Shown one piece after another: positions 1 through 64,000 of a stretch of DNA of 64,000 nucleotides; the stretch's first letter is position 1, and the number at the start of each line of letters is the position of its first letter. The position numbers and the translations under genes are program-made. This stretch comes from Muribaculaceae bacterium (lineage in GTDB: Bacteria > Bacteroidota > Bacteroidia > Bacteroidales > Muribaculaceae), in contig JAMPHP010000002.1 in the NCBI GenBank assembly GCA_023663365.1, positions 152,677 to 216,676 on the forward strand, given 5' to 3'. The notes beneath the pieces were generated by a model that saw only the letters and a program-made list of their open reading frames with translations, searched no databases and was not told the origin of the DNA.

Positions 1-66
1 TTTTTGAAAACGGCAAAAATTCGGTCGCCTAAAATATATCGAAACCTCAGCCCATTAAAAAATGAG

Positions 67-101
67 GAGGGTGTAACATAGTCAAATTATGATACACCCT
101 C
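67..101 (-). terminator. suf operon terminator hairpin
   Basis: Inverted repeat GAGGGTGTA (67-75) / TACACCCTC (93-101) with further ATA/TAT pairing inside. Read on the minus strand it lies just past the sufS stop codon at 124 and is followed by a T-rich run, so it probably ends the suf operon transcript. Confidence 0.75.
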
Positions 102-123
102 TTTATTCTTATCGTTCACTCTC

Positions 124-1332
124 TCAGCCGAGCATGGCGGCTACGCGGCGGAGGGCGGCGATGAAGGTGTCGACTTCGGCGCGGGTGTTGTAGAGGGCGA
201 AGGCTGCGCGGACGGTGCCTTCGATGCCGAAGCGCTCCATCAGGGGCTGGGCGCAGTGGTGGCCTGTGCGCACGGCTATGCCGAGCTGATCGAGGAGGAT
301 GCCGGTGTCGTAGTGGTGGGCATCGCCAAGGAGAAATGATATGACGGCGCTTTTGCCCGGCGCCGTGCCGAAGATGCGCAAGCCGGGGATGGTGAGCATC
401 TGCCCGGTGGCGTAGGTCAGGAGCTCGTGCTCATGGGCGGCGATGGCATCGATGCCGACGGCTTCCATATAGTCGATGGCGCGTGCGAGGGCGGCCGCGC
501 CTACGTAGTCGGGCGTGCCGGCCTCGAACTTGAAAGGCAGCTCGGCCCAAGTGGTGTGGTCGAAGCTAACGTGGCCTATCATCTCGCCACCGCCCTGGTA
601 GGGAGGCATGGCCTCGAGGAGCTCGCGGCGGCCATAGAGGATGCCTACGCCGGTGGGGCCGTACATCTTGTGCGACGATAAAGCGTAGAAGTCGGCTCCG
701 AGCGCTTTGACATCGACCTTGGTATGTGCCACTGCCTGGGCGCCGTCGACGCACACCACGACTCCGTGGCTATGCGCTATGGCGGCCATCTCGGCCACGG
801 GGTTGACGGTGCCGAGAACGTTCGACACCTGTGTGACCGACACCAGGCGTGTGCGCTCGGTGAAGAGGGCGCGATAGGCATCGAGGTCGAGCACGCCGCG
901 CTCGTCGCAGGGCACCACTTTTATCACTATGCCGCGACGCTGCCGCAGGAGCTGCCAGGGCACGATATTGCTGTGGTGCTCCATGACGGTGAGGATCACT
1001 TCGTCGCCCTGCTCGAGGAGCTCGCCGTAGGCCGAAGCCACAAGGTTGATGCTCTCGGTGGTGCCTCGGGTGAAGATGATCTCGGCAGTGGAGTCGGCGC
1101 CGATGAATGCCCGCACTCTCTCGCGTGAGTGCTCCATTGCCGCCGTGGCTTCCTGCGAGAGGCAGTGCACGCCGCGGTGGACGTTGGCCTTGGCGGTGTA
1201 GTAGATGCGCTCGATGTCGTCGACCACGGCGCGGGGAGTCTGTGTGGAGGCGGCGTTGTCGAGGTAGATGAGCGGCTTACCGTTGACGGTGCGGCTGAGG
1301 ATGGGGAAATCGCTGCGGTGTGTGTCGGTCAT
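124..1332 (-). CDS. sufS: Cysteine desulfurase SufS
   Basis: A 402-residue PLP-dependent class V aminotransferase that takes sulfur from L-cysteine as a persulfide for Fe-S cluster assembly. The PLP lysine lies in SSHKMYGP (K222) and the persulfide cysteine in RTGHHCAQP (C360); the long RTGHHC form is typical of SufS rather than IscS. I chose the ATG at 1332 because it overlaps the sufD stop in an ATGA; an in-frame ATG at 1371 would run well into sufD. It is the last gene of cvpA-sufBCDS. No SufE or SufU partner is visible in the window. Confidence 0.95.
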   Translation of the reverse strand: MTDTHRSDFPILSRTVNGKPLIYLDNAASTQTPRAVVDDIERIYYTAKANVHRGVHCLSQEATAAMEHSRERVRAFIGADSTAEIIFTRGTTESINLVASAYGELLEQGDEVILTVMEHHSNIVPWQLLRQRRGIVIKVVPCDERGVLDLDAYRALFTERTRLVSVTQVSNVLGTVNPVAEMAAIAHSHGVVVCVDGAQAVAHTKVDVKALGADFYALSSHKMYGPTGVGILYGRRELLEAMPPYQGGGEMIGHVSFDHTTWAELPFKFEAGTPDYVGAAALARAIDYMEAVGIDAIAAHEHELLTYATGQMLTIPGLRIFGTAPGKSAVISFLLGDAHHYDTGILLDQLGIAVRTGHHCAQPLMERFGIEGTVRAAFALYNTRAEVDTFIAALRRVAAMLG

Positions 1333-2674
1333 TGTTCGTCGGTATTGCAGGCGTTGGCACAGGTATCGCACGAAGCAGCCGTACCGCTAAGGCGCTTCTC
1401 CACGAGCACGTGCAGGCGCTGGCGCAGCACTTCAAACGATATATTATCGACCACATCAGCCATGAATGCCTGGGTGAGCATACGGCGGGCCTCGTCGGCG
1501 GGTATGCCGCGGGTCTGCATATAGAAGAGTGCGCGCTCGTCGAGCTGACCTGTGGTGGCGCCGTGGCTGCATTGCACTTCGTCGCAGTAGATCTCGAGCT
1601 GTGGCGCGGTGATCATGCGTGCTTCGGCGCCGTCGACGATGTTGCGGTTTGTCTGCTCGGCGTCGGTATACATTGCGCCTTCCTTCACTATAATCTTGCC
1701 ACTGAATCCGCCTCGCGAAGCCTCGAAGAGGGCGTTCTTGAAGAGCTGGCGGCTGGTGCCGTGCTTGCCGGCATGGGTGAGTACGACGTCGGTGTCGACA
1801 ATCTGCGAGCCGCCGCAGATGGCCAGGCCGCTGAGCGAGGTGAAGGTATGGTCGCCGGTGGTGCCGACGCGAAATTCATTGTGCGTGCGGCCGCTGTGCA
1901 GAGCCGTGGTGTTGACGGTCAGGCTTGAGCGCTCGGCCTGCGAGGCGTGGAGCTGCCAGTAGCGGCGTGCGTTGTCGGCGGCTTCCTCTATGTCGTAGAG
2001 CTCCACGGAAGCCCCTGCGGCAGCCTCAACATCGACCACCTGCGAGCACAGATGCTCGGCGGTGCCGGGCTGCGAATGGTCGCAAAGGAGCACCTTGACG
2101 GCAGCATCCTCCTCGGCAATCACCACCACGCGGCGCGGCAGCAGCGAGGGCACGGGCACCGAGGCGATGTTGACAATCTGCACTGCTTTCTCTATCTTCA
2201 CGCCTGCCGCCACGTGCACGAGCACGCCGTCGGTGAGGAGCATGGCGTTTGCGGCAGCGGGGGCGCCTCCTCCGGCAATGCTACGGGCCATGGCCTCGCT
2301 CACCTTGAGCATGAGGTGCCCGGGCACCCTGCGGAGCGAGCACACGGTGAGGCCTTCAGGGCACTCCTTGACGAGCCTCTCGGTGGGGTGGAAGGCATCG
2401 TTGGCAACGACGGCAAGGAGGCTGTTGAGCTTCGGCACACCGCAGCGGAACGATGCCGCGGCATCGACCGGCAGGTTCACACGCATGAGGTTCACGCCAT
2501 AGTCGGGAGCGAAGAGCGCCTGAGCGCTCACCTCGGCCAAAGGTGCGTATGCCGGGCGTGCGTCGAGCTCCTTGCGCAGGGCCGCCAGCCCGGCCTCGTT
2601 GAGCCCGGCAAGCAGTGCGGGCTTCTCCTGTGCGGGGGTAGCCTCGACAAGGTCTATATATTGCTTGAACGGAC

Positions 2675-2678
<4 letters not shown>
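1329..2678 (-). CDS. sufD: Fe-S cluster scaffold subunit SufD
   Basis: A 449-residue member of the SufB/SufD family, with a divergent N-terminal half and a conserved C-terminal beta-helix core containing QTNRNIVDGAEARMITAPQL and the CSHGATTGQLDERALFYMQ block. SufD pairs with SufB on the SufC2 ATPase dimer to form the SufBCD cluster-building scaffold in the cytosol. Its start overlaps the sufC stop (ATGA), and its stop overlaps the sufS start, so the last three genes are probably translationally coupled. The extreme C-terminus carries a CDTCANAC cluster, unusual for SufD and possibly only lineage-specific. Confidence 0.93.
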
Positions 2679-3454
<776 letters not shown>

Positions 3455-3484
3455 ATATCTGATAATTGCGGTCGTAGCCGACTC

Positions 3485-3550
3485 ACAATTTATAATTCGT
3501 TGTTAAATTTATAACTTATAATTTATAACTCATAACTTATAACTCATAAC
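3485..3550. repeat. AT-rich decamer-like repeats in the sufB-sufC gap
   Basis: Imperfect repeats of TTATAATTTA/TTATAACTTA/TTATAACTCA type fill most of the space between sufB and sufC. The same short repeats sit at 8469-8492, 11049-11090 and 16421-16452, each touching a stop codon. They are partly self-complementary (TTATAA) but do not form a long hairpin. Confidence 0.6.
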
Positions 3551-3556
3551 TTGAAA

Positions 3557-5044
3557 TCACCCGACGCTTCCCTCGAGCGTGATGGCGAGGAGCTTCTGCG
3601 CCTCCACGGCAAACTCCATGGGGAGCTTGTTCATCACCTCCTTGGCATAGCCGTTGACAATCAGCGCCACGGCCTCCTCGGTGGGTATGCCGCGCTGGTT
3701 GCAGTAGAAAATCTGCTGCTCGGAAATCTTCGAGGTAGTGGCCTCGTGCTCCACCACGGCCGTAGGGTTTGCCACGTCGATCACGGGGAATGTGTGTGCG
3801 CCGCAGGTGTCGCTGAGCAGGAGCGAGTCGCACTGGGTGTAGTTTCGCACGCCGGTGGCATCCTTGGCAACCTTCACCAGGCCGCGGTAGCTGTTCTCGC
3901 TGCGGCCTGCCGATATACCCTTCGACACTATCGTCGAGCGGGTGTTGGAGCCCGTGTGCACCATCTTGGTGCCGGTGTCGGCCTGCTGCATATTGTTTGT
4001 CACGGCCACGGAGTAGAACTCACCCACGGCACCTTCGCCGGCGAGGATGCACGAGGGGTACTTCCATGTGATAGCCGATCCGGTCTCCACCTGCGTCCAC
4101 GAGAGCTTGGAGTAGTCGCCGCGGCAGAGGCCGCGCTTGGTCACGAAGTTGTAGACACCGCCACGCCCTTCGGCATCGCCGGCATACCAGTTCTGCACGG
4201 TGGAGTACTTCACCTCGGCGCGGTCCTCCACGATGATCTCCACGATGGCGGCGTGGAGCTGGTTCTCGTCGCGCATAGGCGCGGTGCAGCCCTCGAGGTA
4301 GCTCACATAGGCATCGTCGTCGGCCACGATGAGCGTGCGCTCAAACTGGCCCGTGCCCGAGGCGTTGATGCGGAAATATGTCGAAAGCTCCATGGGGCAG
4401 CGCACTCCCTTGGGGATATACACGAAGGAGCCGTCGGAGAACACCGCCGAGTTGAGCGCGGCGTAGAAATTGTCGCGGTAGCTCACCACCTTGCCCAGAT
4501 ACTTGCGCACAAGGTCGGGGTACTCGCGCACGGCCTCGCTGAAGGAGCAGAAGATGATGCCGAGCTCGGCCAGGCGCTCGCGGTGAGTTGTCTTCACCGA
4601 CACCGAGTCCATCACCGCATCCACGGCCATGCCCGAGAGCGCTTTCTGCTCCTCGAGGGGTATGCCGAGGCGGTTGAAGGTGTCGATGAGTGCGGGGTCG
4701 ACCTCGTCGAGGCTCTTGGGGCCTTCTTTCTTGCGGGGTGCCGCGTAGTAGCTTATGGCCTGGAAGTCGATGTCGGGCACCCGCAGATGCGCCCAGCGCG
4801 GCACCTCGAGTGTCTGCCAGTAGCGGAAAGCCTTGAGGCGGAAGTCGAGCAGCCACTCGGGCTCACCCTTCTTCTGCGAGATCAGGCGCACCACCTCCTC
4901 GGTGAGTCCGGCGGGGATGATGTCGGTGTCGATGTCGGAGGTGAAGCCGTATTTATACTCGCCCGAGGTTGCCTGCGAGATGATCTCGCTGTCGGAGTCC
5001 GGGCGGGAGTCGTTGTCTTTATCTATGTTTTTATCGTTGCTCAT
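3557..5044 (-). CDS. sufB: Fe-S cluster scaffold SufB
   Basis: A 495-residue SufB, the scaffold on which the nascent [4Fe-4S] cluster forms with SufC and SufD. Visible family blocks include the [13 protein letters not shown] region, [32 protein letters not shown] and [20 protein letters not shown]. The reading frame stays open far upstream through cvpA, but the natural start is the ATG at 5044 ([10 protein letters not shown]), 14 nt after the cvpA stop. The N-terminus is acidic and poorly conserved, as usual for the family. Confidence 0.95.
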
Positions 5045-5058
5045 TGAAGTGATAACGT

Positions 5059-5544
5059 TTATTTGCCGGCATCTGTTGTGATATAGCCGAGAACTTTCGG
5101 GGCGAAGCACAGCACTGCCGTGCGCCACGGCTTGCCGGGGGTGTCGAAGCGGGGGCGGTCGTCGGGAGCCACGGCCAGGTAGATGTTGAGCAGCAGGCTC
5201 ATGGCCAACACGCTGAGGGCTCCGCTGAAGATGGCCCCGGCCACACGGTCGAGGATGCGCACGTGCATCTTGCCCAGAGCCGTGCTGAAGAGGCGCGCCA
5301 CCATCTGCACGGCAGCAAACACCGCAACAAACACAAGCACATACACCATGGTGCGGTATACACCGGCGTGCTCCGAGCCCGCATCCACGATATAGTCGGC
5401 CACGGTGCCCCCGAAGAAGCGGCACACAAGCACGGCACACACCACCCCGGCGATGGTGCCTACCTGATGCACAAGCCCCTTGACGGCTCCCAAAACGGCC
5501 GCCAGAAGCACTATGGCAAGGATGATGATGTCGATGGCTGTCAT
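5059..5544 (-). CDS. cvpA: CvpA family membrane protein
   Basis: A 161-residue integral membrane protein with a CvpA-like N-terminus ([20 protein letters not shown], then [12 protein letters not shown]) and about four hydrophobic segments. CvpA proteins are named for colicin V production in E. coli and have envelope roles that are poorly understood. The start at 5544 is preferred to the upstream ATG at 5571 because a TAAATTTG promoter element overlaps the latter. It is the first gene of the suf operon; the pairing may only mean shared transcription. Confidence 0.85.
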
Positions 5545-5568
5545 TGTGTGGCTATCTTGTTCGGTCTG

Positions 5569-5576
5569 CAAATTTA
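5569..5576 (-). promoter_or_regulatory. -7 element of the cvpA-suf operon promoter
   Basis: TAAATTTG on the minus strand matches the Bacteroidetes -7 consensus TAnnTTTG. Transcription would begin roughly 18 nt before the cvpA ATG. No clear -33 TTTG is seen at the right spacing. It lies back to back with the kinase promoter at 5586-5616. Confidence 0.5.
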
Positions 5577-5585
5577 CGAATTTTT

Positions 5586-5616
5586 TTGCTACTTAGCAGG
5601 CCTTTCGCTAACTTTG
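5586..5616 (+). promoter_or_regulatory. Promoter of the histidine kinase gene
   Basis: TTTG at 5586-5589 and TAACTTTG at 5609-5616, with a 19-nt spacer, give a full Bacteroidetes sigma-ABfr promoter. The ATG at 5623 is only 6 nt past the -7 box, so the transcript is predicted to be leaderless or nearly so. Confidence 0.75.
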
Positions 5617-5622
5617 TGGCCT

Positions 5623-6837
5623 ATGAGCAATATCTACGACATACGGCGCTACGGCAAGGCTGCCTTTCTGGTTGCCTCGGCTGCCGTGGTGGCGCTCTTC
5701 CTCTACTTTTCCGACGGTCTCATCCGCGACCTCTCAGCCATGGAGCGCGAGAGGATGCAGCTATGGGCCGATGCCACCAAAGAGCTCGTCGAGGCCACCA
5801 CACGCCCCGACGACAGCGCCGCCGGCGACATCGACTTCCTCCTCGGCATCATCCAGAGCAACACCACCATCCCCGTGCTGCTCACCGACGCCGACGGCAA
5901 CATCCTCCAGCAGCGCAACTTCGCCCTGCCCGTGGCCGACGACAGCGGCGCCTTCGGCCTGCCGTCCGACCCGCGCAATATCGCCTTCCTCGAGCGTAAA
6001 CTCGCTTCGATGCGTCACTCCCCCAATGTGATCGAGATCGAGATTGGCGAAGGCGGCAGCCAGTACCTCTACTACGAGGACTCCACCGTGCTCCGCAGCC
6101 TCAGCATCTACCCCTACATACAGCTCCTGGTGATGCTCGCCTTCATCGCCGTGGTCTACTTCGCAGTGCTCTCCACCAAGAAAGCAGAGCAGAACAAGGT
6201 GTGGGTGGGCCTATCGAAGGAGACAGCCCATCAGCTCGGCACGCCGATATCCTCGCTCATGGCATGGATGGAGCTCCTGCCCGACTACGGAGTCGACGCC
6301 GACACCGTGGCTGAGATGAACAAGGACGTGATGCGCCTCAGCACCATAGCCTCACGCTTCTCGAAGATAGGCTCCGTGCCCAAGATGGAGCCCGAGGACC
6401 TCGATGCCGTGGCCGCCGATGCCGTGGGCTACATGAGCACCCGCATATCACCGAAAATCAAGCTCGGCTACAACCCGCCCGCAGTGCCCGCCCGCGTGCG
6501 CGTATGCCCTCCCCTGCTCGCATGGGTCATAGAAAACCTCATCAAGAACGCCGTCGACGCCATGGACGGCGCAGGCTCCATCACCGTGACGGCAGGCTCG
6601 GCCCCCGGCATGGCATACATCGAAGTGGCCGACACCGGAAAAGGCATCAGCCGCAAGAACCACAAGACCGTATTCAACCCCGGCTACACCACCAAGAAGC
6701 GCGGATGGGGCCTCGGCCTCACCCTGGCCAAGCGCATCGTGGAGCAATACCACCGCGGCCGCATATTCGTGAAGCAGTCGGCCCCCGGCCTCGGCACCAC
6801 CTTCCGCATTGAGCTCCCCACATTCCCGATGGGGTGA
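5623..6837 (+). CDS. Orphan sensor histidine kinase
   Basis: A 404-residue membrane kinase. One transmembrane helix lies near residues 12-30, a periplasmic sensor region follows to about 160, and a second helix spans about 163-184. The kinase core has the phospho-accepting H203 (KETAHQLGTPISSL), N-box ENLIKNAVDAM, G1 DTGKGI and G2 GWGLGL. The start at 5623 fits both the promoter and the signal-anchor helix; the frame is open further upstream but noncoding there. No response regulator is adjacent, so the partner is unknown. It is followed directly by the REP-type repeat region. Confidence 0.88.
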   Translation: MSNIYDIRRYGKAAFLVASAAVVALFLYFSDGLIRDLSAMERERMQLWADATKELVEATTRPDDSAAGDIDFLLGIIQSNTTIPVLLTDADGNILQQRNFALPVADDSGAFGLPSDPRNIAFLERKLASMRHSPNVIEIEIGEGGSQYLYYEDSTVLRSLSIYPYIQLLVMLAFIAVVYFAVLSTKKAEQNKVWVGLSKETAHQLGTPISSLMAWMELLPDYGVDADTVAEMNKDVMRLSTIASRFSKIGSVPKMEPEDLDAVAADAVGYMSTRISPKIKLGYNPPAVPARVRVCPPLLAWVIENLIKNAVDAMDGAGSITVTAGSAPGMAYIEVADTGKGISRKNHKTVFNPGYTTKKRGWGLGLTLAKRIVEQYHRGRIFVKQSAPGLGTTFRIELPTFPMG

Positions 6838-6910
6838 GGGCGGGGAGGGCGCGGGGGGGGGGAAACCTATTCGCCGCGGGGGATCGTTTATGCAATGGGG
6901 GAATCCCTAT

Positions 6911-7049
6911 GCCGCGGGGGATTTCCCTATCCCCCGCCCCCCGATAGCAGGGTCTCCGAACCCAGGAAAGGTGAAGTAAGCTTTCGTCACCTTTCCTGGG
7001 TTCGGAGACCCCACTGAAGCGGGTGGCGGATAATGAAATCCGCCACGGC
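6911..7049. repeat. REP/BIME-type composite palindrome, copy 1
   Basis: The most complete unit in the window. It opens with a short hairpin (GCCGCGGGGGAT...ATCCCCCGC), then a long inverted repeat whose arms are GGTCTCCGAACCCAGGAAAG and its complement CTTTCCTGGGTTCGGAGACC, and closes with a second short hairpin (GGCGGAT...ATCCGCC) ending ACGGC. The whole could extrude as a large cruciform. It lies just downstream of the RAYT gene. Confidence 0.75.
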
Positions 7050-7070
7050 AGAAAATTCCCGCCGCGGGGG

Positions 7071-7265
7071 ATCTCCGAATCCCCCGCATCCCTATAGTGG
7101 GGTTTCCAAACCCAGGAAAGGTGAAGAGATCTTTTTTATGCCGCTAGGGATTTCCGAATCCCCGCAAGACTATAATGGGGTCTCCGTTGAAAATAGCTTT
7201 CGTCGCCTTTCCTGGGTTCAGAGACCCCACTATAGCGGGTGGCGGATAATGAAATCCGCCACGGC
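7071..7265. repeat. REP/BIME-type palindromes, copies 2 and 3
   Basis: A left half-unit (7071 to about 7137) is followed by a degenerate full unit ending ATCCGCCACGGC at 7265. Both share the GGGGAT hairpin and the CCCAGGAAAGG stem of the unit at 6911-7049. Together with that unit they occupy nearly all of the noncoding stretch 6838-7299. Confidence 0.7.
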
Positions 7266-7299
7266 ATAAAACCGAATCCGCCACGGCGCCATCGTTAAG

Positions 7300-7848
7300 T
7301 CAATAAGTCTTTACGCCGTAGTTGACATCTACGAGAGGGAGCAGACCTTTACGGCCGGCGAAGTCGACTGCGGAGCTGTAGCGGTAGTGCTCGGGGCGAT
7401 CCACGAAGCCGGCTTTTACGGGATTGTTATGTATGTAATTGGTCTTTTGAATGAGAGTTGAAAGCTCGTAGACCGCAAACTCGTCATATCCATCCTGCCA
7501 TAGATTGATACCGCCGGGATGCCGGAAATGGTCGGTCATCCACAGACGGCTCTCCGCCTGGTTGCCGTCGATAGCGTCGTAAAGCTGCCGCGAGGTATAG
7601 CGCTTGAAGTCGCGCAGGATAGCCCATAGAGGCACATCTGCACGCTCGGCATAGCACAGCATGTGTATGTGATTGGTCATAAGCACCCACGAACAGATGC
7701 ACAGCCCTTTATGCTCAATGCAGTGCTGCAACGATTCAATCACAATATCACAATAACACTCTCGGGTGAAAATGTCGACCCAATCAACTATGGTAGTTGT
7801 GATGAAACTGATAGGCTCCGAAAAACGGCTGTAATATGGATGTGCCAT
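7300..7848 (-). CDS. REP-associated tyrosine transposase (RAYT)
   Basis: A 182-residue single-strand DNA transposase-like protein of the Y1/HUH TnpA-REP group. The HUH histidines lie in TNHIHMLC (H60, H62) and the likely catalytic tyrosine in TNYIHNNPVKAGFV (Y138), the characteristic RAYT block, followed by PEHYRYSSAVDF. Such proteins are thought to mobilise or maintain REP palindromes rather than move as an ordinary IS. Here the gene has arrays of such palindromes on both sides. No IS200/IS605 TnpB is present. The frame is intact from start to stop. Confidence 0.9.
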   Translation of the reverse strand: MAHPYYSRFSEPISFITTTIVDWVDIFTRECYCDIVIESLQHCIEHKGLCICSWVLMTNHIHMLCYAERADVPLWAILRDFKRYTSRQLYDAIDGNQAESRLWMTDHFRHPGGINLWQDGYDEFAVYELSTLIQKTNYIHNNPVKAGFVDRPEHYRYSSAVDFAGRKGLLPLVDVNYGVKTY

Positions 7849-7877
7849 AGACGTTTATATTGCGCAGTGAAAGAACT

Positions 7878-7885
7878 CAAAAGTA
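7878..7885 (-). promoter_or_regulatory. -7 element upstream of the RAYT gene
   Basis: TACTTTTG on the minus strand fits TAnnTTTG and would give a leader of about 23 nt before the RAYT ATG at 7848. Confidence 0.4.
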
Positions 7886-7993
7886 GCGCAATCACCCGAG
7901 CCCGCAAGCACCCCACACCACCTTTAACTCTTTTTTAACTATAGCGAGTACGCAAGACGGCGATTTAGCACCTCCCGCCGCAGATGACCAAAC

Positions 7994-8450
7994 GCCGCGG
8001 GGGATCTCCGAATCCCCCGCACCCCTACAGTGGGGTTTCCAAACCCTGGAAAGGTGAAGTTAGCTTTTGTCGCCTTTAGCGCCGAGGGGGATTTCCATAT
8101 CCCCCGCAACACAATGGCAGGGTCTCCAAACCCTGGAAAGGTGAAGATGGTTCTTTCGCCTTTAGCGCCGCGGGGGATTTCCATATCCCCCGCAACACAA
8201 TAGCAGGGTCTCCGAACCCTGGAAAGGTGAAGATGGTTCTTTCGCCTTTCCTGGGTTCAAAGACCCCACTAAAGCGGGTGGCGGATAGTGAAATCCGCCA
8301 CGGCGGCAAACCGCCCTTGGGCGCTTGTGAAGCAAGAAATCCGCCACGGCACAAAATGCTCTTTCGCCTTTCCTGGGTTCGGAGACCCCACTGTAGGGAG
8401 TGGCGGATAATGAAATCCGCCACGGCGCGCAGCAAGAAATCCGCCACGGC
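7994..8450. repeat. Tandem REP/BIME-type palindromes upstream of the RAYT gene
   Basis: Three left half-units in tandem (near 7994, 8083 and 8172), each with a GGGGGAT hairpin, a GGTCTCCRAACCCTGGAAAG stem and a short CTTTCGCC spacer. The third completes into a full inverted repeat that ends with GGCGGAT...ATCCGCCACGGC. A right half-unit near 8365-8426 and short ATCCGCCACGGC ends follow. It fills the gap between the RAYT gene and the next secreted protein gene. Confidence 0.7.
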
Positions 8451-8483
8451 ATAGGGGCCATGGCGGATTTTATAATTTATAAC

Positions 8484-10631
8484 TTATAATTTCACCTTAG
8501 TGGCTTTGTCGCCCTGCACCTTGATGTAGATGCCGTGCTCGGGGGTGGCCACGGGCAGGCCCTGGAGGTTGTAGTACACGGCGGGGACATCGGAGGCCTC
8601 GGCATCGACATTGCCAATGCCGGTGGTGGTGCCCTTGTAGTCGAAGTTGAGAGTGTGGTTACCGTCGGGGCTGAAGGTGGCGGTAAGGTCGTAGTAGCCC
8701 GGCGTCACCTCGGTGAGCTGAGCGTCCTTGGTGTCGACACCGGCGATGCGGGGATAGAGGTCGGCCTGAGCGTCGGTGGCCGACTTTGTCTCGTAGACAT
8801 GACCTATATTGGCATCGGCGAGGGCAGCCTCGATCTCGGGCTTGCTCATGGCACCGGGAGCCACACGCGAGGCAGCGCCTTCGGCCTTGTCCGACGAGAG
8901 CACGAAGTAAGCCTTGTCGCTACCCTCGGCAGCCTCAAGCAGGATGCCGGTGGCGGTGTAGACCTGCTGCTCATCGGAGGGGTTGTTGCAGGCGAGCTCC
9001 ACGGGCCAGCCGAAGTCGAAGTGACGGTCGTAGAAAGTGCCGTGCATATAGAGCGTCTCGGCAGGCAGCAGGTCGGCGGGAGTGTACACCGAGAGGGTGT
9101 TCGCGCCCATGTCGGCCACGAAGCTGAGATTGGTGGCGCCGGTGGTGTTGAAGAGATAGCTGTCGGCAAATGTTTTCACCAAGGGCATAGGGCCGGCTGC
9201 GAGCTCGGCATTTGCCTCCGACGGGCCGAAGCGGTCGAGGTTCACGCTGTTGAAATTGCCGGTGTAGCGGGAGAAGCCGATAAGCGACTCACCGGCGGCA
9301 AACGCTGCATCGCGGAGCACGTGAGTCTTTGTACCCTCAATATTTGTCATAAGGTCGCCTGCAAGACCTGCGCCTACATTCCACTCGGCACCGGCCTTCT
9401 TGGAGATCATATAGAGAGGAGCTTCCTTGCTCGGCTCGCTCACGGTAAACTTCCATTTGTTGGCGGGAGCGCCGGTGTTGTACACACTGATATATACAGA
9501 CTTGTCGTCGCCTTCCACGGGCTCGATAGTATAAGATGGCACACAGGCCGACGTTCCGCTGTAGAGCACACCACCATTTGCTGAAGTTGCGCCATAGACA
9601 CGCGCCTTGAGGGTGCCTGCGAGAGCGCCGTCGACAAGATTCTCGCCCGGCATAGTCATATCAGTCGTGGGGCTATCCACGTAGCGCACCTCTGAGATGG
9701 CGAAAGCATCGGCCGGCATACCGCTTCCCACTTTCTGTGTGGCGGGATAGATGATGTAGTCCTTGCCGTCAAGTCGGAAGCAATTAAAGCCTGTCAGACC
9801 CGAGTGCTGAGGTGTGTAGTAGTAGTCGAGAGGCTGGTAGCCCGAAGTATAGCGATGGATTGAGTTTCCCTTCTTTCCTGCCGCTGAATATGTTTTCTCG
9901 TAGTGCGGATTGCTGTATATAAGGATAGAGAAATAGGCGTCGTCGATGTGTGCATACTCCATCAGATATGCAGTTGAGGTAGCTGTCTCTATGGTCGCTT
10001 TTCGTGCCCATTTCCATACATTAGGCTTAGCGGCCACACCTCGGTTATTGTATAGAAAACGATAATAATGCACGGAATCCATCGGCTGTTGATAAACACC
10101 TATCACCTCCTCTGTAAATATATCCTTTGCCACGGGAGCCATCGCATCGAAGCGATATTTTCTCGAAAGTGAAGCGGTTGGAGTTGGTGCATCAAGAGGT
10201 AGGAACGGGTGTATCACCTCGTCGGTGTTTGTATCTATTACCATGAAACCATGGCCGTCGCCGGTCGAGATTACACCGCCGGTAGCGCCGAACGATGTTG
10301 CGGTGGTCTTGTCGACGCGAACGAGCAGATGGCCTGCGGCGTCGATGTTGCAGCCGGTCCAGATTTTGTAGCCTTCTGTGGGTGCGATTGTCTTGAGCAC
10401 CTTGCCACTTGTGTCGTACACGGTAAGATTGCCGAAGAGCGTAGGCACATACACCTTATTTTTGTATAGAATACCTGAACGATTAGTCGATGAGGTGATT
10501 TTCGACATACTTTCAACTGAATAGACGAGGTCCAACGAGTACCCATCTTGTGTAAGCGTACGACCGACTGCGGCATTGGCAGTAGTCCCCGAAGCAGCTA
10601 AAACTACTGCTGCGAGTAGAATTTTTTTCAT
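8484..10631 (-). CDS. Secreted protein with C-terminal sorting-like tail (715 aa)
   Basis: No function recognised. Signal peptide MKKILLAAVVLAASGTTANA. Residues of about 25-430 match the repeated module of the 1121-residue neighbour: a propeller-like N-terminal stretch (VYDTSGKVLKTIAPTEGYK), GHGFMVIDTNTDEVI, TPQHSGLTGFNCFRLDGKDY and the SPTTDMTMPGENLVDGALAG block. The C-terminus has the tail YYNLQGLPVATP...GIYIKVQGD, which resembles T9SS type A sorting domains. Its leader contains ATCTTAT and AT-rich sequence like that of the 1121-residue gene. It is probably exported and surface-associated. Confidence 0.8.
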   Translation of the reverse strand: MKKILLAAVVLAASGTTANAAVGRTLTQDGYSLDLVYSVESMSKITSSTNRSGILYKNKVYVPTLFGNLTVYDTSGKVLKTIAPTEGYKIWTGCNIDAAGHLLVRVDKTTATSFGATGGVISTGDGHGFMVIDTNTDEVIHPFLPLDAPTPTASLSRKYRFDAMAPVAKDIFTEEVIGVYQQPMDSVHYYRFLYNNRGVAAKPNVWKWARKATIETATSTAYLMEYAHIDDAYFSILIYSNPHYEKTYSAAGKKGNSIHRYTSGYQPLDYYYTPQHSGLTGFNCFRLDGKDYIIYPATQKVGSGMPADAFAISEVRYVDSPTTDMTMPGENLVDGALAGTLKARVYGATSANGGVLYSGTSACVPSYTIEPVEGDDKSVYISVYNTGAPANKWKFTVSEPSKEAPLYMISKKAGAEWNVGAGLAGDLMTNIEGTKTHVLRDAAFAAGESLIGFSRYTGNFNSVNLDRFGPSEANAELAAGPMPLVKTFADSYLFNTTGATNLSFVADMGANTLSVYTPADLLPAETLYMHGTFYDRHFDFGWPVELACNNPSDEQQVYTATGILLEAAEGSDKAYFVLSSDKAEGAASRVAPGAMSKPEIEAALADANIGHVYETKSATDAQADLYPRIAGVDTKDAQLTEVTPGYYDLTATFSPDGNHTLNFDYKGTTTGIGNVDAEASDVPAVYYNLQGLPVATPEHGIYIKVQGDKATKVKL

Positions 10632-10691
10632 TAGGGATTAAATAATTGATTTATAGATAAGATGTCGGCGTTTCCGACATTCTTTAAAAGA

Positions 10692-10729
10692 AACTCCTCG
10701 TCGAGGCCGGGTGGCCCCGACGAGGAGTT
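10692..10729. terminator. Strong hairpin upstream of the 715-residue protein gene
   Basis: Perfect 12-bp arms AACTCCTCGTCG (10692-10703) and CGACGAGGAGTT (10718-10729). On the minus strand it is followed by TCTTTTAAAG and then a second small hairpin GTCGG/CCGAC. It could terminate transcription from the 1121-residue gene or act in the leader of the 715-residue gene. Confidence 0.5.
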
Positions 10730-10762
10730 GAGAATGGTCAGTGTGTTTTGGCGCTCTCGGAG

Positions 10763-11046
10763 CGCCGCGGGGGGATTTCCGTCCTTGCCGCGGGGGATTT
10801 CTTGCTTCGCAAGCGCCCAAGGGCGGTTTCTTTGCCGCGGGGGATTTCATTATCCCCCGCCCCCCTTAGTGGGGTCTCTGAACCCTGGAAAGGTGAAGTT
10901 GGCTTTCGTCACCTTTCCAGGGTTTGGAAATCGCCTTTAGGCGCTTGCGAAGCAAGAAACCCTACCGAAGCGAAATGTTCCTTCGCCTTTCCTGGGTTTG
11001 GAAACCCCACTGTAGGGAGCGAGGGATTGGGAAATCCCTCGCGGCG
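10763..11046. repeat. REP/BIME-type palindromes between two secreted protein genes
   Basis: GCCGCGGGGGATTT hairpins, the GGTCTCTGAACCCTGGAAAG stem and its complement recur here. The right-hand terminal hairpin is a second subtype, GAGGGATT...AATCCCTCGCGGC, in place of GGCGGAT/ATCCGCC. A CTTGCTTCGCAAG palindrome is inserted. The repeats fill most of 10632-11092. Confidence 0.7.
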
Positions 11047-11092
11047 TAGGGGGCGGGAATTTATAACTTATAATTTATAATTTATAATTCCT

Positions 11093-14000
11093 TTAGAGGA
11101 CGATCTTAGTGCTCTTGCTGCCCTGAACCTTGATGTAGAGGCCGCGCTCGGGGTTAGCCACGCGTACGCCCTGGAGGTTGTAGTAAACGGCGGGAGCATC
11201 GGCTTCGTCGACTACGTCGACTGCGTCGACGCCGGTCTCGGGATCAACAGTGAATTTCCACTTGCTGGCGGGAGCATTGATGTTGAAGAAGTAGATGTAT
11301 ACAGAGTTTGCATCGTCGGCCACGGGCTCGATTACGAACGAGGGAGCACCTGCGGTGCTGGCACCGAACGCGGGGTTACCGGCCTCGTTGGTGGCGGCGA
11401 ATACGCGAGCCTTGAGTGTGCCTGCGAGCTTGCCGTCGACGAGGGTCTCGCCGGCCATGGTCATGTCGGTAGCGGGCGACTGCACATAGCTTACCTCAGC
11501 GATAGCGAATGCATCGGCAGCGGTGTTCTTCTCACCGGCGGGATAGATGATGTAGTCCTTACCTGCGATGTTGAAGAAGTTGAAGCCGCTCAGACCGGAG
11601 TGCTGGGGTGTGTAGAACCAGCCGTCCTCAGAGTGCGTGTAGTTGGCCATGTACTTGCGGATAGCGTTGCCGTACATACCTTCGGCCGAGTAAGTCACCT
11701 TGTAGTAGGGGTTGGCGTAGACGGGCACGGAGAAGTTCACGTCGCCGGCGAAGGTATACTGCATTGCGTAGCCGGTAGAAGTCTGCACGTTAGCCTTCTC
11801 GGGGAAGATTACCTCGGTGGGATTCTGCTCAGCCGACACGATGCCTGCATTGGTGAAGAACGACTTGGTAGTCCAGTAGCTGGGCTTAGCGGCACCTACA
11901 TTGTTGTAGAGATAGCGGAAAGACGAGATACCGTTGAGGAGGGTAGCCCAGATGCCTACCTTCTCGGTCTCGAGGATGTTGCCCTGAACAGGCGACATGC
12001 AGTCGAAGCGCTGAGCGCTCGATGTCATAGCGATGAAGGGAACGATGACCTCGTCGGTCTTGCTGTCGATCACCATGAAGCCGTGGCCGCCATCTGCCGA
12101 GATGGTGCCGTCGAAGGCTTTCTTGTCGATCTGCACGAGCACGTGACCGGCCTGGTCGGTGTTGCAGCTTACCCAGTTGTGGTAGCCCTCGGTAGCGGGG
12201 ATAGTCTTGATGAGCTCGCCAACGTTGTTGTAGACCTTCACGCCTACGCCGTATTCGTTGACATATACCTTATCGTTGAGGCCAACACCCGAGCGGATGT
12301 TCGGAGAGATGAGGTTGCTGACGGCAGCAACACCTTCTACGGTGTAGAGAGGCTCAAGGATGAAGCCTTCCTGAGTTGTGACAGCACCTATGGTGCCTAC
12401 GGTAGGTTCTTTGGGCTCTTCGACAGGCTTCTCGTTGATTACGAAGGAAGCCACGCGGAGCTGCTGGGCGCCGGTGGGCTTGTCGGAAAGGTCGGCCTTG
12501 GCACCTACGGTGAATTTAACCTCGGTAGCGTCGCCGGTCCATACGAACTCGGTGTCGCCCTTAGCCTGCTCTACTGTGCCGGTGGAGGCGGTGATAGTGC
12601 CGTACTTGTCGGCAGCATCAGCAGCGAGGACAAACTTGATGGTAGAGAGCTTGCCGCCGTACACTGTGATGGTGTTCGAGGCATAGAGGCGGAGGCTCTT
12701 CACACCGGTATCGTAGCCGGAGTTGATCACGGGAGCGTTGTTGCCGTCGGCCTTGAGGGTGTTGAAGCCATAGCCTTCAGCCTTGAAGATGGGGAAGGTG
12801 AAGTCGACGTCGTTGATCACGATCGATGCCTCTTCGGTGCCGGTGCAGTCGGAGAAGTCGGGGCCGGGCTCTTCGGTGAGGCCGTTGATGCTGTAGATGT
12901 AGTTGCCGCTCTCGATTTCGGGAGTCTTGGTCTCACCTTTCACATAGAGGATGAGCTTGCCGCATACCACCACTTCGTCGCCAACCTTGAGCTGGTCCTC
13001 GGAAGTGAACTTGGCGCCGTCGAGGTACTTGCCGCGGAACACGATGAGCTCGTTGTCGGCATCCTTGTCGGCGATCACGTATGTGGCGTTGCCGTACTCA
13101 GTGCTGAGCTCGGTGATGGATTTCACCACACCTGCGGTGTAGACATTGTCGGCAGCCATCTCGCCCTTGTCGATGAGCTGAAGTGCATCAGCCACGGTGT
13201 AGGGCTTCTCTACGGTGCCTTCGCCTGTATAAGCGGGGGCTTCGGGCACGTTGACGGAGAATTTCCACTTGGTGAGAGGAGCGCCCTGGCTGAACATGTA
13301 GATATATACCGAGTTGGGGTCGTCGGCGATATACTCAACGCTGAAAGAAGGCACGGTGTAGGTGTTGCCGGGAGCATACATGGGGTTGCCGTCTTCCTTG
13401 GTGGCAGCGTATACGCGGGCCTTGAGTGTGCCTGCGAGCTCACCGTCGACGAGAGTCTCGCCGGCCATGGTCATGTCGGTGGCGGGGCTGTTGACGTAGC
13501 TTACCTCAGCGATGGCGAAGGGATCGGCTGCGGCATTGGTGGTGCCGGCGGGGTAGATGATGTAGTCCTTGCCGTCGAGGGTGAAGAAGTTGAAGCCTGT
13601 CAGGCCGGAGTGCTGGGGTGTGTAGAACCACTGGTCGGTGGGCTTAAGGTTCACGCCATACTTGCGGATGGCGTTGCCGAACATGCCTTCGGCCGAGTAA
13701 GTGGTCTTGTACTCGGGATTGACGAAGATAGCGATGTCGAAGTTCTCCTGGCCGGTGAAGGTGTACTGCATAGCCATGCCTGTCGACTTCTGTGCCTGGG
13801 CACGCGAAGTGAAGAGCGAGGGCACTTCCTCGGTGGGAACTACGCCGGCGCTTGTGCTGATGAGCTGAACTTTCCACCAATTGGGCTTGGCTTCCACGCC
13901 GCGCGCGTTGTAGAGATAGCGCATGGTAGATGTGCCTGCGTTGAGGGGCTCGTACACGCTCACAACCTCATCGGTGAGGATGTTGCCGGCGATGGGACCC

Positions 14001-14458
14001 ATAGCGTCGTAGCGCTGTGAGCTGGAGTTCATCTCAAGGAAGGGAACGATGACCTCGTCGGTCTTGCTGTCGATCACCATGAAGCCGTGGCCGCCGTTGG
14101 CGGTGATTTGGCCGCCGACAGAGCCGAATACGGCCTTGTCGATCTGCACGAACACGTGACCGGCCTGGTCGAGGCTGCTGCTGATCCAGTTGTGGTAGCC
14201 CTCGGTAGCGGGGATAGTCTTGATGAGATTGCCCTCCTTGTCGTAGACCTTCAGGCCTGTGGCGAAGTCGTTGACATAGAACTTGTCGTTGACGCCAACA
14301 GCCGAACGGATGTCGTTAGTGCTGGGCGCACCCGTAAGGTTTTCAAGCGAAAACACGGGTTCAAGGGCAAAACCTTTCTGTGTGAGCACAGTGCCGGTGG
14401 CAGCGTTAGCCGCGAAAACCGATGCAAGTGCCAAAGAAGCGATAATGCTTTTTTTCAT
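11093..14458 (-). CDS. Large secreted protein with internal duplication (1121 aa)
   Basis: Unknown function. Signal peptide MKKSIIASLALASVFAANA. A module of about 400 residues occurs twice, near residues 22-420 and 700-1065. Both copies contain KTIPATEGYHNW, GGHGFMVIDSKTDEVIVPF, YSAEGMFGNAIRKY or MYGNAIRKY, and FYTPQHSGL.GFNFF. Between them lie an OB-fold-like segment (about 430-535; YTVADALQLIDKGEM, ADKDADNELIVFRGKYL), common in Bacteroidetes secreted proteins, and a beta-sandwich-like stretch (about 545-690). The tail is YYNLQGVRVANPERGLYIKV, as in its neighbours. A long antisense open frame across this gene is a codon-bias shadow. Confidence 0.82.
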   Translation of the reverse strand: MKKSIIASLALASVFAANAATGTVLTQKGFALEPVFSLENLTGAPSTNDIRSAVGVNDKFYVNDFATGLKVYDKEGNLIKTIPATEGYHNWISSSLDQAGHVFVQIDKAVFGSVGGQITANGGHGFMVIDSKTDEVIVPFLEMNSSSQRYDAMGPIAGNILTDEVVSVYEPLNAGTSTMRYLYNARGVEAKPNWWKVQLISTSAGVVPTEEVPSLFTSRAQAQKSTGMAMQYTFTGQENFDIAIFVNPEYKTTYSAEGMFGNAIRKYGVNLKPTDQWFYTPQHSGLTGFNFFTLDGKDYIIYPAGTTNAAADPFAIAEVSYVNSPATDMTMAGETLVDGELAGTLKARVYAATKEDGNPMYAPGNTYTVPSFSVEYIADDPNSVYIYMFSQGAPLTKWKFSVNVPEAPAYTGEGTVEKPYTVADALQLIDKGEMAADNVYTAGVVKSITELSTEYGNATYVIADKDADNELIVFRGKYLDGAKFTSEDQLKVGDEVVVCGKLILYVKGETKTPEIESGNYIYSINGLTEEPGPDFSDCTGTEEASIVINDVDFTFPIFKAEGYGFNTLKADGNNAPVINSGYDTGVKSLRLYASNTITVYGGKLSTIKFVLAADAADKYGTITASTGTVEQAKGDTEFVWTGDATEVKFTVGAKADLSDKPTGAQQLRVASFVINEKPVEEPKEPTVGTIGAVTTQEGFILEPLYTVEGVAAVSNLISPNIRSGVGLNDKVYVNEYGVGVKVYNNVGELIKTIPATEGYHNWVSCNTDQAGHVLVQIDKKAFDGTISADGGHGFMVIDSKTDEVIVPFIAMTSSAQRFDCMSPVQGNILETEKVGIWATLLNGISSFRYLYNNVGAAKPSYWTTKSFFTNAGIVSAEQNPTEVIFPEKANVQTSTGYAMQYTFAGDVNFSVPVYANPYYKVTYSAEGMYGNAIRKYMANYTHSEDGWFYTPQHSGLSGFNFFNIAGKDYIIYPAGEKNTAADAFAIAEVSYVQSPATDMTMAGETLVDGKLAGTLKARVFAATNEAGNPAFGASTAGAPSFVIEPVADDANSVYIYFFNINAPASKWKFTVDPETGVDAVDVVDEADAPAVYYNLQGVRVANPERGLYIKVQGSKSTKIVL

Positions 14459-14513
14459 TGTTAATAATTTATTGGTTTAGAAATAAGATTAATCATTGAG
14501 ATTATTCTGTCTC

Positions 14514-14731
14514 GCCGCGGGGGATTTCCCTATCCCCCGCTTCCCCTTAGTGGGGTCTCCGAACCCCGGAAAGCGAGACGCGGTTAAAACGCGGTTAAAA
14601 TGTTCGTTCGCCTTTCCCGGGTTTGGAAACCCCACTGGAGGGGGCGAGGGATTCGGAGATCCCTCGCGGCATCCGCGTCGCCCAAATCCGCCACGGCATC
14701 CGCGTCCCTCGCGGCGGCAATCCGCCACGGC
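14514..14731. repeat. REP/BIME-type palindromes
   Basis: A GCCGCGGGGGATTTCC hairpin, a diverged stem (CCGAACCCCGGAAAG / CTTTCCCGGGTTTGG), then the GAGGGATTCGGAGATCCCTCGCGGC terminal hairpin and extra ATCCGCCACGGC ends. It lies between the 452- and 1121-residue secreted protein genes. Confidence 0.65.
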
Positions 14732-14756
14732 GGTATGGGGGCGAAAAAAATGCAAT

Positions 14757-14803
14757 ATGGATTATGAATTATGAGCTCGGGGAGTCATAATCCATAATCC
14801 ATA
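14757..14803 (-). terminator. Terminator-like inverted repeat
   Basis: TATGGATTATG and CATAATCCATA arms enclose a GC-containing loop. It lies 15-60 nt past the stop of the 452-residue protein gene on the minus strand, consistent with a terminator. Confidence 0.5.
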
Positions 14804-14817
14804 CAATTTAATTTACC

Positions 14818-16170
14818 TTAGAGAAGTACTTTAGCAACGGATGTGCCCTGCTTGCGGATGTAGAGCTGGCCTGCGGCGGGGTTCTCTACGCGCATGCCGT
14901 TTACGTTGTAGTATTCGACGGGAGCGTTTTCGTTGTTGTCGACGGTGATGTTGTCGATGCCGGAATCACCTTCGGGCACGGTGAATTTGAACTTAACCAT
15001 CGGGCCTTTGGAAGAGTAGCAGTAGATGTATACCGAGCAGGGGTCACCTTCTACGGGCTGCACGTTGAGGCAGTTTACGAAAGTAGCGGTGAGGTAGGCG
15101 GGGCTGCCGTTCTCGAGAGCCTGACCATAGGAGCGGGCTACGAGCTGAGCTACGTCCTTGGCGTTGTCACCAACGGGGGTGTCGGTGTAGGCTACTTCTG
15201 CGATAGCGATGGCATCGGCAGCGTGGGTAGCATAGTTACCGGCGGGGTAAACGATGTAGTCTTTGCCTTTGAGGTTGAATACCATGAAACCGCCGATGTC
15301 GTTGTGCTGGGGAGTGATGAAGTAGTCGTCGGTAGCAGCCCATTTCAACAAGCCTTCCTCATCTTCAACATACTCATAGCGACGGACGCCGTTGCCGAGG
15401 TCGTTGGCGGGGTTGTAGCCGGTAATGCCGGTGTAGGGGTTGGCGTAAACAGCAGCGTAGGGATACTGGCCATATTCGTCGGGAGTGCCATAGTACTGAG
15501 CGGTGCCCTGGGTCACAGTTTTCTTTGCAGCGGTGTCCTTGAAGACGGGGTCGAGCTGAATGGCAACGCTTTCAGCGCCGGTGCACTCATGAGTTTCACC
15601 ATCAAGGAAGAAGTCGGTAAGCAGACCGGTAGTGCCACCGTCGGGGGTAGCGAGGAGCTGCCAGAATTCCGACTTGGTGTCGTACATCACATGGCCGAAG
15701 TAGTCCCAACGGGCAGAGGGACCCTGAGTGAGATTGAATGTACCGGGAACCCATTCCTGAGTTTCGCCATCGATAATCCAGATGAGGTTAGCAGCTTTAC
15801 CGGGGTAGAAGCAACCACCGTAAGCACCGGTACCGGGCCATACTTCGCTCGAGCCGCGTACTACGATATTGCCGGCGATATCGGCGTTGTTGCTGCACCA
15901 GAGGAAGTCGGAGGGAGGAGTCATGGTCTTCTCGAGGCCGAGCTCGTTGTAGACTTTCACGGTGTTGCCAACGTAGTCCTGAAGATAAAAGAAGTCGTTG
16001 GAGCCGATACCGTAGCGGATGTTAGCGTTACCAACTTCATCGAGGTTAGCCCACTCTACGGAGAGGTGGTAGCCTTCGCGGAACTTGTCGTTGATGCTGT
16101 TGACGTAGTCTTGAGCAAACATCGACATGGAGCTTGCAGCAGCAAGCGAAAGGAGGAAAAGTTTCTTCAT
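14818..16170 (-). CDS. Secreted protein, paralogue of the two following genes (450 aa)
   Basis: Unknown function. Signal peptide MKKLFLLSLAAASSMSMFA. It carries one copy of the module seen in the 715- and 1121-residue proteins, more diverged: YGIGSNDFFYLQDYVGNTVK, then WDYFGHVMYDTKSE, NGVRRYEYVED, ITPQHNDIGGFMVFNLKGKD and TPVGDNAKDVAQLVARSYGQ. The tail is VEYYNVNGMRVENPAAGQLY. I chose ATG 16170 so that the signal peptide begins MKK; ATG 16176, two codons upstream, is also possible. Likely exported by the same route as its neighbours. Confidence 0.8.
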   Translation of the reverse strand: MKKLFLLSLAAASSMSMFAQDYVNSINDKFREGYHLSVEWANLDEVGNANIRYGIGSNDFFYLQDYVGNTVKVYNELGLEKTMTPPSDFLWCSNNADIAGNIVVRGSSEVWPGTGAYGGCFYPGKAANLIWIIDGETQEWVPGTFNLTQGPSARWDYFGHVMYDTKSEFWQLLATPDGGTTGLLTDFFLDGETHECTGAESVAIQLDPVFKDTAAKKTVTQGTAQYYGTPDEYGQYPYAAVYANPYTGITGYNPANDLGNGVRRYEYVEDEEGLLKWAATDDYFITPQHNDIGGFMVFNLKGKDYIVYPAGNYATHAADAIAIAEVAYTDTPVGDNAKDVAQLVARSYGQALENGSPAYLTATFVNCLNVQPVEGDPCSVYIYCYSSKGPMVKFKFTVPEGDSGIDNITVDNNENAPVEYYNVNGMRVENPAAGQLYIRKQGTSVAKVLL

Positions 16171-16222
16171 TTCCATTCTTTGTTTAAGGTTAATATTAGG
16201 ATTTGGTTTAGTTTAGTTTTAT

Positions 16223-16407
16223 GCCACGGGGGATTTCTTGGCGCCGCGGGGGATTTCATTATCCCCCGCTTCCCTTTAGTGGGGTTTTAACCCAGGAAAG
16301 TTGAAGATGGTTCTTTCGTCGCCTTTTCTGGAGGAATGTTTCTTTCGCCTTTCCTGGGTTTGGAAACCCCACTGGAGGGGGCGAGGGATTCGGAGATCCC
16401 TCGCGGC
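16223..16407. repeat. REP/BIME-type palindromes
   Basis: GCCACGGGGGATTTC and GCCGCGGGGGATTTC hairpin ends, a shortened AACCCAGGAAAG/CTTTCCTGGGTT stem, and the GAGGGATTCGGAGATCCCTCGCGGC end hairpin. It is the last copy of this family in the window; none is seen after about 16.4 kb. Confidence 0.65.
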
Positions 16408-16449
16408 GGAGGGGACGGCGGTTATAATTTATAATTTATAACTTATAAT

Positions 16450-18138
16450 TTATAATTTTATCTTCTCCGCTTTGGCGCCTTGCTTCTTGATGTAGATGCC
16501 GGAGGCGAGGCGGTCGGCGGGTACGCGTATGCCCTGGAGGGTGTAGTACTCAGCGGGGGCTTCTTCGGTGTCGACCACTACATCTTCGATGCCTGAGGCA
16601 TTTGCGGTGTAGTCGCCGGCGCGCACGGCGATAGTGCACTCCATGCCGCCGCGGATTGCGGTGAGGGCGTAGGTGCCGTCGCCTGTCACGGTGAGGGTCT
16701 TGCCGTCGGCGCTCACGGTGCCGAGCTCGCGGGGAGCGGCGAGGATCACGCCGGTGACGTTCTTATTGACAAGGAGGCCGGCCTTGTTGTAGCCGTAGAA
16801 CTTGGGAGTGTAGGTGTATCCTTTGTCGCACGTGAGATGGGGGTCTACGAACTCTATCGAGGCCATCTCGGTGTCGCCGAGGTCAGGAGTAGCCACAAAC
16901 CAACCGTTGCGCACGGGACGCATCTTGATGCTACCCCATGTGTCGCCTGTGCCTGAGGGCACGTTCATGATGCCGAAGCAGTCGGTGTACATCACCGTGG
17001 AGCCGCCGCCGTCGAAGTTGAGGGCATACCAGCTGCCGATGGCGAGCATCACGTCGGCCCACTCATTGGCGTCGGCACCTGCCGACACGCCTTTGTTGAT
17101 GGCGTCGCCGTCGAGCACGGCGAGGTACATCTTCGTACCCGATTTATCGCTGCCGATGGCCGTGCGGGGGCGGCGTACGCCGTAGTCGGGCATTGTGGGG
17201 TAGCTTGCCTTGCGCTCGCCCTGCACGATGAGCATGGGGTCGCCGCCGCAGAGCTCCATGGTGCCGGCGAGGCTGTGGTTGTCGCCGTAGGCACTTGAGG
17301 AGATGTTGATTGAAGCGGGAGTGATGGTGTAGGTGTCGCCGACCTTGAAGTTGGCGTAGCGGGTGATGTTCTTGGCCACGTTGCTCGAGAGCACGAAGCA
17401 TCCTGCGGGCACGCTCACAGTCTTGCTGCCCTGCACGGGAGCCGACTGCACGGTGCACTCGGTGGGGCGGTCGGAGTGGAGGATGCCATCCTTGGGCTTG
17501 AGCACCACGTGGATGCCTTCGGGCGACTCGGGGTCGCCGGTGATAGGCCAGAAAGTGGTGGTAGAGCTCCAGCGGTTGGTGAAGAGCACAGTCTCGCCGG
17601 TGCCACGGGGCACGTTGACGAGGGTGGGAGCGAGCTCGGTCTTGCCGTTGAGTTTGGCCGAGAACTGCACCAGGGGAGTGCCGTAGTTGAGCTGACCGTC
17701 CTTGTTCACGCCCACGGCGCTCCATCCGGTCGACTTCTTGGCGGTCTTGAGAATCTCGCCGTCGCAGATGTTTGTGCCGATGGGGCCGAGGGTGGAGAAG
17801 AGGTCGGCGTTGACACCGAGGAAGTAGACATTGCCATCGCCCTTGCGGCTGTCGACCATCTTGTTGATGATCATGCTCTTGGAGCGGATGGGAGTGCCGT
17901 TGATGGTCTTTATTTCGACGTTGGGGTCGGTGAGGTCGGTTGTTGTGACCCACAGCTTCATGGTGCGGGCGCTGTTGGTGAGCTTGAGCTCAGCCAGGGT
18001 TGTGCCGGGGCCCGACTTATAGCACGCCAGGGTGTCGACGGTGTAGTCGGCTCCGGCGAGCGTCCACACTGTCTTTTCGGCCTGCATCGCAGGTGCAAGC
18101 AGGGCCGCGGCGGCTAAAGAGAGTATGATTTTTTTCAT
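16450..18138 (-). CDS. Secreted phosphodiester glycosidase (NAGPA family)
   Basis: A 562-residue exported protein. Signal peptide MKKIILSLAAAALLAPAMQA. The phosphodiester-glycosidase (NAGPA, DUF2233-type) domain spans about residues 40-430, with GVNADLFSTLGPIGTNICDG, RPRTAIGSDKSGTKMYLAVL and the family core NFDGGGSTVMY. Relatives remove N-acetylglucosamine or other sugars from phosphodiester-linked glycans. A bacterial Ig-like stretch (about 430-520) and the tail YYTLQGIRVPAD...GIYIKKQG follow. It sits downstream of the DUF6259 and SusD genes with short gaps, so it is likely part of the polysaccharide locus. The substrate is not determined. Confidence 0.87.
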   Translation of the reverse strand: MKKIILSLAAAALLAPAMQAEKTVWTLAGADYTVDTLACYKSGPGTTLAELKLTNSARTMKLWVTTTDLTDPNVEIKTINGTPIRSKSMIINKMVDSRKGDGNVYFLGVNADLFSTLGPIGTNICDGEILKTAKKSTGWSAVGVNKDGQLNYGTPLVQFSAKLNGKTELAPTLVNVPRGTGETVLFTNRWSSTTTFWPITGDPESPEGIHVVLKPKDGILHSDRPTECTVQSAPVQGSKTVSVPAGCFVLSSNVAKNITRYANFKVGDTYTITPASINISSSAYGDNHSLAGTMELCGGDPMLIVQGERKASYPTMPDYGVRRPRTAIGSDKSGTKMYLAVLDGDAINKGVSAGADANEWADVMLAIGSWYALNFDGGGSTVMYTDCFGIMNVPSGTGDTWGSIKMRPVRNGWFVATPDLGDTEMASIEFVDPHLTCDKGYTYTPKFYGYNKAGLLVNKNVTGVILAAPRELGTVSADGKTLTVTGDGTYALTAIRGGMECTIAVRAGDYTANASGIEDVVVDTEEAPAEYYTLQGIRVPADRLASGIYIKKQGAKAEKIKL

Positions 18139-18158
18139 TTGCTGATCTTATTCTTTTT

Positions 18159-18200
18159 TAAGGTCTTTAAGGTCATTAAGGACCTTAAGGACTTTAGGGC
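18159..18200 (-). terminator. Hairpin after the DUF6259 gene
   Basis: TTAAGGTC and GACCTTAA arms, with flanking repeats of GACCTTAA and an A/T run, lie just past the stop of the DUF6259 gene on the minus strand. It probably terminates or attenuates transcription into the NAGPA gene. Confidence 0.5.
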
Positions 18201-18204
18201 TTTT

Positions 18205-20238
18205 TTAATCGAGATTGAATCGCTGAGCCGAGATTGGCTTCATGTTCACTTCCTTACCTGTGGGAAGCTTCACGCGGTGAGGCTTAGAGTCGCTGTTGAC
18301 CACATACATCACGCGCTTGCCGGCGGGCGAAAGCCACTCAGCGCCCTTGACCATATAGTCGGTGCCGAATACGGGCACGGTGTTGGTGGGGTTGTCGCCC
18401 TCGGGGATGAACTCACGCACATATTGGCCGCCGATGAAGACATCGTGCTGCTTTTTGCGGAATTCGACGAGGTTCTTAAGGAACTTGGCTTCGTACTCGC
18501 TTGCTTCGTCGACCCAGAGCAGGCGCGGATCCACCCAGCCGAGCTGCGAGCCGTAGAGGAGGCACTGCATGTTCTGGTAGCGGAAGTCGCCGAGGCGCAC
18601 GTCGAAGTAGGGAGTGTATGTGTAGGCTGTGGTGAGCACACGGTCGGAGTAGATGAGCGGGTAGAGAGGCACAATCTTGCACGAGGGTGTGTGGGGAGTG
18701 TTGACGGTGAGGAGGATGTCGAACACGGGGATGTAGCACTCGGCGTTCTCTTCGGAGAAGATGATGTTGCCGGGTCGGAGATGATCGCGGCGCATATCCT
18801 CGATGATGCCCTTGTAGTCGCGGTACCAGAACTCACCGCCACCCTTTGGATGGCTGTGGTTGGAGGCGTAGCAGGGGTAAGGTGCGGCTGCCGCAATCTG
18901 GTCGATGTAGATGCCGTCGGTGCCTATGCGCTCCTGGATGCTGTCGGCAAGCTCGATGAGCATGTCGTGCCAGATGGGCGACGAGGGGCAGGTGACGGTG
19001 TTGGGTACAATAGATGTGGGATAGATTTCTGTGTATAGGGCACCGTCGGGGCGTCGGCACGAAGCCTCATAGCCGCGGCGAGCCTTGTAGCTGTCGGCAC
19101 CCGGATCCCAGAGTCGGCCGTTGATGTAGGGCATCACCTGGCAGTTGCGCTTGCGCACGGCCTGCACGATGGGTGCGAACTCGGGTTTTGCGGGGAAGTA
19201 GTCGGGGTAATGACTGTCGTAGGGATGGTTGTGCCAGAAGTACCAGTGGAAAGCGATGTCGTCGCCGAAGTAGTCGATTGCGCGGTGGACGGCGGCCACG
19301 GTGGTGTCGCCGGTGTACTTGGCGCGGAGCCAAAGGTCTTTCTGCACGAGCCACTCGGGAATCTTGCGGTCCTTAAGCTGAACCTTGCCCCATGAAGTGC
19401 TGTGTGCGAAGGGTCGGTACCAAGCCTTGGCGGCCTCGGCCCAGCCCTGCGGGTGAAATGCGGTGACGGTGGTCCAAGGCAGCTCGAAGCGGCCGTCCTT
19501 GTTCCATGCCTCGCTCACCACGGTCTTTGTGGTGAACTCACTCTGGCCAAGGCGCTCGCCTATGGTCATGAGCTTGCCGCAAGCATCGTAGTCGCGGGGG
19601 GAGTAGAAGTATGCGCCGTCGGCGTTGTCGACCATCATCATCTGCATTGAAGCTGACCACGACGGGTAGTTGGCCTCGTAGATGGTGTCGGCGCGGAGCT
19701 TGTACTCATTGCCCCAACCGGCGGGAGTGATCACCTTGGCATCCTTGGGCGAAGCGATGGCCACGGTGGGGAACTTGAGCTCGCTCACCTTCCAGCCCTC
19801 GGGGAGGGTGGCAGCAATCTGCCACTGAAGGAGGGGCGAGTTGTCGGGGAGCGCTACTGTCATCTCAACGGGGTAGGGCTTGCCGTCGTACTGCAGCTTG
19901 GTGTCCCAGCGGAAGCGGAGCACGGCGGAGCTGTCGGTGCGCTCCTGCGTGTAGCCTTTGTAGACGGCGCAGGCGGGGTTCACTTCGGGAGTTTCGCCCT
20001 GAGCACCGAGGTAGGTGATGGTCCAGGGTGCGAGGTTGGAGCCCGGCTGCACGAGTTCGCCCGAGCCGCAATGCTTCATCGAGAGGATGTCGAAGCGGCT
20101 GCCGGCGTCGAAAGTCACCGAGGTCTCGTCGTTGGCGAGAGTGACGGTGCCGTCGGTCTTGCTCACGGTGCTGCGTGCATCAGTGGCAAGGACGGCAGTC
20201 AGGAGTAATATGGCTGAGGTAAAGTAGCGCAATTTCAA
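18205..20238 (-). CDS. DUF6259 glycosidase-like secreted protein
   Basis: About 677 residues. The N-terminal half is beta-sandwich-like; the C-terminal half looks like a TIM-barrel hydrolase, with HWYFWHNHPYDSHYPDYFPA, VMPYINGRLWDPG, GTDGIYIDQIAAAAPYPCY and IIFSEENAECYIP. The acidic D in IYIDQ and E in SEENAE are candidate catalytic or binding residues, by inference. I prefer a TTG start at 20238 because it gives the signal peptide MKLRYFTSAILLLTAVLATDA. An ATG at 20340 would add 34 residues encoded by short repeats and an inverted repeat, and would hide the signal peptide. It lies between susD and the NAGPA gene and probably acts on the same glycan. Confidence 0.82.
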   Translation of the reverse strand: MKLRYFTSAILLLTAVLATDARSTVSKTDGTVTLANDETSVTFDAGSRFDILSMKHCGSGELVQPGSNLAPWTITYLGAQGETPEVNPACAVYKGYTQERTDSSAVLRFRWDTKLQYDGKPYPVEMTVALPDNSPLLQWQIAATLPEGWKVSELKFPTVAIASPKDAKVITPAGWGNEYKLRADTIYEANYPSWSASMQMMMVDNADGAYFYSPRDYDACGKLMTIGERLGQSEFTTKTVVSEAWNKDGRFELPWTTVTAFHPQGWAEAAKAWYRPFAHSTSWGKVQLKDRKIPEWLVQKDLWLRAKYTGDTTVAAVHRAIDYFGDDIAFHWYFWHNHPYDSHYPDYFPAKPEFAPIVQAVRKRNCQVMPYINGRLWDPGADSYKARRGYEASCRRPDGALYTEIYPTSIVPNTVTCPSSPIWHDMLIELADSIQERIGTDGIYIDQIAAAAPYPCYASNHSHPKGGGEFWYRDYKGIIEDMRRDHLRPGNIIFSEENAECYIPVFDILLTVNTPHTPSCKIVPLYPLIYSDRVLTTAYTYTPYFDVRLGDFRYQNMQCLLYGSQLGWVDPRLLWVDEASEYEAKFLKNLVEFRKKQHDVFIGGQYVREFIPEGDNPTNTVPVFGTDYMVKGAEWLSPAGKRVMYVVNSDSKPHRVKLPTGKEVNMKPISAQRFNLD

Positions 20239-20266
20239 GATATGAGTTAAGAGTGATGAGTTATGA

Positions 20267-20354
20267 GTGGCCGGTGCCGGGCTTTTTTGACCGGTCGGAC
20301 TTGTCGGACGGGTCAGACTTGTCGAACCTTTCGGTGCCATTCGGCACCGGCCAC
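20267..20354. repeat. Inverted repeat with internal short tandem repeats
   Basis: GTGGCCGGTGCCG (20267-20279) and CGGCACCGGCCAC (20342-20354) are perfect 13-bp arms. Between them, units of GGTCGGACTTGTC type repeat about three times. It sits between the susD stop and the DUF6259 start and could be a transcription attenuator or an intergenic repeat of its own family. Confidence 0.6.
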
Positions 20355-20365
20355 TTCACTATTTA

Positions 20366-22198
20366 TCAATAACCCTCGGGGTTGCTGAGGTTGGGGTTCT
20401 TATCGAGCTCGGCGCGGGGGATAGGCCACCACATGAAGCGGTCGTTCCAGAAGCGCTTGCTGTCGCGAGTGGTGTAGTACTGCGAGCACTCGGTGAAGTC
20501 GGGGATGTCGTTGAGGTCGTGGCGGGGAGTCGACTTGAAGTTGGGCAGGAACTCACGGTCGAAGTTGGGGATGTAAGTCTTGCCTGCAAGACCGTCGTAC
20601 TGGAATTTGGTGCCGTCTTCAAGCGTGGCCACGGGCTGGCCATGGATGGGGAGCGCGTTGAGGAGGTCGCCGATTTTCCAGCGGCGGAAGTCGGTCACGA
20701 GCACGCCTTCCATGGCGAGCTCAGCCTTGCGCTCGCGGCGCACGATCTGGCGCATCTTGTCCTGGTCGCCCTCGCGCGAAGCGTCGAACTTAGGCATACC
20801 GGCACGCTCGCGCACGTCGTTGATGGCATCGTAGACGCTCTGCTCGAGCTTGTTCTGCTCAATCATAGCCTCGGCGTAGGTGAGGTAAGCCTCGGCGCCG
20901 CGCATCACGATGAGGTCGATGGTGCAGTCGGAGAAGCTCTCGGTCATATCCTCGTTGTACTTCATCCAGAGGGCACCCAGACCCGAGCGGGCGCAGGAGT
21001 AGTCGGTACCGGTCACGTCGATGTTGTCGGTCTTGTACCACTGGCCTTTGCGGCGGGGGTTGGGGTATTTGTCGTGGTTCTTGTCGTAGACGTTGAGGCG
21101 GATGGCGTTCTCACCGTTGTTCCACCAGAACTCCTGACCGTGCATGAGGATGGTGTGAGCCATGCGGGGGTCGCGGTTGAGGTAGGGCTTGGAGGGGTCG
21201 TAGAGAGGCGACTCGTCGATACGCTTGCCGTCGGTGCACTCGAAGATCATGTGAGTGAAGCTCGAGGGGAAGCGCACGGAGCTACCGCCTGCCGAGCGCG
21301 AGGTGTGGCCGAGGCGAATCTTGCTGGTGTGGTTCACCGAGCCCATGCAGTAGGGGTAAACCCAGAGGATTTCCTTCTGCACGTCGGCCTTTGCCTGACC
21401 TGCGTGAGTGAAGAGGTCGGGGAAGTTCTGAGCGAGGCCGTGGTGGTCCATAACCTTCTTTGCAGCCTTTGCGGAGATGTCGAAATAGGTCTGACCCTTG
21501 CCGTCGAAGTCGTGGCTACCTGCGAAGAGAGCCCAGCGGGCGAGGAGCTCAGCCACGGCACCGTTGCCCATGCGGCCAAGCTGCTCGGGAGCCCAGGGGA
21601 GGATTTCAGCGTCGACGAGCTCCTGGAGCTGGTCGATAATATATGCTGCGATTTCTTCCTTGGGAGTGGCGAAGCAAGTGTAGTCGTCGGGGGTGGCGGC
21701 CTGCTTCAGGAAGGGAATGTTGCCGAAAGCCTGCACGAGGTTGTAGTAGGCATAGCCACGGAGAGCATAAGCCTCGGCGAGGCGGCGGCGGTACTTGTCG
21801 GAGAGGCCCGAGTTGGGATCCATAAGACCGGCAAAGTCAACCTTGGCACCGGTGATCACGTTGTTGGCACGGCCAACGATGGCGTAGTGACCGTTCCAAT
21901 AGCTCTTCACGTAGCTCTGGTCGGGGGTAAGGCCGGGGCCTGCGCTGATGGTGTTGTTCTCGGTGAACTGGCATGCGTAGGGGCTGTAGACATCCTGCAC
22001 CATGATCTGGGGCACGGCCCAGTTCTCGTCGTAGACGAGGGTGCGGTAGATGGCAGTGACGCCTTCGTCGAGGCCTGCCTCCGACTCATAGAAGCCGTCG
22101 GAGTCGTAGGCGGTGCTCTTCTTGTCGAGGAAGTCGGAGCAGGAGACAGTGCTCAGCGCCGCTACGGCCAATATAGCTGTATATAGTGTCTTTTTCAT
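20366..22198 (-). CDS. SusD/RagB-family surface glycan-binding lipoprotein
   Basis: A 610-residue outer-membrane lipoprotein with signal MKKTLYTAILAVAALSTVSC and a lipobox cysteine at residue 20. SusD hallmarks include the TPR-like N-terminal half (RRLAEAYALRGYAYYNLVQAFGNIPF), ELLARWALFAGSHDF, LTYAEAMIEQNKL and the C-terminal WWPIPRAELDKNPNL block. It caps the SusC barrel and delivers glycan. ATG 22198 is preferred because it starts the signal peptide; the upstream extension overlaps the end of susC. It is separated from susC by 28 nt. Confidence 0.93.
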   Translation of the reverse strand: MKKTLYTAILAVAALSTVSCSDFLDKKSTAYDSDGFYESEAGLDEGVTAIYRTLVYDENWAVPQIMVQDVYSPYACQFTENNTISAGPGLTPDQSYVKSYWNGHYAIVGRANNVITGAKVDFAGLMDPNSGLSDKYRRRLAEAYALRGYAYYNLVQAFGNIPFLKQAATPDDYTCFATPKEEIAAYIIDQLQELVDAEILPWAPEQLGRMGNGAVAELLARWALFAGSHDFDGKGQTYFDISAKAAKKVMDHHGLAQNFPDLFTHAGQAKADVQKEILWVYPYCMGSVNHTSKIRLGHTSRSAGGSSVRFPSSFTHMIFECTDGKRIDESPLYDPSKPYLNRDPRMAHTILMHGQEFWWNNGENAIRLNVYDKNHDKYPNPRRKGQWYKTDNIDVTGTDYSCARSGLGALWMKYNEDMTESFSDCTIDLIVMRGAEAYLTYAEAMIEQNKLEQSVYDAINDVRERAGMPKFDASREGDQDKMRQIVRRERKAELAMEGVLVTDFRRWKIGDLLNALPIHGQPVATLEDGTKFQYDGLAGKTYIPNFDREFLPNFKSTPRHDLNDIPDFTECSQYYTTRDSKRFWNDRFMWWPIPRAELDKNPNLSNPEGY

Positions 22199-22226
22199 TT
22201 GTGTCTGAGAGTGTCGAGGGGAAAAA

Positions 22227-25200
22227 TTAGAAGTCAACTTGGAGACCTACCATGTAGGAACGGTTGAGGGGGTAGCAAGTGGCACCGCCGCTCTGCTCGG
22301 GGTCGAAGCCCTTGTAGAAGTTATCCTTTGCACGGATAGTGGCGAGGTTGTTGATAGTGCCATAGATGCGCACGCGCTCTATGAAAGCCTTGCGGGTCCA
22401 GTTGCGGGGCAGAGTGTAGCCGAGCACGATGTTCTTGATACGTGCGAAAGCACCGCTGCGCACCCAGAAGGAGGAGAAGAGGTTGTTCGACATAGTGCCG
22501 TTGGCGTCGACAAGGAGGAGGGGGTACTTGGCGTTGGGGTTCTCGGGAGTCCAGGTGTCGAGCTGGTGCTCATAGAGAGTACCGCCACCGAGGAGAGGAC
22601 GAGCACCGGCACCGGTGTAGGCGATGTCGCGCTGACCGATACCCTGGATGAGCATGCTGAAGTCGATGCCTTTCCAGTCGGCGCCGAGGGTAAGACCGAA
22701 CTCGAAGTGAGGACGGCTGTCGCCGATGTTTGTGCGGTCGTCGCCGTCGATCACGCCGTCGCCGTTGAGGTCCTTGTACTTGATCCAACCGGGCTGCACG
22801 AGGCTGCGCTCGCCGTAGACAGCGTTGACGTAGCTGCCGTCTTCATTCTTGGCGTCGATTTCGGCCTGGCTCTGGAAGTAGCCGTCGGCCACGTAGCCAT
22901 AGTACTGCGAGAGGGCCATGCCTTCGGTGGACCAGCGGTTGCCGCTCTTGTACTCATTGCCGTAGAGGTCGAGCACCTTGTTGCGGACGTCGGAGAGGTT
23001 GAACTTGGCGTAGTAGTTCACGTTGCCGATGCGGTCGTGCCAGTTGATGGAGAATTCCCAACCGATGTTGCGCATGCTGCCGGCATTCTGCCAGGGAGCT
23101 GAGAGCGAAACGAAACCGGGCACGGCGAACTTCTGGATCATATCGTCGATGTAGCGGTAGTACCAGTCGAAGCTACCGTCGAGGCGGTTGTTGAAGAGAC
23201 TCCAGTCAAGACCTACGTCGTACTGGTGCGAACGTTCCCAACCGATGAGGGGGTTTGCGAGCTGAACCTGAGCGGCACCGGGCACGATTTCGCCGTCGAA
23301 CCAGTAGCCGTAGCCTGTGCCCGAGCTTACTGCCGACACATAGGGGAAGAGCGAGCCGTCGAGGGCCTGGTTGCCGAGCTGACCGTAGGATGCACGGAGC
23401 TTAAGGTTGTTGATCACAGTGCGGGTGTCCTTCATGAAGGCTTCTTCGGAGATACGCCAGCCTGCCGACACCGAGGGGAAGAAGCCCCAGCGCTTGTTGG
23501 CTTTGAAGCGCGAAGTACCGTCGTAGCGGCCGTTGACCTCGAGGAGGTAGCGGTCCTTGAAGGTGTAGTTGATACGGAAGAGGTAGGAGAGCATTGCGAA
23601 GCTCGAGCGGTAAGCCGAGTTGGTGGCGGTGGAGGCATCGCCGTGCTCGAGGTCTTCGTAGCCGTCGTAGTTGAAGGTGTTGCGTGCAGCCTCGAGAGAG
23701 TTGGAGTTGGTCTCCTCGCTCTGGAAGCCTACCATAGCTTTGAGGTAGTGCTTGCCGAAGGTGTTCTCGTAGGTTGCCATCGCGTTGTACTGGATGAAGT
23801 TGGTCTGTGTACGGCTTTCGCGTGCTGCCGAGTTGACAGCTGTGGAGCCCTTGTACATACCTCCTTCGTACATGTCGACCTTGCGGTTGAAGGTGTAGGT
23901 CTTGCCGTCGTTGCGCTTCCATGCCCAGTTGCCGAGGATGGTGAGGCCCTTGACGGGAGTGATCACGAGGTTTGCCTTGGTGATGTACTCGGGAGCGATG
24001 CTCTTGGAGTAGCCACCGTCGTTGATAACAGCCACGGGGTTGTTGCCGGCGGCGTTGCCGTAGCCGTAGCGGATTTCACCGGTGTTCGGGTCCTGGTCGT
24101 AGGCCGCGAAGATGGGTTGGAAGATAAGGGCGTAGCCGATGAGTGTGTTGGCGCCCTGGATGGGGTTGTATGCCTCGGCCTGACGCACGCTGAAGTCAAC
24201 ACCGAGCTTGATCCACTTGTTGATCTTGAGGTCGGAGTTGAGGCGCATGTTGTAGCGCTTGAAGTAGTTGTTGGGCACCATACCGTCCTGGTGGTAGTAG
24301 CCTGCGTTGGCATAAACACTTACCATGTCGTTGCCGCCGGATACGCCGATGGAGTAGTTCTGCATCATGGCGCTCTTCTTGAGCACGAGGTCTCGCCAGT
24401 TGGTGTCGTAGCGGCCTGTGAGGTTGGAGCCTTCGGTCTTGTAAGCCTCGATGATGTCGGCGTACATGGGGTCGATGCCTGCGTTGACATTGGCGATGTC
24501 GACAGCGGTGAGGTAGCCTACGGCGTCGACAGTCTGGGGAATTTCGGTGGGAGTGTTCCAGCCCACGTAGCCGTTGAAGGTCACTTTGGGCTTGCCCGTG
24601 CTACCACGTTTGGTGGTGACGAGGATCACACCGTTGGCGGCGCGGCTACCGTAGATAGAAGCCGAAGCAGCGTCCTTAAGAACAGAAATCGACTCGATGG
24701 CGTTGAGGTCGATACGGTTCATATCGCCTTCGACACCGTCGATGAGGATAAGGGGCGAAGCGTTGGAGTTGATAGAGCCCACACCACGGATCGAGAGCGA
24801 GGCGGCGTCGCCACCCGGAGCACCCGAGCCCTGAGTTGCAGTCACACCGGGGACGATACCCTGGAGGACGCTCGTACCGTTCGACACGCTGCGACGGATG
24901 ATTTCGTCGGAGGTCACATTCTGCACCGAACCGGTGAGGTTGACCTTGCGCTGTGTGCCGTAACCTACGACCACAACATCTTCGAGAGTGTTTGAATTTT
25001 CCTTAAGTACTACGGAAAGATTAGTGGCACCGCTCACTTTCACTTTCTGCGCTTCCATACCGACGTATGAAAACTCGAGAGTGCCGGGAGCCTGGAGCTG
25101 GATAGTGAACTTACCGTCGAAGTCGGTAGATACACCGGTCTTGCTGTTCTCCGGTTTCACAGAAACGCCGATGAGGGGCTCGCCCGTTTCATCGGTCACC

Positions 25201-25301
25201 GTACCGGTGACATTGAAGGGCGCGGCCCAGGCATAAGCGCCTGTAAGCACGAGAGCGGCCATCAATAGCAATAGTCGGAAATGTTGAGTAATTTTTCCCA
25301 T
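22227..25301 (-). CDS. SusC/RagA-family TonB-dependent transporter
   Basis: A 1024-residue outer-membrane glycan transporter. Signal peptide 1-26, carboxypeptidase-regulatory-like domain about 28-108 (VTGTVTDETGEPLIGVSV), plug with GYGTQRKVNLTGSV and SIRGVGSINSNASPLILIDG, then the beta-barrel ending in an aromatic residue (YMVGLQVDF). The SusC motif SVLKDAASASIYGSRAANGV is intact. It is first in an operon with susD and two glycan-active genes. No TAnnTTTG box stands out upstream, and no anti-sigma or hybrid regulator is linked, so its control is unclear; the ROK regulator nearby is a candidate. Confidence 0.95.
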   Translation of the reverse strand: MGKITQHFRLLLLMAALVLTGAYAWAAPFNVTGTVTDETGEPLIGVSVKPENSKTGVSTDFDGKFTIQLQAPGTLEFSYVGMEAQKVKVSGATNLSVVLKENSNTLEDVVVVGYGTQRKVNLTGSVQNVTSDEIIRRSVSNGTSVLQGIVPGVTATQGSGAPGGDAASLSIRGVGSINSNASPLILIDGVEGDMNRIDLNAIESISVLKDAASASIYGSRAANGVILVTTKRGSTGKPKVTFNGYVGWNTPTEIPQTVDAVGYLTAVDIANVNAGIDPMYADIIEAYKTEGSNLTGRYDTNWRDLVLKKSAMMQNYSIGVSGGNDMVSVYANAGYYHQDGMVPNNYFKRYNMRLNSDLKINKWIKLGVDFSVRQAEAYNPIQGANTLIGYALIFQPIFAAYDQDPNTGEIRYGYGNAAGNNPVAVINDGGYSKSIAPEYITKANLVITPVKGLTILGNWAWKRNDGKTYTFNRKVDMYEGGMYKGSTAVNSAARESRTQTNFIQYNAMATYENTFGKHYLKAMVGFQSEETNSNSLEAARNTFNYDGYEDLEHGDASTATNSAYRSSFAMLSYLFRINYTFKDRYLLEVNGRYDGTSRFKANKRWGFFPSVSAGWRISEEAFMKDTRTVINNLKLRASYGQLGNQALDGSLFPYVSAVSSGTGYGYWFDGEIVPGAAQVQLANPLIGWERSHQYDVGLDWSLFNNRLDGSFDWYYRYIDDMIQKFAVPGFVSLSAPWQNAGSMRNIGWEFSINWHDRIGNVNYYAKFNLSDVRNKVLDLYGNEYKSGNRWSTEGMALSQYYGYVADGYFQSQAEIDAKNEDGSYVNAVYGERSLVQPGWIKYKDLNGDGVIDGDDRTNIGDSRPHFEFGLTLGADWKGIDFSMLIQGIGQRDIAYTGAGARPLLGGGTLYEHQLDTWTPENPNAKYPLLLVDANGTMSNNLFSSFWVRSGAFARIKNIVLGYTLPRNWTRKAFIERVRIYGTINNLATIRAKDNFYKGFDPEQSGGATCYPLNRSYMVGLQVDF

Positions 25302-25654
25302 TATTACAGGTATTAGAGAATTACTTTAATTGATGATTGATTATTAGTTGTAATATAGAGTGGTTTTTAACGGGTGAACACGCGGCGTGTGCGCGCGTGA
25401 GTGGGGTGTAGAGGTCTTACTTCATTAAATGTCTGTTGTTCGTATAAATTTAAAGGTCTTTGTGTTCAATCGTCGCACAAAGGCCAACACCCTGTCCTTC
25501 AAGACATTCGCACGGTCACTACCGTTAAAGGGGTATAAAACCTCTATTTGACGGCACTAAGTTAGCACCTTTTTTGGAACTGCACACTGTTTTTACATTC
25601 TTTAACTATATTTTTTCTTTATCGCAAAACCTCTTGGCCATTATTTTGTTTAAG

Positions 25655-25694
25655 GCGAAAGCTTATTAAAAAATTTTAATAAGCTGATTTTCGC
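25655..25694. repeat. Long AT-rich palindrome
   Basis: AGCTTATTAAAA (25660-25671) and TTTTAATAAGCT (25674-25685) are perfect 12-bp arms around a 2-nt centre. Outer GCGAAA/TTTCGC matches extend them to about 40 bp. Candidate operator, or hairpin if transcribed; see findings. Confidence 0.6.
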
Positions 25695-25836
25695 ATTATT
25701 TAATCATTCTTCACCAATTTTACCCGAAAAGCGGCCTCAGAAAGGCTCCTCGAGCCGGCCAAACTCTTTAAGGCTGATTTACAGATAAGTGCGGCCTGGC
25801 AAACAAAAAGAGGCGTGAATTGTTTAAAAAATATAG

Positions 25837-25866
25837 TTGGATATTTGGTATTTTATGTTAATTTTG
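25837..25866 (+). promoter_or_regulatory. Promoter of the DUF2582 gene
   Basis: TAATTTTG at 25859-25866 matches the -7 consensus, with a weaker TTGG near 25837 at a -33-like distance. The predicted leader is about 60 nt. Confidence 0.5.
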
Positions 25867-25935
25867 CGTGCATAAAGTACCGAAATTCCGCTACGACAGC
25901 GTAGAATATTGTCTAACAGTTAAATATAAAGTACA

Positions 25936-26148
25936 ATGAACAACGAAACAATCGGCACTTATGCCGGCACTGTGTGGGTAGCCCTCAACGGTGCGGATGC
26001 CCTTGGTGTGAAACAGCTCAAGAAAGTGACCAAGCTCAAAGACAAAGAAGTGTTTGCTGCCCTTGGCTGGCTCGCCCGCGAAGGCAAGGTGACAGTAAAC
26101 CCTGACCCCGAAGACGAAAAAGAGCTCATCGTGGCTCTCGTAGGCTAA
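25936..26148 (+). CDS. Winged-helix DUF2582 protein (70 aa)
   Basis: A 70-residue protein matching the DUF2582 winged-helix group found across Bacteroidetes: GTVWVALNGADALGVKQLKK, then LKDKEVFAALGWLAREGKV and a short acidic C-terminus. The fold suggests DNA or protein binding, but no target is known. It stands alone on the plus strand between two minus-strand sugar operons, with its own promoter and a bidirectional terminator after it. Confidence 0.85.
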   Translation: MNNETIGTYAGTVWVALNGADALGVKQLKKVTKLKDKEVFAALGWLAREGKVTVNPDPEDEKELIVALVG

Positions 26149-26186
26149 GCCTGCTCCACGGTAGACTGCTCTACCCCCTATACATC

Positions 26187-26225
26187 GCTCCGCCCTTTCC
26201 ACCAATCCGGTGGGAAGGGCGGAGC
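26187..26225. terminator. Bidirectional terminator hairpin
   Basis: Seventeen-bp arms GCTCCGCCCTTTCCACC (26187-26203) and GGTGGGAAGGGCGGAGC (26209-26225), with one wobble pair and a 5-nt loop, lie between two convergent genes. It probably ends both transcripts. Confidence 0.8.
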
Positions 26226-26243
26226 TGATTTATGGGGTGTGCA

Positions 26244-27428
26244 TCAGGCCTGTGCAGCCTCAATCTCCTTGAGGGTGGTCCACACCTGATAGAGGCCGCG
26301 GGGCACGTGGAAGCAGCCCTTCCACTTGCCGCCCTTAAGGGGCAGTAGCACCTCGCCGCGGCGGTTGAGGTAGCCGAACCACTCGCGGTACTCTTTGTCC
26401 TTGAAGTGCTCCCAGGTGTAGTCGTGCACGCGCTTGAACCACTCGAGGCAACGCTCGTCGCCGGTGAGGTGGTAGCCCTTGATCATGGAGATGAGGGTCT
26501 CGATGTGCACCCACCACAGCTTCTGGTCCCACTCGAGCTCCTGCGGGGGGCAGCCCTTGATATCCATGAAGTAGAAGATGCCGCCGTACTCTTTGTCCCA
26601 GCCGTAGTCGAGCATCTTGAGTGCGGTCTCCTTGGCCATGTCGATGAGGTCGGGGCGGCCGAGGCGCTTGCCAAGGTCCATGATGAACCACATGGCCTCG
26701 ATGGCGTGGCCGGGATTCATGTGGCGCCCTTCGAAGCAGTCGCAGAGCGTGCCGTCGGCGAGCACATTCTCCATCACGAGGCCACCGAGCTCGGGGCGGA
26801 TGAATACGTCGCACACCTCGTGGAGGAAGTCGTCGGCGGTATTCTTGAACACGCTGTCATCGAGCATGTGCTCGATCTCGAGGGCGAGGTTGCACAGAAT
26901 CATCGGCAGGGCGAAGTTCTTGAGGGAGCGTGTGCCGGGGTGGAGCTTGTTCCACTTGCCCTTGGGGTTGTCGCGGCGTGCGAGCACGGCGTTCCATGCC
27001 TTGAGAGCGATGTCGGCATACTCCTGATTGCCGGTGGCTTTGGCGAGCTGTCCGAAAGCCATGGTGGCGAAGGTGTTGGAGAAGATGTTGTAGGGCTCAA
27101 CCAGCGGCTCACCCTCGCGTGTGGTGGAAAAGTAGAAATTGTAGTTGCCGTCGTGGCCGTGCTTCTTGAGGAACTCGGCACCGCCGATAGCAGCATCGAG
27201 CCACTCCTTGCGGGGCTCCACATTGTTGTAGAGCATGGAGAAGAGCCACACTTCACGGCCCTGGAGCCAGATGAATTTATCGGTGTCGAACACGTTGCCC
27301 TCCCGGTCGAGGCAGGTGTAATATCCGCCACACTCTGTATCTATGGATTTTTCAAGCCAGAAAGGCAGCACGTTGTCGAAGAGCTCGCTGCGGTACTGCT
27401 CAATCAGGGCCGGTAAATTTTCAATCAT
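26244..27428 (-). CDS. AGE-family sugar 2-epimerase
   Basis: A 394-residue (alpha/alpha)6-barrel epimerase of the N-acylglucosamine 2-epimerase/renin-binding family. Conserved blocks include GGYYTCLDREG, FIWLQGREVWLFS, GHAIEAMWFIMD, WVHIETLISM and GKWKGCFHVPRGLYQVW; the histidines in GHAIE, WVHIE and GCFHVPR match the catalytic and binding region of the family. Members interconvert GlcNAc and ManNAc, or epimerise mannose, cellobiose or related sugars. Its operon partners are an MFS sugar porter, a DUF4434 protein and a ROK regulator; with no aldolase or kinase visible the exact substrate is open. Confidence 0.88.
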   Translation of the reverse strand: MIENLPALIEQYRSELFDNVLPFWLEKSIDTECGGYYTCLDREGNVFDTDKFIWLQGREVWLFSMLYNNVEPRKEWLDAAIGGAEFLKKHGHDGNYNFYFSTTREGEPLVEPYNIFSNTFATMAFGQLAKATGNQEYADIALKAWNAVLARRDNPKGKWNKLHPGTRSLKNFALPMILCNLALEIEHMLDDSVFKNTADDFLHEVCDVFIRPELGGLVMENVLADGTLCDCFEGRHMNPGHAIEAMWFIMDLGKRLGRPDLIDMAKETALKMLDYGWDKEYGGIFYFMDIKGCPPQELEWDQKLWWVHIETLISMIKGYHLTGDERCLEWFKRVHDYTWEHFKDKEYREWFGYLNRRGEVLLPLKGGKWKGCFHVPRGLYQVWTTLKEIEAAQA

Positions 27429-27467
27429 TTGCTTAGAAGTATATTGTTGTTTTGAATGGATATTCTG

Positions 27468-28922
27468 TCAAAGCGCGTCGGCGGCGTCGGAAGCCGCTGC
27501 CGCTGCACCTTCGGGATCGTCTTCCCAGAATTTCTCGATTTCCTCGAGCGACTTGCCCGTGGTCTCGGGCACGGCACGCCACATGATGAGCATATAGGGC
27601 ACGCACATCAGCGCGAAGAGCAGGAACACTCCGGCAGCCGAGAGGTGTGCCATGAGCCAGGGTGTGAGCTGGCCCACAAGGTAGGTGCCCACCCACAGCG
27701 CGAAGCCTGCCACCGACATAGCCATGGCTCGTATCTTCATGGGGTACATCTCGCTCAGGAGCACGAACACCACAGCGCATATCGAACCGGCGCAGCACAT
27801 TATATATATAAGGAAGAAAGTGAGGAGCCAGAGCGACGACAGGCCGAGCGAGGCACCGTAGGTGAAGTAGCCGGCGATGAGGAGCAGCGACACTATCATG
27901 CCCGACACGCCCCAGTAGACGAGCTGCTTGCGGCCCACCTTGTCGATGAGCAGAAGCGCGGCCACGGTGGTGAGCGTGTTGACGGCACCGACCATCACCT
28001 GATAGAAGAGCGAGTCGCCCGCCGAGAGGCCGGCATCCTCGAAGATGGTGGGGCCGTAGTAGAGTACGGCATTGACGCCCATAAACTGACCGAGGATAGC
28101 TATGGCGGTGCCTATGAGCACGGCACGGAGCATACGCGGGCGCAGCAGAAGCCTCCACTGCGAGCCTGCGGCACTTGCGGCGGCAGCCTTGAGCGATGCC
28201 TCCACGGCGGCAACTTCGGCACGGGCGGCATCGGCCGATGTGAACACGCGCTGAAGCACCTCACGGCCACGCTGCTCATGCTTATGTGCAAGCAGCCAGC
28301 GCGGGCTCTCGGGGATGAAGAAGATTATCACGAAGAAGAGCACGGCGGGAAGTGTCTCCATGCCGAGCATACCGCGCCACACCTCGCTCACGAAGATTTT
28401 GCCGAAAGCACCTGTGGCATCGGCACCGGAGAGCGAGTAGTTGAGCAGGCCGTAGTTCACCAGATATGCGCCCACGAAGCCTATAGTGACTGCGAGCTGA
28501 TAGAGCGACACAAGACGGCCGCGGTACTCGGCGGCGGCGAGCTCCGATATATAGAGCGGGCAGATAATCGAGGCTACGCCTATGCCGGCACCGCCTACAA
28601 TGCGCCAGAGCACGAGTTCGCCGAAGGTGCCGCTGAGCGCACAGCCTATGGCCGAGGCGCTGAAGAGCACCGCCGACACTATCATGGCGCGCTTGCGGCC
28701 GAGCTTGTCGCCGAGCATACCGGCCACGGCGACACCGCCGATGGAGCCGAGCAGGGCACAGCCCACATACCAGCCTTGGTTGAAGGCATCGAGCCCGAAC
28801 TGCGAGCTTACCTGCGATATGGTACCCGAAATCACCGCCGTGTCGTAGCCGAAGAGGAAGCCTCCGAGGGCGGCTACGAAGGAGATGAAAAAGAGATACC
28901 CTAAGTTAATGTCGTTTTTCAT
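27468..28922 (-). CDS. MFS sugar porter
   Basis: A 484-residue, 12-helix transporter of the sugar porter family (XylE/GLUT-like). It shows the N-terminal GYDTAVISGT motif, the GDKLGRKRAM loop, IPESPRWLLAHK in the middle, DKVGRKQLV in the second half and PETTGKSLEEIEKFW at the C-terminus. It probably imports the monosaccharide that the epimerase acts on. Its start overlaps the stop of the DUF4434 gene by 4 nt (ATGA), and the epimerase gene follows after 39 nt. Confidence 0.93.
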   Translation of the reverse strand: MKNDINLGYLFFISFVAALGGFLFGYDTAVISGTISQVSSQFGLDAFNQGWYVGCALLGSIGGVAVAGMLGDKLGRKRAMIVSAVLFSASAIGCALSGTFGELVLWRIVGGAGIGVASIICPLYISELAAAEYRGRLVSLYQLAVTIGFVGAYLVNYGLLNYSLSGADATGAFGKIFVSEVWRGMLGMETLPAVLFFVIIFFIPESPRWLLAHKHEQRGREVLQRVFTSADAARAEVAAVEASLKAAAASAAGSQWRLLLRPRMLRAVLIGTAIAILGQFMGVNAVLYYGPTIFEDAGLSAGDSLFYQVMVGAVNTLTTVAALLLIDKVGRKQLVYWGVSGMIVSLLLIAGYFTYGASLGLSSLWLLTFFLIYIMCCAGSICAVVFVLLSEMYPMKIRAMAMSVAGFALWVGTYLVGQLTPWLMAHLSAAGVFLLFALMCVPYMLIMWRAVPETTGKSLEEIEKFWEDDPEGAAAAASDAADAL

Positions 28923-30025
28923 ACTATGATTTTGTCAGGATTGATGTCGAAGTATTCGCAGTAGCGGCGGTAGAGATGCCCGGCCTGTGCATAGGCCGAC
29001 TGCGGGCTCATGAAGTGGCTGAACTCGAAGGTGATTGCGCGGTCGTAGCCGGCACGCTTGGCAGCCTCGAGCTTGAGGCGCAGCTTCTCGAACTTGATGG
29101 GGAAGAATTTGATGGGCATGTCGCGATCGAAGCTCTCGGCGTTTGTCCAGCACTGCATACCGTAGCGGTCGGCCATGCGCTTGTTCACCTCGAAGAAGGC
29201 ATCGAGCTCGTCGTAGTCGATGTGCCCGTCCTGAAAGGCGCAGGCATCGACCACATCGTGGATGCCGTCGAAAATCTCGCTCCACTCGCGCTCATGCTCC
29301 TGCACGCTCACAGCCTCGTCCTTGGTGAGAGCCGAGCCGGCGGCGGCGACGGCTTTCTTGCCGTCGATCCAGGGCGAGATGAATGTGGGCAGACCGCCCG
29401 ACACATCCTTGCACTGCTTGCCCATGGCGTGAAACGAGTCGATGGCGCCCTTTGTGGCACGGCTTATCTCGCCGCTGATATACCAGCCGCCAAAGCTGGG
29501 GTGCTTGCTGCCGTAGCGCTCCCACACCTCGTCGATCACATATTTATTGTCCTCCACTTCCCAGCTCATGTCGCCGGTGTCCCAGTAGCGGCCAGAGTCG
29601 TAGAGGCCGAACCAGAACTTCATGCCGTGCTTGTCGGCAAGGCGGAGGTACATATCGAGCAGGTCGACGTGCGGGGTGTAGCACCCGCGCTTGGCCGTGA
29701 GATACTCCGAGGGGAATGTGATGAACTTGCGGTAGCCCGAGCGGATCATAATCACGGTGTCGATACCCATGGCCTTCATGTGCGCGAAGTCGGCATCCCA
29801 CTCGGCCTCGCCCCAGTTCTGATGAGGGATGTCGTGTGAGATTTCGTCGAGGAATGTGCCCGTGATGGGCAGGCCGGCGCCGCGGGGCGTCACGGTGGGA
29901 GTGGCGGGCGCTTCGTTGGCAGCCTCAGCCTTTGTGCACGAGCTGAGCGAGCCAAGGGCTCCGGGCACTGCGAGCGCCGATGCGCCGAGTGCCATTTTTT
30001 TCAGGAAACTGCGTCTGTCTTCCAT
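28919..30025 (-). CDS. DUF4434 glycosidase-like protein with Tat-like signal
   Basis: A 368-residue protein. The N-terminus RRSFLKKMALGASALAVPGA resembles a Tat signal and is followed by LSSCTKAEAA, which may be a lipobox cysteine. The rest is a DUF4434-type TIM barrel: GTFLDEISHDIPHQNWG, FAHMKAMGIDTVIMIRSG, FWFGLYDSGRYW, GGWYISGEIS, FISPWIDGKK and AITFEFSHFMSP. The family is presumed glycoside hydrolase-like; the E in YISGEI and E in TFEFSH are plausible acid residues, by inference. It is the second gene of the ROK-MFS-AGE operon. Confidence 0.8.
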   Translation of the reverse strand: MEDRRSFLKKMALGASALAVPGALGSLSSCTKAEAANEAPATPTVTPRGAGLPITGTFLDEISHDIPHQNWGEAEWDADFAHMKAMGIDTVIMIRSGYRKFITFPSEYLTAKRGCYTPHVDLLDMYLRLADKHGMKFWFGLYDSGRYWDTGDMSWEVEDNKYVIDEVWERYGSKHPSFGGWYISGEISRATKGAIDSFHAMGKQCKDVSGGLPTFISPWIDGKKAVAAAGSALTKDEAVSVQEHEREWSEIFDGIHDVVDACAFQDGHIDYDELDAFFEVNKRMADRYGMQCWTNAESFDRDMPIKFFPIKFEKLRLKLEAAKRAGYDRAITFEFSHFMSPQSAYAQAGHLYRRYCEYFDINPDKIIV

Positions 30026-30070
30026 GTAGATGCTATAGATAATTGTGTGTCAGAACCGGGGTGTCGTCCG

Positions 30071-30089
30071 GAGTATCACTCCGATACTC
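30071..30089. promoter_or_regulatory. Small inverted repeat between ROK and DUF4434 genes
   Basis: GAGTATC (30071-30077) and GATACTC (30083-30089) around ACTCC. It may be a ROK operator or a hairpin that modulates read-through to the downstream sugar genes. Confidence 0.4.
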
Positions 30090-30132
30090 GATTATATATT
30101 ATTTCGTGAATGAAATTCAGATAGTGGCGGTG

Positions 30133-31347
30133 TCACTCGAGAAAATCCTCGAAAGCGCGGCTTCGGGCTATCACGCAGGCGCCGAGCACACCGGCATCGT
30201 GGCCGAGCCTCGAGAGCACAATCTTGGTGTCCTTGTTCACGAGGTTGAGCGAGTAGCGCCTCATGGCCACACGGAGGGGCTGGAGGAGGAAGTCGCCGGT
30301 CTCGGAGAGCACGCCGCCGATAATCACTTTCTCGGGGTTGAAGATATTGATCATACCGGCAAGCCAGCGGCCGAGCTCACGGCCCACATCCTCAAGGAGC
30401 TCGAGGCAGAGTAAATCCTCTCGCTTGACAGCATCTAGGATGTCGTCGAGAGTGATGTGCCCGGTGCTGCGGTAGAGGTCGGCGATGATAGAGTTGGCTC
30501 CTTCGTCGAGGCGCTTGCAGAGCTTGCGGTGGAGGGCGCTGCCCGAGGCTTCGGTCTCGAGGCATCCTTTCTTGCCGCAATGGCAGATTACCTCATTATT
30601 ATATGTGACCATGTGGCCGATTTCGCCGGCGAAGCCCGAAGTGCCCGAGTATATCTTACCGTCGAGCACTATGCCCATACCTATACCCCACCCCACGTTG
30701 ACGAAGAGCACATCGCGCTCCTCGCGGTGCGAGCCGCAGGTATATTCGCCGAAAGTCATGGCGCGTGTATCGTTGTCGATGCAGGTGCGCACGCCGATTT
30801 TCTGGGTGAGGACGTCGGAGAGGGGTCGCTCCTCGATGTTAAAGCGCGTATAGCTGTAGCCTGTCTTTGGATTGACACGGCCTGAGATATTTACACTGAT
30901 ATTGACTATTTCCGACACTTTCACGGGCACCGACCTCAGGAAGTCGCGCACCAGAGCGCAGAGCTCATCGAGGCTTTCGGCGGTGTCGGCCGAGGTATAC
31001 GGCACATTGTCGGACTTCGCCACCACATTGCCGCACAGGTCGATCACGGCCATAGCCACGGAGTTGCTTTTGATGTCAACTCCGCCGAAGTAGCACGCTT
31101 TGGGGTTGAGGCCGTAGAGGGCCGGATGGCGGCCGCCGCTGATCTCGAGCTTGCCCTTCTCCTTGATTATGTCGAGGGCTGCCATCTCTTCCAGAAACTT
31201 GTTCACGGTAGGCACGCTCAGGTTGAGCTCTTTGGCAAGATTTGCGATAGTGTCGTAGCCGTTGTTGAGGTAATGGAAGATTATACGCTTGGCCATCAGG
31301 GCGTTTTTACTCCCTTTCTCAATGCGGGCGATAAGTGGCATTTCCAT
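30133..31347 (-). CDS. ROK-family transcriptional regulator
   Basis: A 404-residue NagC/Mlc/XylR-type protein. An N-terminal winged helix (about 20-75; IANLAKELNLSVPTVNKFLE) precedes the ROK fold: GVDIKSNSVAMAVIDLCGN, NVGWGIGMGIVLDG, FAGEIGHM and the zinc-binding CHCGKKGCLETEASG. It probably senses a sugar or sugar phosphate and controls the operon it heads, and perhaps the neighbouring susC locus. It could also retain sugar kinase activity; the EIGH region is intact but this cannot be decided from sequence. Confidence 0.88.
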   Translation of the reverse strand: MEMPLIARIEKGSKNALMAKRIIFHYLNNGYDTIANLAKELNLSVPTVNKFLEEMAALDIIKEKGKLEISGGRHPALYGLNPKACYFGGVDIKSNSVAMAVIDLCGNVVAKSDNVPYTSADTAESLDELCALVRDFLRSVPVKVSEIVNISVNISGRVNPKTGYSYTRFNIEERPLSDVLTQKIGVRTCIDNDTRAMTFGEYTCGSHREERDVLFVNVGWGIGMGIVLDGKIYSGTSGFAGEIGHMVTYNNEVICHCGKKGCLETEASGSALHRKLCKRLDEGANSIIADLYRSTGHITLDDILDAVKREDLLCLELLEDVGRELGRWLAGMINIFNPEKVIIGGVLSETGDFLLQPLRVAMRRYSLNLVNKDTKIVLSRLGHDAGVLGACVIARSRAFEDFLE

Positions 31348-31427
31348 GGCTAATGTATTGGCTTAAATAGTCGTTGGGAAGACCCTGCTCACGGGGCTTG
31401 CGCGAAGAGCCTCCTTTTTGATTGCTG

Positions 31428-31459
31428 CAAAGTTAAAAACTATTCCCGACATTTGCAAA
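31428..31459 (-). promoter_or_regulatory. Promoter of the ROK operon
   Basis: On the minus strand TTTG (31456-31459) and TAACTTTG (31428-31435) are 20 nt apart, a consensus Bacteroidetes promoter. Confidence 0.75.
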
Positions 31460-31617
31460 CTTTTTAATAAAAATCAAAGGGCTCGGCAATATTTTTATTA
31501 TGTCGCCCGTCACAGCACCTCTCAGAGGGGGTGAAGCGCCTTATCTACAATAATTTTTAACGAAATCGGCATCACCGGCGGGCGGCTAAACTCAAACTGA
31601 GCTTGCCGCGTTTATTT

Positions 31618-31649
31618 TTTGGAAAAACGAGTTTAGAGTGTTAACTTTG
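31618..31649 (+). promoter_or_regulatory. Promoter of the ArnT-like gene
   Basis: TTTG (31618-31621) and TAACTTTG (31642-31649) with a 20-nt spacer. The ATG at 31654 follows after 4 nt, so the mRNA is predicted to be leaderless. Confidence 0.8.
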
Positions 31650-31653
31650 CTGC

Positions 31654-33255
31654 ATGATTAAGCACGACGACACCGAAATCCCCGGCGGCGGCACGATTCT
31701 CTTCATCGCGCTTGCCCTCCTGCTCCTGCCATGGCTCGGGCTCACTCTTTTCTATTCAAAAGGCGAGCCGCGCGAAGCCATCGTGGCAATGTCGATGTTG
31801 CAGAGCGGAGAGTGGATTCTGCCGCTGAGCTACGGCGCCGACCTTCCCTACAAGCCGCCTTTCGTGGCTTGGATCATAGCGGTTCTGTCGTGGCTGCTCA
31901 ACGGTGGCCACGTCACTGAGTACCTTGCGCGCCTGCCGTCGGCACTTGCGGCAATGGCTATGGTGATGGGAGGATATGCCTGGGCTCGCCGTGAGCGCGG
32001 GATGCGCTTCGCGCTGATTTTTTCCTTCGTCACGATGTGCAGCTTCGAGGTGTTCCGCGCCTCGGTGGCCTGCCGCCTCGACATGGTGCTCACCGCCTGC
32101 ATGGTGGGCGCTATATATATAATGTACTATATACGCGAGCGTGCCAAGCGCCGCAAGTGGCTCCTCTACATAGCCACGGTGGTGCTTCTCACCTGCGCCA
32201 CCCTCACCAAAGGCCCTGTGGGCGCGCTTCTGCCGTGCTTCGTGATGGGGGTGTACCGCCTCCTGCGAGGTGACGGCTTCTTCTCCACTCTGGCCAAGAT
32301 GCTCGGGCTGGCGCTTCTTGCCCTGGCGGCCTCGTCGTGGTGGTATATCCTCGCGTGGCAGCGAGGAGGTGAGGAGTTCTACGAGCTTATGTACGAGGAG
32401 AATATAGGCCGCCTGCTGGGACACATGTCCTACGACAGCCACCTCAAGCCTTTCTGGTACAACTTCGTCACGCTCATCGCCGGCCTGCTGCCGTGGACAC
32501 TGCTTCTGCTCATGGCCTGCTTCGGTCGCCGACGCCTGCAGTTGCGCGCACTCTCGCCCGCAGCCCTGCTGAGCCTCGTGGCCGCCGTGGTGGTCGTTGG
32601 CTTCTACTGCATCCCCGCCAGCAAGCGCTCGGTCTACCTTCTTCCGGCCTACCCCTTCATCTGCTACGGCATAGCCAACATCCTCGACGGCAAAAGCCGC
32701 ATAGGTGCCGTGAAGGCTTTCACATGGACCATGGCCGTGCTCGCCGTGCTCGCGCCCATAGCTCTTGTGGCACTGCAGATATGGCCTCTGCCCAAGCTCG
32801 CCCCGGCACCCATGCCCTGGTGGGCCTATGCAGTGCTCGCCGTTCCGGCAGCCTGCGGCGTGGCTTGGATGTGCAACCGCCACACCCCCGTGGGGCATCT
32901 GCTGTGCACGGTATGGGCGCTGTATGTGGCCTATCTGGCAGCAGGTATGCCCGCAATCCTCAACCCGCGCAGCGACTTCAGAGCCGTGGAGCGCCTCACG
33001 GAAGAGCCCGCAGCCGCCGTAATCTCGCTCGACCCGGGCATGGTCTACCGCTTCTACTCGCTCAACTACTATCTTGGCGACCGCATCCGTGCGGTAGCCA
33101 CCCCGCAGGAAGCCGCCGCATATCCTCCAGGCACACGGCTGATATTCCCCGACTATGCCGACACCACCGGTCTGGGCGGCTCATACATCATCGAGCCGCT
33201 GCTCGACCGCTCGGCCGACCACAGGCACCGAATTCTGATGGGAATTCACAAATAG
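31654..33255 (+). CDS. ArnT/PMT-like membrane glycosyltransferase
   Basis: A 533-residue polytopic protein of the GT-C (GT83-like) type. The N-terminal loop GEPREAIVAMSMLQSGEWILP followed by YKPPFVAWI is the family signature around the catalytic acidic residue. About 11 hydrophobic helices follow, with a C-terminal soluble segment from about residue 450. Relatives transfer sugars from polyprenyl carriers to lipid A or proteins at the outer face of the inner membrane. The acceptor here is unknown. Confidence 0.87.
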   Translation: MIKHDDTEIPGGGTILFIALALLLLPWLGLTLFYSKGEPREAIVAMSMLQSGEWILPLSYGADLPYKPPFVAWIIAVLSWLLNGGHVTEYLARLPSALAAMAMVMGGYAWARRERGMRFALIFSFVTMCSFEVFRASVACRLDMVLTACMVGAIYIMYYIRERAKRRKWLLYIATVVLLTCATLTKGPVGALLPCFVMGVYRLLRGDGFFSTLAKMLGLALLALAASSWWYILAWQRGGEEFYELMYEENIGRLLGHMSYDSHLKPFWYNFVTLIAGLLPWTLLLLMACFGRRRLQLRALSPAALLSLVAAVVVVGFYCIPASKRSVYLLPAYPFICYGIANILDGKSRIGAVKAFTWTMAVLAVLAPIALVALQIWPLPKLAPAPMPWWAYAVLAVPAACGVAWMCNRHTPVGHLLCTVWALYVAYLAAGMPAILNPRSDFRAVERLTEEPAAAVISLDPGMVYRFYSLNYYLGDRIRAVATPQEAAAYPPGTRLIFPDYADTTGLGGSYIIEPLLDRSADHRHRILMGIHK

Positions 33256-33285
33256 ACAAACCCCATAAAACACGCTATATCAAAA

Positions 33286-33807
33286 ATGATTAGTCCTAAA
33301 ATTCAAGACGCTATAAACGCGCAGATCAATGCCGAACTCTGGTCGGCATACCTCTATCTCTCAATGGGCATGCACTTCGAGGCAGAAGGCCGCTCGGGCA
33401 TCGCCAATTGGTTCCGCATCCAGTTCAAGGAAGAGCAGGCTCACGCCGAAATCTTCATCAACTACCTCCTCTCGCGCGGCGGCCGCGTGACTCTCACCGC
33501 CATCGACGCCGTGCCCACCGCATGGGACAGCCCTCTGGCAGCATTTGAGGATACTCTCGCCCACGAAGAGAAGGTGACAGGCCTCATCAACTCGCTCTAC
33601 GCCCTGGCCGAAAGCGAGCACGACTACGCCACCCGCGGCAAACTCGACTGGTTCGTGTCGGAGCAGGTTGAGGAAGAAGAGACAGCACACCAGCTCATCG
33701 ACCGCCTTAAGCTCATCGGCAACGACGGCCTCGCTCTCTACATGCTCGACCAGGAGCTCGCCACTCGCACCTACAACGTGCCCGCACCCCTGGCTGCCAA
33801 GGCATAA
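33286..33807 (+). CDS. ftnA: Ferritin
   Basis: A 173-residue non-haem bacterial ferritin that oxidises and stores iron in 24-subunit shells. Ferroxidase ligands are visible in NAELWSAYLYLSM (E17), FKEEQAHAEIF (E50, H53) and later in the helix containing EHDYATRG and QVEEEETAHQL. Length and four-helix pattern are normal. It begins 30 nt after the glycosyltransferase gene; no clear promoter box was found in the gap, so it may be co-transcribed or use a promoter inside that gene. Confidence 0.95.
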   Translation: MISPKIQDAINAQINAELWSAYLYLSMGMHFEAEGRSGIANWFRIQFKEEQAHAEIFINYLLSRGGRVTLTAIDAVPTAWDSPLAAFEDTLAHEEKVTGLINSLYALAESEHDYATRGKLDWFVSEQVEEEETAHQLIDRLKLIGNDGLALYMLDQELATRTYNVPAPLAAKA

Positions 33808-33827
33808 ATCAGCAAACCTCACATCAC

Positions 33828-33848
33828 CCTAAGGCCCCGCGCCTTAGG
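33828..33848 (+). terminator. Hairpin after ferritin
   Basis: CCTAAGGC (33828-33835) and GCCTTAGG (33841-33848) arms lie 21 nt past the ferritin stop and are followed by a short T run. Likely terminator. Confidence 0.55.
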
Positions 33849-33874
33849 ATGATGTTTCCCAAATAAACCCAATC

Positions 33875-35449
33875 ATGAAATCTAATCTTTTACTGACCGC
33901 CACTTGCATCGCACTGCTCTCGTTCGCAGGCGCGGCACGCACATTCAGCGCCGCAGAGGCAATGCACGCCATCCCTTCGGACGGCAATTTCAAATTAGTA
34001 CGTACACACCTCAACACCCGCGCCGAACCTTCGGCCTACGTTTTCTCGAAAGGCACCGACAAGGGTTTCGTGATCATGACCGCGTCGGGCGACACGCCTT
34101 TCATGCTCGGCTACACCGACCGCGGCTCTTTCAACAGCGACAGCATACCGCCGGCTCTTAAAGTGCTCATGGAGCAATACGCCCGGCCCGACATCGCCCC
34201 TTCGCGGGCCGATAAAGCTGCCATCCAGCCTCTCTGCAAGACTACATGGGGCCAAAACTCGCCCTACAACCAATTCTGCCCCGAGCACAGCGGTAAAAAG
34301 TCGCTCACCGGCTGCGGCCCCACGGCCATGGCTCAAATCATGAAATACCACAACTACCCCTCCACGGGCCAAGGTCAGAACACGTATACATATCAATATA
34401 ACTACAAGGACTATACCCTCTCGCTCGACTTCTCGACCGTGACTATCGACTGGGCATCAATGCAGCCGAGCTACGGAAGCGGCTTCGGCTATAGCGACTC
34501 CGAGCTTGCAGTGGCACGCCTCATGCGCTACTGCGGCATCGCGGCGTGCTCCACATACTCTCCGGTGGAGACCGGCACTCAGAATATCAAAGCACTGGTG
34601 GCCATGCACAAGTTCTTCAAATACGATGCCTCCATATCCATAGAGTTCAGGGAGTGGTACACCGACAGCGAATGGGAAGACCTGATATACTCCGAGCTGG
34701 CCGAACGTCGCCCGGTGTACTACCAAGGCACCAGCCCCATGAATGAAGGTCACATATTCGTGTGCGACGGCTACAGCTCCGACGGCTACTTCCACATCAA
34801 CTGGGGCTGGGACGGCAGCTACGACGGTTACTTCCTGCTCCCCGCTCTGAAACCGGGCCGACACGACTACTCCTACTGGCAGCGGGCAGGCGTAGGCATA
34901 CGCCCCGATGCCGGAGGCTGCCCTAAAGTGCAGATGTATATAAACGAGATTTTCGACACAGAGCTCGACTCTTACCCACGCGGCTCCAACGAGATGATCA
35001 ACTTCACGGGCGGTTTCTTCAACTGCACCTTGCACACATCCGCTCTTGAAGTGGCTCTAAAATGCGACACGGCGCCCGCCCAATACTTAGATTTGGCTTC
35101 GTACAGCCAGCTGGAGCCCGACTACGGATGGGGAACCCTGATGCTTAATGCCGACAAGCTCCCCGTGGGCGAGTACGATGTGTACCCCGTGTTCCGCGAA
35201 GCAGGCACATCAGAGTGGAAGCCGTTCCTCCACAATATCGACAACACCGACTTCCTCCACTTCGAGGTGACTGACACAAGGGTGAAGATTACCCACACCG
35301 ACAGCCCCATGAACTCAATCGGGACCGTAGTAGCCGACGAAAACGCTCCTGTGCGCTACTACAACCTTCAAGGTCAGCCCGTAGCCAATCCCTCGGGCGG
35401 CATCTTCATCAGAGTCAAAGGCTCGCAGCGCAGCAAAGTGCGCCTCTGA
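33875..35449 (+). CDS. Secreted C10-family cysteine protease
   Basis: A 524-residue streptopain/interpain-like protease. Signal peptide near 1-21, an inhibitory Spi-type propeptide to about residue 120, then the catalytic domain with nucleophile C147 in TGCGPTAMAQIMKYH and H293 in EGHIFVCDGY, followed by YFHINWGWDGSYDGYF. The C-terminus carries YYNLQGQPVANP...GIFIRV, the same sorting-like tail as the 8-18 kb secreted proteins. Family members degrade host or dietary proteins; the target here is unknown. Confidence 0.92.
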   Translation: MKSNLLLTATCIALLSFAGAARTFSAAEAMHAIPSDGNFKLVRTHLNTRAEPSAYVFSKGTDKGFVIMTASGDTPFMLGYTDRGSFNSDSIPPALKVLMEQYARPDIAPSRADKAAIQPLCKTTWGQNSPYNQFCPEHSGKKSLTGCGPTAMAQIMKYHNYPSTGQGQNTYTYQYNYKDYTLSLDFSTVTIDWASMQPSYGSGFGYSDSELAVARLMRYCGIAACSTYSPVETGTQNIKALVAMHKFFKYDASISIEFREWYTDSEWEDLIYSELAERRPVYYQGTSPMNEGHIFVCDGYSSDGYFHINWGWDGSYDGYFLLPALKPGRHDYSYWQRAGVGIRPDAGGCPKVQMYINEIFDTELDSYPRGSNEMINFTGGFFNCTLHTSALEVALKCDTAPAQYLDLASYSQLEPDYGWGTLMLNADKLPVGEYDVYPVFREAGTSEWKPFLHNIDNTDFLHFEVTDTRVKITHTDSPMNSIGTVVADENAPVRYYNLQGQPVANPSGGIFIRVKGSQRSKVRL

Positions 35450-35464
35450 TTTCAGCACACATCC

Positions 35465-35518
35465 ACGGCGGTAAATTTGGATGGACACTCCCGCGAGTCC
35501 AACCAAATTTACCGCCGT
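35465..35518 (+). terminator. Strong terminator after the C10 protease gene
   Basis: Perfect 16-bp arms ACGGCGGTAAATTTGG (35465-35480) and CCAAATTTACCGCCGT (35503-35518) with further GGAC/GTCC pairing inside, followed by a T-rich tract. Confidence 0.85.
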
Positions 35519-35521
35519 TTG

Positions 35522-35553
35522 TTTCTATCTTTGCGGAATAATGCGTAACTTTG
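35522..35553 (+). promoter_or_regulatory. Promoter of the DPP IV gene
   Basis: TAACTTTG at 35546-35553 matches the -7 consensus; a TTTC at 35522-35525 is at -33 distance. The leader is about 25 nt. Confidence 0.55.
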
Positions 35554-35584
35554 CATCAAAGACCGTAGAAATCAGATTAACGAC

Positions 35585-37783
35585 ATGAATATCAAATATA
35601 TACTTCCATTCATCCTCCTGTCGGCAGCAAGCACCGCTTCCGCTGCTGTAGGTGCCATGCGCAGCAGCGCCGTGGGTGAGCTCGCGCCTTACTGCGCACC
35701 CGCCAACACTCCCGCCAAGGCCGACATCGTGTTTATGCCCGACGGCAAGCAGTATGTGGAGCGCTCGGAGGATGGACGAAAGCTCATCGTGAAGGATATA
35801 GCCACCGGCAAAGAGACGGCTACGCTCTTCGACGTGGACTACACCCGCGAAACTACCCTACCCGACTTCGAGGGCTTCATCATCAGCCCCGATGCATCGA
35901 AGGTGATGCTGTGGCGCGACTCCAAGCCCGTATACCGCCGCTCCGCAACGGCAGCATATTACGTCTACGAGGTGCGCTCGCGTCTCCTCAAACCCCTCTC
36001 CAAGGAGCATCCGCGCCAGCGCGACCCGCTCTTCTCGCCCGACTCCCGCATGGTGGCTTTCGTGGCCGACAACAATATCTACGCCGCCAAGCTCGACTAC
36101 GGCACAGAAGTGGCCGTGACTACCGACGGTGCCGACGGCGCGATTATCAACGGCGCCACCGACTGGACCTACGAGGAGGAGTTCGGGGTGACCTCGCTGA
36201 TGAGTTGGGCGCCCGACAACCTCACTCTCTGCTACGTGCGCTTCGACGAAAGCGCAGTGCCGCTCTACACCCTGCCGATATACGCCGGCACATGCGACAA
36301 GCAGGAGCAGTACGAGCTCTACCCCGGCGTGATGAGCTACAAATACCCGGTGGCCGGTAAGCCTAACTCCTCGGTATCGGTGCACAGCTACGACGTAGAG
36401 ACCCGCAAGACCAAGACCGTCGACCTGCCCGGCGGTGCCGCGTACTACATCCCGCGCATTGCCTACGGGCCTAAGGAAACTCAGCTGCTTGTGTCGACCC
36501 TCAACCGCGACCAGAACCGCTTCGAGCTCTTCCTCGCCAACCCCAAGTCGACAGTTACACGCTCAATCTACACCGACGAGGCCAAGGCTTGGATTGAGAC
36601 AGAGACATACTCCGACCTTCACGCCGGCGAAAACTCCTTTGTAATAGCCTCAGCTGCCGACGGCTACACCCGCTTCTACGAATACTCCTACGCCGGAGCC
36701 AAGCTGCGCGACATAAGCTCGGCCGGAAGCGATGCCACGGCATACTACGGCAGCGACGCCGCCGGCTACCACTACTTCTGTGCCGCCGCTCCCACGCCGA
36801 TGGACCGCACCGTGTACCGCATCGACCGCAAAGGCATCGTAAGCGCCGTAAGCCCCGCCGAGGGCAGCTCAGCGGCGGTATTCTCCCCCGGCTGCACCGC
36901 CATGCTGCTCACTCACAGCAGTGTGACTGAAGTGCCGGCCACGCACCTGTGCCGACCCGACGGCAAGGAAATCCGCACCATAGTCGACAACAAGGCTTAT
37001 GCCGACCGCACAGCAGCACTCACGGCTCCCAAAGAGTTTATCAAGGTGCCCGGCGAGGGTGGCCTCGAGCTCAACGGCTACATTGTGAAGCCCCGCGACT
37101 TCTCGGCATCCAAGCGCTATCCCGTGATTATGAGCCAGTACAGCGGCCCCGGGTCGCAGCAGGTGCTCAACCGCTGGCAGCTCGACTGGGAGCAGTACTT
37201 CGCCTCACGCGGATATATCGTGATATGCGTCGACGGTCGCGGCACCGGCGGCCGCGGCACTGCTTTCCGCAACGCCGTGTACAAAAACCTCGGCCACTAC
37301 GAGACCATCGACCAGCTCGCAGCAGCACGCTATGCCGCATCGCTGCCCTACGTCGATGCCTCACGCATAGGCATCTACGGATGGAGCTACGGCGGCTACG
37401 AAGCCCTGATGTGCGCCTCGGCCGACTCCTGCCCCTACGCTGCCGCAGTGGCCATAGCGCCCGTGACCGACTGGCGCTTCTACGACACCGTCTACACCGA
37501 GCGCTACATGCTCACGCCGCAGCAGAATGAGCGCGGCTACAACGATGCCTCAGCACTGCTCCGCTCGCTCCATCTGGGCTGCCCGCTGCTGATGATGTAC
37601 GGCACTGCCGATGACAATGTACACCCGGCCAACACGCTCCAGTATGTATCCACCCTCCAGAGCGCCGGCATACTCTGCGACATGTTCGTTTTCCCGCAGA
37701 TGAACCACTCTATCAACGGATGCAACGCCCGTGCTGTGGTATATGCACGTATGCTCAGCTTCTTCGACGAAAAACTACGCTGA
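35585..37783 (+). CDS. Dipeptidyl peptidase IV (S9B)
   Basis: A 732-residue exported serine peptidase. Signal peptide near 1-20, N-terminal beta-propeller with the TDWTYEEEF motif that binds the substrate amino terminus, then an alpha/beta-hydrolase domain from about residue 480. The nucleophile serine lies in GWSYGGYE (about 600), the aspartate in GTADDNVHP (about 675) and the histidine in MNHSINGC (about 709). It removes X-Pro or X-Ala dipeptides in the periplasm. Its stop overlaps the next start as TGATG. Confidence 0.93.
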   Translation: MNIKYILPFILLSAASTASAAVGAMRSSAVGELAPYCAPANTPAKADIVFMPDGKQYVERSEDGRKLIVKDIATGKETATLFDVDYTRETTLPDFEGFIISPDASKVMLWRDSKPVYRRSATAAYYVYEVRSRLLKPLSKEHPRQRDPLFSPDSRMVAFVADNNIYAAKLDYGTEVAVTTDGADGAIINGATDWTYEEEFGVTSLMSWAPDNLTLCYVRFDESAVPLYTLPIYAGTCDKQEQYELYPGVMSYKYPVAGKPNSSVSVHSYDVETRKTKTVDLPGGAAYYIPRIAYGPKETQLLVSTLNRDQNRFELFLANPKSTVTRSIYTDEAKAWIETETYSDLHAGENSFVIASAADGYTRFYEYSYAGAKLRDISSAGSDATAYYGSDAAGYHYFCAAAPTPMDRTVYRIDRKGIVSAVSPAEGSSAAVFSPGCTAMLLTHSSVTEVPATHLCRPDGKEIRTIVDNKAYADRTAALTAPKEFIKVPGEGGLELNGYIVKPRDFSASKRYPVIMSQYSGPGSQQVLNRWQLDWEQYFASRGYIVICVDGRGTGGRGTAFRNAVYKNLGHYETIDQLAAARYAASLPYVDASRIGIYGWSYGGYEALMCASADSCPYAAAVAIAPVTDWRFYDTVYTERYMLTPQQNERGYNDASALLRSLHLGCPLLMMYGTADDNVHPANTLQYVSTLQSAGILCDMFVFPQMNHSINGCNARAVVYARMLSFFDEKLR

Positions 37784-39093
37784 TGTCAGAGCAAAAAACA
37801 CCTCAGAGCGCCTCGCATGTGCTCCACGCCATGTGGATCAACTGGATTATTGCCTACGGCGCTATCACGCTGCCGCCGGTGCTGGCTCTCTTCGTACCCA
37901 AACTGTGGATAGCCTTCGTTTGTCTTGCCGAGGGCTACCTCCTGGCAACCATGACCCGGAGCACGCTCACCGATAAATTCAGCCGCTGCTCGCTGCTGCT
38001 GAGCCTCGCCGCAAAAATCCTCCTCACGGCCGCTCTGGTGATGTTTGTGGTAGTGATCCTTTGCACCGACTGGCTCGTGCCCACGGTAATACACCTCAAC
38101 CTCTACAACAGTGAGATACCATTCGTGACCTGCCTGGTGATGCTTCCCGTGGCCGCCCTATACTGCGCATTGGCCCTATACCTCGGGCTCGGAACACGGG
38201 CCTGCCGCGAGTGTCAGCGCCGAAACGGTTTCTACGCCGGCGACAGCATCGTGGCCACGCTATACTACCGCGAGTCGAAATATCAGGTGTCGATAGTTCT
38301 CCTGCTGTCGGTGCTGATGGGCGCGATTGAGTACTGGTACTACTTCGCACGCTATATCAACTCCGACATGAACGCGCCCGACCGCTTCTTCTTCAACATC
38401 ATACCCACACTGGCCTACCTCCTGTCTATTTTCTTCATGGCAGGCCGCTACGCCAGCATGAAAGCTCTCGTAGAAGCCATGGGTGAGAAGCATGCAGGCA
38501 CCGGAAACTCCACCGAAGTGCGCTTCCTCATATTCTGCGGCGACGATATTCTCCTCCACCAAGGCCCCGACGGGCAGTGGGACACCCCGGCTGAAATAAT
38601 CATCAGCCGCACCTACAGCCTCGGCGAGCCCGAAGCCCGCAGGCTCTTCACCGAAGCCACCGGCATCAACGACTTTCATCTGCGCTACTGCTTCACAAAC
38701 GAGGGCTTCACATCCTTGGCAAATGTGGTGCACTACGCGGCCTTCATCGAAAGCCCCGACGCGGTTGCAACCGGCGATAAAGACCTGTGGTTCAATGCCT
38801 ATATGCTCGACCGAGGGCTCGCCACCAACTCGCTGGCACCGCTGCTGGCCAACGAGCTATACCGCATCCACACCATGACGATGGCGTGGAAGACCTACAA
38901 CCGCGAGGGGCGCCGCCTCTACCCCATCAAGCACTACAGGCCCACATTCCGCCTGCGCGACCTGCGCGACTGGGCAGTGGACTACGATGACCACACCTGG
39001 TTCGACATAGCAAGCAACAACGAGGACCGTCACTTCTTCAAGCTCCGCCGATTCTGGACACGCCTCACCGACATCAAAGGCGCTAAAAACTGA
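37783..39093 (+). CDS. Membrane protein of unknown function with a soluble C-terminal domain
   Basis: A 436-residue protein. Residues 1-240 hold about six hydrophobic helices; a soluble domain of about 200 residues follows. Part of it (EVRFLIFCGDDILLHQGPDG, then PEARRLFTEATGI) has the strand-helix look of a Nudix-like fold but lacks an intact Nudix box, so I do not assign activity. The start at 37783 overlaps the DPP IV stop (TGATG), suggesting coupled translation. Confidence 0.75.
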   Translation: MSEQKTPQSASHVLHAMWINWIIAYGAITLPPVLALFVPKLWIAFVCLAEGYLLATMTRSTLTDKFSRCSLLLSLAAKILLTAALVMFVVVILCTDWLVPTVIHLNLYNSEIPFVTCLVMLPVAALYCALALYLGLGTRACRECQRRNGFYAGDSIVATLYYRESKYQVSIVLLLSVLMGAIEYWYYFARYINSDMNAPDRFFFNIIPTLAYLLSIFFMAGRYASMKALVEAMGEKHAGTGNSTEVRFLIFCGDDILLHQGPDGQWDTPAEIIISRTYSLGEPEARRLFTEATGINDFHLRYCFTNEGFTSLANVVHYAAFIESPDAVATGDKDLWFNAYMLDRGLATNSLAPLLANELYRIHTMTMAWKTYNREGRRLYPIKHYRPTFRLRDLRDWAVDYDDHTWFDIASNNEDRHFFKLRRFWTRLTDIKGAKN

Positions 39094-39121
39094 GCCATCA
39101 CCCTTCCAAGCATATCACACA

Positions 39122-40042
39122 GTGCACCTGCTCACAATAATAGGCCCAACAGCAAGCGGAAAGACACGCCGCGCAGCACATCTGGCCCGGCGCCTCGGCG
39201 GTGAAATCGTCAGCGCCGACTCTCGTCAGGTGTACCGCGGAATGGATGTCGGCACCGGCAAAGACCTCGTCGACTACGGCTCCGACGTGCCATACCACCT
39301 CATCGACATTGCCCCGGCGGGGCACAAGTACAACCTCTACGAATACCTGCGCGACGCCCGGCTCGCCATTGCCGACATCGAGGCACGGGGCCGACGGCCT
39401 ATAGTTTGCGGCGGCACAGGACTCTACGTTGAGTCGCTCCTCAAGGGAATGAGCCTGCCCGAGGTGCCTGAAAACAGCGAGCTCAGAGCCCGACTGGCGG
39501 GCAAAAGCCTCGACGAGCTGGCCGAAATCCTCGCTCGCAGCAAAGCCCTCCACAACACCACCGACATCGACACCTGCCAGCGTGCAATCCGCGCAATCGA
39601 AATCGAAGAGTACTACGCGGCACACCCCGAAGCACGAAGTGCCGCACACGAGCCCACACCCCTGCCCGCGCTCATCATTGGCATCGACATCCCTCGCGAC
39701 AGCCGCCGCCGGATGGTGAGCGAGCGTATGCGCCGCCGGTTCGACAGCGAAAACATGCTCTCCGAGGTCCGGACCCTCCTCGACTCAGGCATAGCACCCG
39801 ACGACCTCATTTACTACGGCCTCGAGTACAAATTCCTCACCCTGCACCTCATCGGCCAACTTTCGCGAAAAGAGATGGAAGAGCAGCTCGAGACAGCCAT
39901 CCACCGGTTCGCCAAGCGGCAGATGACATGGTTCAGGGGCATGGAACGGCGCGGCTTCACCATCCACTGGCTGCCTTTCGACATGCCGGCCGACGAATTT
40001 GCCGACACCGTAGAAACACTCCTCGCCGATGCAGAGAGTTAG
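39122..40042 (+). CDS. miaA: tRNA dimethylallyltransferase MiaA
   Basis: A 306-residue enzyme that prenylates A37 of tRNAs reading codons starting with U. It has the P-loop GPTASGKT near the N-terminus, then the DSRQVYRGMDVGTGK block, GGTGLYVESLLKG and the later YYGLEYKFL and RFAKRQMTWFRG motifs. The start is GTG at 39122; no upstream ATG gives a better N-terminus. It overlaps the next gene by 14 nt. Confidence 0.95.
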   Translation: MHLLTIIGPTASGKTRRAAHLARRLGGEIVSADSRQVYRGMDVGTGKDLVDYGSDVPYHLIDIAPAGHKYNLYEYLRDARLAIADIEARGRRPIVCGGTGLYVESLLKGMSLPEVPENSELRARLAGKSLDELAEILARSKALHNTTDIDTCQRAIRAIEIEEYYAAHPEARSAAHEPTPLPALIIGIDIPRDSRRRMVSERMRRRFDSENMLSEVRTLLDSGIAPDDLIYYGLEYKFLTLHLIGQLSRKEMEEQLETAIHRFAKRQMTWFRGMERRGFTIHWLPFDMPADEFADTVETLLADAES

Positions 40043-40928
40043 TTTCATCGCCCTGCTGGCGCTCTCCTTCACGGCCATGGCAGAGTCGAACCTCGCACAC
40101 TTCGCCGAGCCCGTCGACCGCCTCGACTATCACCTGCGCATCGCCGCCGAGGGTTCGCGCACGCGCACCGTGAGCATGGTCTGGAACTACACCGACTCCG
40201 CCAACTACACCGCAATAAGCTACACCCTGCCGCCCCGCACAGCCGACGACCCTCAGCTCGGCTTCGACTCCGACTACCGCGTGCACACTCTCTGCTGCGG
40301 CATCGACAGCACCGTCACCGCAGGGCGCTTCACCACCACCTACCCCACCGGCGCACAGGCTGCCTTGTCGGCCGTGCTGGCCGTAGAGAACCGCCGTGCG
40401 TTCGTGAGCCTCGGAGGCACCCAGGCCGACATCACCATCGAAGTACCCTTCGACATCATGCACCCCGCAGCGATAGGCTACCTCTGCGACAGACCCGCAA
40501 AAGAACTGCGCAACGACATCCGCTGGCTACCGCTCCCGAAGCCCGAAGAAGCCCCTTGCCCCGACCTCGAAAGCCTCAAGGCAAGGATAGCACAATCCAC
40601 CGACCCCATGGAGACATTCTGGCGCTATCTCGACCGCGACACCGACCCGGCCAAAGCGAGCCTCGGAGGTAGCTACACCCTCGCCACAGTGGCCGAGCCG
40701 GGAGGAAGCTACTCCATAATCCTCGTTGATGGCACACGGCTCACACTCAAAGGACGGCTGCACCCAACCATCTTCACCGGCCACTACGACCTCGAGTGGC
40801 GCGACGCCCAAGGCCGGGCCGTCGACACCGAGACAAGCGCCGGCATCGAGCTCGACGGTGCCATCCTTCGCCTCAACTTTCCGCTGCACTCCGCCACCCT
40901 CCGCTTCAGCCGCGCCGCACTGAAATAA
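40029..40928 (+). CDS. Exported protein of unknown function (299 aa)
   Basis: Not recognised. A short signal peptide (MQRVSFIALLALSFTAMA) is followed by a beta-rich sequence with little resemblance to a named family. A GGSYTLATVAEPGGSYSIIL stretch and a strand-rich C-terminal third could be a lipocalin-like or sandwich fold, but this is a guess. Its start overlaps the end of miaA. Confidence 0.7.
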   Translation: MQRVSFIALLALSFTAMAESNLAHFAEPVDRLDYHLRIAAEGSRTRTVSMVWNYTDSANYTAISYTLPPRTADDPQLGFDSDYRVHTLCCGIDSTVTAGRFTTTYPTGAQAALSAVLAVENRRAFVSLGGTQADITIEVPFDIMHPAAIGYLCDRPAKELRNDIRWLPLPKPEEAPCPDLESLKARIAQSTDPMETFWRYLDRDTDPAKASLGGSYTLATVAEPGGSYSIILVDGTRLTLKGRLHPTIFTGHYDLEWRDAQGRAVDTETSAGIELDGAILRLNFPLHSATLRFSRAALK

Positions 40929-40976
40929 GCAAGCCAGGCAGCCAACCATCGGGCTCCGTCGGCCGTTATATCCAAT

Positions 40977-41531
40977 ATGAACGACATGAATATCCCGGCC
41001 GACATCCTCACGAACCCGGCCTACACCAACATACTCACACGAGTGAGCGTACGCCGCTACACCGACCGCGCACTCACCGACGGCCAAGTGGCCGCAATCC
41101 TCCACGCCGCCATGAGCGCCCCCACAGCCGTGAACAAGCAGCCGTGGGAATTTATCGTCGTCGACAAGCCCGACCTGCTCAGCCAACTCGCCGATGCCCT
41201 CCCCTACGCCAAAATGGCCGCCCACGCCCCTGTGGCAATAGTCGTCTGCGCCAACAAAGAGCGCTTCCTCCCCGGCCTCGACAGCACACTCTGGGAGCAA
41301 GACTGCTCCGCCGCCACCGAGAACATCCTCCTTGCCGCACACGCCATCGGCCTCGGCGGCGTGTGGACCTGCCTCTACCCGCACCCCGACCGCATGGAAG
41401 CCACCGCGCGCATCCTCAACATCGCCGACACCCTCATCCCCTTCAACCTCATCCCAATCGGCCACCCCGAAGCCGACCACACTCCCATGGACAAATGGCA
41501 CCCCGACCGCATCCACTTCAACCGCCGCTGA
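40977..41531 (+). CDS. Nitroreductase-family flavoprotein
   Basis: A 184-residue FMN-dependent oxidoreductase-like protein. RVSVRRYTDRALTD and AAMSAPTAVNKQPWEFIVV are the family FMN-binding blocks, and GLGGVWTCLYP lies in the C-terminal half. It may reduce nitro compounds or quinones with NAD(P)H; no specific substrate can be given. It is the last core-like gene before the more AT-rich accessory region. Confidence 0.9.
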   Translation: MNDMNIPADILTNPAYTNILTRVSVRRYTDRALTDGQVAAILHAAMSAPTAVNKQPWEFIVVDKPDLLSQLADALPYAKMAAHAPVAIVVCANKERFLPGLDSTLWEQDCSAATENILLAAHAIGLGGVWTCLYPHPDRMEATARILNIADTLIPFNLIPIGHPEADHTPMDKWHPDRIHFNRR

Positions 41532-41589
41532 CGAGACTGCGCCACGGCAAGCCGCAGTAGCTGTCGCACACTTTGATACATCCACGCTA

Positions 41590-41597
41590 TATTTTTG
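41590..41597 (+). promoter_or_regulatory. -7 element before the DprA-like gene
   Basis: TATTTTTG matches TAnnTTTG and would give a leader of about 18-20 nt. A TTTG at 41572 is closer than usual for a -33 box. Confidence 0.45.
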
Positions 41598-41622
41598 TGG
41601 CGAAATCAACCCTAAAAATCAA

Positions 41623-42270
41623 ATGATAAAACAACCGACTCCGACCACGCAGCCTATCGAAACCCTTGACAGCAAAAGCGCCGACTTCCCTGAGGCCTTG
41701 CAGGCTTTGGGTACGGATTGCCCGCAGGCGATTTACATCAAAGGCACAAAAGACGCACTCACCTCAGGCAATCATGTGGCCATCATAGGAGCGAAAGATG
41801 CCACGGCGGAGGAGTGTGAGTTGGCACGTCAACTTGGGCGGCTCTTTTCTTCTGACATCGTGGTCAGCGGCCTGGCTCGCGGCATCGACACGGCGGCTCA
41901 TCAAGGTTGCATGGAAGCCGGAGGAGTTTCGGTTGCGATAGTAGCGACAGGCCTCGACAGAACCTATCCCAGGGAGAACGCCGACCTTGAACTTGTCATA
42001 CTGCAGAACGGTGGAATGATAGTCTCGGAATATCCCGAAGGGACAAAGGCAAACCCGACCCGGCTGATAGCTCGCACTCGCCTGCAAATGGCCATTGCCG
42101 ACAAAGTCATCGTAGTAGCCTGCGAAAAGAAGTCGGGCACCATGCACGCCGCAGAATGGGCTGTCAAGCTCGGCAAACCCATCTTCGCTATCGACAACGC
42201 CCGCACCGGCAACCGCCACCTCATCGACAGCGGCATGGCGATAGCGATTTCATTGCAAGCTTCGCTATGA
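41623..42270 (+). CDS. DprA/Smf-like Rossmann protein, short form
   Basis: A 215-residue protein with the DprA Rossmann core: VAIIGAKDATAEE, VSGLARGIDTAAHQG, AIVATGLDRTYPREN, GMIVSEYPEG, a KKSGTMHAAEWAV block and TGNRHLIDSG. Full-length DprA proteins that load RecA on incoming single-stranded DNA usually have an additional winged helix; this one is the Rossmann domain only. The frame runs upstream into the nitroreductase gene, but ATG 41623 follows the promoter. It sits where base composition shifts, so it may belong to the accessory island. Confidence 0.8.
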   Translation: MIKQPTPTTQPIETLDSKSADFPEALQALGTDCPQAIYIKGTKDALTSGNHVAIIGAKDATAEECELARQLGRLFSSDIVVSGLARGIDTAAHQGCMEAGGVSVAIVATGLDRTYPRENADLELVILQNGGMIVSEYPEGTKANPTRLIARTRLQMAIADKVIVVACEKKSGTMHAAEWAVKLGKPIFAIDNARTGNRHLIDSGMAIAISLQASL

Positions 42271-42298
42271 TACTGCCACTATCGGTAAGCAATACCTA

Positions 42299-42703
42299 CT
42301 ATCTCCCGGCCAAAAGTTGGGAGATATTTGTTAAAACATCCGATGGAGGCCATCCTTCACTAAACATCAAGTCAGCAGCCATCCCCATCGCGAATACTTC
42401 AACATTGCATTTCTTCTCTATTTCATCAACGAGTTCTTGTAGAGCCGCAAATTCTATCATGTAACCACTCAGAATGAACTCTGCATGAGTTTGACAGATG
42501 AAGTGCGTCTTGTCCTGCTTATTAGCTAATACAACAAGAGTCTGGAAGAGAAAGAAATCCGGGTCTGCAATGGGATTGAAGCCTTTTTCCAGGCCAGCAT
42601 AATCGAACTGCCGTTTGGCTTTGTCGGTTATAAAGTCAAGAACCCTTGCAACTTCGGGGTCGCTATCTTTCGGGATAATTTCGTAGTATCGTTCTTTTTC
42701 CAT
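42299..42703 (-). CDS. Unknown small protein (134 aa)
   Basis: Not recognised. Mostly helical with a hydrophobic middle (FFLFQTLVVLANKQ). No catalytic motif stands out. It begins 10 nt after the PD-(D/E)XK gene and is probably its operon partner. Confidence 0.6.
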   Translation of the reverse strand: MEKERYYEIIPKDSDPEVARVLDFITDKAKRQFDYAGLEKGFNPIADPDFFLFQTLVVLANKQDKTHFICQTHAEFILSGYMIEFAALQELVDEIEKKCNVEVFAMGMAADLMFSEGWPPSDVLTNISQLLAGR

Positions 42704-42713
42704 AAACCGAGGA

Positions 42714-43904
42714 TTAATGGTTATGCGAGATTAACCAATTAATAACATTTACGAAGCAATCAAACACATCGTGTGACGGATTCTTTTGAAAATAAGTCCA
42801 CGAGCAGGTTGTGTTAGATTGGTTGAGGAGTTTGTCAGTCTTTAATTTCATAACAATTGACCCTTCGATTGGCCTAGATTCCTCAAATTCTGCTTGACAA
42901 TATACTGCTGTACCATCCTCATCAATGTGAACGTAAACGCTACCTTCGTTTGTTGGGATTATAACACCTACATAGGCCGATTTCGTTGAAATTTGAATGT
43001 TGGGAAATTTGTCAATGAGACAGTCATGCCAATGCTTTTTGACGGCATTCTGTCGCATCTCCCAAAGTTTATTTCTTAGATTGGAGCATTCGTCATACTG
43101 TTCGGATAATTTCTCGAATTTCTCGAAATTATCTTTGCACTCATTTAGTTGGAGTTTGTCGGTTATTAGCTTTTCAAGTGTTGTACTCATTCCTTCCATA
43201 TAGTTTCTTTGAGAGAATAATCCCTCTAAATAGTCAATATATTGTTTGATCGCCGTATGAAATATCTGGTCTTTAGTGCCATATCCGATATTAGAAGAAG
43301 AAATTATTTTTTCTCTAAGCCAAGGCAAAACACCGTCCATAAAGGAAAAACTAACATAACGTTCCATGAATGAATCTTGATACGGCCCCCAGCTTTGATT
43401 AGATGGCTCTCCGGGTCTTTGCGGCATATATACTACGAATATATCTTCCTTTTCATGACCGTAATGATTCGTAGTGATGGATTTTTCTATATATCGAGCC
43501 AATTGTGCTTCTTGGTCCCGGGCGTTGTAGACCTTGTTTTCAATAATTAGAGTATAGGTTTTATCCCTAACCCAAAGATCTATGCGTTCTGTTTCTTGCG
43601 TTATGTAGGGTAAATCTATTTTAATGCGCTTGAACGTTGGATTTTTCTCCGCCAACCGATCAATCAAGGACTGAAGAATAGGGTAATCTCCATCAGGATT
43701 TCGGTAAGACAACATTTTATGAAGAATGCGACTATGGGCATTTTCATTGATGTGTAATTCGTCAATTACGTTAAGATGATATGGTAAGGTCTTTTCGGCA
43801 TCCTTTCGGACCTTTCCATAATCGATAAGAAGTCCCAATAGGTCTATTACAAAAGCATTATGAGCCTTCAAATATGCTGAAAGTAAGTCTAAAGCTTGAT
43901 TCAT
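42714..43904 (-). CDS. PD-(D/E)XK nuclease-family protein
   Basis: A 396-residue protein of the PDDEXK_4 type. The nuclease core shows E54 (NENAHSRIL), D109 (RIDLWV) and the ExK motif E122-N-K124 (IIENKVY), followed by ARDQEAQLARYIE. The C-terminal 200 residues are helical and end in a small beta domain. Such proteins are frequent in accessory and defence regions, but a target is not known. A weak TAACTTCG near 43935 may serve as a separate promoter. Confidence 0.82.
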   Translation of the reverse strand: MNQALDLLSAYLKAHNAFVIDLLGLLIDYGKVRKDAEKTLPYHLNVIDELHINENAHSRILHKMLSYRNPDGDYPILQSLIDRLAEKNPTFKRIKIDLPYITQETERIDLWVRDKTYTLIIENKVYNARDQEAQLARYIEKSITTNHYGHEKEDIFVVYMPQRPGEPSNQSWGPYQDSFMERYVSFSFMDGVLPWLREKIISSSNIGYGTKDQIFHTAIKQYIDYLEGLFSQRNYMEGMSTTLEKLITDKLQLNECKDNFEKFEKLSEQYDECSNLRNKLWEMRQNAVKKHWHDCLIDKFPNIQISTKSAYVGVIIPTNEGSVYVHIDEDGTAVYCQAEFEESRPIEGSIVMKLKTDKLLNQSNTTCSWTYFQKNPSHDVFDCFVNVINWLISHNH

Positions 43905-43978
43905 ATTCGTTATTGGGTATTTGTAAGTGCGAAGTTAAAAATTATTTCCCAGATAACAAGGCGGTTGTATTATGTTAT

Positions 43979-44776
43979 TCAGCATAATTCCGACGGAGCT
44001 CGATGGAGGTCCTGTGCTGTCGCGCTGTCGTTTTTCGTCCATTTTATGTCGTTGCCGTAGTTTTTTACAGCAATGTTCATCACTCCTATGTCGCTAAGGA
44101 CTGCCGAGAGGTTGGGTATCCGGTCAAAAAGTTGAAGCAGTTTCGGCAAGTCCATTGTCGGGAGAATCTTTATTTCGATACATCTATGGTAGGCTACTTT
44201 TATTTTCAATATTGTATCACCGCATATTCTTTCTATATGATAGTCCCATCCATTCTTCCGCATGATGCTCGGAATAATTGCATCTAAGGTATTATTTGCC
44301 ACTTCTGTTGATTTTCTGATTTTGGGTATTTCTTTTTCAAGTTCTTTCCACTGAGCCATCCACTCATACCAGTTCTCTATCGTGTTCTGTATCATTTCTA
44401 CAACCTTTATGTGGTAGCCACCAAGTTCGTGCTTTTCCCGGTCGGGGGTTGTGAAAACGATAGAGAAGAATCCGAGGTCGTCTTTTCCTTTGTTGGTGTC
44501 CCAATATATGGAAAGCTCAAATTCGCCCAGTATAAGATGATAGAAAGCAGCATTCTGCTGCCACTCTTCCGCATCATAGTCAGCATCGCGGGTATCGATC
44601 ACCTGAAACCCGAGAGGCTTGAGGAGGTAGATATAGTGCATGGGATTCTCGCCACGTCGAATCATAAAACGTGACGTAGCCGGGAAGCGAGGAAGCAGAT
44701 TAAAGAAATACAGCATTTTGATCTGCCGAGTGTCCTCTCCTCTTTTTACTCTGCGGATGAGTTCGTTCCTATCCAT
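43979..44776 (-). CDS. Unknown protein downstream of the VWA gene (265 aa)
   Basis: No family recognised. Sequence is soluble with alternating strands and helices and no signal peptide or membrane segment. It starts 3 nt after the VWA gene stop, so it is co-translated with the MoxR-VWA pair and may be a partner of that complex. An alternative is that it is only a passenger in the operon. Confidence 0.65.
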   Translation of the reverse strand: MDRNELIRRVKRGEDTRQIKMLYFFNLLPRFPATSRFMIRRGENPMHYIYLLKPLGFQVIDTRDADYDAEEWQQNAAFYHLILGEFELSIYWDTNKGKDDLGFFSIVFTTPDREKHELGGYHIKVVEMIQNTIENWYEWMAQWKELEKEIPKIRKSTEVANNTLDAIIPSIMRKNGWDYHIERICGDTILKIKVAYHRCIEIKILPTMDLPKLLQLFDRIPNLSAVLSDIGVMNIAVKNYGNDIKWTKNDSATAQDLHRAPSELC

Positions 44777-44779
44777 TGA

Positions 44780-45889
44780 CTACTTCAGGTTTAGAAAACA
44801 CGCTCGACCGGTCTCTGTAATCCAGGGCTTTCGCATTTCGTAGGAGCCTTCGCTGTCGAATACCCATACTCTTTTTGTTCGGTCACCATTTTTTACTCGC
44901 GGTCGAGGAGCACGGCCATCCGTGAAAATAATGAGTCCATCATAATCACGATGGTCAGCAACGAAATCGAACACGCATTGAAAGTCGGTGCCTCCACGAC
45001 CGTTTATCTCGAAGCGATGGTTTTTCCTCACCTTTTCCAATGATAGCACCGCCCCTTGAATTTGCGTGTCGAACTGAATTACATCCATTGTCTCAATGCC
45101 ATACTTGAAGAATCTGACGATGATGGAGAAGAAATTGCATAGCATGTCGTTTGATACAGAGCCGCTGACATCGACCGCAATCAACAGGCGAGTTGAAAAA
45201 TCGTGTTTGCTGCCCATGTGTTCAAAGCCGCTACGACGGTTGGGGCGCATTCGCGTCAGGGACCGTACTGACGACAAAACAGATGCCCGAAAACCGCACA
45301 ACACCTTTCGATAGTCAATCCTCGCCTGTGTCGATGCAATTATAGTATCGGTGAGGTTGCCGGGAACTGTTCCCCAGTCCTTAATCTTCTCTATTGTCTT
45401 GTTAATCTCAATCTGCTTACATTCATCTTCTTCCCATAGTTCGGCGGACTCAGCCCGGACTTCGGCCTCTTTGCCATCATCCGACGTCGGTAGGTTTTCA
45501 AGGTACCATTCGTAGTGCTTATCATCGGGAAGCTCAAACACTTCAGCCGTAGCCATCGACGGTTGATATTGGAAAGTATAGTTGGATGTCAACACAATAT
45601 CACTTGCAATGCGCATCTTCTCGCGGGGGCAATCAAGAGGCGTGCGTTGGTAAGGATGCTTCAGGAAAAGCCTGATCATCTCAATCTTGATTGTTTCCTC
45701 AAACACTTCGTCGGGCATCGCCGAAATAATTTCCGGATTGTACTCCATACGTCCTTGTCCAACACGCACGGCACATCTCAACTTTGGATTAGAAACATGT
45801 GCATGGCTGCAAAACATGGCAAAGAATGCCGGCTCCGACAGGAACCAACTTTCAGCCAGATACTTGAATCGGTCGTTTGCTGTAGCCAT
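44780..45889 (-). CDS. VWA-domain protein with degenerate DUF2201-type N-terminus
   Basis: A 369-residue protein. The C-terminal von Willebrand A-like domain has a full MIDAS metal site: D240-x-S242-x-S244 (DVSGS), T301-D302 (GGTDFQ) and D324 (FTDG). The N-terminal part resembles the metallopeptidase-like region of DUF2201 proteins, but the zinc-binding HExxH is not intact (IEMIRLFLKHPYQR). VWA proteins of this type work with a MoxR ATPase, whose gene lies 1 nt upstream. ATG 45889 is chosen since the longer frame overlaps that gene. Confidence 0.87.
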   Translation of the reverse strand: MATANDRFKYLAESWFLSEPAFFAMFCSHAHVSNPKLRCAVRVGQGRMEYNPEIISAMPDEVFEETIKIEMIRLFLKHPYQRTPLDCPREKMRIASDIVLTSNYTFQYQPSMATAEVFELPDDKHYEWYLENLPTSDDGKEAEVRAESAELWEEDECKQIEINKTIEKIKDWGTVPGNLTDTIIASTQARIDYRKVLCGFRASVLSSVRSLTRMRPNRRSGFEHMGSKHDFSTRLLIAVDVSGSVSNDMLCNFFSIIVRFFKYGIETMDVIQFDTQIQGAVLSLEKVRKNHRFEINGRGGTDFQCVFDFVADHRDYDGLIIFTDGRAPRPRVKNGDRTKRVWVFDSEGSYEMRKPWITETGRACFLNLK

Positions 45890-45890
45890 A

Positions 45891-46958
45891 CTATAAACCG
45901 TTAATAAACTCTTGAATCTTTCTGTAAAGGTCGGGGAGGTCTGTGAGAACGAATAGCGCGGTCTCGGGATAGTCGCTGCCGGCATAGTCGGAAATCCAGT
46001 GAGCCAAAGCCTCGCTTCGTCCGGTCGCCAACAGCATATCTACGTATGCTTCCAGCGACCGGGCAACTGTAGCCCGATTTTCCGGCTTCAGTCCTTCTGC
46101 TTCGATGAAAGCAAAAATTGAATCGTTCAGTAGAGAGATGGTATGAAGCGGCAGTGCTTTCACTGTATTGATATGTTTTTCATATTCAAGCATCAGGTCT
46201 TTTCCTGTGATGGCGCGTGCAGAGGCTGCGAAGTCGAAGAATCTTCCGGCGGACTTGGCACCGATAATGCCACCAATCAGCTTCTTATGAAAGCCTGTAA
46301 GCTGTGGCTCATCCTTGATAACATCCGACACTCGCTTCCAGCCACGGCGGTCGGCACTCTTTTCGAGTCCGGCATCAAGATCGGGGAGTTCCTCGTCGAG
46401 GTAAGCAGGATGACCACTAATGAAATTTATCACGCGCTCATCAAGTCCGGCTTGTCGTGCCCATACGAGCCATTCGCTCGGTTCCGGGCGGAAATTGTAG
46501 ATATTGAAGCGAGAGACCAATGCGGGGTCAAGATCGGTAAGCTGATACTCCTCGCCATCGTTCACCGCCGAGATTATGCGGCTCCCTTCGGGCAAGGTTC
46601 GACCAGCCAATTTGCGGTTGAGGGCCAAGTCCATGATGGTCTGAAGCACTTCGGGACGCGCACGGTTCAATTCGTCAAGGAACAATACGATTGGCTCACC
46701 ATTGACCGGAAACCAATAGGGGGGCATAAAATCGGTTGTTCCTGTCTCAGGATTGAGTCGCGGCAATCCTATAAGGTCGCCGGGGTCGCTCATCTGGCCA
46801 AGGAAAAGCGAAATCACCTTCATTCCTTTGCGGGTGAAAAAACGAGTGAGAATTTCCGACTTTCCAATGCCATGTTTACCTTTAAGCATCACATTGTGTG
46901 AAGCCGGAGTCGCCTCCAGCAAGCTCTCAAGTTCTTTGATATTTAGCGTGATAGCCAT
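45891..46958 (-). CDS. MoxR-type AAA+ ATPase
   Basis: A 355-residue AAA ATPase. Walker A GKHGIGKS (27-34), Walker B VLFLDE (91-96), a sensor 1 asparagine in ISAVND and arginine-finger-like SRFN. The GQMSDPGDLIGLPRL insert is typical of MoxR/RavA-like proteins. Members remodel or activate partner complexes together with a VWA adaptor, here encoded next. It follows the metallopeptidase gene by 4 nt. Confidence 0.9.
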   Translation of the reverse strand: MAITLNIKELESLLEATPASHNVMLKGKHGIGKSEILTRFFTRKGMKVISLFLGQMSDPGDLIGLPRLNPETGTTDFMPPYWFPVNGEPIVLFLDELNRARPEVLQTIMDLALNRKLAGRTLPEGSRIISAVNDGEEYQLTDLDPALVSRFNIYNFRPEPSEWLVWARQAGLDERVINFISGHPAYLDEELPDLDAGLEKSADRRGWKRVSDVIKDEPQLTGFHKKLIGGIIGAKSAGRFFDFAASARAITGKDLMLEYEKHINTVKALPLHTISLLNDSIFAFIEAEGLKPENRATVARSLEAYVDMLLATGRSEALAHWISDYAGSDYPETALFVLTDLPDLYRKIQEFINGL

Positions 46959-46962
46959 AGCT

Positions 46963-47598
46963 TTATTTGAATCTTACAATTTGTTTTCTATCGGGTACAT
47001 CTTGAGTTTCTGTTCGCAAGGTACGACGGCGTTCATCTTCTGTCAGGAAATGCCGAAGGCAAATATTGCGAGCCTCAACCTCTCCGGCCAAACGAAGATA
47101 ACGACGCATCCCGAGGGCCTTAGGGCTTCCGCCCTTTGCAAACCCCTCTATCTCTTGAATCAAATGCTGTATTTCGTGCAAAAGAACGCCCTCAATCTGA
47201 TAACTGAACTCGGCTTTAGGCGTGCCCATCGAAATTACTATACCATTGGTATCCGGGTTATAATAACCTGCCAAGCCGGCTTTATGTGAGTACATAGCAT
47301 ATAATGTAAGAGTCTCAAATTCCGGATATGCGGTCAGTATCTTAGCATCGCGCAATATGAACCGAATATTGATGGGTTCGCCATAGCGTGGTTTCACATA
47401 ATCTTCAATGGCTGAAGTCGCGAGAAAAGGGTCGGCTATCTCGTAGCGCCATTTGCCATCAATGCCACCTTCCCAGCCGGTCCGGATCTTGACAACGATT
47501 GGATCTTGCCCTTCCTTAATCATTTGCTCCGCTTGTTGAAGACGTGTCTCATTCCCTGCATCAAGCCGTTTGGCTCCGACAATACCTATATAGCTCAT
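46963..47598 (-). CDS. Stand-alone polyvalent-type metallopeptidase
   Basis: A 211-residue protein. The N-terminal TGWEGGIDGKWRYEI region and the zincin core (H141-E-I-Q-H145, then GFAKGGSP and LAGEVEARN with E173/E175) match the metallopeptidase module normally found inside giant polyvalent proteins of phages and conjugative elements. Here it is a separate gene whose start overlaps the helicase stop by 4 nt, so the two were probably parts of one polyvalent-type system. It may process or protect against host proteins, by inference. Confidence 0.78.
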   Translation of the reverse strand: MSYIGIVGAKRLDAGNETRLQQAEQMIKEGQDPIVVKIRTGWEGGIDGKWRYEIADPFLATSAIEDYVKPRYGEPINIRFILRDAKILTAYPEFETLTLYAMYSHKAGLAGYYNPDTNGIVISMGTPKAEFSYQIEGVLLHEIQHLIQEIEGFAKGGSPKALGMRRYLRLAGEVEARNICLRHFLTEDERRRTLRTETQDVPDRKQIVRFK

Positions 47599-50500
47599 AC
47601 GTCAATAATTATATCATTTTTGCCACTGAGGTAGTTTTCAAGGCTCTTGCGTATGTTACCCAGGCGAGGATGGCATAGACTATTGTCAAGAAACTTTTGC
47701 ACTTCCTCTGCCGGGGGAGCGAGAAATAGCATCTCTCTTTTGTATCGTTCGACCGTTTTGCCTATTGCCGACAATTGCTCTTTTGCAATTTCTGCCTTGA
47801 GCCTGCGGATGACGTCCTCGTCGAATTTTACTGTCTGCTCCTTACCTGCATTCATCAAAATCCGATGAAGGTCGTGGCGGACTATACTTATCAAGTTGTT
47901 CCAGCCATCGCGATGCATATAGGCAGGGGTCTTCCGCGTTTGAGGCCATTCAAAATAGAGAGCCCGAATTTGTCCGGCCAAGGAGCGCTCGGTGAATGAC
48001 CTCCCTTCATAGTTAAGAGTCCGAAGGCAAAGTTGCACCGGAAGCGTATACTCATCAACATATTGCACATCCTCATCCACGCAGCTTACCGGGGCCGAAA
48101 TACGTATTTCTATCTCTTTTCTGACGGGAGGCATAATCTTAGACGCTTGCCAATCAAGCTTAGGCCAATGCTTGGACTCATTCACTTTGCGGCTCTTTGC
48201 ATGACCGTTCATTTCTCCTACTGTGAGATATTCGCGCGGAATAAGAATAACGGCATTCAGCGAGGCCAACAAAGTCATCACCTCAACAAACACCGCGCTA
48301 CCTGAAGCTATTCGGTCGGTCGCATAATGTTTGAGCGGATTCTTGGCCGAGGCGTTGTTCTTGTTGCGCATCGATGTGACGGCAGTCGCTTTGAAATGCC
48401 CGCGGATGGAGTCAAAGCGGGTATCGCTTTCAAATTTCTTTGAATCCTTGTCCGTGACGGAGATACAAAATGTCAAGCCTGTGCCCTGCAAGTTGCGCAT
48501 TGGTATTATGCAGAATCCAACACCTATACCTGAAATCTGGTAAACATGGTTGGCAGCGTTGGCATATTTCAAACCGTCGACCAAAGGCAAGGCGACATTA
48601 GATGCCAGTTTCTCAACATTTTCGCCCGACATCGGCAGCAGCAATCCCTGCTCCGTGTGGACAACGCCATCCTTATCAGGGGCAAGAGAGAAGGTGATAA
48701 AGCGTGGTTTGACCGATGCCACCAGCGGATTGGAATATGCGCCCAGAATGTTGCCGGTGATGATTTTACGATCAAGGATACGATTGTTGTACTTGGCTAT
48801 CTCTCGATCCCATTCAAGGGGGTTGAAATTCCACTGTGGGGAGTCAAGCAACTGCATCAATCGGGCATAATCGTTTTGCGAACCTTTATCGACAAGGTTA
48901 AGAACGAGTTCTTTATGCCCGGCAGATAGGGCGAAAACAAACTGCACCTTACCCGGCTGGAAACGCCGAGCTTCATTCTTATCGAAACGCACCTCTTTCA
49001 AGACTGCGATGACGCGGTTGATTTTCTCGTCAAGCGGAAGAATGTCTAGTATATTACCGAACCCTTGACCTATAGCTGCTTTTGAAAGAGCCTCCATCAG
49101 TCGTTTACGCTGCTCTGACTTAACTTTGAGTTCTTTTTTCTCGCGGTCGTATAAGTCGGCAAAATCTGTGGAATATGACAGCAACTTACGCTTCAGAAAT
49201 TCTTGCTTGGGAAAAACTCTCAAATCAGAGTCAATCGACCCAAGCCAAAATTCGGCAGGGTGCTGAGCAAGCAGCATAAATTGAATGGCTTGCTCCTCCT
49301 TAGGGATATATCTACACAGAGCCTTAAGAGTTAAAGCCCAGAGAGTTTCTTTCCGTGCCTTTATCTTATCACGAATCTTTTTATTTTCGCGGCGATAATA
49401 GGCGCTGATCTCATCTTTAAGTTGCCCCGACTCCGAAAGGTGCGCACCATATTGAGCCTTCGACTTTGCGATGGCCTGAACCAACGAAGCGGCATCGTAA
49501 GGGAAGGTGCGGTGTCGGCAGCGGAATGTCGAAAGCATAGACACACTTCCTAATGCGCTTTCATCAACCGACTTGGTGAAAAGCTCCTCTTTGACAAACT
49601 CCGCCTCGAAGTCGCGGTAATCACGCGCCAAATCCCATTGGTTGATGCGTCGCAACTCCTGCTCAAGATTTTGATAGGCAGAGAATATTTCGTCGATTAT
49701 ATCTTGTTGAGCTGTGACACTGAGCATTGCCACGCGGGCCAACAATTGACTTGCAGTAGCAGCCCCTTTTAAGCCCAGCACGAATGCGAGTTCCGTATTG
49801 TTGGAAAGGAACTCTGTGGTGACCTGGTTTCCGTAGCGGTTGCTAATGTCAATGAAATCGGCTTGACGCTTGTCCTGATCTTGATTTGCCGCAGTGTTGG
49901 CACTCAAAGAGCGCAATTTCGCACGAAGCATCATATTGAGCCGCTTCTCTGATGGAATAGCGGTGATGATATATTCGTAGAGAGGTGGTAGCTCCTCCAC
50001 TTGACCCGTGCGGTTTATGCGGCCTCGCTTCTGAAGGTCGATATTCACATCAAGATCGTTCTGAACAATCAGCATCTTTCGCTGACGCACTTCGCTGCGC
50101 TGAACCTCGGCGGTTTCCACGGCATGGGCGCTGGCTCCGATTGCACCGCAGGCATTGATGAGAATTACATCCAGTTTGTTGTTTTGGAAGTCATTGTAGA
50201 TGTGATTGGAGTGGCGTTTCTTGCGGGGAACAACTATTGCGTTGACATACTCATCGTCACCTTCTGGCGACAGATATTCCACTTGGCGAGCGCGACCGGT
50301 GCATTCCTCGAAACGGATATTTCGTGTCACTCCTGACTTGTCGGTAAATTCTTCCTGAGTTATCAGCTGTCGGATTACATCAATCGGCGATAAGGGCAGA
50401 TGAAATATATCTTCCAAGATTCCATCCCTGATTTGATCAGAATAGGTCCTGACGTCATCTAACTTGGAGAAAATTTCGTGATTTGTCGGGATGCCATCCA

Positions 50501-51989
50501 AATCAAGGTCAAAGACCGTCATTCCGACGACCTTGGGGTTAGAGAGAGTTTTGTCCAATAGTCTTAACAGCATGGTCGAAAAATCACCTGTGCGGCACTC
50601 TTTTGTTATCGGGTCGATGCTGTCGCGCAATACACACTCCAAAGTGTCGCTCATACCGATGACAACGCTCCGACCGGCTCTAACTTCCCGCACCGCCGCT
50701 TCAGCTACATCACGCGCTTTCAACGAGAGCAAAAGCACTTTATTGACATAGAAGAGTTGCGCTCTTGTCGGGTATGGACGGAAAACATCTGCCTCAAGCA
50801 GTTTGGTCATGACCATAAGCTCTTTTATCATGTCGGAGAGCTTGACCATTTCACGAAACCAGTACATTACCTTGTCGAAAAGCTCGGCATGTTCTACCAA
50901 TTTGTCGTCAAGATATGTGTAGGTAGGCTCGGGAAGACTTTCAGTGGAATGCTCCCGCCGAATCATTTGCCCCTCGTTGGCGAGTTTTGATGCTACATAC
51001 TCCTGCATAGGCACGCCTCCGTTGGCAAAGGCCAGCTTCAGCGTGTCGTTTGTCGCCAGCGAGCTGAGCATTGTCTGGCGCATGAAGGTAATCAGGCATT
51101 CCGGGCGTTTGGCAAATGTTGCAGACAGAAACACACATTGAGTCTTGGGGCATTGCTCCAATATTGAATTGATACCCTGCGTGATAACCGAGATTTTGCC
51201 AGCGGTAACACTACTGCTTTTGTGAGCTTCATCGAAAATGAATAGCACACGATGTTTCTCACAAAGAGAGGTCAGAAAATCAAGGCGAGTCATATCTCGC
51301 TTGGCATCCTTCAGCTGCGAATATGTCAGCATCAGGTATTCAAAGCTCGATGTTTCTATATCGCCTCTGCGATACATCAAGTCCAGTTCTGCCTTCTTGG
51401 GCGATTTATAGATCTCTTCGTAGTGCTGTTGGTATAGACCGGCTTCAGCTTCGCCGTCATCGTCGTCATCTTCATTAGGTGACCAAATCTCATCAGTCAA
51501 GGGTTCGTCCTCGCCCTCAATAATTTTGTCGAAGTCCACTACCGACACTTTCTGATTGAGAATGAGCGGCCGGGCATTCATTATACCAAGAGCCTTGCAG
51601 TCGCGATACATATCGCTGAATAGCGTGTATCGGTCGGTAAGGAATATCGGCAGATACCCGGCCAACATTCCGTAACGTATCATTGCGGCAGCCTGTCGGC
51701 CTTTACCAATGCCGGTCTGGTCACCGATAATAACCGACTGACTGCGGGCTTCTATATTGTAGATAGCTAACGCAACACCTTCTACTTGCTCTTGAGCTAA
51801 TGCCACAGCAAGTTCTTCGGGGGATAAATTGAGTCGATTGGCAACATAGCCTGAAACGTCGCCGTGAAGTGCCTCTTTCATTTTCAAAAGGGCATGGGAC
51901 GTTTCTTCCGAAAGTTGTTCCGGAATTGTGGCCCCTAATGACAGGATTTCCCTCTCAGGTATATAATTTTTTTTATCAGCGTACTTCAT
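47595..51989 (-). CDS. Strawberry-notch-type superfamily 2 helicase (1464 aa)
   Basis: A giant helicase-like protein. The N-terminal motor has GDQTGIGKGRQ (about 89-99) and FIFDEAHKSS (DEAH about 253-256) with an acidic insert between; the C-terminal helicase half has GASAHAVETAEVQRSEVRQR and QKRGRINRTGQ. These match the SBNO methylase/helicase group common in phages and conjugative elements. About 700 more residues have no recognised domain. ATG 51989 is chosen; an upstream ATG at 52046 would overlap the preceding gene. No methylase domain is seen. Confidence 0.87.
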   Translation of the reverse strand: MKYADKKNYIPEREILSLGATIPEQLSEETSHALLKMKEALHGDVSGYVANRLNLSPEELAVALAQEQVEGVALAIYNIEARSQSVIIGDQTGIGKGRQAAAMIRYGMLAGYLPIFLTDRYTLFSDMYRDCKALGIMNARPLILNQKVSVVDFDKIIEGEDEPLTDEIWSPNEDDDDDGEAEAGLYQQHYEEIYKSPKKAELDLMYRRGDIETSSFEYLMLTYSQLKDAKRDMTRLDFLTSLCEKHRVLFIFDEAHKSSSVTAGKISVITQGINSILEQCPKTQCVFLSATFAKRPECLITFMRQTMLSSLATNDTLKLAFANGGVPMQEYVASKLANEGQMIRREHSTESLPEPTYTYLDDKLVEHAELFDKVMYWFREMVKLSDMIKELMVMTKLLEADVFRPYPTRAQLFYVNKVLLLSLKARDVAEAAVREVRAGRSVVIGMSDTLECVLRDSIDPITKECRTGDFSTMLLRLLDKTLSNPKVVGMTVFDLDLDGIPTNHEIFSKLDDVRTYSDQIRDGILEDIFHLPLSPIDVIRQLITQEEFTDKSGVTRNIRFEECTGRARQVEYLSPEGDDEYVNAIVVPRKKRHSNHIYNDFQNNKLDVILINACGAIGASAHAVETAEVQRSEVRQRKMLIVQNDLDVNIDLQKRGRINRTGQVEELPPLYEYIITAIPSEKRLNMMLRAKLRSLSANTAANQDQDKRQADFIDISNRYGNQVTTEFLSNNTELAFVLGLKGAATASQLLARVAMLSVTAQQDIIDEIFSAYQNLEQELRRINQWDLARDYRDFEAEFVKEELFTKSVDESALGSVSMLSTFRCRHRTFPYDAASLVQAIAKSKAQYGAHLSESGQLKDEISAYYRRENKKIRDKIKARKETLWALTLKALCRYIPKEEQAIQFMLLAQHPAEFWLGSIDSDLRVFPKQEFLKRKLLSYSTDFADLYDREKKELKVKSEQRKRLMEALSKAAIGQGFGNILDILPLDEKINRVIAVLKEVRFDKNEARRFQPGKVQFVFALSAGHKELVLNLVDKGSQNDYARLMQLLDSPQWNFNPLEWDREIAKYNNRILDRKIITGNILGAYSNPLVASVKPRFITFSLAPDKDGVVHTEQGLLLPMSGENVEKLASNVALPLVDGLKYANAANHVYQISGIGVGFCIIPMRNLQGTGLTFCISVTDKDSKKFESDTRFDSIRGHFKATAVTSMRNKNNASAKNPLKHYATDRIASGSAVFVEVMTLLASLNAVILIPREYLTVGEMNGHAKSRKVNESKHWPKLDWQASKIMPPVRKEIEIRISAPVSCVDEDVQYVDEYTLPVQLCLRTLNYEGRSFTERSLAGQIRALYFEWPQTRKTPAYMHRDGWNNLISIVRHDLHRILMNAGKEQTVKFDEDVIRRLKAEIAKEQLSAIGKTVERYKREMLFLAPPAEEVQKFLDNSLCHPRLGNIRKSLENYLSGKNDIIIDV

Positions 51990-52009
51990 AATCGACTGCA
52001 AGGATAGAG

Positions 52010-52429
52010 TCAGTGTGTTTCCGAATCCGATACAGGTGGGGACCATTTGTCTTCATCTTCATCGTATACGGATTCGCCGGTGAAGATGTTGGTGTGCTCG
52101 TTGGCGCAACATTCATTTTGCCACCATACCTCAGGACTCATTGTCAGATGGCCGTCTTTGCCCATGATGACAGTGTAATCTTCGTAGTCGGTATAATCAA
52201 TCTGTATATATAGGCCGACGTATTCAGAACCCGCGCTTACTTCGGTGCCGAAGAGAGTCATTAAGTCTTCCCAGTCGTGGAGGAAATCGTCAAAAGAGGT
52301 GTAGCCTTTCACAATCTCCATGAAACCGGCATGACGCTGGCGCATTTTCGAGAGGCCTTTCTCTCGCATTTCATAAAACATCTGCGCCAATTTTCGGCGC
52401 TTCTCGGGATCAATATTTCTCTTTACCAT
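52010..52429 (-). CDS. Unknown acidic small protein (139 aa)
   Basis: Not recognised. A basic helical N-terminus is followed by an acidic, aromatic C-terminal half (GLYIQIDYTDYEDYTVIMGK). It ends 20 nt before the helicase start. Charge and length recall antirestriction-type DNA mimics, but there is no direct evidence. Confidence 0.6.
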   Translation of the reverse strand: MVKRNIDPEKRRKLAQMFYEMREKGLSKMRQRHAGFMEIVKGYTSFDDFLHDWEDLMTLFGTEVSAGSEYVGLYIQIDYTDYEDYTVIMGKDGHLTMSPEVWWQNECCANEHTNIFTGESVYDEDEDKWSPPVSDSETH

Positions 52430-52457
52430 TTTCTTGTTGTTATATGTGGGGGCTATT

Positions 52458-53165
52458 TTAGTCCCACCAAGTGTGGAGGGCGTGTTGGCGGATGTGGCAG
52501 TAGAGGCGGTGGGCTTTGTGCCAGTAGATGTCTCTGCCGATAGTTAATTTCATGTCTTTGTCTGATTCTGTTTTGAATCGTTCTAAGTCACGGTTGCTAA
52601 CCGGATAACCGACATTGCGGATGTTCATTGCACCAATTTTATCCTCGGGGATGTGCCCTGTAAGGAGGCCGAGGAGCTTGATGCACAGGCGTAGCCAGCG
52701 GCCGCCGGGATAGTTGCCGTTTTCGTCGGCCGTGACTGAGTGGGAGAAATATGCGTCCATACACTCCATCTTCCTTCTCTCCAGCTCGAGCAGGAAGCCG
52801 GCTTCATATTGGGGCGAATCAAGTGCGTAGTCGGCGAGGGCTTTGACCATAGGGTCGAGCACTTCCTTTTTCCACACGCGATATTTCTTTTTGTGGTAGT
52901 AGAAGCCGCGATGAAAGGCTGCATACTCTGCTATATCTTCATCGCTAACTTCGTGCTCGCCCCAATAGAATGGCGCTAAGCAAGCCAGCGCCAGCTCAAA
53001 TTCTTCGTCGGATTTGAATCTTTCGTAGTCGTAGGTGCCGAACGCACCCAAAGCCATGCTTTTCAGATTATCCTTTTCGGAATCTGAAAGATGCGAGATG
53101 TCGGCCAACGGGGCGTTGTGCTCCTCGCCTCCGAAGGTCAGTGCTTTAGGATTGTTGTCGTTCAT
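52458..53165 (-). CDS. Unknown protein (235 aa)
   Basis: Not recognised. Helix-rich with many aromatic residues (FYYHKKKYRVWKK, YWHKAHRLYCHIRQHALHTW). Its start overlaps the end of the preceding 133-residue gene by 20 nt, showing tight coupling. No catalytic motif was seen. Confidence 0.6.
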   Translation of the reverse strand: MNDNNPKALTFGGEEHNAPLADISHLSDSEKDNLKSMALGAFGTYDYERFKSDEEFELALACLAPFYWGEHEVSDEDIAEYAAFHRGFYYHKKKYRVWKKEVLDPMVKALADYALDSPQYEAGFLLELERRKMECMDAYFSHSVTADENGNYPGGRWLRLCIKLLGLLTGHIPEDKIGAMNIRNVGYPVSNRDLERFKTESDKDMKLTIGRDIYWHKAHRLYCHIRQHALHTWWD

Positions 53166-53547
53166 ATTCGAGTTGTGCTATTATATTATTGGCCAGAATA
53201 CTGATATTGGTATTGGAGTCGATTTCCCGGTTGAGCCATTGGTTGACTAATTCATCTCGATTGGAGGACTTATCTATGCCCAAAGCTTTTAGCGCGGCAC
53301 CCAAATAGCCTTTAAGGCCCGTTCGCATTACTTGTGCCTGTTTCATTGTCAGCGGGAATTTTTTGCCGGAAGAGCGGATCTTCTCTATTTCAGTCACCTC
53401 ATCAGCGTCGTAAATCTCACCCTGCGCAAATAGTTTCAGCCCCTTGCAGATGTCAAAGGTTCCCTGAGTACTACACCCTGTCAAGCCAACGGTAACATCG
53501 TTGACCGCATGAGGGTCGGCGTGTAAAAATATTTCTCTGTAGGTCAT
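53146..53547 (-). CDS. First gene of the helicase operon (133 aa)
   Basis: Not recognised as a family. Helical, with basic segments in the middle (EIEKIRSSGKKFPLTMKQAQ). ATG 53547 is chosen because the promoter at 53566-53592 overlaps the longer reading. It is a candidate regulator or small partner of the system because of its leading position, by inference. Confidence 0.6.
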   Translation of the reverse strand: MTYREIFLHADPHAVNDVTVGLTGCSTQGTFDICKGLKLFAQGEIYDADEVTEIEKIRSSGKKFPLTMKQAQVMRTGLKGYLGAALKALGIDKSSNRDELVNQWLNREIDSNTNISILANNIIAQLEYERQQS

Positions 53548-53565
53548 AGCTAAATTTGTTTTTTG

Positions 53566-53592
53566 CAAAGTTACCCCCGGGGGTGTGTCAAA
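53566..53592 (-). promoter_or_regulatory. Helicase-operon promoter with palindromic operator-like site
   Basis: On the minus strand TAACTTTG (53566-53573) is preceded, at 15 nt, by TTTG (53589-53592). The spacer holds a perfect 12-bp palindrome ACCCCCGGGGGT (53573-53584), in a position where a bound repressor would block RNA polymerase. Confidence 0.65.
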
Positions 53593-53609
53593 AGACAATA
53601 CAGGTAAAT

Positions 53610-55517
53610 CTAAATATCCATTTTCAGGTTTTCAATGATGAATAATTGACGTTCTCGGGTGTTTTTGCCACGATAGAAAGAGAGCGTTTTGGATAAATCT
53701 TCATTTGGGGCTAAAGGTAGCCGCATCAAGCGCATGTCTGGGCCGATGAAGTCGGCAAACTCATGGGGAGAAATTTCGCCAAGACCTTTGAATCGGGTTA
53801 TTTCGGCCCGGTCTCCAAAACGATTGATTGCGGCAATACGTTCTTCATCGGTATAGCAATACACCGAATTATCGTTATTTGGGGATTTTGAGCGAGTTCC
53901 GTGCCGTTTGCTGTCACGCACTCTGAACAGCGGTGTTTCGAGCACATAGAGATTGCCGTTGATAAGTAGGTCGGGGTAATATTGCAGAAAGAACGTTACG
54001 AGCAGCAGTCGGATATGCATCCCGTCGACATCCGCATCCGTTGCAATTATCACCTTATTATATCGTAATCCTTCGATGCCTTTTTCTATTCCAAGCGCAT
54101 TGCGAAGGAGACTCAATTCCGTATTGGCAGCTACTTTGTCGTATGTTGCTGAATAGGTGTTAAGAGTCTTGCCCTTCAACTTAAAGACTGCCTGAGAGTT
54201 GACATCGCGTACTTTTTCAATAGAGCCTCCTGCACTGTCACCCTCGGTAATAAAAATAGATGAGGCCATTCGCTCGTCCTCTGTTTGACGCGAATTGTTG
54301 AGGTGCCAACGACAGTCGCTAAGTTTTGGATTGTAGATTGCAACTCGCCTAGAGGATGATTTGGTTGATTGGCTGATGGCTTTTAGATCTTTCCTCATCC
54401 GGGCGCTATCTTTTGCCCGTTTGAGTATAGTTGCAAGAGTGTCGGTATGGCGATGGAGATAATTGTCGAGTTCTACCGACAAAAAATCCTGAATGAATTT
54501 ATACACAGTCACACCTCCGGGACCAACTTCCTTACTGTTCAGCTTTACCTTTGTCTGGGATTGAAATTGTGGGTTTTCTAAGCGGATTGATATGACAGCA
54601 ATCATCCCATTTCTGATGTCGGCAAGGTCAATATCTTTTTTTATGACATCTTTAATCGTGCGTGCCACAATCTCCCGAAAAGCAATCTGATGTGTGCCGC
54701 CAAACTTTGTAAATTGGCCATTGGCAAACGAAAAGAAACGCTCCTCATTTTGATTGGTATGCATAAAGCAAATCTCAATATCCGGGCCTGTCAAATATAT
54801 GTCTTCATATAATCCTCCCGAAGGAACTGCCTCAGCGATAAAATCACGAAGACCATTTTTCGAGAATATTGTCGCGTCATTATATACAACAGTAAGTCCT
54901 TGATTTACATAAGTGGTATTCCGAAGCATCAAACGGATTATATCATCATCGATTCTGTAGTCTTTGAAGATTGTCTCATCTGGTTTGAATCGAACAAATG
55001 TACCGTTAGGCTCATCCGTTGACTCTTCGGGGCAGTCTTCAATCAATACGGCTCGCTCGAACACACTGCGCTTCTTACGTCCATTACGGACGGAATAAAC
55101 TTCAAAATGTTCAGACAAAGCATTGACGGCCTTTATGCCGACACCATTAAGTCCGCCCGATTTGACATAGGCTCCCGATCCGTAGTTGGCACCGGTATTG
55201 ATTTGAGAAACCACGCGAGTTACGCAGTTTAGCGGTATGCCACGACCAAAGTCTCTTATGGATATTGCTCCATCTGAGACTTCAACTATCAGCTTTTTAC
55301 CATACCCCATTATAAACTCATTGACCGAGTTGTCGATAACTTCTTTGAATAGTACATAAAGCGCATCTTCATAGTCTGAGCCATCTCCGGGAGTGCCCAC
55401 CCACATTCCGGGGCGCTGTCGAATGTGTTCGCTCCAACTAAGGGTGCGAATATTTTCCTCAGTATAAGATGCTTCATCAGCCTTGGCGGTAGTTATATCG
55501 GTATCTTTTGCCATCAT
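53610..55517 (-). CDS. parE: Type IIA topoisomerase subunit B (ParE type)
   Basis: A 635-residue GyrB/ParE-like subunit. GHKL ATPase motifs KEVIDNSVNEF, RDFGRGIPL and GGLNGVGIKAVNALS; transducer domain; TOPRIM with FITEGDSAGGS and TDADVDGMHIR; C-terminal FKGLGEISPHEFADF. Length and start (ENIRTLSWSEHIRQRPGMWV) fit Bacteroidetes ParE better than GyrB. No ParC/GyrA partner gene is next to it. Whether it is the chromosomal ParE or an element-borne paralogue cannot be settled here; its setting among accessory genes favours the latter. Confidence 0.9.
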   Translation of the reverse strand: MMAKDTDITTAKADEASYTEENIRTLSWSEHIRQRPGMWVGTPGDGSDYEDALYVLFKEVIDNSVNEFIMGYGKKLIVEVSDGAISIRDFGRGIPLNCVTRVVSQINTGANYGSGAYVKSGGLNGVGIKAVNALSEHFEVYSVRNGRKKRSVFERAVLIEDCPEESTDEPNGTFVRFKPDETIFKDYRIDDDIIRLMLRNTTYVNQGLTVVYNDATIFSKNGLRDFIAEAVPSGGLYEDIYLTGPDIEICFMHTNQNEERFFSFANGQFTKFGGTHQIAFREIVARTIKDVIKKDIDLADIRNGMIAVISIRLENPQFQSQTKVKLNSKEVGPGGVTVYKFIQDFLSVELDNYLHRHTDTLATILKRAKDSARMRKDLKAISQSTKSSSRRVAIYNPKLSDCRWHLNNSRQTEDERMASSIFITEGDSAGGSIEKVRDVNSQAVFKLKGKTLNTYSATYDKVAANTELSLLRNALGIEKGIEGLRYNKVIIATDADVDGMHIRLLLVTFFLQYYPDLLINGNLYVLETPLFRVRDSKRHGTRSKSPNNDNSVYCYTDEERIAAINRFGDRAEITRFKGLGEISPHEFADFIGPDMRLMRLPLAPNEDLSKTLSFYRGKNTRERQLFIIENLKMDI

Positions 55518-55543
55518 CGTTTTCTAAAGAGTATATTACGAGG

Positions 55544-55551
55544 CAAAAATA
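55544..55551 (-). promoter_or_regulatory. -7 element of the ParE-type gene
   Basis: TATTTTTG on the minus strand matches the consensus and gives a leader of about 20 nt before the start at 55517 (or the second ATG at 55514). Confidence 0.5.
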
Positions 55552-55766
55552 GCGAGCGCGACTGCCAAAAACTGACAGCCGCGCTTATGGAACGGTGATT
55601 TTAATCGCCTAATATCAGAATGTAGACCTTATGGTTAGAGGCGATTCTTTGTGAACAAAGCGCTTCGCGATAAGGAAACAGCCAATTCACTTATCTTGCT
55701 CTGGGGTTTTAAATTGACTCCGGTCCAAAAGTCGTTGAAACGTAGCCAATCCGGGATTGTGTAGAA

Positions 55767-56909
55767 TTACCATGCATATAAGCCATTTTTTCGAGTAAAT
55801 GACAGCGCTATATAATCCGCAATTTCATACTCTTCATTCTCATAATAGAAATTATAAGCGCCCTTTATAGCAGCTAATGGGCCACGTCCATCTTCACTAT
55901 ATATCCATCCGGAAGACCTAAAAACAGGAATTTCATTTAATAATCGCACCATAATTACTCCCGACATTTTGGATTTCATTTTTCTTAGTTCAACAGCAAT
56001 AGTTGCGATTGCGATTCGAGCAATTAGGTTTAAATTCTCTGCACTCAATTTATTAATACATTCAAAAATTACATTTTTGAAATGGTTATATTCAGGTGAA
56101 TTGTTACAGCAATTTACTTCGTTGTACCACATCTCGGATGGCAGGGGTGAGTATAACTTGTAGTACTTTAACCTATCAACAATATGCCTGCCCATTTCAT
56201 CTGATTGCGCATGATTTCTCACAAGGTAATTTGGATGATGAATATGGAAAACAATTGTTTGATTAATTTTATATTCCTCTATGTTAATATCATTAATAGT
56301 TTGCGTTGAGATTAGTTCTGCTTCATTTTGCCACTTCCAGCTATCGTATTCTGCTTTATTTTTATAAAAAAAGAATATTACATTTGGAGAAAATATTTTT
56401 ATAAAATCGTAGATATTAGATATGTCAAGGTCTGAAGCCAAATTCTGTATTTTATATAACTCCACAAAATCGTTATATGACCAATCACAAAACGTTTTGG
56501 ATTTTGAGGATTCGATTGACAGGCAATTGTTCCAGGCAATCGACGGAATAAAGAGTCCGTCCGGACTCAAAATATCTTCTTTAGATACACCATATATATC
56601 CCCTAAAATTTGTGCAAAATACTGCCAAAATGGATTTCGCCACTCTGTAGGTCCCTTTTTTCGAAACTCCTTGATACCCCAAAGTGGATCATTGGCTGCG
56701 GAGGATAAACACCCCCATCCATAAGTTTCTTTACCCATTATGGCAATTTTAACGTGTGATTTTTCGTAAAGAGAACCGTAGCATGGGATAAAAAGTGCCG
56801 GAGTTTCATCTAAGACATCCTGCCTTATATTCAACTCGTGAAGGCGAGCATAAAAACTTGTAGCTTTAGGCTCATAGAATTCTATATATCGTTCATCTAA
56901 GGATTTCAT
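55767..56909 (-). CDS. Unknown AT-rich gene (380 aa)
   Basis: Not recognised. It is visibly more AT-rich than its neighbours. KIAIMGKETYGWG near residue 55, FIPSIAWNNCLS and IVFHIHHPNYLVRN recall the order of motifs in uracil-DNA glycosylase-fold proteins, but resemblance is weak. It begins 22 nt after the exonuclease stop and may be the third gene of a WYL-exonuclease operon. Recent transfer is likely from its composition. Confidence 0.65.
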   Translation of the reverse strand: MKSLDERYIEFYEPKATSFYARLHELNIRQDVLDETPALFIPCYGSLYEKSHVKIAIMGKETYGWGCLSSAANDPLWGIKEFRKKGPTEWRNPFWQYFAQILGDIYGVSKEDILSPDGLFIPSIAWNNCLSIESSKSKTFCDWSYNDFVELYKIQNLASDLDISNIYDFIKIFSPNVIFFFYKNKAEYDSWKWQNEAELISTQTINDINIEEYKINQTIVFHIHHPNYLVRNHAQSDEMGRHIVDRLKYYKLYSPLPSEMWYNEVNCCNNSPEYNHFKNVIFECINKLSAENLNLIARIAIATIAVELRKMKSKMSGVIMVRLLNEIPVFRSSGWIYSEDGRGPLAAIKGAYNFYYENEEYEIADYIALSFTRKNGLYAW

Positions 56910-56931
56910 AAGGTTATTCTCTATAGTCCCT

Positions 56932-57489
56932 CTACTTCAGGATTTTCAGTGCTATGGCAGCGCAGGCTTCGGCATCGGCAAGAGCGTCGTGGTGATTTTC
57001 GAGGTGGAAGCCGCAGGCCTCGGCCACTATGTGGAGCTGATGGCTGGGGAGGTCGAGGTGGCGCCGCGAGGCTGCGAGTGTGCAGTAGAACTCATAATCA
57101 GGATACTCCATGCCATATTCAGCAAACGCCGCTTTGAGGCAGCTCTCGTCGAAGGGCTTGTTATGAGCCACCAGTGGAAGACCCTTGATTCTTTCTTGGA
57201 CTTGTGCCCACACCTCAGGGAAAGTTGGCGCACTTTCAGTATCGGCTTGTGTAAGGCCGTGAATTTCAGTTGTCCAATAAGAGTAATAGTTAGGTGTGGG
57301 TTTGATTAGACTGTAAAATCGGTCTACTATCTCACCGTCACGCACTATAATCAATCCAACGCTGCACACGCTGCACCGGCGGCCGTTGGCTGTTTCAAAA
57401 TCTATCGCTACAAAATTGCCGTTTAAGTGAGGGCAATCTGAGCTTGCTCGGAGATTGTCGAGCGGCAGGTAATTATCTAACTCTTGCAT
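56932..57489 (-). CDS. DEDDh 3'-5' exonuclease (DnaQ-like)
   Basis: A 185-residue exonuclease domain. The acidic residues are in FVAIDFETANG (DxE), HNKPFDESCL (D) and NHHDALADAEA (H and D), the DEDDh pattern of DnaQ/epsilon proteins. It is not fused to a BRCT or polymerase domain. It follows the WYL regulator by 5 nt, so the pair is coupled. It may act on DNA or RNA ends in the system. Confidence 0.87.
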   Translation of the reverse strand: MQELDNYLPLDNLRASSDCPHLNGNFVAIDFETANGRRCSVCSVGLIIVRDGEIVDRFYSLIKPTPNYYSYWTTEIHGLTQADTESAPTFPEVWAQVQERIKGLPLVAHNKPFDESCLKAAFAEYGMEYPDYEFYCTLAASRRHLDLPSHQLHIVAEACGFHLENHHDALADAEACAAIALKILK

Positions 57490-57494
57490 CTTTA

Positions 57495-58409
57495 TTACTT
57501 TTTGTTGTAAACATTGTATAATTCCTCAACCCAGCCTTTCATCTGGTCCACCACTTCTTTGGGTGAAAGCACCTCTATCCACGAGCCTCCATGGAGCATT
57601 TCCATGAAAAACTCCTCAGTGGGAGCGACTTTCACTTCAAACTCAGCATAGTCGCCCTCATCCACAAGCAAGCGTTGCGAATGGTGGATTGGCAGTGACA
57701 TTATATAATATTTATGAGGATTATAGACCCTGAATTTTATTGGCTCTTCAAACGGCTCAGTCCAACGGGATACTCCAATATAGTCATGAAAATATTCCGC
57801 AGCGTTGAAGTCGGCGGGGTAGGCGAACCCTTCTTTAAGCTCATTGGCCTCCTCAATACGGTCAAGACCATACGTATTACGCTTCCGCTCTCCATAAGGA
57901 TAACTGTCACCTACAACATACCACCTGTTGTTATACAATTTTACGCACAGCGGCTCGACTGCAAAGGTGGAGCTATATATCTTGCCGAAGCCTCGGTAGG
58001 TAATCTGTACTTTGTGATTATGCTTCAATGCAGAAATAATCGTGGCAAGATTGGCCCGACCGGAAGGAATCTCTTCAAGCAGAATCTTATCCTGAATATC
58101 AAGGTTGCCCAAAAGAGTCGTACCCATCGACACCGAGTCAAGGAGCCATTTTTTCACTTTATTACCCTCAATTCTTTCAGGATCGAGAATCGAATAGCGG
58201 TAAGGCGGCTTCTGCTCATTCACAATGACGACCCCAAATTGTTCTTGAATGCCATCTTTCCAGCGATTGAAAGTAGCCCGGTCCAGGGCTTTGTCACTAT
58301 AATTATGTTCTGACAGCCATCTGTCGGATATATCTCGAAGCGTGATTCCTGATTCACCGCTTCGATGAATGACGTCAAGCAGCCATATATATTTCTGTGT
58401 GAGGGTCAT
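57495..58409 (-). CDS. WYL-domain transcriptional regulator
   Basis: A 304-residue protein: winged-helix N-terminus (about 1-90), WYL domain about 125-215 (HKVQITYRGFGKIYSSTFAV, NNRWYVVGD, YGLDRIEEA) and a C-terminal WCX region. WYL proteins sense nucleic acid ligands and control defence or DNA-repair genes. It heads a minus-strand operon with the exonuclease and is divergent from a second winged-helix gene. Confidence 0.9.
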   Translation of the reverse strand: MTLTQKYIWLLDVIHRSGESGITLRDISDRWLSEHNYSDKALDRATFNRWKDGIQEQFGVVIVNEQKPPYRYSILDPERIEGNKVKKWLLDSVSMGTTLLGNLDIQDKILLEEIPSGRANLATIISALKHNHKVQITYRGFGKIYSSTFAVEPLCVKLYNNRWYVVGDSYPYGERKRNTYGLDRIEEANELKEGFAYPADFNAAEYFHDYIGVSRWTEPFEEPIKFRVYNPHKYYIMSLPIHHSQRLLVDEGDYAEFEVKVAPTEEFFMEMLHGGSWIEVLSPKEVVDQMKGWVEELYNVYNKK

Positions 58410-58434
58410 ACCGGGTTATATTTGTTTACGGCTA

Positions 58435-58442
58435 CAAAGTTA
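58435..58442 (-). promoter_or_regulatory. -7 element of the WYL regulator gene
   Basis: TAACTTTG on the minus strand, about 25 nt before the ATG at 58409. Confidence 0.6.
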
Positions 58443-58526
58443 ACGAAATTGGTGTATCATTTAGTGCTACACACTTGAAAAATGTAAAGATTTTATGCTG
58501 TCACGAATTCTGAAACACCCCTGCCA

Positions 58527-58534
58527 TAACTTTG
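58527..58534 (+). promoter_or_regulatory. -7 element of the second regulator gene
   Basis: TAACTTTG on the plus strand, 19 nt before the ATG at 58554. With 58435-58442 it makes a divergent promoter pair about 85 nt apart. Confidence 0.65.
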
Positions 58535-58553
58535 TGCCATCATTAAAGGAATT

Positions 58554-59357
58554 ATGGCAGCAAATCAGTTAAAGCAGTCGCTTTGGTTCATGAGGGAGAT
58601 TCTGCAGTCGGGTGCCCGTGGCATCTCGCGCGAAGAACTTTGCTCCAAGTGGGCTGTATCCTCTATGAACGATTATCCCGGGGAGGAAATATCCGAGCGC
58701 ACATTTCATCGCCAGCGCCGATTATTGGAGGATGCCTTCCAAGTGACTATTGAATGTAGCAAAGACGGCAACAAGCGTTACCGCTTGTCGGCCGATGACC
58801 TCACTCCGGGCAGGCCATCATTGCTTGACCTTGTATTGCTGCGGGCAAAAGAAGATGTTGATACTACCTCTTCCCTGAAACAGATAGTTTTGTTATTGAC
58901 ATCTGGAAACAAACTGATGCCCGAGGATGAGGCTGCGCTTAACTATTTGACAGCTCAGCTGCATAGAATCCCATACGACTATGGCCAACGCTTGATATCC
59001 TCCGTGGAGCGTGGTGTAATCAGTCATGCCGACCAAGCTGAGTGGGACATCGATTATAAATACTATATTGCATTGTGGAACGAGGCAACTTTCCGGCGCA
59101 CGCGCCAGTGGCTCTCTGTAGGCTTGTGTCCCGATGGAATTTACTTCTATATCGTCAGTGATGACCAGGATTTTTATTTAAGAGAGCAAAGAGCAGCACT
59201 GATTGGAGCCGGTGAGGGTGTCCGCTATCACCGTGGCTACTGGTGGCATGAAATGAAAGACCCGAGCCTTTTCTGTATGCCGTATGCCGCAGTCCCCGAC
59301 TATGGCGAAATTATTGGCCGTTGTGAGTATATTCTTTCTCTAATGGAAAAAGTATAA
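58554..59357 (+). CDS. WYL-like winged-helix protein (267 aa)
   Basis: The N-terminus (MAANQLKQSLWFMREILQSG, then ISERTFHRQRRLLEDAFQV) matches the winged helix of WYL-type regulators and parallels the layout of the divergent gene. The C-terminal half has an expected length for a sensor domain but no clean WYL motif; it is helical with many aromatic residues. Probably a diverged paralogue that acts with or against the other regulator, by inference. Confidence 0.75.
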   Translation: MAANQLKQSLWFMREILQSGARGISREELCSKWAVSSMNDYPGEEISERTFHRQRRLLEDAFQVTIECSKDGNKRYRLSADDLTPGRPSLLDLVLLRAKEDVDTTSSLKQIVLLLTSGNKLMPEDEAALNYLTAQLHRIPYDYGQRLISSVERGVISHADQAEWDIDYKYYIALWNEATFRRTRQWLSVGLCPDGIYFYIVSDDQDFYLREQRAALIGAGEGVRYHRGYWWHEMKDPSLFCMPYAAVPDYGEIIGRCEYILSLMEKV

Positions 59358-59394
59358 AAATATGCCGCTGACAGATATTGGCAGGCGCACAGGC

Positions 59395-59402
59395 TAAATT
59401 TG
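59395..59402 (+). promoter_or_regulatory. -7 element before the FtsZ-like gene
   Basis: TAAATTTG fits TAnnTTTG. The leader to ATG 59508 would be about 100 nt. The preceding gene could also read through. Confidence 0.4.
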
Positions 59403-59507
59403 CAATGGAACGGCAAATTTTAATCTCCATTAGAATATTAACCAACTCAAAAAATCGACTATACACTAATCTACAAGGAAAAAATCCAAATACAGAGACA
59501 GACAAGT

Positions 59508-60059
59508 ATGAAGAAAACAATGATAATAGGCGTAGGCGGAGCAGGATGCAATATGGCCAACACCTTCCGCCGCGAGGCAAAATCCGATTCAATCAAAAAC
59601 GCTATCTATGTGTTTGCCGACCACCGGCGACCCGAGATTGATTATTTCGAGTGGGCCGACGATTTCACAGCCTTTCTGAATTTATACAACATTAACCTCT
59701 ACAACGACTTGCCGGACGGTTTTCTCAAAGATGTGGAAAAAGTTTACGTACTTGCCGGACTGGGTGGTCAGACCGGAACCGCATGGACTCCTGTTATCGC
59801 TCGGTTCGCGAAATTCAGTGATGTAAAATATGTATCGGCTATTGTGACCACTCCTTTTATCTTTGAGGGAGAACGCCACTTGGCTCATGCGCTTGACGGG
59901 CTTACAAAGATCAAGGACCAAAATCTTGATTTGGTGATAGCTCTCAACAACGAAAAGCTCGCAGAGCAATATGCAAATATCAATTTTTCCAACGCATTCG
60001 ACTATGCCGATAAAGCTGTCCTTGCAGCCATTGAGGAAAATCTCAGATTGAAAAGATAG
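59508..60059 (+). CDS. FtsZ-like GTP-binding domain protein, truncated form (183 aa)
   Basis: It matches only the N-terminal nucleotide-binding domain of FtsZ: GVGGAGCNM (8-16), the tubulin signature loop GLGGQTGTA (84-92, GGGTGTG-like), VTTPFIFEGE (113-122), NNEKL (147-151) and the AFDYADKAVLAAIEE helix. The C-terminal half of FtsZ, with the T7 synergy loop that completes GTP hydrolysis between subunits, is absent although the frame is intact. It should bind GTP and could contact one face of FtsZ. It is coupled to a small membrane protein. Confidence 0.85.
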   Translation: MKKTMIIGVGGAGCNMANTFRREAKSDSIKNAIYVFADHRRPEIDYFEWADDFTAFLNLYNINLYNDLPDGFLKDVEKVYVLAGLGGQTGTAWTPVIARFAKFSDVKYVSAIVTTPFIFEGERHLAHALDGLTKIKDQNLDLVIALNNEKLAEQYANINFSNAFDYADKAVLAAIEENLRLKR

Positions 60060-60063
60060 TTGT

Positions 60064-60306
60064 ATGACAAAAGAACAGCTTTCCATAAAGATTACCAAGC
60101 TGAGTATAGTCGTAGGGATTTGTGGAGGTGTCGCACAGGCACTCGGCTCCCCCGAACATCCAACTAAATGGCTTGCTGTTGGCTTGTTGGCAGGCTTGGC
60201 AATCAGCTTGCACGAATGGCGAAAAGTCGTTGAAATACTAATCGCAGAGTATAACCGGCTGAAAAAGCTGGAATCAGATAAAAATAAAGGATGTAGCGAA
60301 AAATGA
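60064..60306 (+). CDS. Small membrane protein (80 aa)
   Basis: Two hydrophobic stretches (about 10-27 and 34-48), then a charged C-terminal helix (EWRKVVEILIAEYNRLKKLE). Not recognised as a family. It starts 4 nt after the FtsZ-like gene and may tether that protein to the membrane. Confidence 0.6.
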   Translation: MTKEQLSIKITKLSIVVGICGGVAQALGSPEHPTKWLAVGLLAGLAISLHEWRKVVEILIAEYNRLKKLESDKNKGCSEK

Positions 60307-60320
60307 CGCACCCTCCGTAC

Positions 60321-60328
60321 TAACTTTG
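60321..60328 (+). promoter_or_regulatory. -7 element of the tRNA-like gene
   Basis: TAACTTTG lies 16 nt before the predicted 5' end of the tRNA-like sequence at 60344. No good -33 match. Confidence 0.5.
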
Positions 60329-60343
60329 CAGCAAACTCAATCA

Positions 60344-60420
60344 GGCCCGGTGGCGGAAACGGATAGACGCGCTTTATATTAGATGGAAAGTACACTGCTG
60401 GATCGTACCCAGCCCGGGCT
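60344..60420 (+). tRNA. Aberrant tRNA-like gene (leucine-type body)
   Basis: A 77-nt cloverleaf. Acceptor stem 60344-60350 / 60414-60420 (7 bp, first pair G-U). D-arm TGGCGG...AGACGCG as in bacterial tRNA-Leu. Anticodon stem CTTT/AAAG around an expanded loop holding TTAGA (UAG anticodon if T60379 is U33). A 6-nt variable loop, too short for leucine. T-arm GCTGG/CCAGC with loop ATCGTAC, in which the usual T54 and A58 are exchanged. No CCA is encoded. It could be a functional odd tRNA, a decoy or a decaying copy. Confidence 0.55.
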
Positions 60421-60434
60421 GCAAATAATTTAAT

Positions 60435-60449
60435 TTGAAAAATTTTCAA
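60435..60449. promoter_or_regulatory. Palindrome before the FtsK-DnaA gene
   Basis: TTGAAAA (60435-60441) and TTTTCAA (60443-60449) flank one base, 7 nt before ATG 60457. Either an operator for the fusion gene or a short hairpin after the tRNA-like gene. Confidence 0.4.
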
Positions 60450-60456
60450 CAGCAAT

Positions 60457-62841
60457 ATGACCAATCTTCCCGAAGATGCCAACGAAAAAGTAAAGACTGT
60501 GCTTACGGCCATAAAGAACGTGGGCATTGACTGCTCGTTGTGCAATATCTCAGTTGGACCAACCTATACTTTGATAGAGCTGAATCCGACAGCAGTAAAC
60601 CAAATTTCAAAAGTAAGGAAACGATCAGAGGATATTTATTTGTCCTTAGCTTGTCTCGGAGTCCGTATCATTGCACCGGTTCCCGGCAAAGGAACAATAG
60701 GAATAGAGATCCCCAACGATAAACCTCAAATAATCCGCCTCGGCACACTGCTGAATTCGCCTGAATTTACGGAAAGTAAAGCCGTGCTGCCTATTGCCGT
60801 CGGTATGGATGTAGAGGGAAAATGCGAGGTGGCCGACTTGACTAAAATGCCTCATCTTTTAATCGGAGGCGCAAGCAGCCAAGGGAAGTCGGTATTCCTT
60901 CACTCTCTAATCGTGTCTTTGCTTGCAGCCAAAGAGCCCGATGAATTGCAGTTCTTGCTCATCGACCCCAAAATGGTAGAATACTATCAATATCGCACAC
61001 TCGCAAATTCATATCTACTGAAAGTTGAGGGTATTGCAGAGCCGGTAATTTCTAATTCCGGGGATACAAAAGTCGCTCTAAATGCGTTGTGCGCAGAGAT
61101 GGAGCGAAGATATTCTCTTCTGAGAAATGCCGGTGTACGAACAATAGCAGATTACAATGATAAGGAAAGCGATAAGCTGCCATATATCGTTGTGGTAATA
61201 GATGAGTTTGCCGAACTCATTATGACCTTCGGCAAAGATTTTGAAACTCCAATCGCACGACTTGCACAAAAAGCTCGTGCCGCAGGGATTCACGTTGTTC
61301 TCGCTACCCAGCGTCCGTCAAAGGATGTAATTACAGGCATAATAAAAGCGAATTATCCCGCGCGCATTGCATTTAGGGTATCTCAGAGAGTTGATAGCAA
61401 AACTATTCTTGATTATGAGGGTGCAAACAACCTCCTTGGATGTGGCGACATGCTGTTCTCTAACAATGGCCGTGTGTCACGCTTGCAAGGAGCATTCATT
61501 GATAATGCCGAGTTAGATAAAATCCTCAACAGCCTGTCTAATCAAAATGATGGACAGAATCAAAAAATTGAGATAAAGGGAATTGATATGAACGAAAGCG
61601 ACACTGAACCAAAACAGAAAGACTCCCTCTTCGACAAAGCGGCAAAATTCTTCGCCTCGCAAGAATTTGCTTCAATAACTATGCTTCAACGAAAATTCGA
61701 GATTGGCTTTAAACGTGCCTGCCAGCTTATGGATGAGCTCGAAGCCGCCGGAATTGTAGGCCCGGCACAGGGTGCAAAACCACGGGAAATCCTCATAAAC
61801 TCCGGCCGCAGGAGCAAATCACAGTATGATATGCCTAAGAAAAAAGAGAATGTAGATTTCAAGCCATCGCTCAAGCGCTCGCAAACCTTCGACACCATCT
61901 GCACCGAAGCAGAAAACAGCAAGGAGGTTTCGATTGCTCGGTCTTTTGCGCAGGCAGGAGCCACGTCGGGCGTGTTGGTGGTCTTTGGCAATTCGGGAGT
62001 GGGGAAAACCCATATCGCCAACGCTATCGGCAACAAAATCAAAGCAGAGAACCCAAGTGCACGTGTTGCCTTCGTTGCCGCGCATCAGTTCTCAGATCAG
62101 CTTACCGAGGCTTCCAAAAGGTCGCTAAGCCTCTTCACGGCTTTCTATCGGTCCTTGGATATGCTTATAGTGGATGATATTCAAGTGCTGTCGTCCAAGC
62201 CTTTCAATCAAGAAATACTGCTGCAAATCTTTGATGGGCTTTTGCAGAAAAACGCCAAAATTGTAACTGTCTGCGACAGACACCCATCCGCTTTGGCCGA
62301 CTTTGACCCAAAGCTCATCTCTCGGCTCAATAGCGGTATCGCAATCGAACTGCCGCAAGCCGGCAGGAGCCTCCGCTTCCGCATCATTGAGCAGCAGGAT
62401 AAACGCCTCAAGGGCTACCTTTCGTCGGAAATACTACAGCGCATCGCCGACACAGATACCTCTATCTTTGAAATGCTTGGACGGCACATCACCCTATTAG
62501 CCTATAAAGAAGCATCGAAAGGGGAAATTAACAATTCGACCGAGGCAAAAATACCGGGCGAACGGGTAGCTGAACTTGCAGGCGGTGCCCGGCGACTCAT
62601 CGAGCGCTGGAAAGATTTTATCCTTGAAGCGAAATCAGTATACCCCGCCGCCGACACTTGGCTACGGATGCTGCACATCAAATCGTTCGACGATGGTGAG
62701 CTTGTCGTGGCGGCTCCATCGCAAAACTTCGTTGACCAATTTGAAGAACGGTTTATTGCGTCGCTTTCGCCTATCCTGAAAGCCTTCTGGGGCGAGAATA
62801 TGCGCCTGAGCTATGTTTTACCCACCAACGACAAGCAGTGA
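60457..62841 (+). CDS. FtsK translocase fused to a DnaA-type initiator
   Basis: A 794-residue fusion without membrane helices. Residues 1-130 form the FtsK alpha region (VRIIAPVPGKGTIGIEIPND); 131-360 the RecA-like motor with Walker A GGASSQGKS (137-145), Walker B IVVVIDE (244-250) and LATQRPSKDVITGIIKANYP; about 389-447 the gamma winged helix (SITMLQRKFEIGFKRACQLM). A basic linker leads to a DnaA-like AAA+ domain (about 475-690) with Walker A GNSGVGKT (511-518), Walker B MLIVDD (569-574), sensor 1 TVCD and SRLNSG. Residues about 715-790 resemble DnaA_N (TWLRMLHIKSFDDGELVVAA). DnaA domain IV, the DnaA-box binder, is missing. The frame is continuous, without a sign of sequencing error. Confidence 0.93.
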   Translation: MTNLPEDANEKVKTVLTAIKNVGIDCSLCNISVGPTYTLIELNPTAVNQISKVRKRSEDIYLSLACLGVRIIAPVPGKGTIGIEIPNDKPQIIRLGTLLNSPEFTESKAVLPIAVGMDVEGKCEVADLTKMPHLLIGGASSQGKSVFLHSLIVSLLAAKEPDELQFLLIDPKMVEYYQYRTLANSYLLKVEGIAEPVISNSGDTKVALNALCAEMERRYSLLRNAGVRTIADYNDKESDKLPYIVVVIDEFAELIMTFGKDFETPIARLAQKARAAGIHVVLATQRPSKDVITGIIKANYPARIAFRVSQRVDSKTILDYEGANNLLGCGDMLFSNNGRVSRLQGAFIDNAELDKILNSLSNQNDGQNQKIEIKGIDMNESDTEPKQKDSLFDKAAKFFASQEFASITMLQRKFEIGFKRACQLMDELEAAGIVGPAQGAKPREILINSGRRSKSQYDMPKKKENVDFKPSLKRSQTFDTICTEAENSKEVSIARSFAQAGATSGVLVVFGNSGVGKTHIANAIGNKIKAENPSARVAFVAAHQFSDQLTEASKRSLSLFTAFYRSLDMLIVDDIQVLSSKPFNQEILLQIFDGLLQKNAKIVTVCDRHPSALADFDPKLISRLNSGIAIELPQAGRSLRFRIIEQQDKRLKGYLSSEILQRIADTDTSIFEMLGRHITLLAYKEASKGEINNSTEAKIPGERVAELAGGARRLIERWKDFILEAKSVYPAADTWLRMLHIKSFDDGELVVAAPSQNFVDQFEERFIASLSPILKAFWGENMRLSYVLPTNDKQ

Positions 62842-62927
62842 TTCTTCCACTTCCGTGTCTGAGGTGTCAGATTGCCGCACGAGCCGGGTGAAATCAGCTC
62901 CGCTTTTTTCGACAATTCGATATAAGT

Positions 62928-63965
62928 TCATTCATCTTTGATGCTGATAAATTGGATTTGTATTTCCGGATTCTCTGCTTTGGTCTCGCCGAATACGATT
63001 TGCATCGACGATGCCGGCAGAGCAAAGAATCTCATTAATAATTCGAATAACTGTTTTCGCTCGCCGGAATTGAGAGGGTAAGACTCCGAACTCCAAATGA
63101 TGATAGTCAGTTTGCTGTCCGAATTGCCCGGCCCTTTCATCTCATAGGCATACTTGTCTAACAGTTCTTTCAGGTATTCAACACGGTCTATCTTTCCGTA
63201 GGCAAACGATTCCAATATTACGTCATTGACCGATTTGGCTTGGTAAATCTGCTTGATAAGACTTTCCTTAAAGCCTGCTTCTTCGATAGTGCCAAATTTA
63301 CGAAGCCGCTCCACGTCGTGATAAAGCCGGTGCATTTTCCATAGCTCCTCCTGCCGTTTCGACATTCTATATTCACGCTTGCGTTTGCTCCGGTTGAGAT
63401 GCTTCCGGCGCTCCCGTAGATATTCCAAAGTCTCGAAACTACATGGAACGCCATCAGGATTCCCTTTACTGAGTTTCCTTAGTTCGCGCCGCTCCTCTTT
63501 GTCTTTAATATACGGAAGCATCTCTTGGATGCTAAGCCGATAAGCCTGCGTTGCAAAGGGAGAATCATCATTAAAGCATAAATCAAAACACCTGTCCATG
63601 CTGTGAGGAGTAAAGCCATAGAATGTCGCACCCCAAAGAACGGCTCCGGCCATTTCAGCATCGGTCACATTTTGGTCCGCCGGACGAATAAGCTCTTTTT
63701 GTAATATTTTCTCCCAACATTGTCCCTCAACATTATTTGCAACGAGTGCTTTTACTTCTGGATTTTCAATATCTTCCGGCGAAGCTATATCAAAGGTCAC
63801 TTCACCGCCATCACCATCAGGCTCGATGTGGCAAAACCGGTCGTAAGCCATCTTATATTCGGCCGACCGCCCTATGAAATTTTCTACGTCGCGAAAGTGC
63901 GTGCGCTGCAAAGCTGCGGCTATTTCATCGAAAGAGAGGGACTTAAATAACTCTTGTACAATCAT
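62928..63965 (-). CDS. Unknown protein (345 aa), DUF6557-like start
   Basis: The opening MIVQELFKSLSFDEIAAALQ resembles DUF6557-type proteins, a group I know only by sequence. The central part is helical and very basic (ERRKHLNRSKRKREYRMSKR); the C-terminal 80 residues form strands. ATG 63965 is preferred; a TTG at 63980 would overlap the -7 box. It converges on the FtsK-DnaA gene. No function can be assigned. Confidence 0.6.
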   Translation of the reverse strand: MIVQELFKSLSFDEIAAALQRTHFRDVENFIGRSAEYKMAYDRFCHIEPDGDGGEVTFDIASPEDIENPEVKALVANNVEGQCWEKILQKELIRPADQNVTDAEMAGAVLWGATFYGFTPHSMDRCFDLCFNDDSPFATQAYRLSIQEMLPYIKDKEERRELRKLSKGNPDGVPCSFETLEYLRERRKHLNRSKRKREYRMSKRQEELWKMHRLYHDVERLRKFGTIEEAGFKESLIKQIYQAKSVNDVILESFAYGKIDRVEYLKELLDKYAYEMKGPGNSDSKLTIIIWSSESYPLNSGERKQLFELLMRFFALPASSMQIVFGETKAENPEIQIQFISIKDE

Positions 63966-63977
63966 CGCTTTTTGAGG

Positions 63978-63985
63978 CAAAGTTA
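63978..63985 (-). promoter_or_regulatory. -7 element of the last gene
   Basis: TAACTTTG on the minus strand; the ATG at 63965 is 12 nt away, predicting a leader of only a few nucleotides. Confidence 0.6.
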
Positions 63986-64000
63986 ATCTCGCGGGTGTAG

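Follow-up and report, generated by a model that had tools for sequence, protein, structure and literature searches.

The 64,000-nucleotide stretch of a Muribaculaceae genome analyzed here (the window) carries a gene in which a soluble FtsK-type DNA pump is joined in frame to a rearranged DnaA. The gene (60457..62841, plus strand) is a single open frame of 794 codons with no internal stop, as a sequence-only reading of the same DNA had already described, and its product matches in sequence the solved FtsK 2iut and DnaA 8btg. It sits in a patchwork, low-GC island together with a WYL regulator, a mini-FtsZ, a second ParE and defense-like genes. The most likely role, to which we would give somewhat less than an even chance, is that of a captured DNA pump that would dock on host DnaA complexes, as part of a modular conflict system that captures host cell-cycle genes.

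Domain architecture and conserved residues

The FtsK half (residues 1-448; 60457..61800, plus strand) contains the alpha domain (FtsK_alpha, residues 6-87, 4.5e-16), the motor (FtsK_SpoIIIE, residues 97-288, 1.1e-51) and the gamma winged helix (FtsK_gamma, residues 387-447, 1.4e-23) in the same order as chromosomal FtsK/SpoIIIE, so that Pfam agrees with the complete soluble motor plus gamma first proposed. Unlike in chromosomal FtsK, there is no N-terminal membrane domain, since the protein begins in alpha and its top hydropathy over 19 residues is 1.5, and about 340 residues of DnaA origin have been added beyond the FtsK part. These form an AAA+ module at about residues 472-695 (61870..62541, plus strand), assigned to DnaA both by Pfam (Bac_DnaA, residues 472-630, 4.5e-34, versus 2.9e-9 for IstB) and by NCBIfam (TIGR00362, 2.1e-54, versus 1.6e-14 for IstB, 2e-14 for Hda and 2.4e-5 for DnaC), with the Orc/Cdc6 model TIGR02928 reaching only 0.0038. 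Because the DnaA profiles far outscore the others, a DnaC or IstB identity of the second half, which the sequence-only reading had named as the outcome that would undo it, was ruled out.

The remainder of the protein is DnaA domain I, which has been relocated to the C-terminal end (about residues 715-790; 62599..62826, plus strand). No DnaA_N-like tail appears among the best 25 of 30 Pfam matches, but a domain I profile made from chromosomal DnaAs scored 40.3 bits on residues 700-794, versus 4.9 for the best of 1000 shuffles, and the N-terminus of the host chromosomal DnaA aligns with residues 732-789, in support of the DnaA_N-like segment suspected there. Since sister islands carry an FtsZ piece, an FtsZ identity of this tail was considered, but it was dropped because the tail scored only -4.3 bits with the FtsZ profile and came last among 1015 rows. 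Thus, both the AAA+ module and domain I are homologous to those of chromosomal DnaA, but they follow each other in the reverse order, with domain I behind the AAA+ module and not in front of it. Domain IV, earlier reported as missing, is indeed lost, and with it the binding of DnaA boxes (-1.6 bits, inside the range of 300 shuffles, versus 104.8 bits in the host DnaA). Aligning AAA+ and domain I fragments together gave a faulty alignment, which does not enter the results. The two halves share only 48% and 34% identity with ftsK and dnaA of the host, respectively. This, together with the permuted domain I and a motor 75% identical to the FtsK of an island in a different genome (G137), makes an assembly join of these two host genes very unlikely.

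We compared the motor with 12 chromosomal FtsKs (8 of 20 loci, on the minus strand, were left out), and 150 of the 224 positions conserved among them are kept in the fusion, including G143, K144, S145, D249 and E250. The Walker A, Walker B and sensor positions are preserved, whereas two spacer positions of the P-loop are changed. In gamma, otherwise close to canonical, K419 stands where the E. coli stretch RQFRIGYNR, which contacts XerD and KOPS DNA, has Asn. The residue alignments also agree with the positions initially given for the Walker motifs of the motor (137-145 and 244-250) and of the AAA+ module (511-518 and 569-574).

The DnaA half retains K517, D573, D574, D607 and R623, which align with residues for ATP binding and head-to-tail contact, the last being the Arg finger, as well as W718, the dimerization Trp of domain I. 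On the other hand, the sensor-2 Arg (E. coli R334) has become F671, the box VII Arg (R281) K619, and F46 of the DnaB/DiaA patch N757; E. coli E21 corresponds to A731, although the host DnaA itself has Gln at that position. As far as the parts of PMC5742627 and PMC5448010 available to us describe the roles of the E. coli residues, F671, K619 and N757 would stand in for residues on which hydrolysis or helicase loading depends. According to the same portion of PMC5742627, initiation complexes do not require R334 but ATPase activity does, and a Caulobacter mutant equivalent to R334 over-initiates and is blocked in division according to the section seen of PMC3193534. The DnaA half thus looks like a docking module rather than an initiator, and the comparison supports the view that no complete DNA-reading domain other than gamma remains in the fusion. 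Of the two functions put forward by the sequence-only reading, interference with the host origin fits the changed residues and the neighborhood better, while movement to a site followed by opening or loading there is less supported because of the changes at E. coli-linked residues (F671, K619, N757 and A731).

The island and its relatives

The plus-strand row that ends in the fusion begins with a possible WYL-type regulator (58554..59357), recognizable by its N-terminus only: no Pfam family was above the cut-off, and the first 86 residues resemble (27%, 5.6e-8) the place of the WYL gene in genome G102. It is followed by a mini-FtsZ of 183 aa (59508..60059) consisting of the GTPase part only (Pfam Tubulin; FtsZ profile, 99.4 bits, with the match confined to the N-terminal part) and by an 80-aa protein (60064..60306) with two weakly hydrophobic stretches, which may be a membrane piece and has relatives in G102 (81%) and G137 (73%). 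A tRNA-like gene (60344..60422, plus strand; ARAGORN tRNA-Leu) lies just upstream of the fusion, with similar ones in G137 and G102 and no Rfam match at E ≤ 1. The minus strand carries a divergent WYL/WCX regulator (57495..58409), a DEDD-type exonuclease (56932..57489; Pfam RNase_T), a second ParE-type topoisomerase subunit (53610..55517; Pfam, 55% to the genome's other copy on contig C21) and a group of vWA, MoxR AAA+, LPD23 and Strawberry-notch-type helicase genes (44780..52046; Pfam), with MoxR and vWA at 44780-46958. Further island genes code for PDDEXK_4/PDC-S26, a TOTE primase-helicase, a methyltransferase and a phosphoesterase. No direct repeat of at least 12 bases that could mark the element border was found between 40501-43500 and 77501-80500.

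Two FtsK matches (E ≤ 1e-60, which excludes weaker copies from the count) were present in 4 of 99 genomes of the family, and each of the four has an FtsZ-family protein that is either joined to the extra FtsK or no more than 2 kb away from it. In one of them (G093), an FtsZ C-domain is the next domain after gamma of a soluble FtsK (43.7 bits, versus 6.8 for the best of 1200 shuffles), i.e., a host cell-cycle module stands at the very place where our fusion carries DnaA. The FtsZ match of G015 is weak (26.9 bits); its island and chromosomal FtsKs share 84% identity, so that the island copy is a recent host capture. Since several island FtsKs stand on long branches of the FtsK tree, in which the island label changes three times (two of them forced by starred branches), we draw the inference of capture from the join in G015 only. 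In G015 and G002, the island FtsK has DEDD and WYL genes as neighbors, but the association is not general because neither has a relative near the G093 fusion in the 7,866 bases read.

A related island FtsK is that of G137, with which the fusion motor shares its 75% identity over 287 residues; the DNA homology stops at 61799, and no FtsZ-like gene accompanies the FtsK copies of this genome in the 21,217/31,217 contig bases read. Over these 287 codons (861 bases of open frame in the G137 gene), we obtained a dN of 0.155 and a dS of 0.907 (dN/dS about 0.17); the FtsK motor is under purifying selection.

Searches for other fusions

No second DnaA-like C-terminal half of this kind was found besides that of the source genome among 398 genomes of the family and 384 of the order, at thresholds (1e-40 and 1e-42) chosen to exclude ordinary DnaA, so that a fusion whose DnaA half is more distantly related would have escaped detection. 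The search in other Bacteroidales proposed by the sequence-only reading gave no second FtsK-DnaA at these thresholds. The literature searched contained no FtsK-DnaA or FtsK-FtsZ fusion either, in line with the earlier remark that no described family was known to have this domain order. Among viral contigs, there were no relatives of the fusion, the mini-FtsZ, the helicase or the 80-aa protein; two ParE loci and one motor match for the G093 fusion were recovered.

Several candidates were discarded. Eighty genome loci, some of which seemed to cover residues 467-786, turned out in 79 cases to be DnaA-sized frames matching the host DnaA, and the eight examined in full have the ordinary domain order. 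A phage record (H41) that seemed to cover gamma and AAA+ proved to be a regular DnaA in a fecal record that carries no annotation, and two plasmid matches (H21 and H22) were ftsK amid chromosome-type genes in records labeled as plasmids. A phrog_50 match spans gamma and AAA+ of the fusion and could hold a relevant relative.

Candidate roles of the fusion protein

Among the nearest known systems are the HerA/FtsK defense systems, in which a cellular-type FtsK is captured beside initiator-clade Orc/Cdc6 AAA+ and wHTH proteins (PMC10853773 and PMC12839542, from the sections available). By analogy, the DnaA module would take the Orc/Cdc6 role in finding replicating invader DNA, and the pump would feed nearby nucleases such as the DEDD exonuclease and the phosphoesterase. 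We consider this rather unlikely, even though a single chain here unites alpha, the gamma wHTH and an initiator AAA+, the island is rich in suitable genes (PDDEXK_4/PDC-S26, DEDD, TOTE primase-helicase, methyltransferase and phosphoesterase) and DEDD and WYL genes flank the FtsK of two related islands. In contrast to those systems as the same sections present them, the partner is a bacterial DnaA in one polypeptide, without a restriction nuclease in the row; indeed, Pfam found no nuclease domain among the plus-strand genes at 58554-62841, nor is one fused to the pump. Besides, the fusion lacks DnaA's DNA-binding domain, and the FtsZ pieces of related islands have no evident place in nuclease capture. 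DnaA is not mentioned in the main text of either paper. A second comparison is with the MoxR-vWA/GTPase-centered conflict systems, which, in the part of PMC7159879 at hand, take up division modules including FtsK and, rarely, FtsZ. MoxR and vWA genes also occur in our island; in the ternary form of these systems, such a pair is accompanied by VMAP, iSTAND or FtsH as a third component. However, their FtsK domains are there predicted to be inactive, while the Walker motifs of the fusion are intact. The word DnaA is absent from that paper.

The constant company of FtsK and FtsZ in the four two-FtsK genomes, and an adjoining 80-aa protein that may be a membrane piece, might instead indicate a mobile element's module for segregation or positioning, in which FtsK moves DNA, an FtsZ-like protein forms a cytomotive filament and the DnaA half couples both to replication. 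This is unlikely, given that no integrase or relaxase family was detected by Pfam (E ≤ 0.01) among 26 island genes (25 and the fusion), that the FtsZ copies are split or diverged and that the island is located within a 361 kb contig. Still less probable is an initiator or helicase loader of the element, with gamma finding the site, AAA+ opening the DNA and domain I recruiting the helicase: the loss of sensor 2, the box VII Arg, the Phe46 position and domain IV, and the reversed domain order, weigh against the retained Walker motifs, Arg finger, domain I and near-canonical gamma and the presence of a TOTE-type primase-helicase and ParE in the island. Finally, mobile fragments joined by chance in an island under decay would account for a singleton at the thresholds used, with a DnaA half on a very long branch, unlike GC3 in the two halves (0.433 and 0.581) and a G137 relative whose frame is interrupted between motor and gamma. 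We regard such a nonfunctional chimera as the least probable case in view of the 794 open codons with ATP-binding residues intact in both modules, the low dN/dS of the motor and the parallel fusion in G093.

In the reading that we prefer, a pump docked on host DnaA, the module after gamma would be the docking piece. An ATP-bound DnaA AAA+ with its Arg finger but without the hydrolysis switch could, together with domain I, join host DnaA filaments or initiation complexes, a contact presumed across 34% identity. Because of this docking, the pump would be delivered to DNA undergoing initiation, where it might block, strip or remodel the complex, while the mini-FtsZ may act on division simultaneously. 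Host replication and division would in this way be held or reprogrammed once an invader is sensed. In favor of this reading are the pattern of kept and replaced DnaA residues, the purifying selection on the motor, the FtsZ-family partners in the two-FtsK genomes, the capture in G015 and the DnaA-binding prophage protein YfdR. Against it count the singleton state of the fusion at the thresholds used, the very long branch of its DnaA half, the G137 copies without an FtsZ-like gene in the bases read, the lack of WYL or DEDD relatives in the bases read around the G093 fusion and the weak FtsZ match of G015.

Taken together, the FtsK-DnaA and FtsK-FtsZ islands hint at a family of imitators of the host cell-cycle machinery. 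It is conceivable, although we would not count on it, that they represent a hitherto undescribed class of mimics of the cell cycle, namely soluble FtsK pumps in which the piece after gamma is swapped (FtsZ C-domain, or DnaA domains III and I) for docking on the division ring or on the initiation complex and which, with mini-FtsZ, a spare ParE and a tRNA-like RNA, would stop or take over the host cell cycle in a programmable manner in conflicts with phages or plasmids. If the docking is true, the chromosome motor, the initiator and the division protein of bacteria have been converted, by the cells themselves or by their islands, into weapons or checkpoints, the action of conflict islands on the host cell cycle itself becomes testable, and natural separation-of-function pieces of DnaA and FtsZ would be at hand for studying filament capping and remodeling. 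A prophage protein that binds DnaA, YfdR, is described in the accessible part of PMC4776307; Phe46 is important for the binding, and overexpression of its gene cluster inhibits initiation.

The FtsK-DnaA fusion and its distribution

The 794-codon frame of the fusion (window 60457-62841, + strand) has no stop, and its Pfam domains follow the order FtsK_alpha, FtsK_SpoIIIE, FtsK_gamma (a winged helix, hereafter gamma) and Bac_DnaA. Among NCBIfam models the best was DnaA (2.1e-54), with IstB, Hda, DnaC and Orc/Cdc6 weaker by many orders of magnitude. DnaA domain I makes up the C-terminal 95 residues (40.3 bits with a profile built from chromosomal DnaAs, 4.9 for the best of 1000 shuffles), and the N-terminus of the genome's own chromosomal DnaA matches residues 732-789. 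No domain IV was detected in the fusion with a domain IV profile. The open frame, the domain order, the NCBIfam assignment and the C-terminal domain I thus bear out the FtsK-DnaA fusion of the sequence-only reading, and its second half is indeed DnaA, far above IstB and DnaC. By sequence search, the nearest solved sequences are FtsK 2iut and its kin, 2ve8 and 2j5o for gamma, and DnaA 8btg and 2z4r.

The DnaA half was matched in one of 398 genomes of the family (E ≤ 1e-40) and one of 384 of the order (E ≤ 1e-42), its own genome in both, at thresholds too strict for a DnaA half of greater divergence to be seen; the two draws overlap by at least six genomes among those listed. No phage or plasmid record matched 80% of the fusion at a single locus.

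Residues and origin of the two halves

The pump keeps 150 of the 224 positions conserved among 12 chromosomal FtsKs. The Gly, Lys and Ser of Walker A and the Asp and Glu of Walker B are among them, as is most of the sensor stretch; two spacer positions of the P-loop are altered. Gamma is near canonical; at the place of the E. coli XerD/KOPS contact stretch, given as RQFRIGYNR in the available part of PMC5052618, the fusion has RKFEIGFKR, with Asn changed to Lys. In the DnaA half (residues numbered by mapping onto E. coli DnaA), 30 of the 44 near-invariant columns of the AAA+ module are kept and 14 changed. The fusion retains K178, D235, D236, D269 and R285 (the Arg finger) but has Phe for R334 of sensor 2, Lys for R281 of box VII and Phe for R245, where the host DnaA has Gly. 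Domain I retains W6 and W25, has Ala for E21 (Gln in the host DnaA) and Asn for F46, the last an alignment-dependent reading since a Phe lies one place after that Asn. According to the available parts of PMC5742627, PMC5448010 and PMC3193534, R334 is required for ATP hydrolysis and dispensable for initiation complexes, R281 is required for stable oligomers and helicase loading, and E21 and F46 are required for DnaB binding. This pattern suggests a DnaA half that would be ATP-locked, contact-capable and unable to read DnaA boxes, and that may be unable to load helicase. The earlier proposal of an initiator is left doubtful: ATP-binding and contact residues are kept, and R334, R281, F46 and domain IV are lost.

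The FtsK half is 76% identical in DNA (1084 aligned positions) to the island FtsK of another family genome, G137, with dN 0.155 and dS 0.907 over 287 codons. The similarity stops at window 61799, within the first codon past gamma's Pfam boundary, and no DnaA was detected in the tail of the G137 protein by profile scan. The fusion has a GC3 of 0.433 over its first 450 codons and 0.581 over the remainder, compared with 0.68-0.83 in the five host genes tested and 0.31-0.68 in the island genes tested. In the trees, the branch of the DnaA half is very long and is placed, unsurely, closest to Bacteroidales DnaA; the chromosomal DnaA of its genome sits close to sequences from named Muribaculaceae and Porphyromonadaceae, which points to the order Bacteroidales for the genome. 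A branch supported at 100/99 separates the fusion and the G137 motor from the chromosomal FtsKs, subject to long-branch warnings. The island FtsK of G015, another family genome, is 84% identical to its own chromosomal FtsK and groups with it (98/97); judged from sequence, it is a recent capture. The G137 island FtsK (18058-19451 of its stretch L158) has no alpha, and an interruption in its frame separates motor from gamma.

FtsK with FtsZ in family islands

Two FtsK matches (E ≤ 1e-60) were found in 4 of 99 family genomes: the source genome, where they are the fusion and the chromosomal FtsK, and G002, G015 and G093, in each of which 7.0-8.0 kb around the extra copy was examined. G015 has WYL, DEDD and a soluble FtsK, with an FtsZ-like protein 1.9 kb further; in G002 an FtsZ-like protein lies 0.35 kb from a motor-only FtsK, followed by DEDD and WYL. 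G093 encodes a 671-residue FtsK in which gamma and a linker precede an FtsZ C-domain; the sequence examined there showed neither a WYL nor a DEDD relative. In the window, the mini-FtsZ (59508-60059, +; GTPase part only) ends 0.4 kb upstream of the fusion. A profile from 19 FtsZ proteins gave 71.0 bits for G002, 49.9 for G102, 43.7 for G093 and 26.9 for G015 (best of 1200 shuffles, 6.8); Pfam alone did not detect these domains at E ≤ 1. Across 14 sets of island stretches (frames of at least 60 codons, E ≤ 1e-3), drawn with different baits and so not frequencies, FtsZ-family proteins were found in seven, FtsK in five, both in four and DnaA in the window only. FtsK copies occur without FtsZ in the part of G137 examined. 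The wider finding, as far as sequence can tell, is that the family's islands contain a set of soluble FtsKs accompanied by cell-cycle modules, either swapped or encoded nearby.

In two island proteins the next domain after gamma is a host cell-cycle module, DnaA in the fusion and the FtsZ C-domain in G093. DnaA and FtsZ are both NTP-dependent filament formers of the host. Because both modules come from such proteins, and both are without pieces required for their normal task, we read the module after gamma as a docking piece through which the DNA pump would reach a machine of the host and might then block, strip or restart it. The mini-FtsZ, ParE and WYL genes may fit in here too, as further elements of a conflict island that mimics the host cell cycle. 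Of the rival explanations, HerA/FtsK capture has the most support; in that scheme, according to the available parts of PMC10853773 and PMC12839542, Orc/Cdc6 AAA+ proteins lie beside captured FtsK. Some conflict systems are already known to have acquired domains of cell division, FtsK among them and FtsZ rarely (PMC7159879); in the accessible part of that article, however, FtsK is predicted to be inactive and DnaA is absent, whereas the fusion has DnaA. No FtsK-DnaA or FtsK-FtsZ fusion was found in the article listings searched, a scope outside which most subscription-journal papers fall.

The island and its variable slot

The window (152677-216676 of a 361,022-base contig) drops in GC from ~0.60 to 0.41-0.49 at about 42 kb; past its right end (stretch L106) GC stays at 0.36-0.48 for 14 kb, then reaches 0.49-0.58 near a tRNA-Leu at L106:14622. 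Genes for PDDEXK_4, vWA, MoxR, LPD23, a Strawberry-notch-type helicase, ParE, a DEDD exonuclease, a WYL regulator, the mini-FtsZ, the fusion, a phosphoesterase, a TOTE primase-helicase, a methyltransferase, a helicase-methylase and an HATPase protein lie in this low-GC stretch. Pfam gave no integrase or relaxase families at E ≤ 0.01 among 26 island genes, the fusion included. The ParE (53610-55517) is a second copy, 55% identical to the other one of the genome, and Pfam scans found no ParC-type gene among its neighbours. At L106:3507-13945, the TOTE primase-helicase, a type II methyltransferase, a Res-Eco57I protein and the HATPase protein are consecutive and probably form a defence cluster at the island's right end.

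A row on the + strand comprises 58554-59357, the mini-FtsZ, an 80-aa protein (60064-60306), a tRNA-like gene and the fusion, separated by 150, 4, 37 and 34 bases. Helicase relatives occur in seven other genomes of 398 (E ≤ 1e-60), six nearly full length, and those of the 80-aa protein in five others of 398 (E ≤ 1e-4), two strong and three weak. One helicase match (G137:C6:17251-21654) was reported with three TGA inside, yet a 1456-codon frame is open there. Three genomes have the tRNA-like gene after the 80-aa protein (window 60344-60422; L158:15536-15613; L174:9441-9520, L174 being a stretch of G102). Among them the body hardly varies, the anticodon arm does vary though by eye its stem still pairs, and an aatt anticodon was called in two of the three copies; the window gene had no Rfam match at E ≤ 1, and a second copy was not found in its genome. 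In G102 the order is mini-FtsZ (79%), 80-aa protein (about 80%), tRNA-like gene and an FtsZ C-domain protein, and in G137 80-aa protein, tRNA-like gene, a gamma-less FtsK-type motor, another frame and the FtsK relative. The slot after the tRNA-like gene holds different genes in these two genomes and the window and is therefore variable.

In G102 (L174:8602-9941) FtsZ is present as two separate pieces, GTPase and C-domain, and the 80-aa and tRNA-like genes lie between them; a profile scan of the window island found the GTPase piece alone (59508-60059) and no C-domain piece. The GTPase pieces of the two differ by dN 0.109 and dS 0.769. RtcB-like proteins lie beside WYL-type regulators in the islands of G252 and G217 (L176 and L177), with a release-factor-like gene too in G252, all named by eye. 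At the left island edge, window 41332-42270 has a 79% match at L174:76-720, beside G102 island genes, which hints at a common insertion site. G102 also carries an integrase-like frame, named by eye, at C9:103209-104606.
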